From contig NZ_FOGR01000011.1 of the NCBI RefSeq assembly GCF_900111275.1, positions 62,001-126,000 on the forward strand: a DNA stretch of 64,000 nt. The letters run 5' to 3'. Positions 1 to 64,000 of this stretch are shown here, in pieces. Position 1 is the stretch's first letter. The number at the start of each line of letters is the position of its first letter. The position numbers and the translations under genes are program-made. The DNA is from Rhizobium sp. NFR03. Its GTDB lineage: Bacteria > Pseudomonadota > Alphaproteobacteria > Rhizobiales > Rhizobiaceae. Under the pieces are notes generated by a model. It was not told the DNA's origin. It did no database searches and was given only the letters and a program-made list of their open reading frames with translations.

Positions 1-357
1 CATATTGCCGAGAGACCCGTGCGTCTTCACATGGGTGATCGGCCAGCCGAGCGCTGACGCCATGCCCTGTATCGCGGAAATCTGGTAGATCAGTTGCGCC
101 TCGATATCCTCCGGACGCTCGCCCGAAATGCGCCGCCGGCCGAAGCCGTAGAGATCCATGAAAGACGGGTGCGCGCCGATGGCGACGCCGCGTGCCTTGG
201 CCAGCAGGATCGTGTCGCGCATGACGGAGGGGTCGCCCGCATGGAAGCCGCATGCGATATTGGCTGTCGTGACAATGTCCATCAGGGCGCGATCATCGCC
301 GATCGTATAGGCGCCAAAGCTCTCGCCCATATCGCAGTTCAGGTCGATGGTCGCCAC
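1..357 (-). CDS. pxpA: 5-oxoprolinase subunit A (LamB/YcsF family), 3' end outside window
   Basis: The minus strand from a GTG at 357 reads [15 protein letters not shown], then [28 protein letters not shown] and [13 protein letters not shown]. These are the N-terminal hallmarks of the LamB/YcsF family, now known as PxpA. Only 119 of about 250 residues lie in the window. With PxpB and PxpC it forms the ATP-dependent cytoplasmic 5-oxoprolinase that opens 5-oxo-L-proline to L-glutamate. The GTG was chosen because family proteins begin a few residues before IDLNCDMGE, and a GCGGGGA stretch precedes it; the frame stays open upstream, so a slightly longer protein is possible. It is divergent from pxpB, whereas pxpABC are usually collinear. 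Confidence 0.88.
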
Positions 358-412
358 GGAAAATCCCCGCTGGATAGGTCGGCAAAACGATGCCCGCACG
401 AGCACCACGGGC

Positions 413-441
413 TTGACATACAGATGGTGTACTGAAATGAC
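413..441 (+). promoter_or_regulatory. Promoter-like TTGACA with embedded GntR-type site A
   Basis: Between the divergent pxpA and pxpB starts, TTGACA (413-418) is followed after 17 bases by a weak AATGAC. Inside the spacer lies TGGTGTACTG (425-434). The same core recurs at 7549-7558 (minus, CGGTGTACCG) and 7725-7734 (TGGTATACTG), in front of the other two units of the cluster. It resembles the GT-N-AC dyads bound by FCD-type GntR proteins, two of which are encoded just downstream. Being a repressor site is inferred from its overlap with the promoter. Confidence 0.45.
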
Positions 442-567
442 AAGGGCTCGCTGCGCTGTCGCGACGGCGGAAACAGCCGACCGGCGCGAACGATTTTAGC
501 GGTCCTGACGCGAAGAAAGGCTTCTTTCCGAAACGGTCGGCGCGGCATGATGGAACAAGGGAACGGC

Positions 568-1311
568 ATGGCTGTGACGAAAGATGCTCCGGCGCATTTT
601 CCCCGCATTGCCGCTTGTGGAGACAGCGCCCTCACGATCGAATTCGCCGACGGAATAGACGAGGCGACCAGCGGGCGCGTCGTTGCCTTGGCCGACCTTC
701 TGGCGAATGGGACGATCATCGGCATCAGGGACCTCGTGCCCACCTACAGGTCGCTCCTCGTGCAGTACGATCCGGCTCTCGTTCGCGGTCGCGACCTGAC
801 ATCGCAGCTCCTTGATCTGCTGGAGCGCCAGCCGGAAGCGGAAAGCGGCGCGCGCCATATGATCGTGCCGGTCCTGTATGGCGGCGAAACCGGTGCGGAT
901 CTCGATGCTCTCGCCGCATTGAAGGAGATGACGCGCAGCGACCTAATCGCGCTGCATGCTTCCGCCCAATATCGTGTCTATATGATCGGTTTTGCTCCCG
1001 GCTTCGCCTATCTCGGCGGGCTGCCCGAACGGTTGCATACGCCCCGGCTAGCCGTGCCGCGGCAGAGGATCGAAGCCGGCGCGATCGGCATCGGCGGTCA
1101 GCAGGCAAGCATCAACTCGGTTCCCGGGCCGAGCGGATGGCGGTTTATCGCGCGGACGCCGTTGAAGCTGTTCGACCCTTACCGCGCGGAGCCATGTTTG
1201 CTGCGCGCCGGCGACCGCATTCGTTTCCGCCCTATCGAGGCGGCCGAGGCCGCGGATCTCGATGCGGCTGTGGCCAGAGGTGAGCCTGTCGAGCAATGGG
1301 AGGCGGCATGA
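568..1311 (+). CDS. pxpB: 5-oxoprolinase subunit PxpB (KipI/AHS1 domain)
   Basis: A 247-residue protein with the KipI/allophanate-hydrolase-subunit-1 signature YMIGFAPGFAYLGGLPERL (about residues 137-155), followed by GIGGQQASINSVPGPSGW. The domain covers nearly the whole protein, as usual for PxpB. It pairs with PxpC in the ATP-dependent 5-oxoprolinase complex; the same fold is found in the carboxyltransferase part of urea and guanidine carboxylases. ATG 568 is preferred because AAGGGA sits about 7 bases upstream; ATG 547/550 would add a few residues without a clear ribosome site. Its stop overlaps the pxpC start (ATGA), indicating translational coupling. Confidence 0.88.
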   Translation: MAVTKDAPAHFPRIAACGDSALTIEFADGIDEATSGRVVALADLLANGTIIGIRDLVPTYRSLLVQYDPALVRGRDLTSQLLDLLERQPEAESGARHMIVPVLYGGETGADLDALAALKEMTRSDLIALHASAQYRVYMIGFAPGFAYLGGLPERLHTPRLAVPRQRIEAGAIGIGGQQASINSVPGPSGWRFIARTPLKLFDPYRAEPCLLRAGDRIRFRPIEAAEAADLDAAVARGEPVEQWEAA

Positions 1312-2297
1312 GCGTCCTCCATGTCAAGGATGCCGGTCCGATGATGACGGTGCAGGATCTCGGCCGGGCCGGGCTCTCTCGCTTCGGCGTTTCAGGGGCG
1401 GGACCCATGGACACGCCGTCGCTGCGGATCGCCAACCGCCTCGTTGGAAATGCGGAGACGGATGCCGGGCTCGAATTCGCGCAGGTCGGGGGAACGTTCG
1501 TCGTGGACACCCCAGTGCGTATTGCCGTCACAGGTGCGGCCGTCGGTATGACGATCGACGGCAAACCCCTCCACGCCTGGGAAAGCCACCATTTACTGCC
1601 GGGGCAGACACTTCGCATCGGCGCCGTTATCAACGCCGTCTGGGGTTACCTTGCAATATCCGGTGGCATCGATACGCCTCCTGTCCTCGGTGCGCGAACG
1701 ACCCATCTGCGCACCGGGCTTGGCGGTCTCGACGGGCGGCGGCTCGCCGCCGGCGATCGTTTGCCGCTCGGCACCGGGTCAAGCGCGCCGCTCCTCGCCA
1801 TGCGCCAGCCTCTGGCCCGGCCGCGCGGCCCGTTTCGTATCGTGCCGGGGCCGCAGGCCGGGCATTTCGATGCGGCGGCCTGGAAGCTCTTTCTCGAAGA
1901 GCCGTTTCGTATCGCCACCCATCGCGACCGGATGGCGCAGATGCTGGACGGACCGGCGATTTCAGCCTTTGCCGGCCATGACATCATTTCCGACGGGACG
2001 GTCGCAGGCTCCATTCAGGTGCCATCTTCCGGCCGGCCGATCGTGCTGATGGCCGAGCGACAGACCACGGGCGGCTATCCGAAGATCGCCACAGTGGCCA
2101 CCATCGATCTGCCGCGTCTCGCGCAGGCGATGACCGGAAGCTCCGTCCGCTTCCGGGTGGTCTCCCGCGACGAGGCTGAGGATCTGCTGATGGACCAGTC
2201 GCGCGCGCTCACCTCGGCCCTTGCCGGTCTTGAGGAAAAACGCGAGACGACAGGGATCAAAGAAACGACGGCGATGTCCGGGAGGTCGAACGCGTGA
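1308..2297 (+). CDS. pxpC: 5-oxoprolinase subunit PxpC (KipA/AHS2, biotin-dependent carboxyltransferase-like)
   Basis: A 329-residue protein with the AHS2 motifs GRAGLSRFGVSGAGPMD (about residues 19-35) and ERQTTGGYPKIATV near residue 250. The family covers PxpC/KipA and the matching domain of urea amidolyase. ATG 1308 follows GGGAGG and overlaps the pxpB stop by four bases. The C-terminal tail (about 30 residues after the domain) is charged and probably disordered. The stop overlaps the GTG of the next regulator, so pxpB, pxpC, the regulator and the dehydrogenase read as one coupled operon. No biotin carboxylase or biotin carrier is in the window, favouring oxoprolinase-like over carboxylase chemistry. 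Confidence 0.88.
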   Translation: MSVLHVKDAGPMMTVQDLGRAGLSRFGVSGAGPMDTPSLRIANRLVGNAETDAGLEFAQVGGTFVVDTPVRIAVTGAAVGMTIDGKPLHAWESHHLLPGQTLRIGAVINAVWGYLAISGGIDTPPVLGARTTHLRTGLGGLDGRRLAAGDRLPLGTGSSAPLLAMRQPLARPRGPFRIVPGPQAGHFDAAAWKLFLEEPFRIATHRDRMAQMLDGPAISAFAGHDIISDGTVAGSIQVPSSGRPIVLMAERQTTGGYPKIATVATIDLPRLAQAMTGSSVRFRVVSRDEAEDLLMDQSRALTSALAGLEEKRETTGIKETTAMSGRSNA

Positions 2298-2938
2298 GCC
2301 AGCCCCTTGCGAAGAAGGCCTATGGCAAGATCATCGAGATGATCCTTTCCGGCACCCTGATGCCGGGCGATGTGTTGCAGGAAGCCAAGCTCGGTGAAAT
2401 ATTCTCCATGTCCCGCACGCCGGTGCGCGAGGCGATCAAGCGCATCGAGGCCGAAGGGCTTGCGGTGCAGGAGGGACGGTTTCTCAGGGTCCGCCGGCTG
2501 GCGGCGGCGGAGGTCGAGGAGATCTTCTATCTGCGCAGCGTGATCGAGAGCTACTGCGCGCGTATCGCGGTCGCGGCGCCGGCCGACGTCCTCGACGATC
2601 TCGAACGCCGCATCCGGGCGCTGATCGAGACGGGTCCAGGCGATGACGAAGAAGCGCGCGACGTCGATGATGATTTCCACTTCTGGCTGGCCAATGTGTC
2701 GGGGAACCGGACGATGATGCAGACGATCAGCGATCTGCGGCGGCGTACCTGCATGTTCGACCATAGCCTTGTTCCCGAACGCTTCCTCAAAGGGTGCCGG
2801 GAGCACCTTGAGATTATCGATGCTTTGCGCGCACGCGATGCCGATGCTGCGGGACACCTGATGAGCCGGCATGTGCTGAATGCTCGTGACGCCATTCTGG
2901 AAAAACTCGCTGCCTCCGCCGGGGGAATGCCGCGATGA
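2294..2938 (+). CDS. GntR family regulator, FCD domain (first of two)
   Basis: A 214-residue protein. Residues 1-70 form a winged helix with the GntR recognition region SMSRTPVREAIKRIEAEGL; residues about 80-205 form an all-helical FCD ligand domain with metal-site-like histidines (DDDFHFWL, SRHVLNARD). It starts with GTG inside the pxpC stop (GTGA) and ends in an ATGA overlap with the dehydrogenase, so it is co-translated with the pathway it probably controls. A likely target is the YGGTRTACYG motif found at the three promoters of this cluster. The effector is unknown; a pathway intermediate is an inference. Confidence 0.85.
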   Translation: MSQPLAKKAYGKIIEMILSGTLMPGDVLQEAKLGEIFSMSRTPVREAIKRIEAEGLAVQEGRFLRVRRLAAAEVEEIFYLRSVIESYCARIAVAAPADVLDDLERRIRALIETGPGDDEEARDVDDDFHFWLANVSGNRTMMQTISDLRRRTCMFDHSLVPERFLKGCREHLEIIDALRARDADAAGHLMSRHVLNARDAILEKLAASAGGMPR

Positions 2939-3882
2939 AATGTCTTCTCGTTCAGCCCATCCATGCGGACGGCATCGCCATGCTCCGGGACGCCGGCATG
3001 GAGGTCGAACTTTGCCCGGATGCCGACATGGAAACGGTCGCCAGCCGGATCAAGGGATGTCATGCCGTGATCACGCGGGATGCCGGTCTTTCGGCCCGGG
3101 CGATCCTTGCGAGCGACACTCTGAAGGTCATCGTTATTCACGGGGCAGGGCACGATAGCGTCGACAAGGCGCAGGCTGCGGCGAAGTCCATCCTCGTCTG
3201 CAATACACCGGGCGCCAATGCGCAATCCGTGTCCGAGCTTGCGCTCGGTCTAGCAATTGCCGCGGCGCGCCTGATCCCAGCTGCTGATCGCGCCGTGCGC
3301 GACGGCGCATCCGGCTTTCGCGAAGCCGGCATGTTCCACGAACTCTCGGGAAAGACCGCGATGATCGTCGGATGGGGAGCAACAGGCGCCGGCCTCGGGC
3401 GCATGCTGCATGCCGCACTCGGCATGGAGGTTCTGGTCTATTCTCCCAGAAGCGAGGATACCGGGCCTTTCGAACGCGTTACGACACTTGCAGACGGTCT
3501 TGGCCGCGCCGACCTGATCTCGCTTCACACACCTCTGCGGGAGGAAACGCGCGGGCTGATGGGTGCGGCCGCTCTTGCCGTGACGAAGCCGGGCGCCATT
3601 CTGATCAACACGGCACGCGCAGGGCTGGTCGATGAAGCTGCGCTGGCGGATGCGCTGGAGCGGGGAACGATCGCCGCTGCCGGTCTCGACGTCTACACGC
3701 CAGACGCCCCGCAAGGCCGGCTTTCCGCATCGCAGCGGGTCATCTTCACGCCGCATCTCGGCGGCACGACGCCGGAGGCCCTTCAGCGTGTGGCGACCGG
3801 TGCGGCAGGCCATGTGCTGACGGCCCTTTCCGGCCAAAGGCCGGCAACGACGATCGACCCGCCTGTGGAGCAGGTGACATGA
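2935..3882 (+). CDS. NAD-dependent D-2-hydroxyacid dehydrogenase
   Basis: A 315-residue member of the D-isomer 2-hydroxyacid dehydrogenase (phosphoglycerate dehydrogenase-like) family. The Rossmann motif GWGATGAGLG lies near residues 145-154. The catalytic Arg is in INTARAGLVDE and the catalytic His in FTPHLGG. Members interconvert D-2-hydroxyacids and 2-oxoacids with NAD(P)H. No C-terminal ACT domain is present, so this is not a full-length SerA; the substrate is unknown. It overlaps the regulator before it by ATGA and shares an ATGA with the tiny ORF after it. The context suggests it handles a keto or hydroxy acid made after ring opening or amide hydrolysis in the pathway. Confidence 0.83.
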   Translation: MKCLLVQPIHADGIAMLRDAGMEVELCPDADMETVASRIKGCHAVITRDAGLSARAILASDTLKVIVIHGAGHDSVDKAQAAAKSILVCNTPGANAQSVSELALGLAIAAARLIPAADRAVRDGASGFREAGMFHELSGKTAMIVGWGATGAGLGRMLHAALGMEVLVYSPRSEDTGPFERVTTLADGLGRADLISLHTPLREETRGLMGAAALAVTKPGAILINTARAGLVDEAALADALERGTIAAAGLDVYTPDAPQGRLSASQRVIFTPHLGGTTPEALQRVATGAAGHVLTALSGQRPATTIDPPVEQVT

Positions 3883-3977
3883 CGGTGTTCGAAAAGGCCA
3901 CGGACCCGGCCGATATCGGAGCGACCGCCAAACCCCTGAAGATCGCGATCATGGAAGGCGGTGCGCGGCATGGCTGA
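3879..3977 (+). CDS. Possible 32-residue ORF between dehydrogenase and second GntR gene
   Basis: An ATG overlapping the dehydrogenase stop opens a 32-codon frame (MTVFEKATDPADIGATAKPL...) that ends inside the next gene's start region. It has acceptable codon usage but no recognisable family. It may be a real micro-protein, a translational-coupling leader, or the remnant of a longer gene. The overlap at both ends argues for translation, but sequence alone does not show that it is functional. Confidence 0.35.
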   Translation: MTVFEKATDPADIGATAKPLKIAIMEGGARHG

Positions 3978-4608
3978 CAAGGAAACACTGACCCAGCAGA
4001 TCTACCGGGATCTGAAGCAGCGGATTCTGGAGGGAAGGTTCTCGTCCGAAGACATGCTGACGGAGCGCACGCTGGCGCTGGAGTCGGGTATCTCGCGTAC
4101 CCCGCTACGCGCGGCGATCTCTCGGCTGGAAAAGGAAGACGTGATCTCGCGGCTGCCGAACGGTGCTCTCATCGTTCGCGACGTCACGGTCGAGCAATTG
4201 CTGGAGATCGTCCAGATCCGCCGCCTGCTCGAAGGAGCCGCCGCCGGGAAGGCTGCCACCTGCGCGATGACGCCGGCGCTTCTGGCGTCCCGCGACGCGA
4301 TGCGCGCCTATGCGGGTGGTGGCGATATCGCGTTCGACCGGTTCTGGCTGGATGATGATGCCTTTCACGACGCGGTCGCGCACGCGGCCGGCCTGCCGCT
4401 ATTGGCAACGATGCTGACCGAGATGCGCGGGGTTGCCCGCCGCTGCACCATCACCCGCACGCACGACCGCTTCGACCAGCAGGCGCGCGAACATCTCGAC
4501 GTTATCGACGCCATCGAGGCGCAAGACGGGGCGGCGGCGCGGGCCGCGATGGAGCGCCACTTCGACAGCGTTCGGCAGCGCTTTCTCGCCTGGTTGTCGC
4601 GCACGTGA
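3970..4608 (+). CDS. GntR family regulator, FCD domain (second of two)
   Basis: A 212-residue protein starting MADKETLTQQIYRDLKQRIL. Its winged-helix region contains ESGISRTPLRAAISRLEKEDV, followed by an FCD domain from about residue 80 (DDDAFHDAVAHAAG, EHLDVIDAIEAQD). ATG 3970 has GGAAGG about 10 bases upstream; GTG 3961 would add three residues. It is clearly diverged from the regulator at 2294, so the cluster encodes two different FCD regulators within 1.7 kb. Either or both could bind the shared YGGTRTACYG sites. It lies directly upstream of the first M24 hydrolase. Confidence 0.84.
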   Translation: MADKETLTQQIYRDLKQRILEGRFSSEDMLTERTLALESGISRTPLRAAISRLEKEDVISRLPNGALIVRDVTVEQLLEIVQIRRLLEGAAAGKAATCAMTPALLASRDAMRAYAGGGDIAFDRFWLDDDAFHDAVAHAAGLPLLATMLTEMRGVARRCTITRTHDRFDQQAREHLDVIDAIEAQDGAAARAAMERHFDSVRQRFLAWLSRT

Positions 4609-4618
4609 GGCTGGGTTG

Positions 4619-5800
4619 ATGGACAACGCTGCATTCCTGAACGATCCCGCCATGCGTGGCAGCGAGGCTGCGTTCTCGCAGGAGGAATATGCCGACCGGC
4701 AGGCCCGCGCGCAGACGGCACTTCGGGCGAGTGGACACGCGGCACTGGTCGTCACCGGCCCGGAGACGATCTACTGGCTGACAGGCCGACAGACGGCCGG
4801 CTACTTCGCGTTCCAGGCGCTGCTTCTCCCGTCGTCCGGCCCGATGACGCTTCTCGTGAGGCAACTGGAATTCTTCGGTGCTGTCGCAAACACCTGGTTG
4901 AGCGACATCGTTACCTATCAGGATGGGGATGATCCCGCTGGCGCGCTGGTTTCCCTGCTGCGCGAACGCGGCGTGGCCATGCCCGCGATCGAACTGTCCG
5001 GCTGGTTTCTTCCGTCGCGGCTCGTCAGCGAGATCGCCCACCGTCTTGGTGTCGCGGAACTGACCGACGGTTCCGACATTCTGCCGCCGTTGCGCATGGT
5101 GAAGAGCGATGCCGAGCGCGATGCGATCCGCGCCGCGGCACGTTACGCGGAAGCCGGAATGGTGGCCGCCATCGAGGCCTGTACCGTCGGGGCCGACGAG
5201 AACGCGATTGCGGCCGCCATGCTCGGTGCTGCGACGCGCGCGGGATCGGAAGCCATGGCCATGGAGCCGCTCGTCTCTTCGGGACCGCGCAGCGGGCTGC
5301 CGCATATGACATGGCGTCGCCGTGCCTTGAGCGAAGGCGACCCCGTCTTTCTGGAGCTTGCCGGAAGCCATGCCCGCTATCACGCGGCCCTGATGCGCAC
5401 CGTCTGGCTCGGCAAGCCGCCAGCGGAGGCGCAGCGGATGATGGACTGCGCGCTTTTCGCACTCGACGCCGCGATCTCGCAGATCCGGCCGGGCGCCTCA
5501 TGCGCCGCGCCGCATGAGGCCGCGCAAAGGATCATCGACGCCGCTGGCTTCACCTCCGCCTTCCGAAAGCGCATCGGCTATTCTATGGGGATCGCTTTCG
5601 CACCGGATTGGGGCGAGGGCGGAATTCTCAGCCTGTTTTCGGGCGTGCAGCGCCTGATCGAGCCCGGCATGGTCTTTCACATCCCGGCGACGTTGCGCAG
5701 CTTCGGTCACTGGACCGTCGGAGCGTCTGAAACCGTCATCGTGACAGAGACCGGCGCGGAACCGCTGTCGAACCTGCCCCGCGCACTCACCTCTCGCTAG
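4619..5800 (+). CDS. M24 'pita-bread' hydrolase lacking aspartate metal ligands (ectoine hydrolase/creatinase-like)
   Basis: A 393-residue protein: creatinase-type N-terminal domain (about 1-150, with ALVVTGPETIYWLTG) and M24 catalytic fold (about 165-385). In metallopeptidases of this fold the two Asp ligands sit in a D-x-G...D-x-T-R-T pattern. Here the equivalent stretch reads FLELAGSHARYHAALMRTV, so both Asp positions are replaced. Loss of metal ligands is characteristic of creatinase and DoeA-type ectoine hydrolases, which cleave C-N bonds in small cyclic or guanidino compounds without metal. A similar role on a small amide or ring substrate is therefore more likely than peptidase activity. 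Start ATG 4619 follows GTGAGG. Confidence 0.72.
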   Translation: MDNAAFLNDPAMRGSEAAFSQEEYADRQARAQTALRASGHAALVVTGPETIYWLTGRQTAGYFAFQALLLPSSGPMTLLVRQLEFFGAVANTWLSDIVTYQDGDDPAGALVSLLRERGVAMPAIELSGWFLPSRLVSEIAHRLGVAELTDGSDILPPLRMVKSDAERDAIRAAARYAEAGMVAAIEACTVGADENAIAAAMLGAATRAGSEAMAMEPLVSSGPRSGLPHMTWRRRALSEGDPVFLELAGSHARYHAALMRTVWLGKPPAEAQRMMDCALFALDAAISQIRPGASCAAPHEAAQRIIDAAGFTSAFRKRIGYSMGIAFAPDWGEGGILSLFSGVQRLIEPGMVFHIPATLRSFGHWTVGASETVIVTETGAEPLSNLPRALTSR

Positions 5801-5828
5801 AAAACAGCCTTATCAAGGAGACCTATCC

Positions 5829-6242
5829 ATGCGCTCACTCTTTCATCTCGCCTACCACATCACGGATCTCGATGAAGCGCGTCGCTTCTACGGCGACATC
5901 CTTGGATGTGCAGAAGGCCGATCGACGGACACCTGGGTCGATTTCGACTTTTTCGGCCATCAGATCTCGCTTCACCTCGGCAAGCCGTTCGAGGTCACGC
6001 GGACGGGCAAGGTTGGAAACCACATGGTCATGATGCCGCATCTGGGCGTCGTCCTGCCGCTCGATGCGTGGCTGTCACTCGCCGAACGTCTGGAAAAGGC
6101 GGGTATTGCCTTCGATATCCCCCCGGTCATCCGCTTTGAAGGTGAGCCCGGCGAGCAGCGCACGATGTTCTTCTTCGATCCGAGCGGCAACCCCATCGAG
6201 GTCAAGGGCTTCAAGGATTTCGACAGCGTTTTCGCGCACTGA
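5829..6242 (+). CDS. VOC (glyoxalase/dioxygenase fold) family protein
   Basis: A 137-residue protein with a strong AAGGAG ribosome site. Two beta-alpha-beta-beta-beta modules are visible: LFHLAYHITDLDEARRFYGD at the N-terminus with a candidate metal His, HQISLHLGKPF in the middle, and MFFFDPSGNPIEVKGF near the C-terminus with a candidate metal Glu. The family includes glyoxalases, epimerases and ring-cleaving dioxygenases; substrate is not predictable. It follows the M24 hydrolase by 28 bases in the same operon, suggesting an isomerase or lyase step in the same pathway. Confidence 0.75.
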   Translation: MRSLFHLAYHITDLDEARRFYGDILGCAEGRSTDTWVDFDFFGHQISLHLGKPFEVTRTGKVGNHMVMMPHLGVVLPLDAWLSLAERLEKAGIAFDIPPVIRFEGEPGEQRTMFFFDPSGNPIEVKGFKDFDSVFAH

Positions 6243-6287
6243 CGCTCGACGATCGATACGCCCGGCAACGGGCCGTAGATGGAAAGC

Positions 6288-6318
6288 GATGCCGGGGAGG
6301 GTTGAAGGCCCCGGCATC
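6288..6318. terminator. Hairpin between convergent VOC and M24 genes
   Basis: GATGCCGGGG (6288-6297) and CCCCGGCATC (6309-6318) are perfect 10-base inverted repeats with an 11-base loop, located between two converging genes. There is no T tract on either side, so termination efficiency is uncertain, but the placement fits a bidirectional transcript end. Confidence 0.55.
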
Positions 6319-6335
6319 CCCTCCGATGTTCCCCC

Positions 6336-7511
6336 TCAGAAGAGACTTGGGGATTTGGTGAGCACCTCGTTGCCGTCCTGTCCCACGATGACGATGTCCT
6401 CGAAGAATGCGGCACCGACGCCGTCGAGCGACAGGAAAGCCTCGATGCCGAAGACCATGTTCTGCTCGACGACATCATCGGGCAGCGACATGCTGGTGGA
6501 GATGCGCGGCAGTTCGAAGCCGAGGCCGATGCCGTGACCGTAGAACGGGAAATTCTTCATGATGGGCGAGATCGACCCGCCGAAGGCCGCTGTGAGCCGG
6601 TCGCCTTCCGCGGCGACGTCAAGCAGTCTTGCGCCCGGCCTCAGCATGTCGGTCAGCCGGTGGACGAGATCTCCTGCGGCCTCGATCAGGCGGCGCTGGT
6701 CGGCATTCGCATGTCCCCGCACGGCTGTTCGACCGGGATCGAGATAATAGCCCTGGAACAGCGGCCCGTGTAGCGTGCCCGTCACGACATCGCCGACTGC
6801 GGGCACATCGTCGCTGTACCCCGTCAGCGGAAAGCGCTGGTCAAAGCCGAGCGTGTCGCCGTGATTGGTGCCGATCATCTGGACGCGTCCTCCGCGTCGC
6901 ACGACTTCGCGCGCGCATTCTCCCGCCGCCTCCCTCTCGGACATGCCGCTGACGAGGCTCTCCATCAGGACCGTCATGCCGGCGGTCGCCGTCTCCCCGG
7001 CCGTCCGGTAGGCATCCAGCTCGCGCGTGCTCTTGATCCGGCGCACGGAGCGGACGAGGTCATCGACCGGCACCCACTCGATATCGGGCGCGGTGGCTTC
7101 CAGCTGCCTGTAGTATTTCACGGGAATAAGGTTGGTTCCGACGAGCGCCACCCGACCGGAGACACCGCGCTCGACAAGGGAACGCGCCACGCTTTCGAAG
7201 GGATGATTGCTGGAACGCACGTCCTCGATAGAGACCAGATCGCGCCGGACTTCCGGTTCGTCGATATGCAGTTGCGGGTCGCGACCGGTCTGCAGGATGA
7301 CACCTGCAAACGAACGGGCGGTCCAGATGAGGGAGTCCATGCCGCCGCTGATCGAGTACTGGTTGGAGAGGTAGAGGACATCGCCGCAATTGTCAGTCGT
7401 CCCGCCGCCACGACCGAACACCACGGCCGTCTCGAAGCCTCGACGCTTCATTTCCGCCAGGAGACGCTCCCAACGGATGCGATATTCGTCGAGTGGAAAG
7501 TAGCGGTTCAT
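6336..7511 (-). CDS. M24 family metallopeptidase-like protein (Xaa-Pro dipeptidase fold)
   Basis: A 391-residue protein: N-terminal creatinase domain (about 1-150) followed by the M24 fold. Several usual metal ligands are retained: Asp in GYYLDPGRT, His in GHGIGLGFELP, Glu in GIEAFLSLDG and Glu in FFEDIVIV. The first Asp ligand is not obvious (GDVVTGTLHG). It may be a metal-dependent aminoacyl or imino-peptide hydrolase. ATG 7511 is preferred over the upstream ATG at 7556 because GAGGA precedes it and family proteins start close to FPLDEYRIRW. It is transcribed toward the VOC gene and divergent from the DUF1989-ABC operon, with operator-like motifs in between. Confidence 0.72.
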   Translation of the reverse strand: MNRYFPLDEYRIRWERLLAEMKRRGFETAVVFGRGGGTTDNCGDVLYLSNQYSISGGMDSLIWTARSFAGVILQTGRDPQLHIDEPEVRRDLVSIEDVRSSNHPFESVARSLVERGVSGRVALVGTNLIPVKYYRQLEATAPDIEWVPVDDLVRSVRRIKSTRELDAYRTAGETATAGMTVLMESLVSGMSEREAAGECAREVVRRGGRVQMIGTNHGDTLGFDQRFPLTGYSDDVPAVGDVVTGTLHGPLFQGYYLDPGRTAVRGHANADQRRLIEAAGDLVHRLTDMLRPGARLLDVAAEGDRLTAAFGGSISPIMKNFPFYGHGIGLGFELPRISTSMSLPDDVVEQNMVFGIEAFLSLDGVGAAFFEDIVIVGQDGNEVLTKSPSLF

Positions 7512-7548
7512 CCCGTCATCCTCATTCCTCAGGCGCGCTGCGCAATTT

Positions 7549-7558
7549 CGGTACACCG
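7549..7558 (-). promoter_or_regulatory. GntR-type site B upstream of minus-strand M24 gene
   Basis: The minus strand reads CGGTGTACCG, a near-palindrome, 38 bases upstream of the M24 start at 7511. It matches site A (425-434) at 8 of 10 positions and site C (7725-7734) at 7 of 10. Recurrence at each promoter of the cluster suggests control by one of the two local GntR proteins. Confidence 0.42.
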
Positions 7559-7720
7559 GCTGTATCCGGTCGTCAATTCAGAGCTTCATGTGTGATACGT
7601 CTTCATCGGCGGAATGGTTCGAATGCCTGCAATCTGCATATTCTTCGCTCAGTCGTGCCTATCTCTTCATCAGGATGCACGTTTGCGATCCACTAAATAG
7701 TTGATTTTTCATCTTGAACT

Positions 7721-7735
7721 CCAGTGGTATACTGG
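7721..7735 (+). promoter_or_regulatory. GntR-type site C upstream of DUF1989-ABC operon
   Basis: CCAGTGGTATACTGG holds 5-base inverted arms (CCAGT/ACTGG) around a GTATAC core. It ends 20 bases before the GTG at 7756 in an AT-richer intergenic stretch. It is the most symmetrical of three related sites in the cluster and fits an operator for an FCD-type GntR protein. Confidence 0.5.
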
Positions 7736-7755
7736 AATAGGTTTGAGGTAAGAGA

Positions 7756-8451
7756 GTGCTGACAACGGTGAGCACACATCCCACCCGCTTCCTGCGGCCG
7801 AAAAGATCGATGTCAGCGATGTCCATGAGCCAAGAACAGATGACCGTGCCGGCAAGTCATGGCGGAGCTTTCCGCATGCGTGCGGGACAGCACGTCCTCA
7901 TCGAAAACACCTACGGAAACCAGGTTACGGATCTCTGGGCGCTGGCCGCGGCAGACGTGTTCGAGACCTCGTCGCTCGACCATACGCGCTCGGTGAACAG
8001 CAACATCTTCTTTGCGAACGGAATGACGCTCATGAGTTCCCGGCGTCGCCCGATGCTGACGATGGTGGCCGATAGCGGTGCGGTGCGCCATGACACACTC
8101 CTGTGCCCCTGCAGCCGCGAGCTCTACCGGGAACTCGGCTGCGCGGAGGATCATCGCAGTTGCAGCGACAATTTCCACGAGGCCCTGTCGACGCTCGATC
8201 TTGCGCTGCCATTCACGCCGGCCTCGCTCAATCTGTTCATGAACGTACCCGTAGCGCCTGACGGTTCGGTCGATCGGCTTCCGCCGGCAACGGTCGCCGG
8301 CGATACCGTCGTGCTGCGGGCCGAGATGGATCTGGTGCTCGTCCTCTCCGCCTGTCCGCAGGATGTCACGCCGATCAATGGCACAGCCCGCACGCCTCGG
8401 GACATCGCGGTCCGTCTTCACGACACGAACCCTGCCGAGGTGACATCATGA
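7756..8451 (+). CDS. DUF1989 family protein (urea carboxylase-associated/carboxyguanidine deiminase-like)
   Basis: A 231-residue protein with DUF1989 features: [13 protein letters not shown] (about residue 55), a cysteine-rich stretch with [13 protein letters not shown] and [13 protein letters not shown], and [14 protein letters not shown]. The cysteines are candidate metal ligands. Paired DUF1989 proteins have been shown to be carboxyguanidine deiminases (CgdAB); here there is one copy and no guanidine carboxylase, so the substrate is probably different. GTG 7756 is supported by GAGG 8 bases upstream; ATG 7810 is the alternative. It overlaps the ABC ATPase by ATGA, so enzyme and importer are made together. 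Confidence 0.78.
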
Positions 8452-9260
8452 CCCCGCCATTGCTGTCGCTCCGCGAGATCCGCAAGAGCTTCGGAGAGAA
8501 CGAGGTCCTCAAGGGTGTCTCCCTGACGGTGGATGCAGGGGAGGTGGTCTCGATCATCGGGGCCAGCGGCTCGGGAAAGAGCACCTTTCTGCGGTCGATC
8601 AATGCACTGGAGGTCCCGCAGTCCGGCTTCATGAATTTCGAGGATCTGTCCTTCGACTTTCGCCCGGAGTCGCGCTTCTTCCCGACGGCGGCACAGCTTC
8701 AATCGCTGCGGACCCGTGCTGGCATGGTGTTCCAGAGCTATCATCTCTGGCCGCATATGACCGTGCTGGAAAACGTCATCCACGCACCAATCCGCCTTCT
8801 CAGGATCCCGCGCAAGCAGGCCATCGAAGAGGCGGATGCCCTGCTTTCGCGCATCGGTCTCTACGAGAAACGCGGCAGCTATCCATCCCGGCTCTCGGGT
8901 GGACAGCAACAGCGCGTCGCAATCGCTCGCGCGCTCGCCATGAAGCCGCGGCTGATGCTGTTCGACGAGGTCACGTCGGCGCTTGACCCCGAACTCGTCC
9001 ACGAGGTCCTCGTCCTCATGGCCTCGCTCGCCTCCGAGGGCATGACGATGCTGCTGGTCACGCACGAGATCGCATTCGCACGCGATGTCTCGTCCCGGGT
9101 GCTGTTTTTCGACCAGGGCGTCATCGCCGAGGCTGGCCCGCCCGACATTCTGCGCCATCCCGAAAGCGACCGCCTGAAGCAGTTCCTGCACCGCATTCTC
9201 CATAACGAGGTCGTTCAGGCGTCCGCCGCCCTCAGCACGCAGGAAGGACGCCTGTCATGA
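8448..9260 (+). CDS. Amino-acid-type ABC transporter ATP-binding protein (HisP/GlnQ family)
   Basis: A 270-residue ATPase with Walker [10 protein letters not shown] (about residue 43), Q-loop [11 protein letters not shown], signature [15 protein letters not shown], Walker [15 protein letters not shown] and H-loop LLVTHEI. These are typical of polar amino acid importers. Coupled by ATGA to the DUF1989 gene before it and to the permease after it. It powers uptake at the inner membrane of the compound presumably consumed by the neighbouring enzymes. Confidence 0.9.
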
Positions 9261-9913
9261 CGTTCGTTCTCGAAGAATTCCAGCTCTACGGCCCGGGCTT
9301 CCTGCAAGCCGCCTGGACGGTGTTCGCACTGACGATCCTGACAATCGTCGTCAGCTGGGCCTGCGGGCTGCTGGCCGCGCTCGCCCAGCGCTCGCGTCTG
9401 AAATCCGTGCGTGCCGTTGCCGGCTTCTACATCTGGTTCATTCGCGGCACGCCGACGCTCATTCAAATCTTCATCATCTATTTCGGTTTGCCGCAGTTCG
9501 GCATCCGGCTGTCGCCGTTCACGGCAGGCGTTCTCGCGCTCGGCATCAACAGCGGCGCCTATATTGCGGAAATCGTCCGCGGCGGCCTGACCGCGATCCC
9601 GTCGGGGCAGAGCGAGTCTGCCCTCGCGCTCGGCTTCAGCCGATCCGAGACGATGCGCACAATCATCCTGCCGCAGGTCTTCCGCATCATCCTGCCGGCC
9701 GTGACCAACGAAGCCATCTCGACATTGAAGAATACGTCGCTCCTGTCGACCATCACCGTCGTCGAGCTGACGCTTTACGCCCAGACCCTCATCGCCGCGA
9801 CCTTCCGCCCCTTCGAATTCTATATCGCGGTCGCCGTCATCTATCTCGTCCTGACAACCGTTCTCACGCTTCTCGCGTCTTGGCTGGAGCGTCATTACGC
9901 CCGTTTGAGCTGA
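9257..9913 (+). CDS. Amino-acid-type ABC transporter permease (HisM/HisQ family)
   Basis: A 218-residue inner-membrane protein with several hydrophobic segments ([20 protein letters not shown], the [18 protein letters not shown] region, [20 protein letters not shown]). The EAA-type cytoplasmic loop [20 protein letters not shown] contacts the ATPase. It is the only permease in the operon, so it probably works as a homodimer. Its start overlaps the ATPase stop by ATGA. Confidence 0.88.
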
Positions 9914-9999
9914 AGCCGGTTCAGGCGTTTTTCCGGCGAGCCTCTTGCTTCGCCGGCGCATTGCAGACCGATACATCAAAGAAAACAAGGGAACTCGAC

Positions 10000-10788
10000 A
10001 TGCTTTTCAAAACGCTTATTGCCGTCACCGCGACGGTCGCCACTCTTGCGATGGGATCGCTGGCCCATGCCGCCGACCTCGAACTGCTGGAGCCGGGCAA
10101 GCTGATGGTCGCCACGGAAGGCACCTACGCACCCTTCAGCATGCGCGCACCCGACGGCACGCTCGACGGCCTTGAGATCCGCGTCATGTCGGAGGTCGCA
10201 AAGCGGCTTAACCTCGAATACACGCCCGTTCTCATCAAGTGGGATTCGCTGCTGGTCGGGCTGCAGGCAGACCAGTATGACGTCATCAGCGCGGCAATGG
10301 ACATCACCGAAGCGCGGCAGAAGCAGGTGACGTTCTCGAACGGCTGGCTGGAATCCGGCGGACGCATCGTCGTCGCCGACCAGTCCGATGTGAAGAGCGC
10401 TGCCGACCTGAAGGGAAAAACGGTTGGCGCGCTCGTCGCCTCCAGCTGGACGAAGATCGCGGAAGACAAGGGTGCGGCCGTCAAGGGTTACAAGGCGGAA
10501 TCGGACGCGATGCAGGATCTCGTCAACGGCAACGTCGATGCCGTCATCACGGATGCGATTGCGGCGGCCTATGCCATCAAGACCGCGAAGATGCCGCTGA
10601 AAATGACCGACGACTATGTCAGCCATGTCCAGAAGGGCTTCGCTTTCAAGATGGGCAAGCCCCATCTCGTCGAGGCCGTGAACAAGGCGCTCGCCGACAT
10701 GGTATCCGATGGCACCTATGCAAAATTGACGACCGATCTCGTTGGCTTCGATCCCACTCCCAAAGACCCGATCAAGACGATCAAGTAG
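10000..10788 (+). CDS. Amino-acid-type ABC transporter substrate-binding protein
   Basis: A 262-residue protein with a cleavable signal peptide (MLFKTLIAV...GSLAHA, cleavage likely before ADLELL). It has the SBP_bac_3 fold: EGTYAPFSMRAPDGTLDGLEI near the mature N-terminus, and GKTVGALVASSWTKIAED in the second lobe. It binds the imported solute in the periplasm. ATG 10000 has AAGGGA upstream. Genes next to it suggest a lactam, cyclic or N-modified amino acid as ligand, which is inference only. Confidence 0.87.
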   Translation: MLFKTLIAVTATVATLAMGSLAHAADLELLEPGKLMVATEGTYAPFSMRAPDGTLDGLEIRVMSEVAKRLNLEYTPVLIKWDSLLVGLQADQYDVISAAMDITEARQKQVTFSNGWLESGGRIVVADQSDVKSAADLKGKTVGALVASSWTKIAEDKGAAVKGYKAESDAMQDLVNGNVDAVITDAIAAAYAIKTAKMPLKMTDDYVSHVQKGFAFKMGKPHLVEAVNKALADMVSDGTYAKLTTDLVGFDPTPKDPIKTIK

Positions 10789-10796
10789 AAACTGCG

Positions 10797-10822
10797 CGGC
10801 GGGCGTCGAACGACGTCCGCCG
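10797..10822. terminator. Hairpin between convergent ABC operons
   Basis: CGGCGGGCGTCG (10797-10808) pairs with CGACGTCCGCCG (10811-10822) with one G-T pair and a very tight loop. It follows the binding-protein stop by 8 bases and lies between converging operons. No T run follows. Confidence 0.5.
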
Positions 10823-10881
10823 AAACTCATGCCGGTCGGATCATGTCACTTGTGGCCGTTCGGCGAAGCGCCCCGCGTGTG

Positions 10882-11658
10882 CTAATTGAGGACGGGCGCG
10901 ACCTCGTGCACGTCTCTCAGGCCGTTGACCGCTTCCTCGAAGAGCATCTGGGAATAAGCATGGTGCGTGACGCCGCGCTGCAGGTCGTCCCTGGTCAGCT
11001 CGTCAACAAAGGTGCCGCGCTGCATGACGAGAACGCGGTCGCACATATGTGCGATCACGGACAGGTCGTGGCTGACGAGCACATAGGTAAGATTGCGCTC
11101 GTCGCGCAGGTCGCAGAGAAGGTTGAGAACCTCGGCCTGGACGGAAACGTCGAGAGCGGACGTCGGTTCATCGAGAAGGAGGATATCCGGCTCGAGCATC
11201 AGGGCGCGGGCGATGGCGACGCGCTGGCGCTGCCCGCCGGAGAGCTGGTGCGGGAAACGGTCCGCAAACGTTTCGGGCAGGCCGACCTGGCGGAGCGCCG
11301 GGCCGACACGATCCCAACCCGGCCCCTTGTTCATGGCTCTGATCGGTTCGGCCAGAACGCGCTGGATGCGATGGCGCGGATGGATGGAGCCATAGGGATC
11401 CTGGAAGACCATCTGGGCCAGCAGCAGCTGTTCGCGCCGGCGGTCGGGATCGACAGCTTCGCCAGCGAGACGGATCGATCCTTCCCAATGGCGGTCGAGA
11501 CCCGCAAGCGAGCGCAGGACGGTCGACTTTCCGCAACCGGACTCCCCGACGATCCCGAGCGTTTCGCCTTTGCCCACCGAGAACGATACCGATTTGACGA
11601 CCTGCGTGCGGGCCGGGCCCTGCCCGAAGGAGACGGAAAGATTTTCGACATCGATCAT
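10882..11658 (-). CDS. Dipeptide/oligosaccharide-type ABC transporter ATP-binding protein (DppF-like)
   Basis: A 258-residue ATPase: Walker A GESGCGKST, Q-loop FQDPYGSIHPR, signature [15 protein letters not shown], Walker [13 protein letters not shown] and H-loop LVSHDLSVI. This is the PepT/Opp branch, which also imports oligosaccharides and nickel. It is the last gene of a five-gene minus-strand operon and overlaps the preceding ATPase by four bases. It lacks much of the C-terminal extension common in DppF. Confidence 0.88.
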   Translation of the reverse strand: MIDVENLSVSFGQGPARTQVVKSVSFSVGKGETLGIVGESGCGKSTVLRSLAGLDRHWEGSIRLAGEAVDPDRRREQLLLAQMVFQDPYGSIHPRHRIQRVLAEPIRAMNKGPGWDRVGPALRQVGLPETFADRFPHQLSGGQRQRVAIARALMLEPDILLLDEPTSALDVSVQAEVLNLLCDLRDERNLTYVLVSHDLSVIAHMCDRVLVMQRGTFVDELTRDDLQRGVTHHAYSQMLFEEAVNGLRDVHEVAPVLN

Positions 11659-12497
11659 AGCGTGCTTCCGGCTTGGTTGATGGCTTGACGATCGAGAACC
11701 TGCAAACGGGAAACGGGATGTTTCGGGTCCGGCATGGCGGCGATCAGCCCCCTCGTATAGGGGTGCTTCGCGTCTTCGAGCTTCGTCAGCGTTTCCACGA
11801 CGCGCCCCTGATACATCACCAGCACCCGCTCGCAGAACGTGGCGACCATGCGGATATCGTGACTGATGAGCAGCAGCGCGGAGTTGTTTTCCCGCACAAG
11901 CTCGTCGAGCAGCCGCAGCACATCGCCGCGCACGCTGACATCGAGGGCCGAGGTCGGTTCGTCCGCGATCACGAGCCGGGGTTTGGAGAGGAGCATCATG
12001 GCAATCATGACGCGCTGGCCCATGCCGCCGGAGATCTGGTGCGGGTAGAGCGCCATCGTCCGCTCGACATCGGCGATGCGGACGCGGCCGAGCATATCGG
12101 CGGCAAGCGCGTAGGCATCTTTCCGGCTGATCTTCTGGTGCAGCGTTGCGGCTTCGGCCACCTGCTTGCCGACGGTCAGGACCGGATTAAGCGAATAGCG
12201 CGGGTCCTGCATGATCAGCGCCATGCGATTGCCCCGCAGCCCGCGCATCGCCTTCTCGCTGCGCGTCAGAAGTGGCGCGCCTTCGAAATTCATGGTCGCC
12301 GCCTCGATCCGCGCTGCGGGCGGCAGCAGGCGCATGACCGCGCGGCCGAGCGTCGATTTGCCCGAGCCGGACTCCCCGACGATGCCAACCCGCTCGGCGC
12401 CCACCGTCAGGCTGACGCTGTTGACGGCCGGGATCTTCGCGCGCCCGAAGCGGACCGATAGATCCCGGATCTCGAGGATGGGTTGATCAACGGGCAT
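11655..12497 (-). CDS. Dipeptide/oligosaccharide-type ABC transporter ATP-binding protein (DppD-like)
   Basis: A 280-residue ATPase beginning [18 protein letters not shown], with Walker [13 protein letters not shown]-loop [11 protein letters not shown], signature [15 protein letters not shown] and Walker [16 protein letters not shown] 12497 gives an 11-base overlap with the permease gene; the frame continues upstream to 12548 but those codons would lie fully inside the permease gene. Together with the ATPase at 10882 it forms the heterodimeric motor of the importer. Confidence 0.87.
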
Positions 12498-13386
12498 GGC
12501 GGGGATCCAGTATGTCGCGGAGCGTATCGCCCACGAGATTGAAGGCAAGGCTCGTGATCAGGATGGCAAGGCCGGGCATGACCGCGACCCACCAGTTGTC
12601 CAGCATGAACTTGCGCCCGTTGGAAATCATCGCGCCCCATTCGGGTGCCGGCGGCTGCGCGCCGAGGCCGAGGAAGCCAAGCGCGGCGGCCGTAAGAATG
12701 ATGCCGGCCATGCTGAGTGTGAGCCGGACGACCACGGATGGAATGCACATGGGCGCGATGTAGAGCAACAACAGGCGCGTGCGCGACGCGCCGTAGAGCC
12801 TCGCGGCAGCCACATAGTCCGTGTTGCGCACGATCAATGTTTCGGCCCTCGCCAGACGCGCAATGGGCGGCCAGCCGGTGAGCGAGATGGCGATGATGGC
12901 GGTGTTCAGCCCGGCGCCCAGCGCTGCGGCAAAGGCCAGCGCGAGAATGAGCGACGGGAAACTCAGGACGACATCCGTCGCACGCATCAGGATCGCATCG
13001 GTGCGCCCGCCGACGAAGCCGGCAACGATGCCGATGAGAAGCCCGATGGGACCGATGATCAGCGAGACCGCGAGCACCGTCTGGATTGTGATCCGCGTGC
13101 CGTAGATAAGGCGGGACAGGATATCCCGGCCGAACTCGTCGGTTCCGGCCCAGTGCGCTGCACTCGGCGGTTGAAGCGCCTGCGCGAGATTCTGGGACGT
13201 CGCACTGTAGGGCGCGATCCACGGCGCCAGGATGGCAACGATCACGAGGAAGAGAAGCACCGCGAAGCCGAACATGCCGAGCGGCTCGTCTGCCAGCTTG
13301 ACGACGAAGGTCCTGAGGCTGCCGGCAAAGCGGCTGGCAGGCCCCTGCGCTGACGGCGGAGGTGCAAGAATATCACCCGCGCTCAT
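12487..13386 (-). CDS. Dipeptide/oligosaccharide-type ABC transporter permease (DppC-like)
   Basis: A 299-residue inner-membrane protein. After a 30-residue cytoplasmic lead comes the first hydrophobic segment (GFAVLLFLVIVAILAPW). The DppC hallmark HWAGTDEFGRDILSRLIYGT lies in the following loop, then four to five more membrane segments and the EAA loop ARLYGASRTRLLLLYIAP. It overlaps the upstream permease by four bases. Confidence 0.89.
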   Translation of the reverse strand: MSAGDILAPPPSAQGPASRFAGSLRTFVVKLADEPLGMFGFAVLLFLVIVAILAPWIAPYSATSQNLAQALQPPSAAHWAGTDEFGRDILSRLIYGTRITIQTVLAVSLIIGPIGLLIGIVAGFVGGRTDAILMRATDVVLSFPSLILALAFAAALGAGLNTAIIAISLTGWPPIARLARAETLIVRNTDYVAAARLYGASRTRLLLLYIAPMCIPSVVVRLTLSMAGIILTAAALGFLGLGAQPPAPEWGAMISNGRKFMLDNWWVAVMPGLAILITSLAFNLVGDTLRDILDPRHAR

Positions 13387-14411
13387 GCCGTCACCTCGCG
13401 GGTACGGGGATCGAACACCAGATAGGCCAGATCCGACAGGAAATTGAGGAGCATGAAGATCAATCCAATGATGAGAGTGCCCGCCAGGATCGCGTTCATA
13501 TCGCCGGTCATCAGTGCGTTCGTCATGTACTGGCCGATGCCGGGCCAGGAGAACACGATCTCCGTCACGACGGCGCCTTCCAGCAGTCCGCCATAGGAAA
13601 TGGCAAGGACGGTGATGAGCTGGACCGCGATATTTGGCAGGAGATGACCGGTAACGATGCGCATGCTGGATGCGCCCTTGGCGCGGGCTGCAATCACATA
13701 GTCCTGATTGAGTTGCTCCAGCGTGAAGCTCCGGGTCATGCGCGTGATGTAGGCCATGGCGGAATAGGCGAGGATGCAGGCAGGCAGGATGATGTGGTGG
13801 ACAGCGTTCCAGAACACCTCCGTATCGCCGGCCAGAAGACTATCCACCAGCAGCAGGCCGGTGCGTGGCTCGACGAGACCTTCGAGATAGACGTCTACCC
13901 GCCCCGGACTGCCGACCCATTGGAGACCCGCATAAAAGATCACGAGGCCGACGATGCCGAACCAGAAGACCGGGATCGAGTGGCCGACGAGGGAGATGAC
14001 GCGCGTGAACTTGTCGATCCAGGTGTCGCGGAAGAAGGCCGCGGTCATGCCCAGCGGCACCCCGACGAGCGTCGAGAGGATGACGGCAAGCGTCGCCAGT
14101 TCGAGCGTTGCGGGAAAGGCCTGCGCCAAATCCTGCAGAACCGGGTTGCCCGTCAGGATGGCGGTTCCCAGATCGCCGTGCAGGAGCGAGGTGAGGTAAA
14201 GCCAGAACTGGTGGTAAACCGGAAGGTCGAGCCCGAGCCGTGCGCGCATGGCCTGATAGGCGGCGGGATCGGCCAGCTCCCCGACGATCGCCCCGACGGG
14301 ATCGGTCGGAAGGATCCGACCGATCACGAAGGTGACGACGAGCAGGACGAACAGGCTGAGCAACAGCTGGCCGAGCCGCTTGCCAAGCTCGATGAGGGTG
14401 AACTCTTTCAT
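13383..14411 (-). CDS. Dipeptide/oligosaccharide-type ABC transporter permease (DppB-like)
   Basis: A 342-residue inner-membrane protein with an N-terminal membrane helix (GQLLLSLFVLLVVTFVIGRI) followed by a long periplasmic loop and the binding-protein-dependent transport domain. The EAA loop AARAKGASSMRIVTGHLLPN is visible. It forms the channel with the DppC-like partner. The start lies 16 bases downstream of the binding-protein stop. Confidence 0.89.
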   Translation of the reverse strand: MKEFTLIELGKRLGQLLLSLFVLLVVTFVIGRILPTDPVGAIVGELADPAAYQAMRARLGLDLPVYHQFWLYLTSLLHGDLGTAILTGNPVLQDLAQAFPATLELATLAVILSTLVGVPLGMTAAFFRDTWIDKFTRVISLVGHSIPVFWFGIVGLVIFYAGLQWVGSPGRVDVYLEGLVEPRTGLLLVDSLLAGDTEVFWNAVHHIILPACILAYSAMAYITRMTRSFTLEQLNQDYVIAARAKGASSMRIVTGHLLPNIAVQLITVLAISYGGLLEGAVVTEIVFSWPGIGQYMTNALMTGDMNAILAGTLIIGLIFMLLNFLSDLAYLVFDPRTREVTA

Positions 14412-14427
14412 GAGACGATCGCCTTCG

Positions 14428-16029
14428 TCACGGGGCGTCTGTCTTGGTGACGGCTTCGATGCGTGTCAGGGACCAGGGGTGGCCGCTATATCCCTTGACG
14501 CGCCCGCTGACGACAATCGGCTCGAAACGCTCGAACATCGGCAGAACCGCCGGCTTCAGCGCGATGAACTTTTCCTGGATTTGCCGGACGAGATCGAGAC
14601 GCTTCGCATCGTCGCGTTCCCGGTTTGCCTGTTCGCGCAGCGCATTGAGGTCCGGAATGTCCCAGGCCGAGCGCCAGACGAAGTTGCCGGCATTGTTGGC
14701 CTCCTTGGCATTGTTCGGGTTCGACGCGAAATTGTCGAGAGAGCCTAGCGCCGTCGGCATGAAGGAGCCGGTCTGTGGAAGAAGGAGATCGAAATCGCGG
14801 GCCCGGTGAGCCGCGACGATATCCGCGCCGTTGCCCTGCTGGATCGTGACGGTGATGCCGATTTCGGCAAGACTTGCCTGGATCGCTGTCGCCATATCGA
14901 CACGCGGCGTCTGGGAAATCGTCTTCAGCGTCAGCGAGAGGCCGTTGGGGTATCCGGCATCGGCGAGGAGTTTCTTGGCCTTTTCGGGCTGGAACGACCA
15001 GTCGGGATTGGCGATGGCGCCTGCCCAGTCTTCCGGTACGGGCACGTTTCTCCACCGGCCGTAGGAGCCGAGGATCGTATCGGCGATGCCTTTGTAGTTG
15101 ATGCCGTAGGCGATGGCTTCGCGAACCTCGGGCTTGGCAAGAGCCTCGCGCCCGGCGTTCATCGCCAGCACATAGTATCCGCCGGTCTTCACCTGATCGA
15201 TGACGAAGCCCGTCTTCGTCTCGAAGGTCCGGACGTCGGCGGCCGTCAGCGCGTTGGCGATATCGATGTCGCCGCGCTCCAGCATCAGGCGGGCGGCCTG
15301 GCTTTCGGGCACATGCCGCATGACGATGCGACGAATGGCCGGCGCGCCGGCGCGGTAATCCTTGTTGGCCTCGAGCAGGACGATGTCGTTCGGCGTCCAG
15401 CGGCGCAGGGTGTAGGGACCTGAACCGGCAGCCGTCGTGCGCAGCCATTCATTGCCGTAATCGCCGTTCTTCACGTGCTTTTCGACCTCGACGCTATCGA
15501 CGACGCTCGAAACACCCATGGCGAGGCGATAGAGAAGCGCTTCGGGAATGACCTTGTCGGTCAGTTCGATGCGGAATGTCTTGTCATCGATGGCGGACAC
15601 GAGTCCTTCGATGTTGTCGGCCGTGTAGCCGGCGGTCTTGTAGTTCGTCGCAGCCGACTGATCGAGCTTCAGGAGACGGACGATCGAGAAGACCACATCT
15701 TTCGCCGTCACGGGATTCCCGGAGGTGAAGGTGGCGTCGCGCAGCTTGAAGGTGATGCCCTTGTCATCGACGCTCCAGCTTTCGGCAAGCTGCGGCTTGA
15801 TCTTGTAGCCGTCCGCCTGGTCCGAGAAGACGAGGCGATCATAGGTGTTGGCAAGGATCTCCTGCGTCTTCACCTCTGTTCCCTGCTGGGGATCGAGGGA
15901 CAGGACCTGCGCGAGGGAGGTTCCGATGATCAACTGATCGTTCGGGGTTTCCGCAAATGCGGCCGTGGCACTGCCGACGAGAACGGCGACCGTCGTTCCC
16001 ATCAGAAGCGTTGAACAAAATGGCTTCAT
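14428..16029 (-). CDS. Dipeptide/oligosaccharide-type ABC substrate-binding protein (SBP_bac_5)
   Basis: A 533-residue periplasmic protein with signal peptide (MKPFCSTLLMGTTVAVLVGS...AFA^ETPND). SBP_bac_5 traits include the domain start region VLSLDPQQGTEVKTQEILANTYDRLV and PQLAESWSVDDKGITFKLRD. It is the first gene of the operon, preceded by GAGGAATT. It faces the GntR gene at 16171 across about 140 bases containing ATGTCRTAY-type motifs. The UxuA-like and GH1 genes on the other side point to sugar-derived ligands rather than peptides, but this is inference. Confidence 0.87.
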   Translation of the reverse strand: MKPFCSTLLMGTTVAVLVGSATAAFAETPNDQLIIGTSLAQVLSLDPQQGTEVKTQEILANTYDRLVFSDQADGYKIKPQLAESWSVDDKGITFKLRDATFTSGNPVTAKDVVFSIVRLLKLDQSAATNYKTAGYTADNIEGLVSAIDDKTFRIELTDKVIPEALLYRLAMGVSSVVDSVEVEKHVKNGDYGNEWLRTTAAGSGPYTLRRWTPNDIVLLEANKDYRAGAPAIRRIVMRHVPESQAARLMLERGDIDIANALTAADVRTFETKTGFVIDQVKTGGYYVLAMNAGREALAKPEVREAIAYGINYKGIADTILGSYGRWRNVPVPEDWAGAIANPDWSFQPEKAKKLLADAGYPNGLSLTLKTISQTPRVDMATAIQASLAEIGITVTIQQGNGADIVAAHRARDFDLLLPQTGSFMPTALGSLDNFASNPNNAKEANNAGNFVWRSAWDIPDLNALREQANRERDDAKRLDLVRQIQEKFIALKPAVLPMFERFEPIVVSGRVKGYSGHPWSLTRIEAVTKTDAP

Positions 16030-16066
16030 CGAAATTCCTCCCCGGATGTCAATTAAGACGTAGCGT

Positions 16067-16132
16067 GATATGTCGTATGATGAATATGGCGTTTTTTAGA
16101 AAGTCGCAATAGCAAGCTGTAAAATGTGATAC
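16067..16132. promoter_or_regulatory. Candidate GntR operators in divergent ABC/GntR promoter region
   Basis: ATGTCGTAT (16070-16078) and ATGTGATAC (16124-16132) are one- or two-mismatch relatives of ATGTCATAC, which occurs as an inverted pair at 16919-16949 in front of the next gene. They lie 41 bases upstream of the binding-protein start and 39 bases upstream of the GntR start. The repetition around the regulator gene suggests autoregulation plus control of both flanking units. Confidence 0.45.
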
Positions 16133-16170
16133 CCGCTTTGCAAGATAGCGGGGCGCGAGGGGACTGGACA

Positions 16171-16875
16171 ATGAAGATCGTATCGAACCGCAGGCCGCGC
16201 CTCGCACAGGGCGTCATCGACGAATTGAACCGCCAGATCGGGATGGGCGTGCTGTCGCCGGGTTCCCAGTTGCCGACGGAACCTCAGCTGGAACGGCAAT
16301 TCTCCGTCAGCCGAACGGTGGTGCGCGAAGCGATCGCCGAATTGCGCGCTGCCGGTCTGGTCACGCCGATCCAGGGCAAGGGCATGTTCGTCACGGATGC
16401 CATGAGCCGGACGTCGGTCGTTCTCACGCCCGTCGAACTGGAAAGCGTTCCGCAGACGCTCGAACTCATCGAGTTTCGAATGGGTGTTGAGGTCGAAGCC
16501 GCTGGAATCGCTGCACATAGGCGCTCTGCTTCGCAAGAGGAGGCTATTCGTCTGGCCCATCAGGAGATGGCAAAACGGGTCGATGTCGGCGAGTCGACCG
16601 TGGAACACGATTTTCTTTTCCACCGTGCCGTCGCGACCGCCACCAACAACCGGTATTTCACCGAAGCGCTCAATCGCTACGGCCAGAGATCCATCCCTCG
16701 TGGCCAGTTTCCGACGCTTCCCGATGCCAACAGCAAGACGTATCTTGCGGGTGTCCTGGCCGAGCACGAACGTGTTCTCGACGCAATTTCCGATCAGGAT
16801 CCGGAACTGGCGCGGGTTGCCATGCGGGACCATCTGGTCGCAAGTCAGAAAAGATACCGGCGTCTCGCGCGATGA
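16171..16875 (+). CDS. GntR family regulator, FadR/FCD type
   Basis: A 234-residue protein beginning MKIVSNRRPRLAQGVIDELN. The winged helix includes QLPTEPQLERQFSVSRTVV; the C-terminal FCD domain includes HDFLFHRAVATATNNRYF and RVAMRDHLVASQKRY, with candidate metal histidines. ATG 16171 is chosen over the ATG at 16126 because it has GAGGGGA just upstream and matches family N-termini. FCD regulators next to uronate genes (UxuR, ExuR type) respond to sugar acids, consistent with the UxuA-like gene downstream. Confidence 0.86.
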   Translation: MKIVSNRRPRLAQGVIDELNRQIGMGVLSPGSQLPTEPQLERQFSVSRTVVREAIAELRAAGLVTPIQGKGMFVTDAMSRTSVVLTPVELESVPQTLELIEFRMGVEVEAAGIAAHRRSASQEEAIRLAHQEMAKRVDVGESTVEHDFLFHRAVATATNNRYFTEALNRYGQRSIPRGQFPTLPDANSKTYLAGVLAEHERVLDAISDQDPELARVAMRDHLVASQKRYRRLAR

Positions 16876-16918
16876 ACCTCGCGATCTCCCTCCCTCGACA
16901 AGGCCAATAATTCATATT

Positions 16919-16949
16919 ATGTCATACTACATCTAGGAGGGTATGACAT
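16919..16949. promoter_or_regulatory. Inverted repeat ATGTCATAC/GTATGACAT enclosing the ribosome site of the UxuA-like gene
   Basis: ATGTCATAC (16919-16927) and GTATGACAT (16941-16949) are perfect 9-base inverted repeats. The 13-base spacer contains AGGAGG and the right arm runs into the ATG at 16948. As DNA it may be a GntR operator pair; as RNA it could form a hairpin with the Shine-Dalgarno sequence in the loop and the start codon in the stem. Related half sites occur at 16070 and 16124. Confidence 0.5.
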
Positions 16950-17928
16950 GTATGTAGGAACGCAACTTGCGGCGCGCGATGACGATGATTACCGGGTCTG
17001 GTCGCAGCTCGGGGTCAATCATATCTGCGCAGATCCGGAAGGTCCGCTCGACAAATGGTCGCTCGATGATCTGAAGCGGCTGCGCGAGAAAGTCGAAAGT
17101 TTCGGGCTGATGCTGGACATGATCCAGCTGCCGCTGCCATCCAGCCCCATCGAAACGGCCACCTATCCCGACATCCTGCTCGCCGGTCCCAACCGCGACC
17201 GTCAGATAGATGCGATCTGCACGCTGATCGAGAATCTCGCCGCCGCCGGCATTCCGGCCGCCAAGTACAATCTGAACCTGATCGGTATTCCGCGCACCCC
17301 GGACGAGAAGGGCCGCGGCGGATCCCTGAACGCCTCCTTCCGCTGGGACAAGACCGATCAGAACGCGGCCCCGGGCCTTGCCGGCGTTCTGTCGGAAGAC
17401 GAGAACTGGGAGCGCATCGACTATTTTCTGGAACGTGTCGTTCCTGTGGCCGAATCAAACCGTGTTCGCCTGGCTTGCCACCCGCACGATCCGTACACGC
17501 CCCCCGGTTACAAGGGCGTGACCCGCGTCCTCGGCACGGTCGACGGGCTCAAGAAATTCGTCACGATGCGCGAGAGCGCCTATCACGGTCTCAATTTCTG
17601 CCAGGGCACGGTCGGCGAGATGCTCGACAATCCGCGCGAAGAGATCGAGGACGTCATTCGCTGGTTCGGCAGCCGTCAGAAAATCTTCAACCTTCACTTC
17701 CGCAACATTCGCGGCCGGAAGCTTTCGTTCATGGAGACGTTTCCGGACGAGGGCGACATGGACATGGCCCGTTCGCTCAAGGTCTACAAAGAGGTCGGCT
17801 ATCCCTACATGATCATGCCTGACCATGTGCCGACCATTTCCGGACGCGATCCGCAGGGCGTCGCCTTCGCCTATTGCTACGGTTATACCGCCGGGCTGCT
17901 GCAGGCGCTGGACGCTTTTGGAGCGTGA
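16948..17928 (+). CDS. Mannonate dehydratase-like protein (UxuA family TIM barrel)
   Basis: A 326-residue xylose-isomerase-like TIM barrel. Candidate metal ligands match the UxuA pattern: His178 and His180 in LACHPHDPYTPPGY, Cys218 in LNFCQGTVGEM, His250 in NLHFRNIRG and Asp292 in MPDHVPTISG. UxuA dehydrates D-mannonate to 2-keto-3-deoxygluconate in uronate catabolism. This protein is shorter than E. coli UxuA, so a related sugar-acid substrate is possible. A very strong ribosome site (TAGGAGG) lies inside an inverted repeat. Confidence 0.75.
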   Translation: MYVGTQLAARDDDDYRVWSQLGVNHICADPEGPLDKWSLDDLKRLREKVESFGLMLDMIQLPLPSSPIETATYPDILLAGPNRDRQIDAICTLIENLAAAGIPAAKYNLNLIGIPRTPDEKGRGGSLNASFRWDKTDQNAAPGLAGVLSEDENWERIDYFLERVVPVAESNRVRLACHPHDPYTPPGYKGVTRVLGTVDGLKKFVTMRESAYHGLNFCQGTVGEMLDNPREEIEDVIRWFGSRQKIFNLHFRNIRGRKLSFMETFPDEGDMDMARSLKVYKEVGYPYMIMPDHVPTISGRDPQGVAFAYCYGYTAGLLQALDAFGA

Positions 17929-17937
17929 TAGAGTGTC

Positions 17938-17963
17938 GCGCGGCCTCCTGCCAGAGGCCGCGC
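17938..17963. terminator. Strong hairpin after UxuA-like gene
   Basis: GCGCGGCCTC (17938-17947) and GAGGCCGCGC (17954-17963) form a perfect 10-base stem with a 6-base loop, 9 bases after the stop codon. No T run follows, so it may be a weak terminator or an mRNA-stabilising end within a UxuA-GH1 transcript. Confidence 0.55.
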
Positions 17964-18061
17964 CGATGCGGTTCGTTATCTCGATACGGCCTGCCTGATC
18001 GACTGGGACAACCGGTTGTGAAGCCAATGCCAAACGGCTGAACTAGCCTTGGGAGTCCTCC

Positions 18062-19372
18062 ATGTTTTCTCACCAGCGAGCCGACTTCGGCCCGGATTTC
18101 GTCTTCGGCGTTGCCATGGCCGCACATCAGATCGAGGGCGGGCAGAGCGATGGACGGGGATCGTCGATCTGGGACACGTTTGCCGCGACACCGGGCAATA
18201 CCAGGAATGCAGATACCGGCGTCATCGCCTGCGACCATTACAACCGGTGGCCTGAAGATCTGGACCTGATCCGCGACGCCGGCTTCGATGCCTATCGCTT
18301 CTCCTTTGCATGGTCGCGCCTTATTCCTGACGGCGTCGGCGCCACCAATCGTGCCGGCTTCGATTTTTACGACAAGCTGATCGACGGAATGCTGGAGCGG
18401 GGGATAAAGCCGTTCGCCACCCTCTATCATTGGGATCTGCCGAGCGCCCTGCAGGATCGGGGCGGCTGGATGAACCGCGACACCGCCAAGGCCTTTGCGG
18501 ATTATGCGGGCGAGGTCAGCCGGCATTTCGGCGACCGGCTGGAGAGCATTGCCACGTTCAATGAACCATGGTGCATCACCGTGCTCAGCCATTTCATGGG
18601 TGTCCATGCGCCCGGCTACAGGGATGTTCGTGGGACCGCTCGCGCTATGCATCATGTTCTGCTCGCGCACGGCTTGGGCATTTCCGCCATGCGCGATGAG
18701 AACGTCGGAAACAAGCTTGGCATCGTCGTGAACATGGAAAAGGCGGAGCCGTACAGCCAGGCGCCGGAAGACGTCGAGGCGGCCGCTCTCGGAGACGATA
18801 TCTTCAACCGGTTCTTTCTCGATGGCGCCATCAAGGGGCGCTATCCCAAGCGCGTCACGGACATTCTCGAACCATACCTGCCGACCCACTGGCAGGACGA
18901 CATGCAAGCGATCAGCCCGCCGCTCGACTGGATCGGGATCAACTACTACACGCGCTTTCTCTATAAGCACGATGCCAGCGTGCCGGTGTTTCCGTTCACC
19001 CAGGTGCGCGGCGACCTTGAAAAAAGCAATGTCGGCTGGGAGATCTATCCGCAGGCGCTCACCGAGTTCCTTCTGCGCGCCGCCGGCGATTATCCGGGCC
19101 TGCCGATATACGTCACCGAAAACGGTATATCGGAAACCGACGAGACGAAGCGGACCGCCTTCTTCGACAAGCATTTCTCCGCAATTCGCGAGGCTCAACG
19201 GCAGGGCGCGGACGTTCGCGGACACATCGCCTGGACGCTCATCGACAATTTCGAGTGGGCGGAAGGCTATGACCCGAAATTCGGCATCGTGGGCATGGAT
19301 CCGGCTACGCGCGACCGTCAACCCAAGCAGAGCTACTTCGACTTTCAGGCTATGCTGAAAGCTGGACGCTAA
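18062..19372 (+). CDS. GH1 beta-glucosidase
   Basis: A 436-residue cytoplasmic family 1 glycoside hydrolase of normal length. The acid/base Glu is E168 in ATFNEPW, the nucleophile E353 in YVTENG, and the N-terminal signature FVFGVAMAAHQIEGG is present, with sugar-binding residues in NFEWAEGYDPKFGIV near the C-terminus. It hydrolyses beta-linked glucosides or related disaccharides. No signal peptide, so substrates must be imported, plausibly by the ABC system at 10.9-16.0 kb. Preceded by GGGAGT. Confidence 0.9.
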   Translation: MFSHQRADFGPDFVFGVAMAAHQIEGGQSDGRGSSIWDTFAATPGNTRNADTGVIACDHYNRWPEDLDLIRDAGFDAYRFSFAWSRLIPDGVGATNRAGFDFYDKLIDGMLERGIKPFATLYHWDLPSALQDRGGWMNRDTAKAFADYAGEVSRHFGDRLESIATFNEPWCITVLSHFMGVHAPGYRDVRGTARAMHHVLLAHGLGISAMRDENVGNKLGIVVNMEKAEPYSQAPEDVEAAALGDDIFNRFFLDGAIKGRYPKRVTDILEPYLPTHWQDDMQAISPPLDWIGINYYTRFLYKHDASVPVFPFTQVRGDLEKSNVGWEIYPQALTEFLLRAAGDYPGLPIYVTENGISETDETKRTAFFDKHFSAIREAQRQGADVRGHIAWTLIDNFEWAEGYDPKFGIVGMDPATRDRQPKQSYFDFQAMLKAGR

Positions 19373-19471
19373 CCACCGGCAAGGCCTGTGTGACTTCGGT
19401 ATTGTCGCAAGCGACAGGATGATCGCCCGGACGGCACCATAATCGTTTCATTCCAGCGTTGAGGATTGCCC

Positions 19472-20647
19472 ATGCCAAGAACCAGCCTGATTTCATTTCT
19501 TTGCCTGACGATGGCCGTCGCTTCGACCGCCTCGGCGACGATCGCATCCGCCGAGACCTTCGTGTACGTCTCGGCTGCAACGGAGGGGAAGATCGACGCG
19601 TTCAGAATGGACGAGGAAAGCGGCACGCTGACGCCGCTGAGCGGTGTCGTTGCCGGCAAATCGGTCATGCCCATGACCGTCAGCCCGGACCGGACGCGCC
19701 TCTATGCCGTCGTCCGCTCCCAGCCGTTTCGCGTGTTGACCTATGCGATTGATCCTTCGAGTGGGCGTCTGACCGAAAAGGCATCGGCAGCCCTCCCGGA
19801 CAGCATGCCATATGTCTCGATCGATCCATCCGGTCGGCTTTTGTTTTTTGCCTCCTATGGCGGCAACAAAATTGCCTCGCTGCCTGTCGGGCTGGAGGGT
19901 GTGGTCACTGACGGGGCGAAGCAGGTCCTTTCGACCGGGCGAAATGCACATTCCATTGTCAGCGATAAAACCGGGCAATACGTCTTTGTTACCAATCTCG
20001 GTTCTGACGTGGTGCTTCAGTACAAGCTCAATGCCGAGACAGGCTTGCTGGAACAGAACAATCCGGCTTCTGTGCAGACCAAGCCGGGGCAGGGGCCTCG
20101 GCATATTATCGTCTCGCCCGACAATCGCTCCGTCTACATCCTCACAGAGCTCAGCGGCGAGGTGATCCACTATGCTCTGGATGCGTCGACGGGAACCCTC
20201 ACCGAACGCGATACCGCGAAGATCCTCCCGCCGGAATCGACGCTTGAGCCAGGCGTCGCGCCCCCGCCACCTCCGCCGTTCAGTGCGCCCTTGAAGCCGG
20301 CCGCAGTCAGCACGGCGACGCCACCGGCGCGGATCTGGGCTGCGGATATCGCAATCACTCCGGATGGCCGTTTCGTCTATGCCACGGAGCGTTCGACCAG
20401 CATCATTACCGCGTTTGCGGTAACCCCAGAGACCGGCTCGTTGACGCGGCTGAACAGCATCGGCACGGAAAAGCAACCGCGCGGCATCCGGATCGACCCT
20501 GCTGGTCGATTCCTCATCGCATCGGGCGAAAAATCCGACAAGCTTTCGGTCTACTCCATCGACAAGAAAACCGGTGCGCTGACGGAACACGGCCGCTATC
20601 CGGTGAGCGCCGGGGCGAACTGGATCGAGATTGTAGACGTTCCCTAA
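19472..20647 (+). CDS. Lactonase family protein (6-phosphogluconolactonase-like beta-propeller), secreted
   Basis: A 391-residue protein with a signal peptide (MPRTSLISFLCLTMAVASTA...SAETFVYV) and repeated propeller blades of the type TGQYVFVTNLGSDVV and PDGRFVYATERSTS. The fold matches the lactonase/Pgl beta-propeller family. A proline-rich insert (APPPPPPFSAPLKP) interrupts one blade near residue 270. An exported form suggests periplasmic lactone hydrolysis, or a binding role rather than the cytosolic pentose-phosphate step. ATG 19472 has GAGG upstream. Confidence 0.8.
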   Translation: MPRTSLISFLCLTMAVASTASATIASAETFVYVSAATEGKIDAFRMDEESGTLTPLSGVVAGKSVMPMTVSPDRTRLYAVVRSQPFRVLTYAIDPSSGRLTEKASAALPDSMPYVSIDPSGRLLFFASYGGNKIASLPVGLEGVVTDGAKQVLSTGRNAHSIVSDKTGQYVFVTNLGSDVVLQYKLNAETGLLEQNNPASVQTKPGQGPRHIIVSPDNRSVYILTELSGEVIHYALDASTGTLTERDTAKILPPESTLEPGVAPPPPPPFSAPLKPAAVSTATPPARIWAADIAITPDGRFVYATERSTSIITAFAVTPETGSLTRLNSIGTEKQPRGIRIDPAGRFLIASGEKSDKLSVYSIDKKTGALTEHGRYPVSAGANWIEIVDVP

Positions 20648-20857
20648 TACGCACCCCCCTTGTCATGGACGAGGTGGATCGAGCCAGCTGTGCTTATTGC
20701 GCAAGTTCCGATCGATACCGGCTGCCAAGTTTCTTCCTGCGGGTCTCGTCAGGTGCGTCCCGCCGTCACGGATCATGAGGCCTCTTGAGCTTCTGGACGG
20801 ACGCACCACATGGCTCGGTAGACAATCGACATGATCCCGACAACAGGAGTGTTCCGC

Positions 20858-21526
20858 ATGGGCCAGATGATCAAGCTGACTGCCGCCGACGGTGTGACAA
20901 TCGAGGCCTACAGGGCAGAGCCTGCGGGCAAGCCACGCGGCGGTCTGGTCGTCCTGCAGGAGATCTTCGGCGTGAATGCGCACATCAAACGGGTCGCCGA
21001 CCGGTTTGCGAGAGAAGGTTACCTCGTCATCGCGCCGGCCTTGTTCGATCGCGTCGAGCCGGGCGTCGAACTTGGCTATTCCGCTGAAGAATTTCCATCC
21101 GCCGTCGCTCTCGTCCAGCGCGTCGATCATGGAAAGACCCCGCTCGACGTTGCAGCGGCCGTCTCCGCAGCGGCCGAAGGCGGCAGGGTGGGTGTCGTCG
21201 GCTACTGCTGGGGTGGGTCGCTCGCCTACAATGCAGCCTGCTCCATCGATGGCATAGCCTCGGCTGTCGGCTATTACGGCGGTAACATCGCCAAGTCGCT
21301 CGGCACCAAGCCCAAGGTGCCGGTGATCCTGCATTTCGGCGAACATGACGACCACATTCCGATGAGCGATGTGGACGCCATCAAGGCTGCGCTGCCCGAT
21401 ATCCCGATCTACACCTATGATGCCGGGCACGGCTTCAACTGCGACGCAAGAGCTTCGTTCGATGAGCCGAGCGCCGCGAAGGCCCTTGAGCGCACGCTGG
21501 CCTTCCTGTCGGAAACGGTCGGCTGA
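20858..21526 (+). CDS. Dienelactone hydrolase family protein
   Basis: A 222-residue alpha/beta hydrolase with the complete dienelactone-hydrolase triad: Cys in GVVGYCWGGSLAYN, Asp in HFGEHDDHIP and His in YDAGHGFNC. The oxyanion region VVLQEIFGVN is conserved. Such enzymes hydrolyse dienelactones from aromatic degradation or other small esters. ATG 20858 has CAGGAG 8 bases upstream; the ATG at 20831 is less likely. The pca operons are 8 kb away and do not require this step, so the substrate is open. Confidence 0.85.
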   Translation: MGQMIKLTAADGVTIEAYRAEPAGKPRGGLVVLQEIFGVNAHIKRVADRFAREGYLVIAPALFDRVEPGVELGYSAEEFPSAVALVQRVDHGKTPLDVAAAVSAAAEGGRVGVVGYCWGGSLAYNAACSIDGIASAVGYYGGNIAKSLGTKPKVPVILHFGEHDDHIPMSDVDAIKAALPDIPIYTYDAGHGFNCDARASFDEPSAAKALERTLAFLSETVG

Positions 21527-21579
21527 AAACGCCTCACGCCAGGCAGCCATGGCCTGCCCCTTCCTGAGAGAAAGCGGCC

Positions 21580-22497
21580 ATGATCGCCTTGACCGAAATT
21601 CGCGAATTGACGATCGACCAGCCGGAGCCAGGGCAGGGGAGCACGTATCTGAGTGCCGCGAGTGGGCTCGTGTGCCTGGGTACGACGCTCTACGTCGTGG
21701 CGGATGATGCGCTGCACCTCGGCATCTTCCCGCTCACCATGCCGGAGCCCGGCCGTCTGGTCCGTTTGTTCGATGGCGTCCTGCCGGAGGAAAAGGCGGA
21801 GCGGAAGCGTCGGAAGCCCGATCTCGAAGCGCTCGTGCATCTCCCGGCTTTCGGGGCCTATCCTTACGGCGCGCTGCTTGCTCTTGGCTCCGGCTCTCGG
21901 AAGAACCGGCAGCGCGGGGTCTTTTTGGGTCTCGATGCGGGCGGAGCCGTATCCGGCGCACCGCGTGTCCTCGATCTAGCACCGTTTCTTGCGCCTTTGT
22001 CCGGGATGTTTCCCGACCTGAACATCGAAGGCGCGGTGATCGCGGGCGATGAACTTCGCTTGATACAGCGGGGGAACAAAGGCCGGCGCGACAATGCCGT
22101 TGTCCATTATTCCCTCGCACAAGCGCTTCACTGCCTTTTCGGCGAGAACGGGAGCGCGCTCTTACCCTCCGCTATCACCCGGCTCGATCTTGGCACGATC
22201 GACGGCGTGGCCCTCGGTCTGACGGATGCGACCATGCTGCCGGACGGCCGGATGGCGGTCAGCGCCGTCGCAGAGGACACCGAAGATGCCTATCGGGACG
22301 GCATGTGCGTTGGCGCCGCCATCGGCATCGTCGATGCAAGCGGGCATCTGGTTTTGCTCGAGCAACTGGAGCGGCCTTACAAGGTCGAAGGTATCACCGT
22401 CGCATCTGTCGGCGGACAGTCCGAGCTGCTGCTGGTGACGGACGCAGACGATCCGGCGATTCCAGCGCTGCTTCTGTCCATGCCGCTCTTTCGATAA
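21580..22497 (+). CDS. Uncharacterised protein, beta-propeller-like (DUF6929-type)
   Basis: A 305-residue protein without signal peptide. Short repeated beta segments (GTTLYVVADDALHLGIFPL, GELRLIQRGN-like, LPDGRMAVSAVAEDTEDAY, VEGITVASVGGQSELLLVTD) suggest a propeller fold; LNIEGAVIAGDELRLIQ resembles the DUF6910/DUF6929 group, but this assignment is from memory. Function unknown. It lies 53 bases after the dienelactone hydrolase in the same direction and 119 bases before an ABC ATPase. Confidence 0.6.
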   Translation: MIALTEIRELTIDQPEPGQGSTYLSAASGLVCLGTTLYVVADDALHLGIFPLTMPEPGRLVRLFDGVLPEEKAERKRRKPDLEALVHLPAFGAYPYGALLALGSGSRKNRQRGVFLGLDAGGAVSGAPRVLDLAPFLAPLSGMFPDLNIEGAVIAGDELRLIQRGNKGRRDNAVVHYSLAQALHCLFGENGSALLPSAITRLDLGTIDGVALGLTDATMLPDGRMAVSAVAEDTEDAYRDGMCVGAAIGIVDASGHLVLLEQLERPYKVEGITVASVGGQSELLLVTDADDPAIPALLLSMPLFR

Positions 22498-22564
22498 GTC
22501 TTTCGTCGTCCGCATACGCACAAACGTCGTCCCTTGATTATGGTGCGCGAGGGCGCTGAATAAA

Positions 22565-22581
22565 TGTCACGCTCTTGTCAT
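22565..22581 (+). promoter_or_regulatory. Weak PhoB-box-like direct repeat before ABC ATPase
   Basis: ATGTCAC, a 4-base spacer GCTC, and TTGTCAT have the 7-4-7 layout and 11-base period of a Pho box (CTGTCAT-N4-CTGTCAT), matching 11 of 14 positions. It lies 36 bases upstream of the ATPase start at 22617. On its own it would be unconvincing, but a much better box precedes the next gene of the same transporter. Confidence 0.35.
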
Positions 22582-22616
22582 CTCGCGGTGGCATGGGAGG
22601 ACATGAACGGGAGATC

Positions 22617-23729
22617 ATGTCGTTGCCCCGCCTGAGCTTGAGCGCCATCAGCAAGCGTTTCGATAGTCTGTGGGCGCTGAACCGTGTCTCGCTTGCCATT
22701 CCCGACACGGCTTTCCTTGCCCTTCTCGGCCCGTCCGGCTGCGGAAAGACGACGCTGCTCCGGCTGATCGCCGGCTTGGAGATACCGGATCAGGGGAAGA
22801 TACTCTTCGACGATCAGGTGGTGGCCGGTGACGGAGCTTTCGTGCCTCCGGAAAAACGGGGCATCGGCATGGTGTTCCAGTCCTATGCACTCTGGCCCAC
22901 CATGACCGTTCGCGGCAACGTCGAATTCGGATTGAAGGTGGCGGGCCTTGGCGCACGGGAACGAGAGCGGCGGATCGACGACGTTCTGGAGGTCGTCGGG
23001 CTACACGGTTTGAAAGACAGGCGGCCGCATGAGCTTTCAGGAGGTCAGCGGCAACGCGTGGCCTTGGCGCGGTCTCTTGCGATGCGGCCGAAACTGATCC
23101 TTCTCGATGAGCCGCTTGCCAATCTCGACGCGCATCTGCGAGAGGCGATGCTGGCCGAGTTCCGTCGTATTCACAGCCTGACCGATGCGACCTTCGTTTT
23201 CGTCACGCATGATCAGGACGAGGCGATGGCCGTGGCGACGCATGTCGCCGTCCTGGACAAAGGATGCCTGCAACAGCTGGGGACGCCTGAAGACCTCTAC
23301 CATCGCCCTGCCTCGCCGATGGTGGCCCGCTTCATCGGACGCGGTAGAACGCTTCCCGTGCGTGTGGTTGGCGCTCAGGAAGGGATGAACAAGGTCATGC
23401 TGGGTGAGGAGATGCTGGAGCTGCAAGGCTCCGCTCCCGTTGGCGATGGGTGGCTCTGCCTCCATGCATCGGATCTCCAACGGGTGTCCGGTCGCGGCCA
23501 TCTCAGGACGGAGCTTGTCAGTCAGGTGTTTCAGAACGGCGCGTGGCTCAGCCATTGCCTGCCGACCGAAATCGATGGCAACGTTCTTGGTTTGCCGCTG
23601 CCCGAACGCCTTGCGTCGGGCACGCCGATCAACCTCGCGATTTCCGGCGGCTGGGTCATAGAACGCGACGGCTCAACGACTACAGACAGGGTCGTTGACG
23701 TGCCTGCGAGGATGGTCCGGGCGACCTGA
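22617..23729 (+). CDS. ABC transporter ATP-binding protein (FbpC/PotA type)
   Basis: A 370-residue ATPase: Walker A GPSGCGKTT (about residue 38), Q-loop FQSYALWPTMT, signature LSGGQRQRVALARSL, Walker B LILLDEPLANLD, H-loop FVTHDQDEAM. A TOBE-like C-terminal domain follows from about residue 240. It belongs to the Fe3+/polyamine/phosphonate class. ATG 22617 is preceded by GGGAG; in-frame ATG 22593 is possible. Gene order ATPase, binding protein, fused permease is unlike classical fbpABC and resembles organophosphonate-type systems. Confidence 0.86.
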   Translation: MSLPRLSLSAISKRFDSLWALNRVSLAIPDTAFLALLGPSGCGKTTLLRLIAGLEIPDQGKILFDDQVVAGDGAFVPPEKRGIGMVFQSYALWPTMTVRGNVEFGLKVAGLGARERERRIDDVLEVVGLHGLKDRRPHELSGGQRQRVALARSLAMRPKLILLDEPLANLDAHLREAMLAEFRRIHSLTDATFVFVTHDQDEAMAVATHVAVLDKGCLQQLGTPEDLYHRPASPMVARFIGRGRTLPVRVVGAQEGMNKVMLGEEMLELQGSAPVGDGWLCLHASDLQRVSGRGHLRTELVSQVFQNGAWLSHCLPTEIDGNVLGLPLPERLASGTPINLAISGGWVIERDGSTTTDRVVDVPARMVRAT

Positions 23730-23812
23730 CAGGGCAAGGCCACCGCCGGCATCGTCAGGCGCCGTCTGCGGATGTCCGCGTGCCCGGCGCATGTCACACG
23801 AAGATCAAGAAA

Positions 23813-23830
23813 CTGTCGTCTCGCTGTCAT
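23813..23830 (+). promoter_or_regulatory. PhoB box upstream of ABC binding-protein gene
   Basis: CTGTCGT-CTCG-CTGTCAT matches the Pho box consensus (two CTGTCAT repeats separated by four bases) at 13 of 14 positions. It lies in a 197-base gap between the ATPase stop and the binding-protein start at 23927, ending 96 bases before the ATG. PhoB would activate from such a position, so expression in phosphate starvation is predicted. Confidence 0.68.
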
Positions 23831-23926
23831 CTGCCCGCGCTACCCGGAAACACGCTTGCAGCCCTGCAGGTACTCTGCCGTCCGGGCGGGCCCTGTCCGC
23901 CACGCGCGCCTTTCCGCGAGGTCCAC

Positions 23927-24904
23927 ATGTTCATCCGCACGCTTCTCGCCACCACAATCGCTGCTGGCCTTGCTTTCCACGCACAAGCCGAGGAGACGAT
24001 CACTGTCTACACCTCGCAACCGCAGGACCAGATGACCGAGGTCGTCAAGGCATTCAACGCGGAGCATCCCGATATCAAGGTCGAACTCTTCCGGTCGGGC
24101 ACGACGGAGATCATGGCCAAGTTGCAGGCTGAATATGCAGCCGGCAAGAGCCCGGCAGACGTTGTCCTGATCGCCGATACGGTTGCCATGACGCAGCTGA
24201 AGAACGATGACCGTCTGCTCGCCATCCCCGATGCGCCGGTGACGGGCATCGATCCCGCTTTCATCGACACCGACAAGACCTACTTCGGCACCAAGGTCAT
24301 CACCACCGGCATCGTCTACAACACGGACCTCGTGAAGACGGCGCCGAAGAGCTGGAACGACCTGCTGGCCACCGACGTCGCGAAGAGCCTGATCATGCCG
24401 AGCCCGCTCTATTCCGGCGCTGCCGTGATTCATGTGGGCACGATGACGCAACAGCCGCAATTCGGCTGGGGCTACTACGAAAAGCTTGCTAAGGCGGGCG
24501 CGGTTGCCGGGCAGGGCAATGGCACCGTGATCGAAGCCGTCGCCCGTGGCGAGAAAGCCTATGGCATCATCATCGAATACATGGCCCTAAACGCCAAGAA
24601 GAAGGGATCGCCTGTCGATTTCGTGTTCCCGAGCGAGGGAGTGAGCTCGATCACGCAGCCGGTCGCCGTCCTGAAGGCATCCGACACGGTGGAAGCCGCC
24701 AAGACTTTTGTCGCCTGGCAGCTTTCCAAGACGGCTCAGGAACAGGCAAGCGCGCAAGGCTATTTCCCGGTTGTGCCGGGCATAACCCAGCCGAAGGGGT
24801 ATCCTGCTCTCGACACGTTGAAGATCCTGCCGGCCGATAGCGCCGCCATGCTCAAGGCGGACGCCGAGAGCAAGGAGACATTTGCCGAACTCTTCGGCGG
24901 CTGA
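23927..24904 (+). CDS. ABC transporter substrate-binding protein, iron/2-aminoethylphosphonate class
   Basis: A 325-residue protein with signal peptide (MFIRTLLATTIAAGLAFHAQA^EE) and the extracellular solute-binding fold of the Fe3+/phosphonate group: ITVYTSQPQDQMTEVVKAFN, ADVVLIADTVAMTQLK, VYNTDLVKTAPKSWNDLL and AYGIIIEYMALNAKKKG. The two-tyrosine iron site of FbpA is not apparent. A strong Pho box lies upstream, so a phosphorus-containing ligand is a serious alternative to iron. ATG 23927 has GAGG and begins a clean signal peptide; upstream codons do not. Confidence 0.85.
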   Translation: MFIRTLLATTIAAGLAFHAQAEETITVYTSQPQDQMTEVVKAFNAEHPDIKVELFRSGTTEIMAKLQAEYAAGKSPADVVLIADTVAMTQLKNDDRLLAIPDAPVTGIDPAFIDTDKTYFGTKVITTGIVYNTDLVKTAPKSWNDLLATDVAKSLIMPSPLYSGAAVIHVGTMTQQPQFGWGYYEKLAKAGAVAGQGNGTVIEAVARGEKAYGIIIEYMALNAKKKGSPVDFVFPSEGVSSITQPVAVLKASDTVEAAKTFVAWQLSKTAQEQASAQGYFPVVPGITQPKGYPALDTLKILPADSAAMLKADAESKETFAELFGG

Positions 24905-24945
24905 TCCGCTCGATGATCCGTCCGAGGCCAACGGGAGGCGAGCGC

Positions 24946-26598
24946 ATGCTCGTCTCCCTTCTCGTCGTCTACGTTGCCATCACGACGCTCTGGCCTCTCG
25001 CGCGGCTCTTTGCCAATGCCTTGCAGCCGGGAGAAGACGGCGCGTGGCTGGGATTGATGCTGACGACGCTCTCCAGCCGCTCGACGCTGCGCGCCCTGTC
25101 CGGCACCCTGCAGACGTCGGTCCTATCCGTTGTCATCTCGACCCTGCTCGGCGTTATCCTCGCCTTTGCCGTCAGCCTTTTGAAGCTGCGGGCGCGATCG
25201 GCCCTGACCTTCCTCATCCTGATGCCGCTGATCGTTCCATCGCAAACGATGGCGCTCGCCTGGATCGAGCTTCTGGGAGCGCAGTCGCCGATCCTGAAGC
25301 CGCTTGGGCTGGCACCGCCGCCGGGCGCCGCCAATCCGCTGTACTCGACAGGCGGTATCGCACTTGTGATGGGGATCGAGCATATGCCGCTCGTCTTCAT
25401 TGCGGTACGCGCGGCGCTCAGGGCGTTGCCGGCGGATCTGGTCGAGGCAGCCCGCATCATCGGCATTCCAGCAGGCCGGATTGGTCGTAATATCGTGCTG
25501 CCGATCGTCATGCCGGCGGTACTGGCTGGCAGTCTGATCGCGTTTACCGCCGCTATCGGCAATTTCGGGGTGCCGGCCCTGCTTGGCATTCCCGGTCGAA
25601 TTCCCGTGTTGACGACGCAAATCTATCAGCGTCTGAATGGCTTCGGCCCGGCCGCCGCCGGTCAGGTGGCGACGCTGGCCCTTATCCTGACGCTGATGGC
25701 AGCGCTTGCCATTTTCTCGCGCAATCTCGTTACGAAACGTTTTGCCGTTCCGCTTCCGGCAGGCGCGCCTTTCGTGCCAAACCGGGCGGCGCCCGCTATC
25801 GAGGTCCTGCTCTGGCTGGCGGTGCTCGCGCTGTCGCTGGTACCGCTTGCAGCCCTCGCGATGACGGCGCTTCTGCCAGCCGTCGGTGTCCCCTTTGGCG
25901 CGGACACCGTCAGCCTCGACCAGTTCCGTGCCGTGCTCGGCAACGATGCCGTACGGCGCGCTTTTGCCAATTCACTCCTGCTCTCCTGTGTGACCGCTCT
26001 TCTCTGCGGGCTCGTCTCCGTTCCTTTCGCCTTTCTCTGCATCCGCCGGACAAATCCCGTGCTGAAAATTCTCGACACGGCGATCGAGGTGCCCTGGGTT
26101 GTCCCTGGCACGGTCGTAGGGCTGGGCATGATCCTCGCGTTCCTCAGACCTCTGCCGCTGATCGGCGTTTCGATCTATGGAACGATGACCATTCTGGTCG
26201 TTGCCTATCTCGCGCGCTTCCTGCCGCTGGTCCTCAGACCGATCGTCGCAGCTGCGCAGTCGGCCGACCCCTCGCTCGACGAGGCGGCGCGCGTCGCAGG
26301 TGCGGGGCTCGCTCGTCGCATCCTGTCGGTCTTCTTCCCCGGCGTTCTGCCGGCGGCGGTGGCGGGTGCTGTCGTCATCGTCATGACGGCGCTCAACGAG
26401 TTGACGGTCTCGTCCCTCCTCTGGTCCTCCGGCAACGAAACGATCGGCGTCATGGTCTTCGCCCTGCAATACGAAGGCAATTCCACAGCGGCCGCGGCGG
26501 TGGCACTTCTGTCCATGCTTCTGGTATTGGTTCTGGTCGTCATCGTTTCAGCCCTTGGAGGATGGCTGCCAAAGAGAACGCTTCCCTGGGGCGAGTAG
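24946..26598 (+). CDS. Fused ABC transporter permease (two MetI-type domains, FbpB/AepW-like)
   Basis: A 550-residue inner-membrane protein made of two permease domains. EAA-type loops occur twice: VEAARIIGIPAGRIGRNIVLP (N-terminal half) and DEAARVAGAGLARRILSVFFP (C-terminal half). About twelve hydrophobic segments are visible. One polypeptide thus replaces a permease dimer. ATG 24946 has GGGAGG 7 bases upstream; ATG 24913 would add 11 residues without a ribosome site. It follows the binding protein by 41 bases. Confidence 0.86.
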   Translation: MLVSLLVVYVAITTLWPLARLFANALQPGEDGAWLGLMLTTLSSRSTLRALSGTLQTSVLSVVISTLLGVILAFAVSLLKLRARSALTFLILMPLIVPSQTMALAWIELLGAQSPILKPLGLAPPPGAANPLYSTGGIALVMGIEHMPLVFIAVRAALRALPADLVEAARIIGIPAGRIGRNIVLPIVMPAVLAGSLIAFTAAIGNFGVPALLGIPGRIPVLTTQIYQRLNGFGPAAAGQVATLALILTLMAALAIFSRNLVTKRFAVPLPAGAPFVPNRAAPAIEVLLWLAVLALSLVPLAALAMTALLPAVGVPFGADTVSLDQFRAVLGNDAVRRAFANSLLLSCVTALLCGLVSVPFAFLCIRRTNPVLKILDTAIEVPWVVPGTVVGLGMILAFLRPLPLIGVSIYGTMTILVVAYLARFLPLVLRPIVAAAQSADPSLDEAARVAGAGLARRILSVFFPGVLPAAVAGAVVIVMTALNELTVSSLLWSSGNETIGVMVFALQYEGNSTAAAAVALLSMLLVLVLVVIVSALGGWLPKRTLPWGE

Positions 26599-26944
26599 AT
26601 AAATTTGGAGACCGGCCGCCTTCTTCCGCTTCCAGCGTCAGGCCACCTTGCCAGATACTGTGTTGTGCTGACCGGATAATCGGTCTCCTCATGTAGAGAG
26701 CATATCCACATTCCGTAGGACTGTGATGAACGCCGGGTTGCTCGAAACCATCCCAAAAATCGGGTTAGCTAACAAAAACTATCAAGTTTTACTCCCGGAA
26801 GCGGCAGCGTTTCTGGGGACGCAGCAAACGTATCGTGCCATCGGTAAGACTAAAACTAAATTTTAATCATCTTCATTTATATTCATACATTATCCGGTCT
26901 AAAATAGCTTGACGGGATGCAAAGATCTGGGGGCGGCAGAGGTC
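26599..26944. other. Gene-free stretch before chemoreceptor
   Basis: 346 bases without a convincing ORF. It contains an 8-base inverted repeat GGAGACCG (26607-26614)/CGGTCTCC (26681-26688), a perfect 10-base palindrome GTTAGCTAAC (26764-26773), and a distinctly AT-rich segment (about 26843-26905) that probably holds the chemoreceptor promoter. No clear -35/-10 pair can be named. Confidence 0.5.
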
Positions 26945-28672
26945 ATGTTCAAGAAGTACGATATTTCGAAGATGCAGCAGCAATCGATGAAGTCGATTAC
27001 GGCGAACATCATGATCGCGGATGTGGACCTCAACATCCGTTATATGAACGACGCCGTCATGGACTTGCTCAAGGAGGCCGGGCCGGACCTGAAGAAGGAG
27101 CTGCCACGGTTCGATTTCGACAAGTTGATCGGCAGCAATATCGATATTTTCCACAAGAACCCGTCTCACCAGCGCAACATGCTTGCGGCCCTCAAGACGC
27201 AGCATCGCGCGACGATCTGGATCGGCCAGCGAGCGTTCGACTTGATTGTCACGCCGCTCCTGAACGGCGCGAAGACGACAGGCTTCGTCGTCGAGTGGGG
27301 CAACGCCAAAGAACGTCTTCAGAATCTGGACTACCAGGCGCAGATGGTCGCCATCAGCCGTTCCCAGGGCATCATCGAGTTTACCACTCAGGGAGAGATC
27401 GTCTCGGCGAACGCCAATTTTCTGAACGCCCTCAATTACAGCATGGATGAGATCAAGGGACGTTCGCACAGCATGCTGGTGGAGCCCTGTTACGCGCAAT
27501 CGCCGGAATACAAGGCCTTCTGGGATGCGCTGCGGCGAGGCGAGGTGCAGGCTGCCGAGTTCACCCGCTATGGCAAGAACGGCAAGACCATTTTTATCAA
27601 CGCGTCCTATAATCCGATCCTGGATGCGAAGGGCAAGGTAACCAAGATCGTCAAATTCGCGACGGATGTGACCGAACGCGTGGAAGCCGTCAGTGCCATC
27701 CGCGAGGCCCTGACCAAACTTGCGGACGGAGATCTCTCGTTCAGCCTCGATAAGCCGTTCGCATCCGATTTCGAGAGCCTCCGCAGCACGATGAACGTCG
27801 CTCTGAGCCAGATGCGGAACACGCTTGGGGCCGTTGCCCGATCGACTGCACAGATCGACACGGGAACGCGGGAAATCAGCCGCAGCGCCGAGGATCTGTC
27901 GAGGCGCACGGAGCAGCAGGCAGCCTCTCTCGAAGAAACGGCGGCAGCGCTCGATGAGATCACGGTCAATGTCTCCAACGCCGCCAAACGTGCGGAAGAG
28001 GCGCGTCGTTCCGCCTCGACAGCCAGCGAGAATGCCGAACGCTCGGGCAATGTCGTCGCCGATGCGGTCGGCGCCATGTCTCGCATCGAGGCATCCTCCA
28101 ACCAGATTTCCAACATCATCGGTGTTATCGACGAGATTGCGTTTCAGACCAACCTTCTCGCTTTGAATGCGGGCGTCGAAGCCGCGCGTGCGGGCGAAGC
28201 AGGCAAGGGATTTGCCGTCGTCGCCCAAGAGGTGCGCGAACTTGCTCAGAGGTCCGCGCAGGCGGCCAAGGAGATCAAGGAGCTTATCCGCAACTCCTCG
28301 AACGAGGTCAGCACCGGCGTCAAACTGGTAAGCGAGACCGGGGAAGCATTGCAGACCATCCGCGGCAACATCGTTGTGGTCAACGAACATATGGAGGCCA
28401 TTACCAGCTCCGCGCGCGAGCAGGCGACGGGTCTCTCCGAGGTGAACGCCGCCGTCAACCAGATGGACCAGGTAACACAGCAGAACGCGGCTATGGTCGA
28501 GGAAACGAATGCGGCCAGCGCCACATTGGCGCAGGAGACCGCCACGCTGCGAGACCTGATCCAGCATTTCGAACTCGGACAGGATGCGACGAGGACGTCC
28601 CTCTCTTCGTCACAGTCTGCCTCGTCCTATCAGCGCACGGAGGCTCCGGCGCGGCGGGTGGCGATGCGGTAG
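26945..28672 (+). CDS. Soluble methyl-accepting chemotaxis protein with two PAS domains
   Basis: A 575-residue receptor without any transmembrane segment. Two PAS domains lie at about 15-125 ([22 protein letters not shown]) and 130-250 ([24 protein letters not shown]), then a HAMP-like linker ([24 protein letters not shown]) and the signalling domain with the conserved hairpin tip [20 protein letters not shown]. It likely senses redox, a ligand or metabolism inside the cell and signals to a CheA/CheW array. No C-terminal methyltransferase-tether pentapeptide is seen. ATG 26945 has AGAGG close by; TTG 26909 is an alternative. Confidence 0.87.
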
Positions 28673-28739
28673 CCAAATCGACGCGGTTCCGATTTTCTCG
28701 CGACCGCGCCGATCATGAAGACGAGTCCGCTGAAGGGCC

Positions 28740-29702
28740 TCATGGTGTCCGGTCTTGCACGCCTCCGTTCGGAAAGCGCTCCGAGGGGTGCAGGACCGAA
28801 GCCGCTTCTCGGATCGTCTGCAACAGGATCGAAAGAGGCAAGGACGCTATCGCGTCGGCGCGCATCGTCAGACCCACGGGTCCGCGCGTCTCGCGGGTGT
28901 CGATCGGGAGCTTTGCCAGCAGCCCGTTCTCGATGTCGTTGGCGACCACGCCTTCGGAGATGATCCAGACGGCATCGCTCATCTGGATGAACGCCCGCCC
29001 GAAAGCGTCCGAGACGGTCTCGACCTGGTCGGGAAGGTGTCCCGTCCCGTTTGCGATGAGGAGATTATCGACAAAGGGGCGGATGATCGCGGTCCGCGTG
29101 GGCATCAGGATCGTGTAATCGCTGAGACGGGAAAGCGGCGATCCCTTGTGGGACAGCAGCGGATGTCCGGCCCGGACGGCGAAGACGACCTGCTCGGAAT
29201 AGAGATGCTCGAAGGTAAATCCGGTCATCTTCTCGGCTGCCGCCAGACGTCCGATCACCAGTTCCAGATCGCCGACACGAAGCTGCTCGAGAAGCACGGC
29301 ATTTTCGCCTGTGACAATCTTGACGCGGCTCCAGGTCTTCTCGTTCATGAAGAGCTGCATCGCGCGCGGCATGATATGGGTCGATACCGTGGGCAGGGCG
29401 CCGATGCGGATCATCGGGGCTTCGCCGGAGCGTTCACGGGAGACGGAGTCAATGCCTTGCCGCAGGGCCGTCAACGCCGCTCCGGCATGCCGGAGGAAGA
29501 CCTCGCCGTGCCGCGTGATGCGGATACCGCGTCCCTCGCGCTCGATCACGGCAACGCCGAGGATCTGTTCGAGTTCGCGGATGGTCTTGGTCACGGCCGG
29601 CTGGGTGATGTGCAGGCCGGTCGCCGCCTTCACCACGCTTTTCTGTCGGGCGACCTCGACGAATGTCTGCAGGTGGCGAACCTTGATGCCGGATTCATTC
29701 AT
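28740..29702 (-). CDS. pcaQ: LysR family regulator PcaQ
   Basis: A 320-residue LysR protein (from ATG 29702) with helix-turn-helix VRHLQTFVEVARQKSVVKAA and TQPAVTKTIRELEQIL, then an effector domain. It sits divergent from pcaDCHGB, the arrangement of PcaQ in Agrobacterium and Sinorhizobium, where it activates the operon in response to beta-carboxy-cis,cis-muconate and gamma-carboxymuconolactone. ATG 29717 would add five residues, but its codons would lie inside the PcaQ site at 29709-29724, so 29702 is preferred; neither start has a strong ribosome site. Confidence 0.9.
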   Translation of the reverse strand: MNESGIKVRHLQTFVEVARQKSVVKAATGLHITQPAVTKTIRELEQILGVAVIEREGRGIRITRHGEVFLRHAGAALTALRQGIDSVSRERSGEAPMIRIGALPTVSTHIMPRAMQLFMNEKTWSRVKIVTGENAVLLEQLRVGDLELVIGRLAAAEKMTGFTFEHLYSEQVVFAVRAGHPLLSHKGSPLSRLSDYTILMPTRTAIIRPFVDNLLIANGTGHLPDQVETVSDAFGRAFIQMSDAVWIISEGVVANDIENGLLAKLPIDTRETRGPVGLTMRADAIASLPLSILLQTIREAASVLHPSERFPNGGVQDRTP

Positions 29703-29708
29703 GGACGC

Positions 29709-29724
29709 ATAACTCATTGGTTAT
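29709..29724. promoter_or_regulatory. PcaQ binding site
   Basis: ATAACT-CATT-GGTTAT matches the rhizobial PcaQ dyad ATAACC-N4-GGTTAA at 10 of 12 positions. It lies between pcaQ and pcaD, 67 bases before the pcaD ATG and 6 bases before the proposed pcaQ ATG, which fits activation of pcaD together with autoregulation. Confidence 0.8.
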
Positions 29725-29791
29725 CGATCCCATCTGAATTATCATTTTACAGATGCGGAGCAAGGCACCATTCTGAACCTGGGAGGTGCCT

Positions 29792-30592
29792 ATGCGATTT
29801 ATGAACGTCAACGATGTAACGATCCACCACGAGGTCGTCGGCGATCCCGCGACGAAACCCGTGCTCGTCTTCATCAATTCGCTCGGCACCGATTTCCGCA
29901 TCTGGAACGACGTCACGGATCGTCTGAAAGATGCGTTCGCCGTACTCCTCTACGACATGCGGGGACATGGACTTTCGGGCAACGGTGGCGGGGCCGCGAC
30001 CATCGAGGATCATGCAGCCGACCTGTCCGGCCTTCTCGATCGTCTCTCCATCACGCGCACCGTCATCTGCGGCCTGTCCGTCGGTGGGCTGGTTGCGCAG
30101 GCGCTTTACCAGCGCCGCCCGGATCTGGTTCGGGCGCTTATACTCTGCGCAACCGCCCACAAGATCGGCACGCCCGATATGTGGAACGCGCGGATCCAGG
30201 CCGTCGCGGAGGGCGGGATCGAGAGTATCCTTGATGCCGTCATGGAGCGCTGGTTCACGCCTGCCTTCCGAAATCCGGAAAACGCCGCCTATGCCGGCTA
30301 TCGCGCCATGCTGGCCCGCCAACCGGCGGCAGGTTACGTGGCCGCCTGCGCGGCGATCCGTGATGCGGATTACACCGATGCTGCCGCCGGCATCGCGGTG
30401 CCCACGATCTGCATCGTCGGCGATCAGGATGGCTCCACGCCGCCGGACCTCGTGCGCCTTACGTCAAACCTGATCCAGGGTGCCCGGTTCGAGATCATCG
30501 CCGATGCCGGGCATATCCCCTGTGTCGAGCAGCCGGACGCATTGTGCGAAATCCTACGCTCTTTCCTCCATTCTCTCGATCAAAAGGCCTGA
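29792..30592 (+). CDS. pcaD: 3-oxoadipate enol-lactonase
   Basis: A 266-residue alpha/beta hydrolase with nucleophile S96 in GLSVGGL, acid in GDQDGSTPP and His in ADAGHIPCVEQP. The enzyme hydrolyses beta-ketoadipate enol-lactone to beta-ketoadipate. It is the first gene of pcaDCHGB. ATG 29792 follows GGGAGG; GTG 29786 would add two residues. The stop overlaps the pcaC start. Confidence 0.93.
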   Translation: MRFMNVNDVTIHHEVVGDPATKPVLVFINSLGTDFRIWNDVTDRLKDAFAVLLYDMRGHGLSGNGGGAATIEDHAADLSGLLDRLSITRTVICGLSVGGLVAQALYQRRPDLVRALILCATAHKIGTPDMWNARIQAVAEGGIESILDAVMERWFTPAFRNPENAAYAGYRAMLARQPAAGYVAACAAIRDADYTDAAAGIAVPTICIVGDQDGSTPPDLVRLTSNLIQGARFEIIADAGHIPCVEQPDALCEILRSFLHSLDQKA

Positions 30593-31005
30593 TGATGTCC
30601 GCAACGAATTCGGAGCGATACCGGCAGGGCATGGCCACGCGCCGCGCGGTGCTGGGAGACGCGCATGTCGACCGTGCAGAGGCCGCGGCCACGGAGATGG
30701 ACCGGCCGTTTCAGGCCCTCATTACGGAGGCGGCATGGGGCCATGTCTGGTCGCGCGATACGCTGACGAAGCGGGAACGATCGATTGTTACCATCGCGCT
30801 GCTGGCCGCGCTCGGTCAGGACGAGGAGGTCGCCATGCATATCCGGGCAACCCTGAACACCGGTGCATCGCGTGAGGATATCGGCGAGGCGCTGTTGCAT
30901 GTCGCGATCTATGCCGGCGTACCCGCCGCCAACCACGCCATCAAGATTGCCAAGCGCACGTATGCCGAAATGGATGCAGAAGCGGCGCATGCGGAAAGAG
31001 GATAA
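30592..31005 (+). CDS. pcaC: 4-carboxymuconolactone decarboxylase
   Basis: A 137-residue helical protein of the carboxymuconolactone decarboxylase family: [20 protein letters not shown], then [34 protein letters not shown] and [16 protein letters not shown]. It lacks the redox CxxC of AhpD-type relatives, supporting decarboxylase function. It converts gamma-carboxymuconolactone to the enol-lactone used by PcaD. ATG 30592 overlaps the pcaD stop; ATG 30595 is equally possible. Confidence 0.92.
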
Positions 31006-31006
31006 G

Positions 31007-31756
31007 ATGCCGATGCCATCTCGTGAGGAGCCGGAAACCGGCGCTTTCTTCGGACGTGACCGGACATGGCACGCTCCGGCGCTGACCCCGGGCTACAAGA
31101 CATCCGTGCTGCGCTCGCCGCAGCGGGCGCTTCTGTCGCTTGATGGGACGCTGTCGGAAACGACCGGGCCTGTCTTCGGCCACGGGATCATCGGAGAGCA
31201 GGACAACGATCTCATCCATAATTTCGCAAAACCCGGCGAAAGCGCGATCGGCGAGCGGATCGTGGTGCACGGCCGCGTGCTGGATGAACGCGGCAAGCCG
31301 GTGCGCGGCGCTCTGCTCGAGTTCTGGCAGGCCAATGCCGGGGGGCGCTACAGGCACAAGAAGGAAACCTATCTCGCGGCTCTCGATCCCAATTTCGGTG
31401 GTTGCGGCCGCACGATCTGCGACGATGACGGATATTATGCCTTTCGCACGGTCAGGCCCGGCGCCTATCCCTGGCCGAATGGCGTCAACGACTGGCGCCC
31501 GGCGCATATCCATTTTTCCGTGTTCGGTCATGGCTTTGCGCAGCGGCTGATCACGCAGATGTATTTCGAGGGCGATCCGATGATCTGGAAATGTCCGATC
31601 GTCAACACCATCCCCGACAGGGCCGCCGTCGAGCAGCTGATCGCGCCGCTCGACTGGAACAACACGATCCCCATGGATGCGCGGGCGTATCGCTTCGATA
31701 TCATCCTGCGGGGCCGCCGCTCTACACTGTTCGAAAACCGGCTGGAGGGAAACTGA
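31007..31756 (+). CDS. pcaH: Protocatechuate 3,4-dioxygenase beta subunit
   Basis: A 249-residue intradiol dioxygenase subunit carrying the complete Fe(III) site: Y115 in GGRYRHKK, Y154 in PGAYPWP, and H167/H169 in RPAHIHFS. With PcaG it cleaves protocatechuate to 3-carboxy-cis,cis-muconate. AGAGGA precedes the ATG, one base after the pcaC stop. Confidence 0.95.
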
Positions 31757-32370
31757 TGCTTCGGTCACGCGATGTGCTGAGGGAAACGCCCTCTCAGACG
31801 GCCGGCCCCTACGTCCATATCGGCCTCATGCCCAACAGCTGCGGTATCGAGGGGGTTTATGCGGGCGATCTCGGAACGACGATGGTCAACGAAAAGACGC
31901 TCGGCGAGCGGATCACCGTCAGCGGTCGCATCTTCGACGGAGCGGACGCGCCAGTGCGCGATGCCATCGTGGAGATCTGGCAGGCCGACAGTGCGGGGCT
32001 TTATAACAGTCCAGGTGAACGACGGGGGACCGCAGACCCGAACTTCACCGGATGGGGACGCAGCGCAACGTCCTCGGAAGACGGCGTCTTCCGTTTCGAA
32101 ACGATCAAGCCCGGTCGCGTGCCCTTCAAGGACGGACGCCTGATGGCGCCGCATCTGACGGTGTGGATCGTGGCGCGTGGGATCAATATCGGCCTGCACA
32201 CACGGCTCTATTTCCCGGAGGACGCAGAGGCGAATGCGGCCGATCCGCTTCTGCTTCGGATCGAACATAGGGCTCGTGTCGAGACGATGATCGCGAAGCG
32301 GAGCGGTAACGACTATATTTTCGATATCCACCTGCAAGGGTCGTCGGAGACGGTGTTCCTCGATATCTGA
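31756..32370 (+). CDS. pcaG: Protocatechuate 3,4-dioxygenase alpha subunit
   Basis: A 204-residue subunit beginning [19 protein letters not shown], with EIWQADSAGLYNSPGER, NFTGWGRSATSSEDGVF and TIKPGRVPF. The alpha subunit shares the fold of PcaH but its iron site is degenerate, as usual for PcaG. The start overlaps the pcaH stop by one base (TGATG), consistent with stoichiometric production. Confidence 0.95.
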   Translation: MLRSRDVLRETPSQTAGPYVHIGLMPNSCGIEGVYAGDLGTTMVNEKTLGERITVSGRIFDGADAPVRDAIVEIWQADSAGLYNSPGERRGTADPNFTGWGRSATSSEDGVFRFETIKPGRVPFKDGRLMAPHLTVWIVARGINIGLHTRLYFPEDAEANAADPLLLRIEHRARVETMIAKRSGNDYIFDIHLQGSSETVFLDI

Positions 32371-32376
32371 TGACGA

Positions 32377-32400
32377 GCATACGCCGGAGATATCGTATGC
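32377..32400. terminator. Hairpin between pcaG and pcaB
   Basis: GCATACG (32377-32383) and CGTATGC (32394-32400) form a 7-base stem with a 10-base loop, 6 bases after the pcaG stop. No T run follows. It could be an intra-operon attenuator or a processing site; pcaB follows only 55 bases later. Confidence 0.35.
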
Positions 32401-32455
32401 CTGTTGTTTGCATAGCGACAGGATGCGTCTTCGGGAACCTGGGGAAAGCTGACAC

Positions 32456-33505
32456 ATGAGCATCGCCGCCTTCGACCATCCCCTCCTTTCCGGTCTTCTC
32501 GGCGATGACGAGGTCGGGGCTCTGCTCTCGGTCGAGGCGGACATCCGGGCAATGCTGGCTTTCGAAGCTGCGTTGGTACGGGCGCAGGCGGGGCGGGGGC
32601 TCGTGCCGCTTGTTGCCGCTCGGAGGATCGGCGAGATCTGCGGGACCTTCAACCCGGATATCGTCCGGCTGAAGCAGGCGACGGCGACCGACGGCGTCGT
32701 CGTTCCCGAACTCGTGCGGCAGCTTCGCGAGGCGGTTGGTGGTGAAGCGGCAGCTCATGTGCATGTCGGCGCGACGAGCCAAGATGTCATCGACAGCAGC
32801 TTGGTCTTTCGCCTGAAAGCTGCTTTCTCGATATTCGTCAACCGCTTGGATGGTCTTGTTCGCAAACTTCATGTTCTGGACGAAGCTTACGGCCACCGGG
32901 CATTCATGGGCCGTACCCGAATGCAGGCGGCGATCCCGATGACGGTTTCCGATCGTTTGCACAGTTGGCGTACGCCCTTCGCACACGCGAGGGACAGACT
33001 GGCGTGCCAAGTCTTTCCGCTCCAGTTCGGAGGTGCTGCGGGCACGCTGGAAAAGCTGGGTACGGAAGCGGAGGCCGTGCGTGCCTTGATCGCGCAGGAG
33101 ATGGGGCTGACAGACACGCTGCAATGGCAGAGCCAGCGCGGATATATCGCCGATATCGGTCATCTCCTGTCCCTCGTGACAGGGGCCGCCGGAAAGATGG
33201 GACAGGACATTGCCCTGCTTGCGCAGGGCGGCGACGAGATCGCTCTTTCCGGTGGCGGCACATCCTCTGCCATGCCGCACAAGCAGAACCCGATTGCCGC
33301 GGAAACGCTGGTCGCGCTCGCCCGGTTCAATGCGGTTCAGGTCTCCGCCCTTCACCAGTCTCTGGTGCATGAGCAGGAGCGCTCCGGCGCTGCCTGGACA
33401 CTCGAATGGCTGGTCCTTCCCCAGATCGTCATGGCAACGGCGGCATCGCTGCGTCTGTCGCTTCAGACGCTGGACTCGATCGCTCATCTTGGAGCGAAAA
33501 CGTAA
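32456..33505 (+). CDS. pcaB: 3-carboxy-cis,cis-muconate cycloisomerase
   Basis: A 349-residue member of the fumarase/aspartase superfamily with the signature GGGTSSAMPHKQNPI (about residues 267-280) and HVGATSQDVIDSS (about 103-115). It lactonises 3-carboxy-cis,cis-muconate to gamma-carboxymuconolactone. It is at the short end of the family (about 350-450), so the C-terminal domain is reduced, as in alphaproteobacterial PcaB. GGGGAAAG precedes the start. Last gene of the pcaDCHGB operon. Confidence 0.93.
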   Translation: MSIAAFDHPLLSGLLGDDEVGALLSVEADIRAMLAFEAALVRAQAGRGLVPLVAARRIGEICGTFNPDIVRLKQATATDGVVVPELVRQLREAVGGEAAAHVHVGATSQDVIDSSLVFRLKAAFSIFVNRLDGLVRKLHVLDEAYGHRAFMGRTRMQAAIPMTVSDRLHSWRTPFAHARDRLACQVFPLQFGGAAGTLEKLGTEAEAVRALIAQEMGLTDTLQWQSQRGYIADIGHLLSLVTGAAGKMGQDIALLAQGGDEIALSGGGTSSAMPHKQNPIAAETLVALARFNAVQVSALHQSLVHEQERSGAAWTLEWLVLPQIVMATAASLRLSLQTLDSIAHLGAKT

Positions 33506-33621
33506 TATGCGCTATTGAACGATGCGTTCGGATGCGGCCCGCTGCAACGCCGACACGGTGTTGGAACGCGCTTCGTCGAACATCCTTTGCTGCTTTGCTC
33601 GGAAGGTCCGGGCGGTTGGCC

Positions 33622-34734
33622 CTAAACCGTGACCCACCGACGCTCCCGATAGGATTGCGCCATTGCGTGCACACTTCGTTCTATTTGCAGACCATCTTCG
33701 AAGGTAACGGCGGTAGACGGGTTGCCGGCGATGGCGTTGATGAGCTGGTGGCACTCGATAATCTTGAGGTCGTTGAAGCCAAGGCCATGGCCGGGAGCGG
33801 GGATGAAGCGGTCGTAGGGCGCATGGATCGGGGCTGTGAGAACACGAGCGAAGCCGCGCGTCGCTTCCGGGCCACTGGTCGTATAGAGTTCGAATTCGTT
33901 CATGCGCTCCTGATCGTAGAGGATCGATCCCTTGGACCCGAAGATCTGAAGCGCGATCCGGCCCTTCCGGCCCCAGGCTGAGCGATTGGCCATCAGCACG
34001 GCAGAGATGTTGCCTTCGAGTTTGAGGAGCACGCTCGCGATGTCGTGGTTCTCGACCTCGCGGCGCGTGCCATCTTTGGCAGGACGGTCGGCATACGGCT
34101 TGCCGAGGTCGGCAATGACCTCCTGCACATGGCCGAAGAGATGCCAGAGCAGCGATAGAGGATGAACGGCGAAATCGTCGAGAGCGCCATAGCCGGATGC
34201 AGCCTCGCTCTTCCAGTAGAAGAGCGCTTCCGGGTCGGCCATGAAATCCTCGTCCATCTCGACGCGAACATGGTTCACCGCGCCGATCGCCCCATCCTCG
34301 ATCAGGCGGCGGATCTGGGCGATGGCGGGGTTCTGGATGTAATTGTAGCCGAGAATGGCGGTCTTGCCCGATTTGCGGGCAGCCGTCAGCATGGCTTCGG
34401 CGTCGGCAAGGGCGGGAGCCATCGGCTTTTCGCACCAGACATGTTTGCCCGCTTCGAGCGCCGCGATTGCCATCTCCGGGTGGAATGCATTGGGCGTCGT
34501 GATCGAGATGACATCGACGTCGGGATCGGCCAGAAGGTCGCGCCAGTTCCCGGTGGATTTGCGGAAACCGAATGCGCTGGCGCGGCTTGCCGCCATGTCG
34601 GCATTGGCCTCGGCAAGGTAGACGACCTGGGGAGAAGGCACGTCTCCGAAGATCTGCCGAACGCCGTTCCACGCAAGCGCGTGGCACTTCCCCATGTATC
34701 CTGTTCCGATCAGGCCGACACCTAAAGCTTTCAT
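33622..34734 (-). CDS. Gfo/Idh/MocA family oxidoreductase
   Basis: A 370-residue NAD(P)-dependent dehydrogenase. The Rossmann motif GLIGTGYMGKCHA is at the N-terminus, the family EKP motif in CEKPMAPALADA (about residue 105), and a candidate catalytic His in HPLSLLWHLFG (about residue 190). Members oxidise inositols, sugars or sugar acids. Substrate not predictable; it stands alone on the minus strand, converging on pcaB, so a link to aromatic catabolism is not implied. Confidence 0.84.
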   Translation of the reverse strand: MKALGVGLIGTGYMGKCHALAWNGVRQIFGDVPSPQVVYLAEANADMAASRASAFGFRKSTGNWRDLLADPDVDVISITTPNAFHPEMAIAALEAGKHVWCEKPMAPALADAEAMLTAARKSGKTAILGYNYIQNPAIAQIRRLIEDGAIGAVNHVRVEMDEDFMADPEALFYWKSEAASGYGALDDFAVHPLSLLWHLFGHVQEVIADLGKPYADRPAKDGTRREVENHDIASVLLKLEGNISAVLMANRSAWGRKGRIALQIFGSKGSILYDQERMNEFELYTTSGPEATRGFARVLTAPIHAPYDRFIPAPGHGLGFNDLKIIECHQLINAIAGNPSTAVTFEDGLQIERSVHAMAQSYRERRWVTV

Positions 34735-35151
34735 ATTTGTCTCCCGATCAGTTTATTCGCAGTCGTGGTGATGATTGTTGGGAAGCTGGTTGCGGACAAG
34801 CGCCGCGCAGCCTTTATCGGAACGGTTGGGCGTGGCGTATCATTCTTTGGAACGTCTATTCTGGCGGTATACATTGATCGCGATGGCGGTAACGAAGATA
34901 GGTTCATTGATTCATCCTGGTAGCAGCTCGGACCGTGAAAAAGGTAGAGCCCGACGTCAAGGAATCAGGGATGAGCAGTTAACGTCACAAACATACTATA
35001 TAAGGCTTTCTTGGAATTTTCATTCCATTATTTGTGCTGCCCGTCAAATCGAATCTTTCGACTTTCTGCCGGATGACAGCGAAGGAGGGTGGATTGGCGG
35101 CATCGCCATGGTCGTAGTTCGCCGCCAACCTGTTCTGAAGAACGAGACGTC
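34735..35151. other. 417-base stretch without a supported gene
   Basis: The gap between the oxidoreductase start and the Atu4866-like stop is clearly richer in A/T (about 34830-35060) than its surroundings. It includes a 6-base inverted repeat TGGAAT-TTTC-ATTCCA (35012-35027) and CGGTATACAT (34865-34874), loosely like the GntR-type motif of the first cluster. Open frames exist but show no family features or ribosome sites. It probably holds the oxidoreductase promoter and may be a gene remnant. Confidence 0.45.
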
Positions 35152-35412
35152 CTACCTATCCGAACCGGCATCCCGGCGGCGCAGCACCATGCCGGCGTGG
35201 TAGAGAACGCCATCGACGAAGTCGCCATCGGCAGTGAAGCCCGTGTCGTCTCTATAATCGATGTGCGTACCGGTCAGGACGTATCGTCCCTGATAGGCAC
35301 TCTCGCGTTTGCCCCGGGCTTCGTCATATCGGCCGTTCGGCAGCAGCCGATGGCGAATGTGGCCGTCCTCCGTTTGCCAAAGGCCGACATAGGGGTGGCT
35401 CTCGTGTTCCAT
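35152..35412 (-). CDS. Atu4866-domain small protein
   Basis: An 86-residue protein beginning MEHESHPYVGLWQTEDGHIR and containing RLLPNGRYDEARGKRESAYQ and YRDDTGFTADGDFVDGVLYH, the pattern of the small beta-barrel Atu4866 family known from Agrobacterium. Function unknown. It starts 14 bases after the SDR stop, so the two are probably co-transcribed from the SDR promoter; in other bacteria this domain is also found near SDR/LysR pairs. Confidence 0.75.
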   Translation of the reverse strand: MEHESHPYVGLWQTEDGHIRHRLLPNGRYDEARGKRESAYQGRYVLTGTHIDYRDDTGFTADGDFVDGVLYHAGMVLRRRDAGSDR

Positions 35413-35426
35413 TGCTCTGGCCTTCC

Positions 35427-36149
35427 TTAGTTGGGCGAGCGCGTCGGGCGGACGACGATCTCGTTGATGTCGACATCCTCTGGCTGCTCGATTGCGAAGC
35501 GAACGGCTCGGCCGATGGCGTCCGGGGTCAGGGCAACGGCTCGATAGGCCTTCATGGCATCCACGGCGACAGGATCGGTAATCGTTCCCGCCAGTTCGCT
35601 TTCCACGACGCCCGGATGGATGCAGGTGACGCGGAGATTGTCGTGCTCCTGCCGCAGCCCGTCCGAAATCGCCCTCACAGCAAATTTGGTGGCGCAGTAG
35701 ACGGCTGCGGTGGGCGATACGCTCAGGGCGCCGATCGAGGCGATGTTGATGATGTGGCCCGAACCCCGCGTCGCCATTTCCGGCAGGACGGCGGCGACGC
35801 CGTAGAGAACGCCCTTGATGTTGACATCGATCATGCGATCCCACTCGTCTACCTTCAGCGACGCCATCAGCGAGAGCGGCATGATGCCGGCATTGTTGAC
35901 GATGACATCGACGCGACCGAAAGCCTCGCGCGCTGCATCGGCGAAGGCTGCCACATCGGCACGGTCGGTAACGTCGAGGGACCGGGTCATGACGGTCGCG
36001 CCTTCTGCGCGAAGCTCTTCGGCAAGGCTCTCCAACCGGTCGAGACGCCGGGCGCCGAGAGCGAGGGTTGCGCCCGTCCTGGCAAGCTCACGTGCAATGC
36101 CGGCGCCGATGCCACTGGATGCGCCAGTGATAAGAACGATCTTTTCCAT
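35427..36149 (-). CDS. Short-chain dehydrogenase/reductase
   Basis: A 240-residue classical SDR: cofactor motif TGASSGIGAGIA (residues 7-18), NNAG in VIVNNAGIMPLS, catalytic Ser in IINIASIGALS and YxxxK in VYCATKFAV. ATG 36149 follows AAAGGCAG; the longer open frame to 36629 overlaps the divergent LysR gene and is not used. It is divergent from a LysR gene, the usual regulator-target arrangement. Substrate unknown. Confidence 0.88.
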   Translation of the reverse strand: MEKIVLITGASSGIGAGIARELARTGATLALGARRLDRLESLAEELRAEGATVMTRSLDVTDRADVAAFADAAREAFGRVDVIVNNAGIMPLSLMASLKVDEWDRMIDVNIKGVLYGVAAVLPEMATRGSGHIINIASIGALSVSPTAAVYCATKFAVRAISDGLRQEHDNLRVTCIHPGVVESELAGTITDPVAVDAMKAYRAVALTPDAIGRAVRFAIEQPEDVDINEIVVRPTRSPN

Positions 36150-36237
36150 TTGTCTGCCTTTCCTGTTGCAGGTTTGGATGCGTTCAATATACGGCTGCTG
36201 AATTGTATCGATAAGCCGCTCATTCATTTCCTCACCC

Positions 36238-36252
36238 GTTAGGATAGCTAAC
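36238..36252. promoter_or_regulatory. Inverted repeat at LysR/SDR divergent promoter
   Basis: GTTAG-GATAG-CTAAC is a 5-5-5 dyad placed two bases before the LysR ATG. LysR proteins commonly bind interrupted dyads in the shared promoter region. The site is short, so confidence is limited. Confidence 0.35.
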
Positions 36253-36254
36253 CA

Positions 36255-37139
36255 ATGAACCTGGACCTGAATGCCCTCGCGCTCTTTGTTATCGTCGCCG
36301 AAGAGCGAAGTTTCCGTGCGGCCGCAGACCGCATCGGCGTTACCCGGTCGGCAGTGAGCCAAACGATAAGCAAGCTCGAGGCGACACTCGGGATCGCTCT
36401 GGTGACGCGAACGACGCGGAGCGTGACGCTGACGGAAGCGGGCGAGGATCTTTATCGACGTTCTGCATCGCCGGTGGCGGACATGCGTGCCGCCGCGGAG
36501 AATGCCGGCAACATGGCCGGCCCTGCACGTGGGCAGTTGCGCCTCGCGGTCTCCTCCATAGCCGAAAGCTTTCTCAGCGGACCTTTGCTCGCAGATTTCG
36601 CGCAGGCCCATCCGCAGGTGAAATTGCATGTCACCGTGACGGACGAGGAGTTCGATATCGTGGCGGAAGGCTATGACGCAGGCGTAAGGCTGGGCGAGGT
36701 CATCGCGCAGGACATGATCGCGGTGCCGGTATCCGCCGACCAGCGACAGCTTCCTTTTGCGTCACCGGATTATCTGCGCGCAAACGGTGCGCCGAGACAT
36801 CCGCGCGAGCTGGCCGAGAGACGCTGTATCGGCTGGCGCCCGGGGCTGAGCGTTGCGCCCTATCGGTGGGAATTCGAGGAAAACGGAAAGGCTTTCTCGG
36901 TAGCGGTCGATGATGCCATCACTTCGACGGACATGGCGCTGATGATCCGACTGGCTATGGCCGGCGCAGGCATCACGTTCGGTCTTGAGGAAAGCTTTCG
37001 CCTGCCGGTCGCGCGCGGCGAACTGGTGCCGTTGCTGGAAGACTTCTGCCCACGCTTTCCGGGCTTCTATCTCTATTATCCGAACCGACGCAACATGGCG
37101 CCAAAGCTCAGGGCCCTCATCGATCATCTCAAGCGCTGA
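36255..37139 (+). CDS. LysR family regulator
   Basis: A 294-residue LysR protein with helix-turn-helix NALALFVIVAEERSFRAAAD and TRSAVSQTISKLEATLGIAL, and an effector domain (GQLRLAVSSIAESFLSGPLL, YDAGVRLGEVIAQDMIAVPV). The latter resembles the AaeR/YafC-type group that controls divergent SDR or MFS genes. It faces the SDR gene at 36149 and most likely regulates it. Confidence 0.87.
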   Translation: MNLDLNALALFVIVAEERSFRAAADRIGVTRSAVSQTISKLEATLGIALVTRTTRSVTLTEAGEDLYRRSASPVADMRAAAENAGNMAGPARGQLRLAVSSIAESFLSGPLLADFAQAHPQVKLHVTVTDEEFDIVAEGYDAGVRLGEVIAQDMIAVPVSADQRQLPFASPDYLRANGAPRHPRELAERRCIGWRPGLSVAPYRWEFEENGKAFSVAVDDAITSTDMALMIRLAMAGAGITFGLEESFRLPVARGELVPLLEDFCPRFPGFYLYYPNRRNMAPKLRALIDHLKR

Positions 37140-37166
37140 CGAGGATCGGCCTGCTGCCTCACATGC

Positions 37167-37200
37167 AGAAGAGGCGGCACTTTTCGGTGCCGCCTCTTCT
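37167..37200. terminator. Perfect 14-base-stem bidirectional hairpin
   Basis: AGAAGAGGCGGCAC (37167-37180) and GTGCCGCCTCTTCT (37187-37200) are perfect inverted repeats around the loop TTTTCG. It sits between the converging LysR and DUF992 genes, 28 bases after one stop and 25 bases from the other. No long T run follows on either strand; the purine/pyrimidine-rich stem base partly substitutes. Confidence 0.75.
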
Positions 37201-37224
37201 ATCTTCAGAGAACGTTTGTACGGA

Positions 37225-37746
37225 TCAGTTTGCGGACCGGAGCTGCAGTCGCGATACGCCGGCAGCGACATTCAGGCCGGTGCCCGCCTGCGTGCTAAGC
37301 GGCTGGAGGCCAAAGTTCCTGGCATTGCCGCCAACAAGCGCGTTTGCGCCGAGGCCAAGGCCCACCGCAGCACTGGCGGAAGCGCCGACATATGTGCCCG
37401 CGAGGCTGCCCTCACCGATCGTCGTCGGGACCGTGTTGACGACGATCCAGCTGAGGTAGGATTTCCCCGTCACGCCGACATCGATGCCGAGCTTGCCGAT
37501 GGTCCCGGTATAGCGCTCGGTCTTTCCGCCGCGTTGCCTGAACGTGCAGTCCACAGCTTTGCTCGACCCGATCAGCAGGCCGATGCCCCCGGCAACCTCA
37601 CAGGACAGCGTGCCCAGCCGCTCGCGGGGCTCGTCAGCAACCTGCTGCCGTGCATGATGCTTCCTCGACGGCGTCATGTCGGCTGCCGATGCGGTGGTGC
37701 CAAGTGCAAGGACTGCAGCCAGAGCAAGCGTGATGGTCTTCTTCAT
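37225..37746 (-). CDS. DUF992 family exported protein
   Basis: A 173-residue protein with signal peptide (MKKTITLALAAVLALGTTASA). The mature part contains the DUF992 pattern GTLSCEVAGGIGLLIGSSKAVDC, YTGTIGKLGIDVGVTG, and a glycine/alanine-rich stretch ASASAAVGLGLGANALVGG. The family is found almost only in Rhizobiales and related orders, probably periplasmic; two cysteines could form a disulfide. Function unknown. It begins a run of small stress-type genes on the minus strand. Confidence 0.85.
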   Translation of the reverse strand: MKKTITLALAAVLALGTTASAADMTPSRKHHARQQVADEPRERLGTLSCEVAGGIGLLIGSSKAVDCTFRQRGGKTERYTGTIGKLGIDVGVTGKSYLSWIVVNTVPTTIGEGSLAGTYVGASASAAVGLGLGANALVGGNARNFGLQPLSTQAGTGLNVAAGVSRLQLRSAN

Positions 37747-37803
37747 AAGGATACTCCAAACGTTTATATGTTGTTCGGTGCGTTCCGCTCGACGTGCGCG
37801 TAT

Positions 37804-38064
37804 TCAGCAAGGTGCAACGGGCGGAACGATCTCGACGTCGCTGATAACCCGGCGTGGCGAGAGATCGGCGGCGATGCCGATGGCCATCTCGATCGCCTCG
37901 CTGCTCGGGGCCGTCCCGGAGAGCAGGACGTGATCGTCCGTCACCGAAACGTCGATCCGGCAATCTTCCAGTCCGTAGGTGTAGGCAAGCACGCAAGCGA
38001 TCGTTGCTTCCGTCGACCCCAGATCAGGTGTGAGGACGGTATTTGAAAGCACGGGAAACAACAT
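37804..38064 (-). CDS. BON domain small protein
   Basis: An 86-residue protein whose residues about 20-80 match the BON fold (CRIDVSVTDDHVLLSGTAPS then EAIEMAIGIAADLSPRRV), a small phospholipid- or ligand-binding module common in osmotic-stress proteins. There is no signal peptide, unlike OsmY. ATG 38064 has GAGGCAG upstream; a longer frame to 38121 is open but lacks a ribosome site. Confidence 0.72.
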   Translation of the reverse strand: MLFPVLSNTVLTPDLGSTEATIACVLAYTYGLEDCRIDVSVTDDHVLLSGTAPSSEAIEMAIGIAADLSPRRVISDVEIVPPVAPC

Positions 38065-38152
38065 GATGGCTCTGCCTCCAGGTCGGGTTCTCAAGGGGTT
38101 TCTCTTGCCAGCGTCCAGCATCCCGTGGTCGAGAGCTGGAAGCTGTCTGTGC

Positions 38153-38332
38153 CTATTTCAGAACGCTCTTGATGGCGTCCTTACCCTTGCCGATCGCGCC
38201 TTGCGCTTCGCCTTCCGCCTTGTCGATCTTGCCTTCTGCTTCGAGACGCTCGTTGCCGACCAGTTTGCCGATAGCCTCCTTCACGGTGCCCTTCACTTCT
38301 TTTGCTCCACCTTCGATACGGTTCTTGTCCAT
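38153..38332 (-). CDS. CsbD family stress-response protein
   Basis: A 59-residue, lysine- and glutamate-rich helical protein beginning MDKNRIEGGAKEVKGTVKEA and continuing IGKLVGNERLEAEGKIDKAE, the repeat pattern of CsbD (general stress protein). A strong AAGGAG lies upstream of ATG 38332. CsbD-like proteins are induced by osmotic, heat or stationary-phase stress in many bacteria; molecular function unknown. It is easily missed because of its size. Confidence 0.9.
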   Translation of the reverse strand: MDKNRIEGGAKEVKGTVKEAIGKLVGNERLEAEGKIDKAEGEAQGAIGKGKDAIKSVLK

Positions 38333-38462
38333 TCCGGTTCTCCTTCAACACAGGTTCAAATGGCAGCGACCGTTTCGCTGTCATGAGACGGGAGATAAGC
38401 AGAATGGCTGATGTATTTCAGATCGGAAACTACCAGTCAGCCTAGTAGCAAATGACCTTTTT

Positions 38463-40007
38463 TCAGGTCTTCGCAGGCTTTGTGCTGTTTTTCTGCCGCG
38501 GCGGCTGTTTGCTCAGCTTTGCATCCGGCAGGCCGGTAAAGCCGCGTTCCCGCGCCCAGATGACCGCGGCGGCGCGGCGGTTGACGCCGATCTTTCCGTA
38601 AAGCGAGGCGACGTGGTTGCGGATCGTGTTCTTGGAAAGATGGAGGGTATCGCTCATATCCGCATCGCTCTGCCCGCTGCAGATCAGGCCAAGGATTTCC
38701 CGCTCACGGTCGCTCAGGGCTACGAGCTGTGCCGTCGGAGCCGCGGTCGAGGTTTGCTTCAACGTCGCGAGACGATCGACGATCGAGCGGCTGAGCCAGG
38801 AGGTGTCGGCCATCACGCTCTCGATCGCCTCCACCAGTTGCGCCTCGCTTCGCCGACGCTCGGTCACGTCCTGCAGGGCCCAGATGACGCATTGCTCGTC
38901 GTTGATCTCGACACGCTCGGCGGACACGAGGCACTCGGCGAAAGCACCGTCCTTTTGCTTCATCCGCATCGGCTCGTCGCGCACGAAAGTGTTGTCGCGT
39001 AGCTTCTGCTCAAGTCCTTTGCGGGCAGCGATATCGTCCCACAGGTGCAACTCGCCCGCCGTCCGGCCGACGACGTCCGGCAGGCCGTAGCCGGAGATCT
39101 GCAAGAACGCATCGTTCGCCTCGGTGAAGACGAAATCGTCCAGCCGCGAGATGGCGGCGGGTGCCGGCGAAAGACGGAAGGACTTCGAGAAGCGTTCCTC
39201 GCTCTGCCGGAGCGCGTTCTGCGCTTTTCGACGCGCATCCAGATCGGCGAAGGTGAAGAGCATGCAAGGTTCTTCTACGACGGCTATCGGCTCCCCGGCC
39301 ACGATCACCAGACGATCACCGCCGGCGGGCAGGGGAACCAGCGCCTCGCGATGACGAATGACGCGGCCCTCGCCAAGCTTCGCCAAGGCATCCTCGCCGC
39401 TTTCGCAATGGGAGAAGAGACCGATGGCCTCCACGGTCCGCCCTATGATGTCTTCCTTCATGAAACCCGTCATCTCAAGGAATCCCTGATTGACGCGGAT
39501 GAACCGTTGATCGTCCAGCCGACAGATAAGACCGGGGGCAGGATTGGCATTGAAGGAGCGCTCGAACCGCTCCTCGGCTTCGAAGCGGGGCGTCTCATCG
39601 CGAAGGACCAGCGCCAGAACCTCGTCGCCTTTGGCCTTGCCGGAGATCCTCATGCTCCGGCTCGTATGCACCCAGACCGTATCCAGGTCCGTTGCCGGCG
39701 AGATTTCGACCGTGACGTCCTCGACCGTTTCTCCCGCCAGAAGACGCTCGATCGGATACTGCCCTTCTTCGAGCGGATGGTTGTTGCGATAGCGCAGCGT
39801 GAAGGCCCGCCTATATCCCTTCACATCACCGCCGAGTTCCTCGATCGACTCCACACGATGCATTGCGATTGCCGCTTCATTCGCCCAGATGATGCGGGCC
39901 TGACTGTCGAGGAATATCACCCCCTCGCTGAGCCCACCGAGGAGTTCCTGCAGGGTGGCGCGGTCGAGGGGCGGCGCTTCCAGGGCTTCGGGCATGTTCT
40001 GTTCCAT
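38463..40007 (-). CDS. PAS-domain LuxR-type transcriptional regulator
   Basis: A 514-residue one-component regulator. Three PAS-like regions are visible (about 15-130 with GLSEGVIFLDSQARIIWANE; about 145-260 with RFIRVNQGFLEMTGFMKEDI; about 270-385 with FVFTEANDAFLQISGYGLPD), then a linker and a LuxR DNA-binding domain (about 430-490, LSDREREILGLICSGQSDAD, NTIRNHVASLYGKIGVNRRA). No kinase, receiver, GGDEF or LOV cysteine motif is present. It likely senses a redox or ligand cue and binds DNA directly. Targets may be the adjacent small stress genes (inference). Confidence 0.85.
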   Translation of the reverse strand: MEQNMPEALEAPPLDRATLQELLGGLSEGVIFLDSQARIIWANEAAIAMHRVESIEELGGDVKGYRRAFTLRYRNNHPLEEGQYPIERLLAGETVEDVTVEISPATDLDTVWVHTSRSMRISGKAKGDEVLALVLRDETPRFEAEERFERSFNANPAPGLICRLDDQRFIRVNQGFLEMTGFMKEDIIGRTVEAIGLFSHCESGEDALAKLGEGRVIRHREALVPLPAGGDRLVIVAGEPIAVVEEPCMLFTFADLDARRKAQNALRQSEERFSKSFRLSPAPAAISRLDDFVFTEANDAFLQISGYGLPDVVGRTAGELHLWDDIAARKGLEQKLRDNTFVRDEPMRMKQKDGAFAECLVSAERVEINDEQCVIWALQDVTERRRSEAQLVEAIESVMADTSWLSRSIVDRLATLKQTSTAAPTAQLVALSDREREILGLICSGQSDADMSDTLHLSKNTIRNHVASLYGKIGVNRRAAAVIWARERGFTGLPDAKLSKQPPRQKNSTKPAKT

Positions 40008-40052
40008 CGTGTGCGCTGGGGTTGGCGGTGGTGCGGAACCACAGCAGGAAAA

Positions 40053-40661
40053 TCACGGATATCGGGAGCGAGCGAACATTGCGGTCGCAACGATCCCCGC
40101 AACCAGAACGGCAACTGCAATGAGAAGGTGGATGTGCAGGCGCAGATGTCCGAACACCATCTCGACGGCGTTCCCGAAAAGATATCCGACGGCGGTGATG
40201 ACCATGGCCCAGAGACAGGCCGCAAGTCCGTTCAGGACGAGGAAGCGGAGTGCGGAAATGCCCGTACGACTGATCAGCAGCGGGCTGATGATGCGCATGC
40301 CGTATATGAAGCGGAAAGCGAGAACGAAGCCGACCGGGTAGCGCTCCAGCAGGTCGGTCGCACGGCGCATGGCCGTCGTCGCCTCAAGCCGTTCCACGAA
40401 CCGCAAGCGCCCAGCATGGCGGCCGATGAAGAAAAAGAGCTGGTCCGCAATGAACGAACCGAAAGCCGCAGCGGCCGCCACCTGCCAATAGACGAGAAGA
40501 CGGCGATGGGCGAGGACGCCGCCGAGAAAAGCGACCGCCTCGCCCTCCACCCCGGCCCCGACGAGAACGGCCCATATGCCGAATTCGGAGATCAGCGCTT
40601 CCAAGGACGGGCTTCCGATCCGAACACCGAAGCGCCGCCTGAAATCCACGCCATCCGTCAC
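40053..40661 (-). CDS. DedA family membrane protein
   Basis: A 202-residue inner-membrane protein of the DedA/SNARE-associated family: WAVLVGAGVEGEAVAFLGG at the N-terminus, QLFFFIGRHAGRLRFVERLE, and RFIYGMRIISPLLISRTGIS with the family arginines, ending in two hydrophobic helices. DedA proteins act as lipid scramblases or flippases and support envelope and pH/osmotic homeostasis. It lies 45 bases upstream of the PAS-LuxR gene, in the same direction. Confidence 0.82.
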   Translation of the reverse strand: MTDGVDFRRRFGVRIGSPSLEALISEFGIWAVLVGAGVEGEAVAFLGGVLAHRRLLVYWQVAAAAAFGSFIADQLFFFIGRHAGRLRFVERLEATTAMRRATDLLERYPVGFVLAFRFIYGMRIISPLLISRTGISALRFLVLNGLAACLWAMVITAVGYLFGNAVEMVFGHLRLHIHLLIAVAVLVAGIVATAMFARSRYP

Positions 40662-40794
40662 TCTCCATCAACGATCGCTTTTGGACATAGTCCTCAGGAT
40701 CGCTATTTGAAGAGCCGACGACGCCGCTGCGACTGCAAACGAGAATTCGTTCCGCATCGACAGTTCAGAGAGGGCCGTGATCGGAAGAAAGCCC

Positions 40795-42000
40795 TCAGAC
40801 GCGTTCGAACGCCATCGCAATACCTTGGCCAACGCCGATGCACATGGCAGCGAGAGCGTGGCGGCCCGTGCCGAGGGACAATTCGAGGGCTGCGGTTCCG
40901 GCAATGCGTGCGCCGGACATTCCGAGCGGATGGCCGAGCGCGATAGCGCCGCCGTTTCGGTTCACATGCCCGGCATCCTCCGCAATGCCGAGTTCCCGCA
41001 GCACGGCAATGGCCTGCGAGGCGAAGGCTTCGTTGATTTCCACCACGTCGAACTGGGTCGGCGAGATGCCGAGGCGCCTGGCAAGCTTCTGCGCTGCCGG
41101 CACGGGCCCGATGCCCATGACCCGCGGCGGCACACCTGCTGCAGCGCCGCCAATGATTCTTGCGATCGGAGTGAGGCCATGACGCTTCGCGCCCGCTTCG
41201 GACGCGATGATCAGGGCTGCCGCGCCATCATTCACGCCGGAAGCGTTGCCGGCGGTTACGGTGCCATTCCCGGTCCTGTTCACCGGCTTGAGGCCGGAGA
41301 GCGCCTCGATGCTGGTCGCACGAGGATGCTCGTCCTTCACCACGACAACAGCTTCACCTTTACGCTGGGGAACGCTGACCGGCGTGATTTCCCGATCGAG
41401 GCGGCCATTGGCCTGGGCTGCCGCAGCCCGTTCCTGTGAGCGGACCGAGAACGCGTCCTGATCTTCCCGCGAGACATGGAAATCAGCGGCGACGTTATCG
41501 CCGGTTTCCGGCATGGAATCGACGCCGTACATCGCCTTCATCTGAGGATTGACGAAGCGCCAGCCAATCGTGGTGTCGTAGATTTCGGCTTGGCGGGAGA
41601 AGGCGGTTTCGGCCTTCGGCATCACGAAGGGCGCCCGGCTCATGCTCTCCACGCCGCCCGCTATCATCAGGTCGGCTTCGCCGGCGCTGATCGCCCGCGC
41701 AGCCGTTATCACAGCATCCATACCCGAGCCGCAAAGCCGGTTGAGCGTTGTGCCACTGACGGATACCGGCAGGCCTGCAAGCAGGAGCGACATGCGGGCG
41801 ACGTTTCGGTTGTCTTCGCCCGCCTGGTTTGCACATCCGAAAATGACGTCATCGACTGCCTCCCAGTCGACCGCGCTGTTGCGCGCCATCAATGCCTTCA
41901 AAGGGACGGCGCCCAGATCGTCGGGGCGAACGGAAGCAAGCTTGCCGCCGAAGCGGCCGATGGGTGTGCGGATATAATCACAGATGAAAGCGTCTGGCAT
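40795..42000 (-). CDS. pcaF: 3-oxoadipyl-CoA thiolase
   Basis: A 401-residue thiolase: nucleophilic Cys in NRLCGSGMDAVI (about residue 90), His in NGGAIALGHPLGMSGAR, and second Cys in AAMCIGVGQG near the C-terminus. The N-terminal YIRTPIGRFGGKLASVRPDD is typical of PcaF. It cleaves beta-ketoadipyl-CoA into succinyl-CoA and acetyl-CoA. It is the third gene of pcaIJF. Confidence 0.94.
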   Translation of the reverse strand: MPDAFICDYIRTPIGRFGGKLASVRPDDLGAVPLKALMARNSAVDWEAVDDVIFGCANQAGEDNRNVARMSLLLAGLPVSVSGTTLNRLCGSGMDAVITAARAISAGEADLMIAGGVESMSRAPFVMPKAETAFSRQAEIYDTTIGWRFVNPQMKAMYGVDSMPETGDNVAADFHVSREDQDAFSVRSQERAAAAQANGRLDREITPVSVPQRKGEAVVVVKDEHPRATSIEALSGLKPVNRTGNGTVTAGNASGVNDGAAALIIASEAGAKRHGLTPIARIIGGAAAGVPPRVMGIGPVPAAQKLARRLGISPTQFDVVEINEAFASQAIAVLRELGIAEDAGHVNRNGGAIALGHPLGMSGARIAGTAALELSLGTGRHALAAMCIGVGQGIAMAFERV

Positions 42001-42012
42001 GGCTCAATCCCC

Positions 42013-42702
42013 TCACAGTTCGGGTACGACGAGATCGACGACCGGTGCGGCGACATGAAGTGGTGCGCCGGTCATGGCCTGAAGATCATCCATCGACACG
42101 GCGGCAAGCTTCTCGCGCACCACGAAGCGGCCTTCGGCAATGTCGATGACGGCGTGGCTGGTATAGACCCGCGTGATGCAGGCGACGCCTGTCAGCGGGA
42201 ATGTGCAGGCATCGACCAGCTTCGGCTTGCCGTCCTTCGTCACATGTTCGGTGATGACGAAGACCTGCTTTGCGCCATGCACGAGATCCATCGCGCCGCC
42301 GACGGCAGGCACGCCCTTGGAGCCGACCCGCCAGTTGGCAAGGTCACCCGTCTGGGCCACCTGATAGGCACCGAGAATGGCGACGTCGAGATGGCCGCCG
42401 CGCACCATGGCGAAGCTGTCGGCGTGGTGGAAGAAGGCTGCCCCCGGGTTAAGCGTGACAGCGCGTTTGCCTGCATTGATCAGGTCCCAGTCTTCCTCGC
42501 CCGGCGCCGGAGGCTCGCCGAAATCGAGAATGCCGTTTTCCGTGTGGAAGATCGCCCGCCGGCCAGGAGGCTGATAGCGCGCCACCATTTCCGGAAAGCC
42601 GATGCCGAGATTGACATAGGCGCCGTCCTCGATGTCCTGCGCGGCGCGCCACGCGATCTGCGCATTGGAAAGCTTGATGTCGTCGATATCGCCGGTGCTC
42701 AT
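42013..42702 (-). CDS. pcaJ: 3-oxoadipate CoA-transferase subunit B
   Basis: A 229-residue CoA-transferase beta subunit with the catalytic glutamate in TENGILDFGEPP (about residue 50), followed by DLVHGAKQVFVITEHVTKDG. With PcaI it transfers CoA from succinyl-CoA to beta-ketoadipate. Start 42702 overlaps the pcaI stop by four bases. Confidence 0.93.
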   Translation of the reverse strand: MSTGDIDDIKLSNAQIAWRAAQDIEDGAYVNLGIGFPEMVARYQPPGRRAIFHTENGILDFGEPPAPGEEDWDLINAGKRAVTLNPGAAFFHHADSFAMVRGGHLDVAILGAYQVAQTGDLANWRVGSKGVPAVGGAMDLVHGAKQVFVITEHVTKDGKPKLVDACTFPLTGVACITRVYTSHAVIDIAEGRFVVREKLAAVSMDDLQAMTGAPLHVAAPVVDLVVPEL

Positions 42703-43406
42703 GCGTAGGATACTCCGGCTCGGATGAGATCTTCTTCCTGTTGTGGCTGTTCCACCTCGGTCAGGCGGTTCACGAAGATGCCTGGCGTGACCACATGCTC
42801 CGGGTCGATCTCTCCCGGCGCGACGATCCGGGAGACCTGCGCGATCGTGGTGGTCGCCGCCATACACATCAGCGGATTGAAGTTTCGGCCGGCCTTGCTG
42901 TATGTCAGATTGCCGTGGCGGTCGCCCAGATGGGCCTTGACGATGGCGAAATCCGCTTTCAGCCAGCGCTCCTGCACATAATGACGGCCGTCGAACTCTG
43001 CGATCGCCTTGCCCTCGGCAAGTTCGGTGCCGTAGGCGGTCGGCGTGTAGAAGGCGGGGATGCCGGCTCCTCCGGCGCGGATGCGCTCGGCAAGCGTGCC
43101 TTGCGGCACCAGTTCCAGCTCGATCTGCCCGGCGAGATAACGCTCTGTAAATGCGCGAGGATCCGACGAGCGGGGAAACGAGCAGATCATCTTCCGGACC
43201 ATGCCGGCGTCGATCATGGCGGCGATGCCGATGCGGCCGTTACCAGCATTGTTGTTGATCACCGTCAGCCCGGTCGGGCGCTTGTCGATCAACGCATGAA
43301 TGAGTTCGATCGGCGCGCCGGAGCCTCCAAAGCCGCCGATCATGATGGTGGCGCCGTCGCCGATATCCTTCACGGCTTCCGCCGTGCTGCTGACCGTCTT
43401 GTCCAC
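42699..43406 (-). CDS. pcaI: 3-oxoadipate CoA-transferase subunit A
   Basis: A 235-residue alpha subunit with the family loop GGFGGSGAPIELIHALI near residue 25 and FNPLMCMAATTTIAQVSRIV. The GTG at 43406 is chosen because GGAGG lies 7 bases upstream and the protein then starts VDKTVSSTAEAVKDI, as in relatives; the upstream ATG at 43469 lacks a ribosome site. It is the first gene of pcaIJF and divergent from pcaR. Confidence 0.93.
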   Translation of the reverse strand: MDKTVSSTAEAVKDIGDGATIMIGGFGGSGAPIELIHALIDKRPTGLTVINNNAGNGRIGIAAMIDAGMVRKMICSFPRSSDPRAFTERYLAGQIELELVPQGTLAERIRAGGAGIPAFYTPTAYGTELAEGKAIAEFDGRHYVQERWLKADFAIVKAHLGDRHGNLTYSKAGRNFNPLMCMAATTTIAQVSRIVAPGEIDPEHVVTPGIFVNRLTEVEQPQQEEDLIRAGVSYA

Positions 43407-43489
43407 TGTATCCTCCGCCTGAAACCGGCTTTTGCGAAGCCGGCAACACCAAAAGGGTAACGCGAGCAACTATCGACGGCAATGCAAAT

Positions 43490-43522
43490 GTGCGATATCG
43501 TTTTGTTGTTGCAATATCGCAC
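43490..43522. promoter_or_regulatory. Candidate PcaR operator between pcaI and pcaR
   Basis: GTGCGATAT (43490-43498) and ATATCGCAC (43514-43522) are perfect 9-base inverted repeats separated by 15 bases. They lie in the pcaI-pcaR intergenic region, the right arm ending just before the pcaR start. The half site is close to the GATAATCGCAC portion of the PcaR site as I recall it from Pseudomonas putida. Dual control of pcaIJF and pcaR is the likely role. Confidence 0.68.
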
Positions 43523-43524
43523 GA

Positions 43525-44298
43525 ATGGAGCCGATGGTGGAGACGAAGCAGAGCGATATGATGGGCGGGCTTGCCAAGGGGTTGCGCGTGATCGAGGCCT
43601 TTACGGTGGATACGCCGCGCCTGAGCATTTCCGAAGCCGCTGCGATTGCCGGACTCGACCGGGCGACGACGCGGCGATGCCTGCTGACGCTCGCCGAGCT
43701 CGGCTACTGCGCTTATGACGGCAAGTTCTTTACGGTCACGCCGCGCGTCCTGCGGCTGGGGACCGGCTGCCTCGCGACCATGCCGCTGCCCCGCATCGTC
43801 CAGCCATGGCTGGATAAGCTTTCCGAAGAAATCGGCCAGAGCACATCGGTCGCCATCCTCGACGAAAGCGAAATTGTCTATGTCGCACGGGCCGCGCAAC
43901 GGAAGGTGATGTCGATCGCGCTGATGCCGGGCTCGCGCCTGCCGGCCTATTGTACCTCCATGGGACGGGTCCTGCTGGCGGCTCTGCCGGAAGAGGCGGC
44001 ACGACGTCTCCTCGGCTCAGCGCCGCTCATCCAGCGGACGCCGCACACGGTGACAGATATCGAGAGGCTGATGAGCGAACTGAAGACGGTTCGCACACAG
44101 GGATATGCGACCGTCAGCGAGGAGGTGGAACTTGGTCTCCGATCAATTGCGGTTCCGCTCGCCAACGCTCGCGGGCAGGTGGTCGCAGCGCTGAATACCG
44201 GCTTTCCCGCATCGTCGGACACGGTGAATGCCGTTGCGCAAAACAGTCTCGAACCGCTTCTTCGGGTGCGGAACGACCTTTCCCGGATCCTCAACTAG
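43525..44298 (+). CDS. pcaR: IclR family regulator PcaR
   Basis: A 257-residue IclR protein: winged helix at 20-80 (AKGLRVIEAFTVDTPRLSIS, ATTRRCLLTLAELGYC) and effector domain from about 95 (GQSTSVAILDESEIVYVARA, LPAYCTSMGRVLLAAL). It is divergent from pcaIJF, and in this context it is the beta-ketoadipate-responsive activator. ATG 43525 or ATG 43534 is possible; the latter has GGAG very close. The start lies right next to an inverted-repeat operator, suggesting autoregulation. Confidence 0.9.
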   Translation: MEPMVETKQSDMMGGLAKGLRVIEAFTVDTPRLSISEAAAIAGLDRATTRRCLLTLAELGYCAYDGKFFTVTPRVLRLGTGCLATMPLPRIVQPWLDKLSEEIGQSTSVAILDESEIVYVARAAQRKVMSIALMPGSRLPAYCTSMGRVLLAALPEEAARRLLGSAPLIQRTPHTVTDIERLMSELKTVRTQGYATVSEEVELGLRSIAVPLANARGQVVAALNTGFPASSDTVNAVAQNSLEPLLRVRNDLSRILN

Positions 44299-44359
44299 GT
44301 CTTTGACAAGAGATGCCTCCCGCCTCGGCGGCGGGGCGTGGCCCTGATCATGGCGGACG

Positions 44360-44380
44360 GGCCGGGCTCTGCACCCGGCC
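44360..44380. terminator. Hairpin between pcaR and aldehyde dehydrogenase
   Basis: GGCCGGG (44360-44366) and CCCGGCC (44374-44380) form a 7-base GC stem with a 7-base loop, located 6 bases past the dehydrogenase stop and 61 bases past pcaR. The genes converge. No T run. Confidence 0.4.
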
Positions 44381-44386
44381 TCGCGT

Positions 44387-45814
44387 TTAGCCGTGGGCGA
44401 TCATGATGTGGCGCACGGCAGTGTAGTCCTCGAGCGCGTAGACCGAGAGGTCCTTGCCGTAGCCCGACTGTTTCAGGCCACCATGTGGCATCTCGTTGAC
44501 GAGAGCGAAGTGCGTATTGATCCAGGTGCAGCCATATTGCAGACGGCCGGCTGTCTGCATGGCGCGCGAAATGTCCTTCGACCAGACGGACGAGGCAAGG
44601 CCATAGTCGCTGTCGTTTGCCCAGGTCACAGCTTGTTCGGGCTCTTGGAAGCGTGTGACGGAGACGACCGGGCCGAACACCTCGCGGCGGACGATCTCGT
44701 CGTCCTGCAGCGCCCCGGCAATAACGGTCGGCTGGAAGAAGAAACCATCGCCCGGGCCTCGCGCGCCACCTGTCGTGACTTCCATGTGCCGCGCCTCGTT
44801 GGTGCGTTCCACGAAGCTCGATACCCGGTCGCGCTGGCGGGCCGAAATGAGCGGGCCGATCTCGTTTTCGGCATCGTTCTCCGATCCGAAGGTGATGCTG
44901 GAGACGGCGGAAGTAAGGTCGGCGACCAGTTTCTCGTAGATTCCGTCCTGCGCGTAGATGCGGCAGGCGGCCGTGCAGTCCTGTCCGGCATTGTAGAAGC
45001 CGAAGGTGCGGATGCCGGCAACGACGGCATCAAGATCGGCATCGTCGTAGACGATGACAGGTGCCTTGCCGCCGAGTTCCAGATGGGTTCGCTTCACGGT
45101 CTTTGCAGCGGCCGTCAGCACCTTCTTGCCGGTCGCAATGTCGCCCGTGATCGAAACCATCGCGATCTTCGGGTGGTTGATCAGCGCATTGCCAACGGTT
45201 TCGCCGCGGCCAAGAATGATGTTGACGGCGCCCTCCGGCAGGATGTCCGCAACGAGCCGCGCCATCTTCAGGGCGGTCAGCGGCGTCTGCTCCGAGGGCT
45301 TGAAGACAACCGTGTTGCCGCCGGCCAGTGCCGGTGCGAGCTTCCAGGCCATCATCATCAAAGGGTAGTTCCACGGCGCGATGGAGCCGACGACGCCGAT
45401 AGCGTCACGCCGGATCATCGACGTGTGCCCGGGCAGGTATTCGCCCGCAACCGGGCCGTTCAGCATACGAATGGCACCGGCAAAGAAACGCCAGCAATCG
45501 ACGATCGCCGGGATCTCGTCGTTGCGCACGGCATGCAGAGGCTTGCCGCAATTCAGGGCTTCAAGGCTCGCGAAGCCATCCGCATCGCGCTCGATCGCGT
45601 CGGCTATCCGCAGAAGATAGGTCGAACGCTCGGCCGGCGTCGTGCGCGACCATGACGTGAAGGCGCGCTCGGCGGCGTCCACCGCCGCATCGATCTGCCC
45701 GTGCGACGCCTCGGCAAGCGCAAGGATTTTCGCACCGGTTTTCGGGTTGAGGATCTGCTCTTCCGCCTCCGTGCCGGCTTCGAAGCGCGCGCCGATCAAA
45801 AGGTCCGTGTCCAT
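44387..45814 (-). CDS. patD: Gamma-aminobutyraldehyde dehydrogenase
   Basis: A 475-residue aldehyde dehydrogenase with catalytic Glu in [15 protein letters not shown] and Cys in [15 protein letters not shown], a pattern typical of PatD/YdcW. It oxidises 4-aminobutyraldehyde to GABA in putrescine degradation. ATG 45814 follows CAGGAG and yields a family-like N-terminus; the longer frame to 45940 lies inside the permease gene. It is the last gene of a polyamine-type ABC operon with the same content as E. coli ydcSTUVW, strengthening the call. Confidence 0.87.
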
Positions 45815-45839
45815 GGTCGATCTCCTGTTCAGGTTCGTA

Positions 45840-46655
45840 TCATTTGCCCGCGCCGGCAATGCGGTCGCCATCGCGGGTGAGGAAGTAGGCGGCAAGGATG
45901 GGCAGAAGCGTGACCAGCACAACAACCATGGCGACCACATTGGTCACCGGCCTCTGGCGGGGGCGGATCAACTCTTCCAGCATCCAGATCGGCAATGTGG
46001 ATTGCTGTCCGGCCGTAAATGTCGTGACGATGACCTCGTCGAAGGATAGCGCGAAGGCGAGCATGCCGCCGGCCAGAAGCGCTGTCGCGATGTTCGGCAG
46101 GATGACGTAACGAAACGTCTGGAAGCCGTCCGCGCCAAGATCCATGGACGCTTCCACCATCGAGCCCGAAAAGCGGCGAAAGCGAGCGACCGCGTTGTTG
46201 TAGACGACGACGATGCAGAACGTGGCGTGGCCAAGCACGATGGTGAAGAACGAGAACGGAATATCCGCCATCGAGAAGGCCGACCGGAGCGCAATGCCGG
46301 TGATGATGCCGGGCAGCGCGATCGGCAGGATGACGAGCAGCGACACCGCCTCGCGGCCGAAGAAGGCGGAGCGGGAAACGGCAGCGGCGCAGAGCGTGCC
46401 GAGCACGAGGGCGATGGCCGTCGCCAGGCTGGCCACCTTCACCGACAGCATGAGCGCCGCCCAGACATCCGGCCGGTTCCAGGTCACGGCAAACCATTGA
46501 AGCGTCAGCCCCGGCGGTGGAAAGCGATAGCTCTTCTCCTCGGTGGTGAACGCGTAGAGGAAGATGAGCAGGATCGGCAGATGCAGGAACAGCAGGCCGA
46601 CACAGGCCGAGATCTTCAGGGGCAGCGGTGCCCGGTCGAGACGGTCAGAGCGCAT
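45840..46655 (-). CDS. Polyamine-type ABC transporter permease (PotC/YdcV-like)
   Basis: A 271-residue inner-membrane protein with six hydrophobic segments, beginning [20 protein letters not shown]. The EAA loop [20 protein letters not shown] is present. Its start overlaps the end of the partner permease by 11 bases. Together they form the channel for putrescine or a related polyamine, inferred from the dehydrogenase downstream. Confidence 0.88.
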
Positions 46656-47601
46656 CGAAAGCTCCCATGCGGCGGGCGGCCCAGAGATAGGCGCTCATGA
46701 TGACGATGGGCACCAGCGTGAAGGCGGCGGCGAGCGGCAGATTGCCGGCCGTTCCCTGCTGTGCGTAGACCGCCTGCCCGATGAAGAGGCGGGAGGAGCC
46801 GATGATCTGCGGGATGATGTAGTCGCCGAGCGTCAGCGAGAAGGTGAAGATGGAGCCGGCAACGATGCCCGGCAGCGCAAGCGGCAGCAGGACGTGGCGG
46901 AAGGTCTGCCGGGGATGTGCGCCGAGATCGGCCGAAGCTTCGACAAGGCTGCCGGACACGCGTTCGAGCGCGGCCTGGATCGGCAGGATCATGAAGGGCA
47001 GCCAGACATAAACGAAGACCATGAAGGTGCCGGTGTAGCTGACCGACAGCGAGTTGCCGCCGATGACCGGTATTGCAAGCCAAGAGTCGAGAAGCCAGAG
47101 CAGGTGCAGCTTTGTAAACAGCCAGGTGAGGATGCCCTCCTTCGCAAGGATCAGTTTCCAGGCGTAGATCTTTACGAGGTAGCTCGACCAGAGCGGCAGC
47201 ATGACGCCGAGATAGAACACCGCTTTCCAGACGCCCTGGGCATAGCGTGCGGCATAGTAGGCGATGGGAAAGGCAATGACGATCGAGGCCAGCGTCACGC
47301 TCGCCGCCATCAATACCGTGCGCAGGATGATGTCGAAATTCGCGTCCGAGAAGAGCTGCCGGTATGTGGCAAGCGTCGGCTCGTAGGTCACGAGGCCGGA
47401 GAAATCGTCGATAGCAAAGAGGCTCTGGACGAGAAAGATCGCAAGCGACCCGAGATAGACGACACCCAGCCAGAGGAGTGGCAGGCAGAGAAGCAAGGCC
47501 AGAAACAGTTTCGGATGCCGCCATAAGACATCCGACAGGCGGCCGAGGCTATGCCCGTCCGACGTCGTTGGGGCATGCGTCTGGTGGGCCGCCATCGCCA
47601 T
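46645..47601 (-). CDS. Polyamine-type ABC transporter permease (PotB/YdcU-like)
   Basis: A 318-residue inner-membrane protein with a 30-residue cytoplasmic lead and six hydrophobic segments (first [20 protein letters not shown]). The EAA loop [20 protein letters not shown] is close to that of the partner permease. ATG 47601 overlaps the ATPase stop (TGATG) and follows GAGGAAG; upstream codons would be inside the ATPase gene. Confidence 0.88.
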
Positions 47602-48599
47602 CAGGCTTCCTCCATCACGTGGAGGTCCTGCCGGTTGAAGGCGAGCGTCACCGGCTCGCCAGCGGCTGGGACGGGCGTGCCGGCCGGGAGCGAGGCCACG
47701 ATGCGCTCTCCAGCACAATCGAGCGTCACCCGGTTGATGGGGCCCAGAAAGCTTGCGGCAATGGGTGTGCCGGTGAGGCCGAGTTGGCCATCGGTTGGCG
47801 TTCCCAATAGGATCGACTCCGGACGCAGACTGGCGGCAGGCGCGTCGAGGCCGAGCCGCTGGCACTGGGCGCGGGAGAGAACGTTGGAAGAACCGACGAA
47901 ATCCGCAACGAACCGGGTTTTCGGACGGCGATAGATCTCCTCGGGCGTACCCACCTGGCGGACTTTGCCCTCATGAAAAACGGCCACCCGGTCGGCCATG
48001 GACAGGGCTTCGCTCTGGTCGTGGGTCACGAAGATGAAGGTCAGGCCAAGCGTCTTCTGCAGCGTCTTCAGCTCTTCCTGCATCTGCTCGCGTAGCTTGA
48101 GATCCAGCGCGCCCAGGGGTTCGTCGAGCAACAGCACGCGCGGACGGTTGACGAGAGCTCGCGCCAGAGCCACGCGCTGGCGCTGACCGCCGGAGAGTTG
48201 GCCGGGTTTGCGCGCGCCATAGCCGGGCAGGGCGACCATTGCCAGCGCTTCCTCCGCCTCCCGTCGCCGCTCGCCCCTTCCCATGCCCCTGACCATCAGC
48301 CCGTAAGCGACGTTGTCGAGGATCGAGAGGTGCGGAAACAGCGCATAATCCTGAAAGACCGTGTTGACGTTGCGCCGGTAGGGCGGCACGCCTTCCGCCG
48401 TCTCACCGAAGATCTCGATATGGCCGGAGGTCGGCTGCTCGAAGCCGGCGACGAGGCGCAGGCAGGTCGTTTTGCCGGAGCCGGAGGGGCCAAGCATGGC
48501 GAAGAACTCGCCTTCCGCAACCGCGAGATCGACGCCATCGACGGCGCGCACGCTGCCGAAATGGCGCGAGACGTTCTGGAAGAGGATGGCTGGTGTCAT
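47601..48599 (-). CDS. Polyamine-type ABC transporter ATP-binding protein (PotA/YdcT-like)
   Basis: A 332-residue ATPase: Walker A GPSGSGKTT, Q-loop FQDYALFPHLS, signature LSGGQRQRVALARAL, Walker B VLLLDEPLGALDLK, H-loop FVTHDQSEAL and a C-terminal TOBE domain (about 260-330). It is followed, with overlaps, by two permeases and the aldehyde dehydrogenase. A RIME-like element separates it from the binding-protein gene. Confidence 0.89.
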   Translation of the reverse strand: MTPAILFQNVSRHFGSVRAVDGVDLAVAEGEFFAMLGPSGSGKTTCLRLVAGFEQPTSGHIEIFGETAEGVPPYRRNVNTVFQDYALFPHLSILDNVAYGLMVRGMGRGERRREAEEALAMVALPGYGARKPGQLSGGQRQRVALARALVNRPRVLLLDEPLGALDLKLREQMQEELKTLQKTLGLTFIFVTHDQSEALSMADRVAVFHEGKVRQVGTPEEIYRRPKTRFVADFVGSSNVLSRAQCQRLGLDAPAASLRPESILLGTPTDGQLGLTGTPIAASFLGPINRVTLDCAGERIVASLPAGTPVPAAGEPVTLAFNRQDLHVMEEA

Positions 48600-48655
48600 G
48601 GGATCGTCCGGTTGGGGCTAGGAAAGTCAGGAGTGGGATGCTCGCATGCGGAGGC

Positions 48656-48787
48656 GCCCCTCATCCGGCTGCCGCCACCTTCTCCCCGCGGGCGGGGAGA
48701 AGGGCATATGAGGCAAACCCTTGCTCTGACGACGAGCGTGGCACGTTCCCTCTCCCCGCGTGCGGGGAGAGGGCTAGGGTGAGGGGC
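48656..48787. repeat. RIME-like intergenic element with two palindromes
   Basis: A 132-base element bounded by inverted GCCCCTCA (48656-48663)/TGAGGGGC (48780-48787). It contains two GC-rich palindromes: CCTTCTCCCCGC/GCGGGGAGAAGG (48678-48703) and CCCTCTCCCCGC/GCGGGGAGAGGG (48748-48773), each with a 2-base centre. This is the layout of Rhizobium intergenic mosaic elements: non-coding, dispersed and possibly non-autonomous mobile. It lies inside the polyamine operon between the binding-protein stop and the ATPase start, where its hairpins could set relative expression. Confidence 0.8.
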
Positions 48788-48847
48788 AGAGGACCCCGCC
48801 TACACCTGAGCCGTGCTTATAGAGGCAGCGTTCGACCACGCCGCGAC

Positions 48848-50008
48848 CTACCGCCCGCCGATGACACCGATATAGTCGGATACCCAGCGGTGGTAGGGCA
48901 CGCATTCGCTCTGGCTGGCACATTTGGCAACCGGCGTCTTCCAGAACTTCACCTTCTCGAAGTTCTCGTAGCCATTGGTCTTGCACCCTTCGTCCGTTAG
49001 CAGCGCGTTGCCTTTGCAGGCCGCGCCGACGGAGGGGTTCGCGCCGAACCAGGCGGAGACATCGCCCTGCACCTTCGGCGAAAGCGAATGCTCCATCCAC
49101 ATATAGGCGCAGTTCGGATGAGCGCTTTCTGAGGACAGCATCGTCGTATCGGCCCAGCCGGTCGTGCCTTCCTCCGGGAAGACGGCGGCGATCGGCTGCT
49201 TTTCGGCCGTCAGGAGATTGACCTGAAACGGCCACGAGCCGGAGGCGACAACGCCTTCGTTCTTGAAGTCGTCGATCTGGATCATGGCGTCGTGCCAGTA
49301 TCGGCCGACCAGCGTGCGCTGGACACGAAGAATATCGAGTGCCGCCTTGTACTGCTCCTCGTTCAGCTCGTAAGGGTCCTTGATGCCCAGTTCCGGCTTG
49401 TGCGCCATAAGATAGTTGGCGGCATCCGCCACATGGATCGGTCCGTCATAGGCCTGAACGCGGCCCTTATTGGACTTGCCGTCCGGCAGGGTCATCTCCT
49501 CGAAGACGACCTTCCAGCTCTTCGGCGCATCACCCTTGAAGGCTTCGGTATTGTACATCAGCACGTTCGGACCCCAGACATAGGGGGTGCCATAGTGGAC
49601 GCCCTTGACCGTATGCCAGGGGGCATCCTGCATCCGCGCATCCAGCGTCTTCCAGCTGGGAATGAGGTCTGTATTGATGGGCTGCACACGCTTGCCGGCC
49701 ACAAGGCGGAGCGACGCGTCGCCGGATGCGGTGACGAGGTCGAAGCCGCCTTCGTTCATCAGCGCGACCATTTCATCGGAGGTCGCGGCCGTCTTCACCG
49801 AGACCTTGCAGCCGCTCGATTTCTCGAAATCGGTCACCCAGTCATATGCCTTGTCGGTCTCGCCGCGCTCGATATAGCCGGCCCACGCCACGATCGACAG
49901 TTCGCCTTCGCCCGTGCCAAGCGCCTTCAAAGGTTCTTGTGCAATAGCAGAGGTGGCGAAAGCGAGCGATAAGGCAAGAGTGGTGCAGGACTTCAGAATC
50001 TTGATCAT
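48848..50008 (-). CDS. Polyamine-type ABC transporter substrate-binding protein (YdcS-like)
   Basis: A 386-residue periplasmic protein with signal peptide (MIKILKSCTTLALSLAFATSAIA^QE). The spermidine/putrescine binding-protein fold is indicated by LSIVAWAGYIERG, GFDLVTASGDASLRLVAG and YGTPYVWGPNVLMYNTEAF. Several cysteines near the C-terminus may form disulfides. It is the first gene of the five-gene operon, preceded by a gap holding a LysR-type dyad. Confidence 0.88.
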   Translation of the reverse strand: MIKILKSCTTLALSLAFATSAIAQEPLKALGTGEGELSIVAWAGYIERGETDKAYDWVTDFEKSSGCKVSVKTAATSDEMVALMNEGGFDLVTASGDASLRLVAGKRVQPINTDLIPSWKTLDARMQDAPWHTVKGVHYGTPYVWGPNVLMYNTEAFKGDAPKSWKVVFEEMTLPDGKSNKGRVQAYDGPIHVADAANYLMAHKPELGIKDPYELNEEQYKAALDILRVQRTLVGRYWHDAMIQIDDFKNEGVVASGSWPFQVNLLTAEKQPIAAVFPEEGTTGWADTTMLSSESAHPNCAYMWMEHSLSPKVQGDVSAWFGANPSVGAACKGNALLTDEGCKTNGYENFEKVKFWKTPVAKCASQSECVPYHRWVSDYIGVIGGR

Positions 50009-50104
50009 CTGTGGTCTCCCGGTTCGGCCGTTGTTCGGCTCGTCTGTTCCCGGAAGGAAAGGTGCCGCGCTTCTGCCGCATTCGCAAATTCATTAAACAG
50101 ATAG

Positions 50105-50123
50105 TCGGTATCGGTTTTACCGA
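50105..50123. promoter_or_regulatory. Dyad upstream of polyamine binding-protein gene
   Basis: TCGGT (50105-50109) and ACCGA (50119-50123) flank a 9-base centre, directly after the LysR stop codon and about 97 bases upstream of the binding-protein ATG. Size and position fit a LysR-type site for the adjacent regulator. Confidence 0.35.
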
Positions 50124-50126
50124 ATG

Positions 50127-51038
50127 CTAGTTGCGCCCACGGCTGCTGCGCAGGTTTTCCACGACGCCTATGAAATCGCGCGCAGACTGCGGAAGGCTGG
50201 AACCCTTGCGCCAGACCATGCCGACCTGGACGACCGGCAGGGCACCTGAGACGTCGCGGCTCTCGATCCGGTCGCCTTCCAGCGACCACGGCCGGTAAAC
50301 GAGATCGGGCAGAAGGGCGATGCCGGCGCCCGTGGCGACAAGGCTGCGGACGGCTTCGACCGACCGCGTTCTGAAGGCCACATGCGGGCGGGCGCCGAGG
50401 GCGGCGAGAAGTTTTCCGGTGTTCTCCTCGATTTCATCGACCGTCAGCATGATCAACGGTTCCTGCGCGACGTCCGATATGGAGATGATGTCGGCCGAGA
50501 CGAGCCGGTGGCCGAGGGGCAGCCAGAGCCTGTAAGGGGAGGTTTCGATGATCTCCGCCTGCAGCGCCATGCGATCGCGCAGGTTGGAGATGACCATGAC
50601 GGCGACGTCGAGTTCTCCGCCGACGAGAAGATGCTCGAGATAGGAGCCGTTATCTTCGATGGCGCTGACATCGACGGCGGGAAAGGCGCGCCGATAGCGT
50701 GCCAGAAGATCGGAGAGAACATAGCCCGCCACCAGCGACGTCACGCCGAGATTGAGCTTGCCGGTCGCCGTTTCCGGCGCTTGGGCAAACGAGCGGCGAG
50801 CATCCTGAACGCCGGCCAGAATCTTCGTCGCGTGGCGCAGGAACTGATGGCCGTTATGGGTGATGTGAAGGCCGCGCGGATGCCGATCGAAAAGGGTGAC
50901 GCCGAGATCGCTTTCGAGTTCCTTGATCGCTTCCGTGATCGACGATTGGGAAATCGACAGGTTCTGCGCTGCCCGGGTGACCGACCCCTGTTCGGCAACG
51001 GCGACGAAGAACTGAAGCTGGCGAAGCGTGAAAGCCAT
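50127..51038 (-). CDS. LysR family regulator upstream of polyamine operon
   Basis: A 303-residue LysR protein with helix-turn-helix TLRQLQFFVAVAEQGSVTRA and SQSSITEAIKELESDLGVTL, then an effector domain (GKLNLGVTSLVAGYVLSDLL, LPLGHRLVSADIISISDVAQ). It is collinear with, and 118 bases upstream of, the binding-protein gene and is likely its regulator; the E. coli ydc operon has instead a GntR/MocR-type regulator (YdcR). ATG 51038 is preferred to the long open frame reaching 51323, which overlaps catalase. Confidence 0.86.
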   Translation of the reverse strand: MAFTLRQLQFFVAVAEQGSVTRAAQNLSISQSSITEAIKELESDLGVTLFDRHPRGLHITHNGHQFLRHATKILAGVQDARRSFAQAPETATGKLNLGVTSLVAGYVLSDLLARYRRAFPAVDVSAIEDNGSYLEHLLVGGELDVAVMVISNLRDRMALQAEIIETSPYRLWLPLGHRLVSADIISISDVAQEPLIMLTVDEIEENTGKLLAALGARPHVAFRTRSVEAVRSLVATGAGIALLPDLVYRPWSLEGDRIESRDVSGALPVVQVGMVWRKGSSLPQSARDFIGVVENLRSSRGRN

Positions 51039-51195
51039 TCCGTGGTTATCGGGATGTCGCGGAGGGTTGGCAAGTCCCTCGGGCGATCGGAACATCTGCT
51101 GGAACTCTGGCGATGCTGTCCGGTTCGGGGACCGGAGGGCACCGCGTCCGCCAAGGCGCACGCTTGCCCGAAACCCCGTGTGACAGGAGCAGAGG

Positions 51196-52917
51196 ATGGA
51201 CGAGAAACATGAGGGCAAGGGTGGAAACACCAGTGCCGGAGAGCGCACGCTGACCAACCGGCAGGGGCACCCGATTACCAACAACCAGTCGCAGCGCACC
51301 GTCGGCGCACGCGGTCCGGCCACGCTGGAAAACTACCAGTTTCTGGAAAAGATCACGCATTTCGATCGGGAGCGCATTCCGGAACGCGTGGTGCATGCCC
51401 GCGGCTTCGTCTGCTATGGCGAGTTCGAGGCGACCGGCAAGATCGGCGATGAGCCGTCTGCGACCTATACCCGCGCAAGGCTGTTTCAGGAGGCGGGGAA
51501 GAAGACGCCGCTGGCCATCCGGTTCTCCACCGTTATCGGTGGGCGGGATTCTTCGGAGGTTGCGCGAGACCCACGGGGCTTTGCGGTCAAGTTCTACACG
51601 GAAGACGGCAACTGGGATCTTGTCGGTAACAACCTCGCGGTCTTCTTCATCCGAGATGCGATCAAGTTTCCCGACGTGATCCACTCGCTCAAGCCCGATC
51701 CGGTGACATTCCGGCAGGAGCCGAACCGGATCTTCGACTTTATGAGCCAGACACCGGAATCCATGCACATGCTGACGCACCTGTTCAGCCCGCGTGGCAT
51801 ACCCGCCAGCTATCGCCACATGGAAGGGTTTGGCGTCAACACCTACAAGATGGTCAATGCCAAGGGCGACACCTGTCTTGTGAAATACCATTTCCACCCG
51901 CGCGCGGGGCTTGCGAGCCTCACGGCAGCCGAAGCCGCGAAGGTCCAGGGTCAGGATTTCGGCTCTGCCTCCAAGGACCTGTTCACGGCGATCGAGCGGG
52001 GCGAATACCCACAGTGGGACGTGTATGTACAGATCATGGAGGATCACGACCATCCGGAGCTGGACTGGGATCCGCTGGATGACACCAAGATCTGGCCGGA
52101 GCGCGATTTTCCGTTGCGGCACATCGGCGTTATGACGCTCAATCGCAATGTCGAGGATTTCTTCAACGAGAACGAGCAGATCGCCATGGGCACGGGCGTA
52201 CTGGTCGACGGACTGGATTTCTCCGACGACAAGATGCTGGTCGGTCGCACCTTTTCCTATTCCGACACGCAGCGTTATCGGGTTGGCACGAACTACCTGC
52301 AACTTCCGGTCAATCAGGCAAAAAACGCTGCCGTCTCCACCCATCTCAGTGGCGGGCAAATGTCCTATCGTCGCGATCTGGCCCCGGGCCAGAACCCGCA
52401 TGTGAACTACGAGCCGTCCATCCATGACGGATTGCAGGAATCCCGACGCGACGAGCCCAACAATCCGCCGGAGATCCACGGCCGCCTGACCCGCAGCGTT
52501 CTGGAGCGCCGCAACGATTATGTTCAGGCGCGCGGCCGGTTCTGCACGATGATGGACTGGGAGCGAGACGACCTGATCTTCAATATGGGCGATCTGCTGA
52601 AGCAGTGCGAGCGGGATGTTCAGGAGCGGATGGTCTGGCACTTCTTCATGGTTCACGATGCCTATGGCCGCGGCGTCGGTGAAATCCTGGGTATCGGCGC
52701 CGAGGATATCCGCCATCTCGGCCCGCTTCCCAAGCAGGTCCTGACGGAAGAGGAAAACCGGAGACTGGAAAATCTCGGCAGCAACGGGGACGTGATCGAT
52801 CCGGCGTTCTGGGGGCAGTGGACCAGCTCGGTTCGCAACCACAAGGCTTCGGCCGAAGAGGTGCTGGGCGGACGTCTCCCCGATGAGGGCATGCCGCAGC
52901 CGCGTGCTGCGGAGTAG
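51196..52917 (+). CDS. Monofunctional heme catalase
   Basis: A 573-residue catalase. Distal His67 lies in [11 protein letters not shown], catalytic Asn in [11 protein letters not shown] (about residue 145), and the heme-ligand Tyr in [13 protein letters not shown] further 70-100 residues follow the core, but there is no flavodoxin-like domain of large-subunit catalases. It removes hydrogen peroxide. GAGCAGAGG precedes the start and a strong terminator follows. It is divergent from the LysR gene at 51038, but the LysR family member does not look like OxyR. Confidence 0.92.
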
Positions 52918-52924
52918 CCATCAG

Positions 52925-52956
52925 GCGCACCGGCCTTGTCGGCCGGTGCGCTTTTT
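52925..52956 (+). terminator. Rho-independent terminator after catalase
   Basis: GCGCACCGGCC (52925-52935) and GGCCGGTGCGC (52941-52951) form a perfect 11-base stem with a 5-base loop, followed by TTTTT. It starts 8 bases after the catalase stop. It is the most classical terminator in the window. Confidence 0.9.
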
Positions 52957-52962
52957 CTCAGG

Positions 52963-53460
52963 TCACAGTTTTTTTCCGGTGAGCAGTTCTGCAAGTGTCA
53001 CCGGCCGCAGCCCGCGCGCATCCACGCCGACATCGAACTGCCGTGGCATGGGTTTCAGACGTCCGTGCGAATGACCGTGCAGGTCGATCGATTTCTTGCC
53101 CATCTTGTTCCATGTGCGGAACGCGTAGTGGCAGAGGATCAGATGGTGACCGTCGAGAACCATTTCCGCATAGGCCTGCACGCTCGACCAGCCCTGTGCT
53201 CCGGTCGTCGTTTCCGGATCATTATTGCCGATGATCAGATGCTTGCGGCCATTCAAGGCGCCGAGCAGGGTTTCGCAATCCCCCCGTTTCGAAATCACGT
53301 CGCCGAGATGCCAGACCTCGTCGTCCTTGCCGACGACAGTATTCCAGTTCGCAATCAGCGCGGCATCGTGCTCAGCCATGGTCGAAAAGGGACGGCGGTC
53401 GATGCGCAGGACGCGCGGGTCGCCGAAATGCGTATCGGCGGTAAAGTAGATCATCGGCAT
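52963..53460 (-). CDS. Metallophosphoesterase
   Basis: A 165-residue calcineurin-like phosphoesterase with the five metal/active-site blocks: FTADTHFGD, WHLGDVISKRGD, IIGNNDPE, ILCHYAFRTW and LHGHSHGRL. Such compact enzymes act on phosphodiesters or phosphomonoesters; the substrate is unknown. It ends 6 bases from the catalase terminator and is transcribed toward it. Confidence 0.87.
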   Translation of the reverse strand: MPMIYFTADTHFGDPRVLRIDRRPFSTMAEHDAALIANWNTVVGKDDEVWHLGDVISKRGDCETLLGALNGRKHLIIGNNDPETTTGAQGWSSVQAYAEMVLDGHHLILCHYAFRTWNKMGKKSIDLHGHSHGRLKPMPRQFDVGVDARGLRPVTLAELLTGKKL

Positions 53461-53554
53461 GATCTGGGGCCGGCAATGGCGAGATCAACCCTGCTCAAGC
53501 CCGGCGATTGCCGTGCTGCTTGATCAATCGGATCCGCGCCACAGGTTTCCCCCT

Positions 53555-53731
53555 ATGAAGGAACAGCGCTACACGAAATCCAGTCTTCCGCAGAAAATCT
53601 GTGCCGCCTGTGGCAGGCCATTCGCGTGGCGGAAAAAATGGGCGCGGGACTGGGATAACGTCAAGACCTGCTCGGAGCGCTGCAAGGGCGAACTGCGTCG
53701 GAAGCCATCGGCAGCGACCAATGCCGGGTAA
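53555..53731 (+). CDS. DUF2256 family small zinc-ribbon-like protein
   Basis: A 58-residue protein with the DUF2256 pattern QKICAACGRPFAWRKKW and WDNVKTCSERCK: four cysteines in two CxxC/CxxxC-like pairs likely bind zinc. Function unknown; the family is widespread and often near photolyase or redox genes. ATG 53555 matches family starts; the frame upstream is open but unlikely coding. Confidence 0.8.
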   Translation: MKEQRYTKSSLPQKICAACGRPFAWRKKWARDWDNVKTCSERCKGELRRKPSAATNAG

Positions 53732-53865
53732 GGGGCGCGCCATCTCATGGCCGGACTGTACTCACGAGCAGGTTGGTCTATAGAGTCCCACCGCAGGGCG
53801 CAGAATGAAAGTTCGGATCGCCCAAGGCCCAGGCAAGCAGGCGCGGCGGGAACAGGGATAGCAAG

Positions 53866-55179
53866 ATGACCTCGATAACGATGGACGAGGCACTGGATCG
53901 CGCCGGCACCGGTCGGTTCCAGCGCAGGCTGCTCGGCGTGTTCGGACTTGTCTGGACGGCCGATGCCATGCAGGTGCTCGCGGTTGGCTTCACCGCGGCT
54001 TCCATTGCGGCGACCTTCGGGCTGACGGTGCCTCAGGCACTGCAGACGGGGACGCTGTTCTTCCTCGGCATGCTCATCGGCGCCGTGGTTTTTGGGCGGC
54101 TGGCAGACAGGTGGGGCCGTCGGCGCGTGTTGCTCCTCACTGTCGCCTGCGACGCCGTCTTCGGCGCACTCTCGGTTTTCGCGCCGGATTTCACGAGCCT
54201 GCTCGCCTTGCGCTTCCTGACCGGTATTGCTGTCGGCGGCACCCTGCCGGTCGACTACGCCATGATGGCGGAGTTCCTGCCTGCGCGGAATCGTGGCCGC
54301 TGGCTCGTCATGCTCGAAGGTTTCTGGGCAGTGGGAACGCTGGCGATTGCGCTTGCTGCATGGGCCGCAAGCATTGCCGGGGTGGCGGATGCCTGGCGGT
54401 ACATCTTCGCCGTTACGGCACTGCCTGCCATCGTCGGCGTTGGCCTGCGGTTCTTCGTGCCGGAATCGCCCTATTATCTGCTGCGCGCCGGACGTGCCGA
54501 CGAGGCGAAAGCCATCGTCAACCGCATGCTGACCCTGCACGGAAAGCCCGCTCTGAAAGCTGGCGAACGTCTGGTCGCGGCGCCCGGAACGGCGTCCGAA
54601 GGCGTTTTTTCTCCCGCCTTGCGCCGCCGCAGCCTGCTGATCCTCGCTGTCTGGTTCCTGGTCTCCGTTTCCTATTACGGTATCTTCACCTGGATGCCGG
54701 CGCGCCTCGCGAGCGAGGGCTTCGGCTTCGTGCGCGGCTATGGCTTTCTCGTGTTCGTGGCGCTGGCGCAGATCCCCGGCTACGCGCTTGCCGCCTTTGG
54801 CGTGGAGCGATGGGGGCGTCGCCCAACGCTGATCGGGTTCTGCCTCCTCTCCGCACTCGGCTGCCTGCTCTTCGTCCTCTCGCCGGACGACCTCCTGATC
54901 GGGGCATCCCTGCTCGTGATGAGTTTCGCGCTGCTGGGAACGTGGGGTGCGCTCTATGCCTTCACACCGGAACTCTACCCTACCGCATCCCGCGCGACCG
55001 GCATGGGTGCTGCCGGTGCCGTGGCACGGCTCGGCGGCCTCACCGCGCCGACGCTGATGACATTCGTCGTTACATTCGGGGTTGGCGTCGCGGTCGGGCT
55101 GTTTGCAGCCCTTCTCGTTTGCGCGGCCTTTGCCGCCCGGATGATCGATGCGGAGACGCGGCAGTCATCGTTGGGGTGA
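53866..55179 (+). CDS. MFS transporter (sugar/organic-acid porter type)
   Basis: A 437-residue inner-membrane protein with 12 predicted helices. MFS motif A is GRLADRWGRRRVL (loop 2-3), and the second-half copy is VERWGRRPTLIG. RFLTGIAVGGTLPVDYAMMA is typical of the NiaP/AAHS-like branch, which carries nicotinate, aromatic acids or similar. The central loop (about 200-250) is cytoplasmic. Near but not in an operon with the aromatic genes. AGGGA lies upstream of ATG 53866. Confidence 0.85.
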   Translation: MTSITMDEALDRAGTGRFQRRLLGVFGLVWTADAMQVLAVGFTAASIAATFGLTVPQALQTGTLFFLGMLIGAVVFGRLADRWGRRRVLLLTVACDAVFGALSVFAPDFTSLLALRFLTGIAVGGTLPVDYAMMAEFLPARNRGRWLVMLEGFWAVGTLAIALAAWAASIAGVADAWRYIFAVTALPAIVGVGLRFFVPESPYYLLRAGRADEAKAIVNRMLTLHGKPALKAGERLVAAPGTASEGVFSPALRRRSLLILAVWFLVSVSYYGIFTWMPARLASEGFGFVRGYGFLVFVALAQIPGYALAAFGVERWGRRPTLIGFCLLSALGCLLFVLSPDDLLIGASLLVMSFALLGTWGALYAFTPELYPTASRATGMGAAGAVARLGGLTAPTLMTFVVTFGVGVAVGLFAALLVCAAFAARMIDAETRQSSLG

Positions 55180-55193
55180 GCTTATCTGCCTCT

Positions 55194-55769
55194 TTAAGAA
55201 GCCTTTGGCTTGGTGGTCTCACCTTCCGCCTTGATCCAGGCCCGCGTTTCCCGCAGCACTTCATCGGATAGCGCGGGATCGACGATAGCCCGTGAAAGGA
55301 TCATCGCGCCGACCATGGCCGCCCAGCTGCCGATCAGGGCACGTCGCTGCTCCGGGTGCGTTTCACCGTCTTCCGTCCGGCTCATGCGCGCGAGCTGCGC
55401 TTGCAGTCCCTCGGTGATCGCGGCCCGTACTGCCGTCCCCTGATGACGGCTTTCTCCGCTCAAACTTGCGATGGGGCAACCGTTTCCCGGATGATCGCGA
55501 TGGCGGGGGGTGAGATACTGGTCGAGATAGGCAGACATATCCCGCGTGTCGTCTGCGCTCGCAGTGAAGGTACTTGCCAGAGCCTGGGCTGCCAGATCGT
55601 CTTTTGAAGTAAAGTGGCCGTAAAACCCGCCATGGGTCAAACCGGCAGCCTTCATCACCTCGGAGACGGTGACGGCGTCAAAACCCTTTTCCCGGAAAAG
55701 CCTGCTCGCCGCATCCAAAATCCTGAGGCGATTCTCCGCCATCTGCTCTCGACTGACCTTCACTTCCAT
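55194..55769 (-). CDS. TetR family regulator
   Basis: A 191-residue protein: DNA-binding domain at about 10-55 (RLFREKGFDAVTVSEVMKAAG, THGGFYGHFTSKDDL), then a ligand domain. The GFYGHF variant is typical of regulators for reductase/SDR targets. ATG 55769 follows GGGAGA; the open frame continues to 55865 but without family similarity. The intergenic region to the divergent SDR gene holds two TCATCA-type dyads, so it probably represses that SDR gene, the oxidoreductase after it, and itself. Confidence 0.88.
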   Translation of the reverse strand: MEVKVSREQMAENRLRILDAASRLFREKGFDAVTVSEVMKAAGLTHGGFYGHFTSKDDLAAQALASTFTASADDTRDMSAYLDQYLTPRHRDHPGNGCPIASLSGESRHQGTAVRAAITEGLQAQLARMSRTEDGETHPEQRRALIGSWAAMVGAMILSRAIVDPALSDEVLRETRAWIKAEGETTKPKAS

Positions 55770-55950
55770 CGTCTCCCGAATCCGTGCCGCTAACGCCGTA
55801 CAGGCGGCAATCATGATCATTGTCATCAATGTAAAGGCTGCAACCTGCGAAGGCAATGCCGGCATGGAATGCTTCCTGACACATTAGCGACACGGCATTT
55901 TTCCCGGAATGGGCCTGAGGAATTCCACCACGTAAGCCGTTGACAGTTTC

Positions 55951-55994
55951 ATGATAGTCATCATAAATAAAACAATGATGATAACCGTCATCAT
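55951..55994. promoter_or_regulatory. Two inverted repeats, candidate TetR operators
   Basis: ATGAT-AGTC-ATCAT (55951-55964) and ATGATGA-TAACCG-TCATCAT (55975-55994) are consecutive dyads with the same half site, 11 bases apart. They precede the SDR start at 56025 and belong to the divergent tetR promoter region. A further ATGATCAT (55813-55820) plus GTCATCA lies closer to tetR. TetR operators of this size are usual. Confidence 0.7.
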
Positions 55995-56024
55995 TAGAAC
56001 CCGTTCGTAAAGCGAGAGTGCATC

Positions 56025-56813
56025 GTGTCCAATCTCCCAGCAGTTCTCATCACCGGCGCATCCACCGGTATCGGCGAAGTCTACGCCGAACGTTTTGCCC
56101 GTCGCGGGCATGACCTCATCCTCGTCGCCCGCAACAAGACCCGACTGGATGCCGTCGCGGCGCGGCTGATCCAGGAAAGCGGTGTCGCCATCGATATCAT
56201 TCAGGCCGACCTTACCCTGGTCGCCGATCTCGAAATCGTTGAGGCGCGTCTTCGTGACGACGCGACGATCGGCGTACTGATCAACAATGCCGGCGCCAAT
56301 CTGCGTGGCGGTTTCCTCACCCAGACCCCTGAAGACGTTGCCCGGCTGGTCGCTTTGAACACGACCGCCGTGGTTCGTCTGGCCAGCGCCGTCGCACCGC
56401 GATTTGCCGAGGCGGGGTCGGGCGCCATCGTGAACATCTCTTCGGTCGTGGGCCTTGCACCCGAGTTCGCCATGTCGGTCTATGGCGCGACGAAGGCCTT
56501 CGTTACCTTCCTCTCGCAGAGCCTTGCAGTCGAGCTCGGTCCGAAGGGCGTCTATGTCCAGGCGGTGCTTCCTGCCGCGACCCGTACCGAGATCTGGGAG
56601 CATTCCGGCATCGACGTCAACACGATGACGGGCGTCATGGACGTTGCGGAACTGGTCGATGCCGCGCTCGTCGGCTATGATCGACGTGAAGCCGTCTCCA
56701 TCCCGCCGCTGCCCGATGTTGGCCAGTGGGAAACCTATCAGTCCGCCCGCCAGGCAATGCTTCCGAACACGCGCCAAGAACATGCCGCGGAGCGCTATCG
56801 CACTGCCGGATAA
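56025..56813 (+). CDS. Short-chain dehydrogenase/reductase
   Basis: A 262-residue classical SDR: TGASTGIGEVYAERFARRG (cofactor), NNAGANLRGG, catalytic Ser in IVNISSVVGLAP and YGATK. It starts with GTG (AGCGAGAG upstream). It is divergent from the TetR gene and followed, 107 bases later, by a quinone-oxidoreductase-like gene, a pairing often involved in detoxifying reactive carbonyls. Substrate unknown. Confidence 0.87.
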   Translation: MSNLPAVLITGASTGIGEVYAERFARRGHDLILVARNKTRLDAVAARLIQESGVAIDIIQADLTLVADLEIVEARLRDDATIGVLINNAGANLRGGFLTQTPEDVARLVALNTTAVVRLASAVAPRFAEAGSGAIVNISSVVGLAPEFAMSVYGATKAFVTFLSQSLAVELGPKGVYVQAVLPAATRTEIWEHSGIDVNTMTGVMDVAELVDAALVGYDRREAVSIPPLPDVGQWETYQSARQAMLPNTRQEHAAERYRTAG

Positions 56814-56920
56814 GGCGGTCACCGAATGCACCCGTCGCGACACCGCGCCGGGTGGGGACCATCGACAGCCGGCAGGCTGACGCTGGTCAACATGCGGGCG
56901 CAGCAGACCGGAGATGACGC

Positions 56921-57922
56921 GTGAAAGCCTATGTCGTAGAAAAATACAAGAAGAACGGCCCATTGACGCTCGTCGATCGGCCGGCCCCGCAGGTTCAGGC
57001 TAACGACGTGCTCGTTCGCATCGAAGCGACAGCTGTCAATGTGCTCGACTCGAAGATCCGCAACGGCGAGTTCAAGATCTTCCTTCCCTATCGTCCGCCT
57101 TTCATTCTCGGCCACGATGTCGCCGGTACGGTTATCGAAGCCGGATCCGGCGTCAGCCGCTTCAAGGTCGGCGATGAGATCTATGCCCGGCCGAGGGATC
57201 ACCGTATCGGAACATTCGCGGAGTTCATCGCCATCGACGAGAGCGATGTCGCATTGAAACCGCGCACGCTGACGATCGAAGAGGCATCCTGCATTCCCCT
57301 GGTCGCGTTGACCGCTTGGCAGGCGCTGGTCGATGTCGCCAACGTCAAGCCGGGCCAGAAGGTCTTCGTTCAGGCGGGCTCGGGCGGCGTGGGCACGGTT
57401 GCGATCCAGCTTGCCAAGTATCTGGGCGCAACGGTTGCGACCACGACGAGCGCAAAGAATGCCGCTCTCGTCAAAAGCCTCGGTGCCGACATCGTCATCG
57501 ACTACCAGACGGATGACTTCGAGAAGGTCCTCTCCGGCTATGACGTCGTACTGCACAGCCAGGATCCGAAGACGCTTGCGAAATCGCTGAACGTCCTGAA
57601 ACCGGGCGGCCATCTCGTTTCCATTTCGGGCCCGCCTGACCCGGGCTTTGCCGATGCAATGAAGCTGAACGGGTTCCTGAAACTGGTTATCCGGCTGCTG
57701 AGCCGCAGTGCGCGAAAGCGGGCCAAGCGTCTCGGCGTCCACTATTCCTTCCTGTTGATGCACGCGGACGGGCGGCAGCTGGAGCAGATCGCCGGGCTGA
57801 TCGACAAGGGCATCGTCCGCCCTGTCGTGGACAAAGTTTTCCCTTTTTCGCAAACGCCTGATGCTCTTGCCTATGTCGAGACGGGACGTGCCAAGGGCAA
57901 GGTCGTGATCAAGGTCGGTTAA
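56921..57922 (+). CDS. Zinc-independent MDR-type NADP oxidoreductase (quinone oxidoreductase-like)
   Basis: A 333-residue medium-chain reductase: N-terminal GroES-like domain (LGHDVAGTVIEAGSGVSRFK), coenzyme motif VQAGSGGVGTVAIQLAK (about 150-166). Zinc-binding cysteines of alcohol dehydrogenases are absent, which is typical of quinone or enone reductases. GTG start with GGAG. Same direction as the SDR gene, likely under the same TetR repressor. Confidence 0.86.
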   Translation: MKAYVVEKYKKNGPLTLVDRPAPQVQANDVLVRIEATAVNVLDSKIRNGEFKIFLPYRPPFILGHDVAGTVIEAGSGVSRFKVGDEIYARPRDHRIGTFAEFIAIDESDVALKPRTLTIEEASCIPLVALTAWQALVDVANVKPGQKVFVQAGSGGVGTVAIQLAKYLGATVATTTSAKNAALVKSLGADIVIDYQTDDFEKVLSGYDVVLHSQDPKTLAKSLNVLKPGGHLVSISGPPDPGFADAMKLNGFLKLVIRLLSRSARKRAKRLGVHYSFLLMHADGRQLEQIAGLIDKGIVRPVVDKVFPFSQTPDALAYVETGRAKGKVVIKVG

Positions 57923-57934
57923 GACGCTCGTGAC

Positions 57935-57968
57935 ACCGTAGCGGGCAATGTATCGTGTCCGCTACGGT
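57935..57968. terminator. Hairpin between convergent oxidoreductase and gnd
   Basis: ACCGTAGCGG (57935-57944) and CCGCTACGGT (57959-57968) are perfect 10-base inverted repeats with a 14-base loop, 13 bases after one stop and 13 bases from the other. No T run; the placement supports a shared transcript end. Confidence 0.65.
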
Positions 57969-57980
57969 CTCATGTGATGA

Positions 57981-58991
57981 TCAGCTTTTCGGTTTCTCGT
58001 GGTGACCGCCGAAAGCAAAGCGCATGGCTGAGAGCAGCTTGTCGCCGAATTCGGCCTCGCCCTGGGAGGTGAACCGCTGATAGAGCGCGGACGAGAGAAC
58101 GGGCACCGGCACGCCGGTGTCGATGGCCGCCTTGACCGTCCAGCGGCCTTCGCCGGAATCCGACACACGGCCGCTGAACCCGGCGAGTTCTGGGTCTGCC
58201 TTCAGTGCGCCAGCCGTCAGATCGAGCAGCCATGAGCTGACGACGCTGCCATGGCGCCAGACTTCAGCGATCGCCGGGAGATCCAGGTCGAACTGGTAGT
58301 ATTTCGGCTGTTGCAGCGGGCTGGTTTCTGCATCTGCCGCGCGCGCGGCCTTGCCGGCATTGGCCGACTTGAGAAGGTTCATGCCTTCCGCATAAGCGGC
58401 CATCATTCCGTATTCGATGCCGTTATGCACCATCTTGACGAAGTGTCCGGAGCCGCTTGGCCCGCAATGCAGATAGCCCCGATCCGCGGTCTTCATGTCT
58501 TCGCTGACGTCGGCGGGATCGATATCTCCGCCGGGAGCGAGGGTCGCGAAGATGGGGTCGAGATGACGCACGGCATCGTCAGGCCCGCCGATCATCAGGC
58601 AGTAGCCGCGATCGAGACCCCAGACGCCGCCGCTCGTTCCCACGTCCACGTAATTGAGCGAACGGACAGAGAGGCGTTCGGCGCGGTCGACATCGTCATG
58701 GTAGAAGGAGTTGCCCCCGTCGATGATGATGTCGCCGGGCACCATGTGCGCGGCCACCCGCTCGAGGTTCTCATCCGTAATCGCGGCCGGCAGCATCAGC
58801 CACACCGCGGCCGGCTTTGCGAGCTTCGACACCAACTCTTCCACCGAGGCGGCACCCACGGCGCCTTCGGCAACGAGTGCTGCGACACTTGCGGGGTTGA
58901 TGTCGTAAACGACACACTCATGGCCCCCGCGCAGCAGGCGACGCACCATATTGGCGCCCATCCTGCCAAGTCCCATCATTCCGATCTGCAT
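57981..58991 (-). CDS. gnd: 6-phosphogluconate dehydrogenase, short form (decarboxylating)
   Basis: A 336-residue protein with cofactor motif GLGRMGANMVRRL, IIIDGGNSFYHDD, substrate motif SGGVWGLDRGYCLMIGG and catalytic GHFVKMVHNGIEYGMM (Lys and Asn). The length matches the short Gnd/GndA branch (about 300-335) rather than the 470-residue E. coli enzyme. It oxidises and decarboxylates 6-phosphogluconate to ribulose 5-phosphate; short forms are often NAD-dependent. The antiporter and GH15 genes lie immediately upstream on the same strand. Confidence 0.9.
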   Translation of the reverse strand: MQIGMMGLGRMGANMVRRLLRGGHECVVYDINPASVAALVAEGAVGAASVEELVSKLAKPAAVWLMLPAAITDENLERVAAHMVPGDIIIDGGNSFYHDDVDRAERLSVRSLNYVDVGTSGGVWGLDRGYCLMIGGPDDAVRHLDPIFATLAPGGDIDPADVSEDMKTADRGYLHCGPSGSGHFVKMVHNGIEYGMMAAYAEGMNLLKSANAGKAARAADAETSPLQQPKYYQFDLDLPAIAEVWRHGSVVSSWLLDLTAGALKADPELAGFSGRVSDSGEGRWTVKAAIDTGVPVPVLSSALYQRFTSQGEAEFGDKLLSAMRFAFGGHHEKPKS

Positions 58992-59097
58992 TGGATTGAA
59001 ACCTTCCTGCTTCTGTCGCCGGTTGCTGGCGGCAGGCTCTATGTAGGCCGTTTCGGGCGCGAGGGAACCTCCCGTCGAGTGGCTCGACGCGCTTCCC

Positions 59098-60741
59098 TCA
59101 TGTTGCCGAACTCAAACGCGCCTCTGTCAGGTCGATCTCGCGGACGATCCGCCGCGCCATCTCGTCTGGCAGCTTGCGCGCGCGGGCCATCTTGAGGATC
59201 TGGTCGCGCTCGGCGCGTGCGCCGGCAAGCCGCAGAACCCGCTCGATCTCCTCCACCTTGCGGATCTGGTCGTTCTCATCGATGGAGCGCGATCGTCCAT
59301 CGATGCGCTGGCGATAGACCTCCATCAGGCGCGTGCCGACATCGGCATAGAGATCGGCATCGTTGCGGCCGGTGCCAAGCCGGTGCTGCGTGGCTTCGAT
59401 GGCCTTGATCGCAGCTTCGGCAGCGGCGATGCGCGCCTCGTCCTCCTCACGCTGATGAGAAGGTTCGGGCGGCAGTTCGAGGTCGCGCAGCAGTGCCGGC
59501 AGGGCGATGCTCGCTGTGATGAGCGAGACGATGATGACGCCGGCTGCGAGAAAGATCACGAGATCGCGGGCAGGGAAAGGCGAGCCGTCATTCATGACCA
59601 GCGGCAAGGTCAGAATGCCGGCCAGCGTGATCGCACCCCGGACACCCGCAACGGAGATTGCGATAACGAGACGCCAGCTTGGCTTGTGGATGACTTCCCC
59701 ACGGCGGGCTGCCTTGAACAGCGTGAAGCGCAGGGACACCCAGACCCAGGCCAGCCTGAGACCGGCGAGCGCCAGCGTGATGGCGACGACGTAGTATCCA
59801 AGCCAGATCGGATGCAGGTGGCCGGTGTCGCTGACGATGCGTGCGGCACCCGAAGCGATGCCCGGAAGCTGTTCGCCGAGCAGCACGAAGATGATGCCGT
59901 TCATGGTGAACTGGACCGTATCCCACACGGCGGCGCGGCGTACGCGGGTCACGGCGAGAACCTTGCCGCGCTGCTCCTCATAGCTCATGGCGATGCCGGC
60001 CGCGACAGCCGCGAGAATGCCCGAACAATGCAGATGCTCCGCCAGCAGATAGGCGCCGAACGGAATGAGGATGCTGATCAGGATCTGCGAGCCCGTCTCT
60101 TCGCCGAGCTTGCGCGACACGACATCCTTTGCGCGGGTTACCAGCCACGTCAGTCCGAGGCCGACGGCGATGCCGCCGATTGCCAGCCACAGGAATGTCA
60201 GCACAGCTTCTCCGGCCGAAAACGTGCCGGTCAGCGTGGCGGCGACGGCAAAACGCATGCAGACAAGACCGGAGGCATCGTTGAGGAGCGATTCCCCTTC
60301 CAGAATATGCATCACCCGCTTGGGAATCGGCACGCGGGCCGTGATGGCGGAGACGGCGATGGGGTCCGTCGGCGAGAGGATGGCGGCGAGGGCGAAGGCG
60401 ACCGGCAACGGGATCGCCGGCACCATCCAGTGGATGAAGAAGCCGATGCCGAGAACCGTGAAGATGACGAGCCCCAGCGCAAGCTCCAGAATGGTGGCTT
60501 TGTCATGAAACAGCCCTTCCTTGGGAATACGCCACCCGTCGAGAAACAGCAGCGGCGGCAGGAAGAGCAGGAAGAACAGCGTCGGCTCCAGCGTGATCGC
60601 GGAACCCGTGACGGTTGCCAGCAGGGCCCCAAGACCGATCTGGACAAGCGGCACCGGCACGGCGATCGGCGACAGCCGCGCCAGCATGCCGCTGATCACC
60701 ACGGCGAGCAGCAGGAACAGGGAAATCGTCACACCTTCCAT
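59098..60741 (-). CDS. Na+/H+ antiporter, CPA1 family
   Basis: A 547-residue inner-membrane protein with about 12 helices in residues 1-400, including the ion-site motifs SPTDPIAVSAI and EGESLLNDASGLV. A hydrophilic C-terminal tail of about 130 residues (RDLELPPEPSHQREEDEARI, then heptad-like charged stretches) is probably cytoplasmic and regulatory. It exports Na+ (or K+) in exchange for protons. It lies between gnd and a GH15 gene on the same strand. Confidence 0.9.
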   Translation of the reverse strand: MEGVTISLFLLLAVVISGMLARLSPIAVPVPLVQIGLGALLATVTGSAITLEPTLFFLLFLPPLLFLDGWRIPKEGLFHDKATILELALGLVIFTVLGIGFFIHWMVPAIPLPVAFALAAILSPTDPIAVSAITARVPIPKRVMHILEGESLLNDASGLVCMRFAVAATLTGTFSAGEAVLTFLWLAIGGIAVGLGLTWLVTRAKDVVSRKLGEETGSQILISILIPFGAYLLAEHLHCSGILAAVAAGIAMSYEEQRGKVLAVTRVRRAAVWDTVQFTMNGIIFVLLGEQLPGIASGAARIVSDTGHLHPIWLGYYVVAITLALAGLRLAWVWVSLRFTLFKAARRGEVIHKPSWRLVIAISVAGVRGAITLAGILTLPLVMNDGSPFPARDLVIFLAAGVIIVSLITASIALPALLRDLELPPEPSHQREEDEARIAAAEAAIKAIEATQHRLGTGRNDADLYADVGTRLMEVYRQRIDGRSRSIDENDQIRKVEEIERVLRLAGARAERDQILKMARARKLPDEMARRIVREIDLTEARLSSAT

Positions 60742-60784
60742 GATCGTCCTTTTATCCGTCGCATGGTTCGTCTTTTCTTCGGAG

Positions 60785-62608
60785 TTACGCGTCGAACTCG
60801 ACCGTCACCTTGGGGGTTGCATCCGACCGCTCATCGGCCGGGCCCTTGCGCCGTGACAGGTTGAGCGCCGTATTGATGACGCCGATATGGCTGAAGGCCT
60901 GCGGGAAGTTTCCGAGCAGGCGCTTGTCCTTCGGGTCGTACTCCTCGGAAAGCAGTCCGACGTCGTTGGAGAGCGCCAGCAGACGTTTGAACAGCGCCTG
61001 CGCATCCTGCCGCCGGCCGATGAGATCGAGCGCATCGGCAAGCCAGAAGGAGCAGGCAAGGAACACGCCTTCATCGGACGGCAGCCCGTCGTCGGTTTCG
61101 CCGGTGCGGTAGCGGAGGACGAAGCCATCGCTCGTAAGGTCACGCTCGATGGCTTCCACCGTGCCGACATACCTCGGATCGTCGGGCGGCAGAAAGCCGA
61201 CCATGCCGATCTGCAGCACGCTCGCATCCAGCGCCTTCGAACCGTAGGCCTGGACGAAGCTGTTCATTTCGGGATCGAAGGCCTTCGCGCAGACCTCCGC
61301 ATGAATCTCGTCGGCAACCTGTCGCCAGCGGAGAGAGCCCTGCCGATCGCCTGCCTCCTCCGCCATCAGCGAAACCCGGTCGAACGCGACCCAGGCCATG
61401 ACCTTGGAATAGGTGAAATGCTGTCGCTCTCCACGAACCTCCCAGATTCCCTCGTCCGGATCGCGCCACACGCGCTCCAGAAACGGCATCAGGACATCGC
61501 CAATCTCCTCGCCGCGAGGATGACGCGCAAGCCCGCCCTTGGAAGCCTGCATCAGTGCGTCGGCGACCTCGCCATAAACGTCGAGCTGGAACTGTTCCGA
61601 GGCGGCATTGCCGATACGCACCGGCTGCGAGCCCTCGTAGCCCGGAAGCCAGCCGGCCTCCCATTCGCGAAGATTGCGCTCACCCGCAACGCCATACATG
61701 ATCTGCATCTGTTCCGGCGCGCCCGCCACGGCCCGCAGAAGCCAGTTCCGCCACGCGCTCGCCTCCTCGTAATAGCCAAGCTTCATCAGCGCCAGAAGCG
61801 TCAGCGTCGCATCGCGAAGCCAGCAATAGCGGTAGTCCCAATTGCGCGTGCCGCCCAGTTTCTCCGGTAGGGACGTGGTGACCGCAGCCACGATGCCGCC
61901 GGTCGGCATGTAGGTCAGGGCCTTCAGCGTGATCAGCGATCGTTTGACCGCGCCGGTCCAGCCATCGACATCCGGGCACCGGCCGGTGAATTCGCGCCAG
62001 AAGGTTTCCGTTGCCTCCAGTGCGGCTTCCGCATCCACCGGCTTGGGCCGTGTCAGGAAGGAGGAGCAGAAGGTCAGCGCGAAGACGAGGCGCTCGCCCT
62101 CGGCAACTGTGAAAGCGCCTGTGACACGGCTGTCATTGCCATCGAGCGGAACGGCAGAATGCAGGATCAGCATGTCCGGTCCCGCGACTGCTGTCACCAC
62201 GCCATCTGCCTCGAACGACATCCACGGCACGGTTTGCCCATAGTCGAAACGGGCCATGAACTCGAAATCGAAAGCAACGGCGCCCTCTATTCCCTCAACG
62301 ATGCGGATGATGTTGCTCGACCCGTCCCGAAGCGGCATGAAATCGTGAATGACGGCCTTGCCCGCTTCCGTCTCGAAGGTGGTCTGGAGGATCAGCGTAT
62401 CCTCGCGATAGGCGCGCTGCGTCCGGAAGGTGCTGTCCGACGGTGCGATTTTCCAGCGGCCGTTCGTCTCGTCGCCGAGAAGGGCTGAAAGGCAGGCCGG
62501 CGAATCGAAGCGGGGCAGGCAGAGCCAGTCTATCGAGCCATCTCTACCCACCAGCGCTGCTGTCTCGCAGTCACCGATGAGAGCGTAATCCTCGATCCTT
62601 GTCGACAT
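60785..62608 (-). CDS. Glycoside hydrolase family 15 protein
   Basis: A 607-residue protein: N-terminal domain (about 1-225, MSTRIEDYALIGDCETAALV, GSIDWLCLPRFDSPACLSAL) and an (alpha/alpha)6 barrel with RNWDYRYCWLRDATLTLLAL and a catalytic-acid region IWEVRGERQHFTYSK. Bacterial members are glucoamylases or trehalases; no signal peptide, so cytosolic. It ends 43 bases upstream of the antiporter gene, suggesting an osmoadaptation unit, with trehalose as one candidate substrate. Confidence 0.87.
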   Translation of the reverse strand: MSTRIEDYALIGDCETAALVGRDGSIDWLCLPRFDSPACLSALLGDETNGRWKIAPSDSTFRTQRAYREDTLILQTTFETEAGKAVIHDFMPLRDGSSNIIRIVEGIEGAVAFDFEFMARFDYGQTVPWMSFEADGVVTAVAGPDMLILHSAVPLDGNDSRVTGAFTVAEGERLVFALTFCSSFLTRPKPVDAEAALEATETFWREFTGRCPDVDGWTGAVKRSLITLKALTYMPTGGIVAAVTTSLPEKLGGTRNWDYRYCWLRDATLTLLALMKLGYYEEASAWRNWLLRAVAGAPEQMQIMYGVAGERNLREWEAGWLPGYEGSQPVRIGNAASEQFQLDVYGEVADALMQASKGGLARHPRGEEIGDVLMPFLERVWRDPDEGIWEVRGERQHFTYSKVMAWVAFDRVSLMAEEAGDRQGSLRWRQVADEIHAEVCAKAFDPEMNSFVQAYGSKALDASVLQIGMVGFLPPDDPRYVGTVEAIERDLTSDGFVLRYRTGETDDGLPSDEGVFLACSFWLADALDLIGRRQDAQALFKRLLALSNDVGLLSEEYDPKDKRLLGNFPQAFSHIGVINTALNLSRRKGPADERSDATPKVTVEFDA

Positions 62609-62791
62609 CCGACATCCTCCGGCAAGCCATGCTCGTCAGGCCAGCCTTGCGGATGGCCCGAGCGGTGACACCGCTAAAGCATTGAAGCGGGGAGGTCGAG
62701 CGTTCCGCATCTGGCTCCGGTTGAAAGAGCCATGCAGGATTGCCCGTCCACGGTCTCAGAGGACATTGCGATTTTTCAGCATCTGTCTTAT

Positions 62792-62811
62792 ATGTAGGTA
62801 CGTCACTACAT
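62792..62811. promoter_or_regulatory. Inverted repeat before toxin-antitoxin pair
   Basis: ATGTAG-GTACGTCA-CTACAT (62792-62811) ends 10 bases before the antitoxin ATG. Phd-type antitoxins bind such repeats at their own promoter, so this is a likely autorepression site. Confidence 0.55.
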
Positions 62812-62821
62812 CGAGGTTTTC

Positions 62822-63076
62822 ATGAACCATACTCGCCTTTCAAGCCGCGAGCTCAATCACGATGTGAGCGGGGCCAAGAAGGCGGCGCTAGACGGGCCGG
62901 TCGTTATCACCGACCGGGGGCGTCCGTCGCATGTGCTGATGACCTACGAGACCTATGAGCGCCTTACCGGCAAGCGCCGCAGCATTCTTGATGCTCTCTC
63001 CGCGCCGGGCTTGTCGGATATCGATTTCGACACGCCGCGCGCCACCATCTCACCTCGCGACGTGGATCTGTCTTGA
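62822..63076 (+). CDS. Type II antitoxin, Phd/YefM family
   Basis: An 84-residue protein with the Phd/YefM N-terminal DNA-binding fold: FSSREL-like start SSRELNHDVSGAKKAALDGP, then VVITDRGRPSHVLMTYETYE. The C-terminal third (SAPGLSDIDFDTPRATIS) is the flexible toxin-neutralising segment. It overlaps the toxin start by four bases (TTGA), the usual arrangement for antitoxin-toxin pairs. Confidence 0.9.
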   Translation: MNHTRLSSRELNHDVSGAKKAALDGPVVITDRGRPSHVLMTYETYERLTGKRRSILDALSAPGLSDIDFDTPRATISPRDVDLS

Positions 63077-63495
63077 GATATCTCCTCGATACCAACGTCA
63101 TCTCGGAACTGCGGAAATTGGGCGATGGCAAGGCGAATGAAAACGTCGTAAATTGGATGGGAGGGCAGGACTCCGATGATCTCTGCCTGTCCGCCATCAC
63201 CATCCTGGAGCTCGAACGAGGTGTGCTTGGCGTTCAGCGCCGCGATCCGGCGCAAGGTGCAAGGCTGCGCAACTGGCTCGACCATCACGTTCGGCCGGCG
63301 TTTTCAGGCCGCATCATCCCCATTGATGATGCGATCGCGACGCGTTGCGCTCATCTTCACATTCCGGATCGACGCAACGAGGCCGATGCCCTGATCGCTG
63401 CCACGGGTCTCGTCCATAGCCTTTCCGTCGTGACGCGCAACGTCCGCGATTTCGAAGGTACCGGCGTTGTCGTCATCGATCCGTGGCGCGGCTGA
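63073..63495 (+). CDS. Type II toxin, VapC/FitB-type PIN-domain ribonuclease
   Basis: A 140-residue PIN-domain protein with all acidic active-site residues: D6 in RYLLDTNVISEL, E47 in ITILELERGVLG, D105 in RRNEADALIAATG and D126 in TRNVRDFEG. It cuts RNA when freed from its antitoxin. It starts with TTG, overlapping the antitoxin stop by four bases; TTG may keep toxin output low. Confidence 0.9.
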   Translation: MRYLLDTNVISELRKLGDGKANENVVNWMGGQDSDDLCLSAITILELERGVLGVQRRDPAQGARLRNWLDHHVRPAFSGRIIPIDDAIATRCAHLHIPDRRNEADALIAATGLVHSLSVVTRNVRDFEGTGVVVIDPWRG

Positions 63496-63545
63496 CAAGC
63501 AGCGCGCACGTCCGGGGCTTCCTCACGTGAACCCGTGACAAACAT

Positions 63546-63950
63546 TCAGACCGGCGAGGATTTTGCCGTTGTCCCCGCAGGGCGGCCGGCGGTCTCCCAC
63601 AGCCTGCGCACTTCGTCCCAATCGGGAACGGTTTCCGTCGTAAAGCCAAGCGTCTTTCCGGTCGCAATCGCGCCGAAGGCTTTCATCGCCTGTAGATGGG
63701 CGCCGGATATCAGGTAACGTCGCATGGCGGCCTCATCGGTCCAGACCGTTCGCGTGTGATGGACGCCATTGATGAAGCGCGCATCCGTCGACAGGTTTCC
63801 GGGTGCTTTACGGGCCTGGATCATCGACCGGATGGCATGCCACCAGAACCGTGGCTGGTGCCGCCTTGCTTTCAGCTGAAGTCCTGTAATGGAGACATAG
63901 ACGGTTTGTGCGGTCATGCGTGTTCCCAGCTCATAGGATGCCGTCGTCAT
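63546..63950 (-). CDS. Uncharacterised small protein, possibly alpha/beta-barrel monooxygenase-like
   Basis: A 134-residue protein containing VYVSITGLQLKARRHQPRFW, HAIRSMIQARKAPGNLSTDA, HHTRTVWTDEAAMRRYLISG and HLQAMKAF. The pattern of a strand followed by a helix ending in RRY-x(2)-SGAHLQAMKAF resembles the antibiotic-biosynthesis-monooxygenase (dimeric alpha/beta barrel) fold, but I am not sure of the family. ATG 63950 has AGGGA upstream; ATG 63917 is an alternative. No link to the toxin-antitoxin pair is apparent. Confidence 0.6.
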   Translation of the reverse strand: MTTASYELGTRMTAQTVYVSITGLQLKARRHQPRFWWHAIRSMIQARKAPGNLSTDARFINGVHHTRTVWTDEAAMRRYLISGAHLQAMKAFGAIATGKTLGFTTETVPDWDEVRRLWETAGRPAGTTAKSSPV

Positions 63951-64000
63951 GAAGCATCCCTGAATGGTTTGCGCTTCTATATCATCACCATGTCTGCCAG

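Follow-up and report, generated by a model that had tools for sequence, protein, structure and literature searches.

In the present study, we identified a cluster of 13 genes (positions 1–10788 of a 64,000-nucleotide stretch of Rhizobium sp. NFR03 DNA, referred to below as the window) that probably constitutes one self-contained regulon for the import and degradation of an amino acid that is cyclic or N-substituted and may belong to the glutamate family. ORF analysis and family scans revealed genes encoding PxpABC, two GntR-type regulators, a hydroxyacid dehydrogenase (HADH), two M24 proteins (M24a and M24b), a VOC protein, a DUF1989 protein and an ABC importer (Table 1). This bears out the gene content given in the first-pass annotation, with two regulators, one importer and eight proteins that are enzymes or enzyme subunits.

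Table 1. Coordinates of the cluster genes, the associated gap, the operator-like sites and the partner gene outside the window
Feature	Position	Strand	Remarks
pxpA 5' part (LamB/YcsF)	1-354	-	full gene G000:C29:61566-62354, extends beyond window edge
Operator-like site TGGTGTACTGAA	425-436	+	between pxpA and pxpB, 6 bases after TTGACA (413-418)
pxpB	547-1311	+	TIGR00370, 183.9 bits (cut-off 145.55)
pxpC-like subunit	1308-2297	+	TIGR00724, 266.6 bits (cut-off 230.2)
GntR1, GntR/FCD regulator	2294-2938	+	family scan
HADH, D-2-hydroxyacid dehydrogenase, PGDH-like branch	2935-3882	+	
87-base gap	3883-3969	+	M20 carbamoylase-type gene sits here in most related loci; absent in window
GntR2, second GntR-type regulator	3970-4608	+	named by sequence and annotated orthologues
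M24a, ectoine-hydrolase-like M24 protein	4619-5800	+	
VOC protein, 137 aa	5829-6242	+	
M24b, distant second M24 protein	6336-7511	-	
Operator-like site TGGTATACTGGA	7725-7736	+	between M24b and DUF1989
DUF1989 protein	7756-8451	+	Pfam DUF1989, 160.5 bits (cut-off 27)
Amino-acid ABC importer ATPase	8448-9260	+	named by sequence and annotated orthologue
Amino-acid ABC importer permease	9257-9913	+	EhuC profile, 173.6 of 196.95 bits
Family-3 binding protein	10000-10788	+	nearest to basic/polar amino-acid binders
D-amino-acid transaminase	L051:8216-9067		outside window, after pxpA; 67% to L035 transaminase

The coordinates revealed four-base stop/start overlaps at five junctions (pxpB/pxpC, pxpC/GntR1, GntR1/HADH, DUF1989/ATPase and ATPase/permease), in agreement with the tight packing noted previously. 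However, the genes do not form a single operon; they diverge from two intergenic regions, pxpA–pxpB and M24b–DUF1989. The extent originally assigned to the set (1–10788) also proved too small, since a D-amino-acid transaminase gene lies beyond the window and further partner genes occur in relatives.

Related loci (at least 52, not independent of each other) were obtained in one search seeded with M24a. The matches listed come from Rhizobiaceae, Methylobacteriaceae, Aurantimonadaceae, Rhodobacterales and others, and display 31 gene arrangements, cut pieces counted. Genes of the window cluster were present in 26–52 of the 52 listed loci, as opposed to 0–9 (0–1 at an identity of at least 45%) for the flanking genes (ten on the downstream side and five on the upstream side), which argues for co-occurrence beyond chance and gives the cluster sharp edges; the supposed conservation of the neighbourhood in related genomes was thus upheld. 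Among the same listed matches, pxpC and HADH accompany M24a in 47 of 52 loci, and the M20 gene does so as well in 40. Individually, counts among the listed loci were obtained for (i) pxpABC (46–49 of 52; pxpA in 46, median identity 85%), (ii) HADH (48), although it is absent beside the cluster in some Methylobacterium, (iii) M20 (44), and (iv) GntR2 orthologues of at least 45% identity (43). The VOC protein was found in 34 of the 52 (median identity 89%), M24b in 33 and DUF1989 in 26, and therefore neither of the last two is core. Members of the VOC family occur in 52 of 289 genomes, too widely for their genomic contexts to be of help. The lineage of the window lacks the M20 gene, a ureohydrolase gene in the cluster and a close TRAP partner (best match 29%); thus, the clues drawn from relatives may not all apply to it.

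Both divergent promoters of the cluster carry a conserved motif, CNNNTGGTRTACTGRA, which may serve as an operator. The motif was first spotted by eye in these two promoters and then counted in relatives, so that for the window it is a post hoc choice; its 11-base core has two sites in the 5.4-Mb genome, both of them the divergent promoters of the cluster. Allowing up to two mismatches, it was detected among the matches listed in 35/35 pxpA/pxpB and 27/27 M24b/DUF1989-or-ABC stretches (about 5 in block shuffles), and in 0/48 coding stretches. The exact core occurs 63 times in 1.06 Mb of the related loci listed (0–1 in block shuffles), and 60 of these sites adjoin pxp, M24b or TRAP genes.

As for the protein that might bind there, sites of a looser pattern were found among the matches listed in 39 of 43 loci with GntR2 (4 of the 43 had none) and in 4 of 9 loci without it; hence these counts do not single out either GntR regulator as the one that binds. 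A pattern for FCD regulators, TGGTATACCA, was present within one mismatch in 1/35 pxpA/pxpB and 5/27 M24b/DUF1989-or-ABC promoters of the loci listed, and a palindrome search with exact half-sites gave nothing clear. The motif contains TGGTATACT, which is similar to an extended -10 element, and the only promoter-like site in a scan of positions 300–11000 (1.7 expected) lies at 7706–7733 and uses the TATACT of the motif as its -10; the motif may therefore be partly promoter. The scan gave no promoter-like site at the pxpA/pxpB motif, and overall the promoter and terminator scan yielded sites at a level not above shuffles.

The genes pxpA, pxpB and pxpC, whose joint presence is expected of a 5-oxoprolinase, are all found in the cluster. 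On the PxpC equivalog the pxpC product scored 227 of 500 bits, and the two other PxpC-like proteins of the genome 178 and 216; as both paralogues are also below the cut-off, this score does not decide the assignment. The cluster could simply serve to scavenge 5-oxoproline (pyroglutamate), with a few hydrolases as passengers, given that a TRAP importer of pyroglutamate type accompanies PxpABC in 14 of the 52 loci among the matches listed. The best solved matches of the TRAP protein of relatives are 6wgm, 2pfz and 2pfy, the latter two of which we take to be DctP6 and DctP7. One such TRAP protein is encoded at L035:4641-5618; L035 and L082 are one and the same locus, from Cohaesibacter haloalkalitolerans. 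According to excerpts of three papers (PMC13274462, PMC5812351, PMC11574862), DctP6 and DctP7 bind pyroglutamate. We nevertheless rejected plain scavenging as quite improbable, since too many additional genes are equally conserved: in the listed loci, which were chosen by M24a, HADH and M20 are kept about as often as pxpABC. Moreover, 33 of the 52 listed loci contain the amino-acid ABC importer without TRAP, the genome holds two further pxpA paralogues, and, as an excerpt of PMC13274462 states, a transporter, PxpABC and a GntR regulator are all that C. glutamicum needs for growth on 5-oxoproline. The family-3 binding protein of the window is nearest to binders of Orn, Lys, Arg, Gln and cystine.

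The M20 hydrolase of relatives, an N-carbamoyl-type enzyme lost from the window cluster, points to another possibility, namely a hydantoin or cyclic-ureide pathway, in which PxpABC or M24a would open a 5-substituted hydantoin, M20 would cleave an N-carbamoyl amino acid, and the D-transaminase and the dehydrogenase would finish the route. All three M20 proteins scanned exceeded the hydantoinase/carbamoylase cut-off of 204 (257.8, 286 and 234.4 bits). A D-hydantoinase gene is located within the 10-kb flank of at least four loci, with a nitrilase-fold gene in three and an Asp/Glu/hydantoin racemase gene in two (one of each was profile-scanned), and two Methylobacterium plasmids carry hydantoinase/carbamoylase-family genes near the cluster. 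However, the core has no hydantoinase, M20 is missing not only in the window but also, on full-length pieces, in 7 of the 52 loci among the matches listed (with an N-terminal remnant in L072), and the DUF1989 protein and the ureohydrolase are left unexplained, which makes this route unlikely.

M24a has the M24 fold and active-site stretches of the DoeA type, and the closest fold to its predicted model is substrate-bound DoeA, although part of the active-site loop (residues 321–340) was modelled with low confidence. DoeA works without a metal. These features, together with a permease near the EhuC and EhuD profiles, could indicate that M24a is a divergent ectoine hydrolase and the cluster a relative of ectoine/hydroxyectoine degradation. 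We regard this as highly improbable, and ectoine degradation was rejected on the DoeA profile, the tree and the control genomes: M24a scored 167 bits against a curated cut-off of 613, the 10 DoeA rows formed a 100/100 clade excluding M24a (with a long-branch warning on the neighbours of M24a), and DoeA above the cut-off was detected in 38 of 121 genomes of the order and not in the genome of the window. The Ehu cut-offs were likewise not reached (EhuB 57.2 of 190.9 bits; EhuC, see Table 1). M24a is thus predicted, from sequence and modelling, to be an ectoine-hydrolase-like C–N hydrolase that is distinct from ectoine hydrolase. The initial description of both M24 proteins as creatinase/ectoine-hydrolase-like consequently holds for M24a, albeit outside the DoeA clade, and fails for M24b, which is distant from and unlike it. 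M24b presumably lacks part of the metal-ligand pattern. Genes resembling, by eye, those for Rieske oxygenases and agmatinases adjoin the distant relatives of M24b.

The DUF1989 protein, taken earlier to be deiminase-like, did not reach the deiminase-associated profiles (UAAP2, 107.5 of 284.7 bits; UAAP1, 62.7 of 205.95 bits). The carboxyguanidine deiminase CgdAB consists of DUF1989 proteins; the known guanidine pathway was rejected on the basis of these scores and of cluster genes that include no carboxylase. A guanidino-type ureohydrolase gene was found in 9 of the 52 loci among the matches listed, and none in the window cluster; the enzyme of L047 is nearest to guanidinopropionase and guanidinobutyrase. 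The D-amino-acid transaminase belongs to the PRK06680 subfamily (358.4 bits, cut-off 320) and is below the TIGR01121 equivalog cut-off (230.8 of 277.45 bits). Nothing in the analysis favours any of the other candidates that we weighed, namely opines such as pyronopaline, D-cycloserine, a thiazoline (ATC/OTC) route to cysteine, or ergothioneine catabolism by its full route.

From the observed conservation, module structure, shared motif and family and fold assignments, we infer the following scheme, in which each reaction on the real substrate is predicted. One or both local GntR/FCD regulators would act at the motif in the two divergent promoters, controlling (i) the amino-acid ABC importer, DUF1989 and M24b, and (ii) pxpABC, M24a, the dehydrogenase, the VOC protein and the D-amino-acid transaminase. 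The importer would take up an amino acid that is polar or basic and either cyclic or N-substituted (amidino- or ureido-bearing), perhaps one from the glutamate family, and DUF1989 and M24b, joined in relatives by the ureohydrolase, would trim its amidine side. M24a may hydrolyse a C–N bond in the manner of ectoine hydrolase, PxpABC may open a 5-oxoproline-type lactam with ATP, and in most relatives the M20 hydrolase may remove an N-carbamoyl group. Finally, the D-transaminase would convert the amino acid to a 2-oxo acid and the dehydrogenase would convert the latter to a 2-hydroxy acid. The scheme also draws on the pyroglutamate-type TRAP importer, the M20 partner, the ureohydrolase and the D-hydantoinase genes of relatives, on the DoeA-like fold of M24a and on the nearest known ligand binders of the family-3 protein.

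That the substrate is of the glutamate-lactam/hydantoin type is conceivable, with somewhat less than an even chance. More speculative, and in our opinion rather doubtful, is a new pathway whose substrate would be an abundant, unrecognised derivative of glutamate with a guanidino or cyclic-amidine group. Here, a metal-free M24 protein of ectoine-hydrolase fold would open the ring and PxpABC the resulting lactam, DUF1989 or the ureohydrolase would remove the amidine, and M20 would be a dispensable N-carbamoyl branch. The pathway for a cyclic amide, hydantoin-like or N-modified amino acid that had been envisaged at the outset is supported in part, as a conserved catabolic unit with a shared promoter motif and fitting chemistry, its substrate being a prediction.

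No description of the gene set turned up in full-text literature searches directed at it, in line with the earlier remark that it matches no named pathway; other papers that came up, to judge from listings and the openings of their abstracts, do not describe it either. The cluster thus appears to encode a conserved, apparently undescribed pathway built from known kinds of enzymes. The bacteria that carry the set (Rhizobiaceae, Methylobacterium, Aureimonas and Rhodobacterales) inhabit plants, soils and the sea, so that it may serve a common natural compound. Elucidating the pathway would show what a new M24 subfamily and a branch of PxpABC do, and what role DUF1989 has outside guanidine metabolism, and the two-site motif offers a simple reporter for finding the inducer. 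Orthologues are currently annotated as peptidase, urea-carboxylase-associated protein and 5-oxoprolinase.

Several known systems resemble parts of the cluster. It shares PxpABC and, in some relatives, the pyroglutamate-type TRAP importer with 5-oxoproline utilisation (pxpTABC/5-oxoprolinase), as well as GntR control, exerted there by PxpR according to an excerpt of PMC13274462, but adds M24a, M24b, DUF1989, HADH, VOC, the transaminase, M20 and the amino-acid ABC importer. The M20 proteins of relatives link it to hydantoin utilisation and ergothioneine catabolism (carbamoylases, ErtD/ErtE); however, they reached only 291, 308 and 274 bits on ErtE (N-carbamoyl-L-glutamate amidohydrolase; cut-off 520), and the window cluster has no M20 and the core no hydantoinase. 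Ectoine/hydroxyectoine degradation (DoeA/EutD, DoeB, EhuABCD) has in common with it the fold and active-site stretches of M24a and an adjoining amino-acid-type ABC importer, whereas here M24a falls outside the DoeA clade, well under the cut-off, and PxpABC, DUF1989, the transaminase and the hydroxyacid dehydrogenase are in the cluster. DUF1989, and the ureohydrolase of some relatives, recall the guanidine carboxylase pathway (CgdAB), from which the cluster differs in having a single DUF1989 gene, with UAAP scores under the cut-offs, and no urea or guanidine carboxylase. A sister cluster is carried by pAt of A. fabrum C58 (ATU_RS26135-26185) and also occurs in Enterobacteria and Pseudomonas. 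That of A. fabrum contains homologues of M24a (52%), VOC (89%) and the D-transaminase (61%), an amino-acid ABC importer, M20, a 2-hydroxyacid dehydrogenase and GntR. In contrast, 28 loci of the sister cluster, 578,886 bases in all, hold one site of the motif, and an ArgE-type M20 and an enolase-superfamily protein take the place of PxpABC.

Open reading frames and family profile scans bore out the gene inventory that the first-pass annotation had given for positions 1-10788. The cluster is arranged around two divergent intergenic regions, after which the genes of the second GntR regulator (GntR2), the ectoine-hydrolase-like protein M24a, the VOC protein and the binding protein come next on the + strand, separated by gaps of 10-87 bases. 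Past pxpA, beyond the window edge, lies a gene for a D-amino-acid transaminase, which scored above the subfamily cut-off (358 versus 320 bits) but below the equivalog one (231 versus 277 bits). The five genes at 10882-16029, directly downstream of the cluster on the - strand, read as a peptide-type ABC transporter and lie outside the conserved unit. The same genome carries two more pxpA loci (L203 and L204), whose neighbours appear by eye permease-like at one and biotin-carboxylase-like at the other.

Features of the cluster in the window (G000:C29:62001-126000, in a 5.4-Mb genome) and of the related A. fabrum C58 locus (L135)
Feature	Position	Strand	Remark
Divergent region 1			pxpA (-) versus pxpB-pxpC-GntR1-HADH (+)
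Motif TGGTRTACTGRA	425-436		pxpA/pxpB promoter
M24a	4619-5800	+	ectoine-hydrolase-like M24 protein
M24b	6336-7511	-	second, distant M24 protein
Divergent region 2			M24b (-) versus DUF1989-ATPase-permease (+)
Promoter-scan call	7706-7733		second motif site
Motif TGGTRTACTGRA	7725-7736		M24b/DUF1989 promoter
Binding protein	10000-10788	+	family 3
Peptide-type transporter	10882-16029	-	5 genes
pAt cluster of A. fabrum C58	L135:6174-16753
ATU_RS26150	L135:13176-14399

Scanning the M24a alignment against the genome collection yielded at least 519 confirmed relatives, of which the best 80 loci were divided by neighbourhood into clan 1 (L055-L106, 52 loci) and clan 2 (L107-L134, 28 loci). Among the matches listed, Rhizobium sp. 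PP-CC-3A-592 supplied the closest named relative of M24a (93%), followed by Ferranicluibacter rubi (91%). In clan 1, with short pieces counted in and all loci drawn from the best 80 of at least 519, we detected (i) M24a in 52 of 52 loci (as the search seed), pxpB in 49, pxpC and the 2-hydroxyacid dehydrogenase HADH each in 48, and pxpA in 46, (ii) the regulators GntR1 in 49 (at least 45% in 42) and GntR2 in 43, (iii) the carbamoylase-type hydrolase M20 in 44, and the transaminase and VOC genes in 34 each, (iv) the importer ATPase in 42, permease in 41 and binding protein in 37, (v) M24b in 33 and DUF1989 in 26, and (vi) a TRAP binding protein in 14, a dapA-like gene in 10 and a ureohydrolase in 9. 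The conserved co-occurrence in other genomes, proposed earlier as a check, was thus observed: M24a, pxpC and HADH occur together in 47/52 loci (40/52 with M20 as well), and the flanks are not kept, ten downstream genes recurring in 0-9 loci and five upstream ones in 0-1. The 52 loci display 31 gene arrangements, some due solely to a short piece or another ATPase. A second 2-hydroxyacid dehydrogenase was seen in seven loci (L057, L059, L060, L063, L086, L089, L104), that of L104 being GhrA-like, under cut-off.

The distribution of the system is patchy. In an earlier pass, M24a matches at E <= 1e-60 were found in 23 of 249 genomes of the order, including the host itself, and the pxp set adjoined the match in 4 (L035, which is the same locus as L082, L036, L037 and L047) of 18 inspected out of the other 22 genomes.

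Both divergent promoters contain the motif TGGTRTACTGRA, with no third exact site elsewhere in the window. Sites within two mismatches of NTGGTATACTG were present in 35/35 pxpA/pxpB stretches and 27/27 M24b stretches, against about 5 in two-base-block shuffles, for a motif spotted first in the window and among relatives of common ancestry; 0/48 coding stretches had one. Across the 1,055,531 bases of the clan-1 loci we counted 63 copies of the ten-base core, versus 0-1 in block shuffles: 32 sites in the pxpA-pxpB interval, 22 in the one separating M24b from DUF1989 or the ATPase, a further 6 beside TRAP, pxpB or M24b, and 3 beside an ATPase or dapA-like gene. A C stands four bases ahead in 62/63 sites, and RA forms the next two bases in all 63. 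In the host genome TGGTRTACTGR has two sites, both in the cluster promoters (reversed control pattern, 6), and clan 2 has one motif site in 578,886 bases. At the pxpA/pxpB promoter the motif begins 6 bases past TTGACA, which fits a candidate repressor site in the promoter spacer; against this reading, TGGTATACT resembles an extended -10 element. The promoter scan took the second site as a -10 element and found no promoter at the first.

Importer type varied among the 52 clan-1 loci: at 45% identity or more, 33 had the binding protein without TRAP, 11 TRAP without the binding protein, 3 both and 5 neither. The binding protein accompanies M24b in 30/33 loci, M24b accompanies DUF1989 in 26/26, and DUF1989 accompanies the ureohydrolase in 9/9. 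Because of these co-occurrence counts, we distinguish a core module (pxpABC, M24a, HADH, M20 and transaminase) from an ABC module (importer, DUF1989, M24b and ureohydrolase), which TRAP can replace. Two Methylobacterium plasmids carry the cluster with no HADH annotated next to it.

Where relatives carry M20, the window has an 87-base HADH-GntR2 interval, and the M20 relatives in the host genome reach only 29-31%. M20 is absent from seven clan-1 loci on full-length pieces (L055, L056, L066, L068, L072, L079, L092), and none was seen on the short piece L103. Each of the seven carries the binding protein and lacks TRAP, four (L066, L068, L079, L092) also lack DUF1989, and M20 is present in 14/14 TRAP loci. 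L072 retains an N-terminal M20 remnant between HADH and GntR2, a trace of loss. In the M24a tree L079 adjoins the M20-bearing L067 and L066 the M20-bearing L087; therefore, M20 was lost several times.

The closest solved structure to M24a (model pLDDT 87, lower at residues 321-340) is the ectoine hydrolase DoeA, by sequence and by fold. The two share the FLELAG/FFEIAG stretch, RYH, PDWGE and others; the Glu of that stretch presumably sits at the Asp position in the metal-ligand pattern of metal-dependent M24 enzymes. Assignment of M24a as an ectoine hydrolase was rejected, its scores being 167 bits for DoeA (cut-off 613) and 256 for DoeA_2 (575). DoeA above cut-off is present in 38/121 genomes of the order and absent from the host. 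The tree of 63 rows (22 clan-1 including the window, L047, 6 clan-2, 10 DoeA and 24 others) excludes 2/12 DoeA loci, with open frames above the 520-residue limit, and 1/25 others. Support was 100/100 for the DoeA clade, 99/95 for the M24a clade (both clans and some others) and 96/98 for its pxp-linked branch, in a tree where one gene entered twice (L018/L047) and the program flags long branches in outer rows. M24b is a distant M24 protein (Pfam, 82.6 bits); its relatives at L182, L183 and L187 (46-47%) have, by eye, Rieske-oxygenase-, agmatinase- or homocysteine-methyltransferase-like neighbours.

According to the A. fabrum C58 annotation, clan 2 keeps VOC, transaminase and 2-hydroxyacid dehydrogenase and has, besides these, an M20 of the ArgE type and a protein of the enolase superfamily. 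The latter comes closest to muconate cycloisomerases and N-acetyl-D-Glu racemase, with scores under the cut-off. The pAt locus comprises GntR, ABC importer, ArgE-type M20, enolase-superfamily, M24a-homologue, VOC, GhrA-like dehydrogenase and D-transaminase genes; ATU_RS26150, annotated as CTP synthase, yields only a class-I glutamine amidotransferase domain in the scans and scores far under the CTP synthase cut-off. Part of this sister cluster (L107-L134) occurs in Enterobacteria, Pseudomonas and Rhizobiales, and no pathway name could be assigned to it there or on pAt.

The TRAP protein of relatives best matched the solved structures 6wgm, 2pfz and 2pfy, the latter two of which we take to be B. 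pertussis DctP6 and DctP7. Passages of published work describe DctP6 and DctP7 as binding pyroglutamate (PMC13274462, PMC5812351, PMC11574862). The relatives' M20 belongs to the hydantoinase/carbamoylase family, with the N-carbamoyl-L-glutamate amidohydrolase ErtE among its top-scoring named models, yet under the ErtE cut-off. The L047 ureohydrolase came closest to guanidinopropionase, guanidinobutyrase and proclavaminate amidinohydrolase. A D-hydantoinase flanks four clan-1 loci (L081, L089, L098, L106; one scanned, above cut-off), three of which carry a nitrilase-fold gene (one scanned) and two an Asp/Glu/hydantoin-family racemase (one scanned). Taken together, these clues and those from clan 2 suggest a lactam, N-carbamoyl, N-acyl or amidino amino acid, glutamate being the commonest theme.

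The top-ranked solved structures for the binding-protein model (pLDDT 88) are binders of ornithine, aminoethylcysteine, Arg, Gln and cystine. Its Arg106, Asp185 and Asp101 are invariant in 25/25 aligned rows; Asp101 presumably occupies the position of Thr70 in glutamine-binding protein, a replacement that would favour an extra positive charge. The DUF1989 protein is recognised by its Pfam domain and falls under the cut-offs of the UAAP profiles for deiminase-associated proteins; among solved chains, it is closest to an unnamed DUF1989 protein and to TMAO demethylase. HADH lies in the PGDH-like branch and reached no equivalog cut-off.

The cluster is very probably one conserved, co-regulated catabolic unit. 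Its substrate is probably a cyclic or N-substituted amino acid, and we suggest only tentatively one of the glutamate lactam/hydantoin type. In open-licence PubMed Central text we found no description of the gene combination, the M24 subfamily or the regulon; the enzymes of the cluster belong to known kinds.
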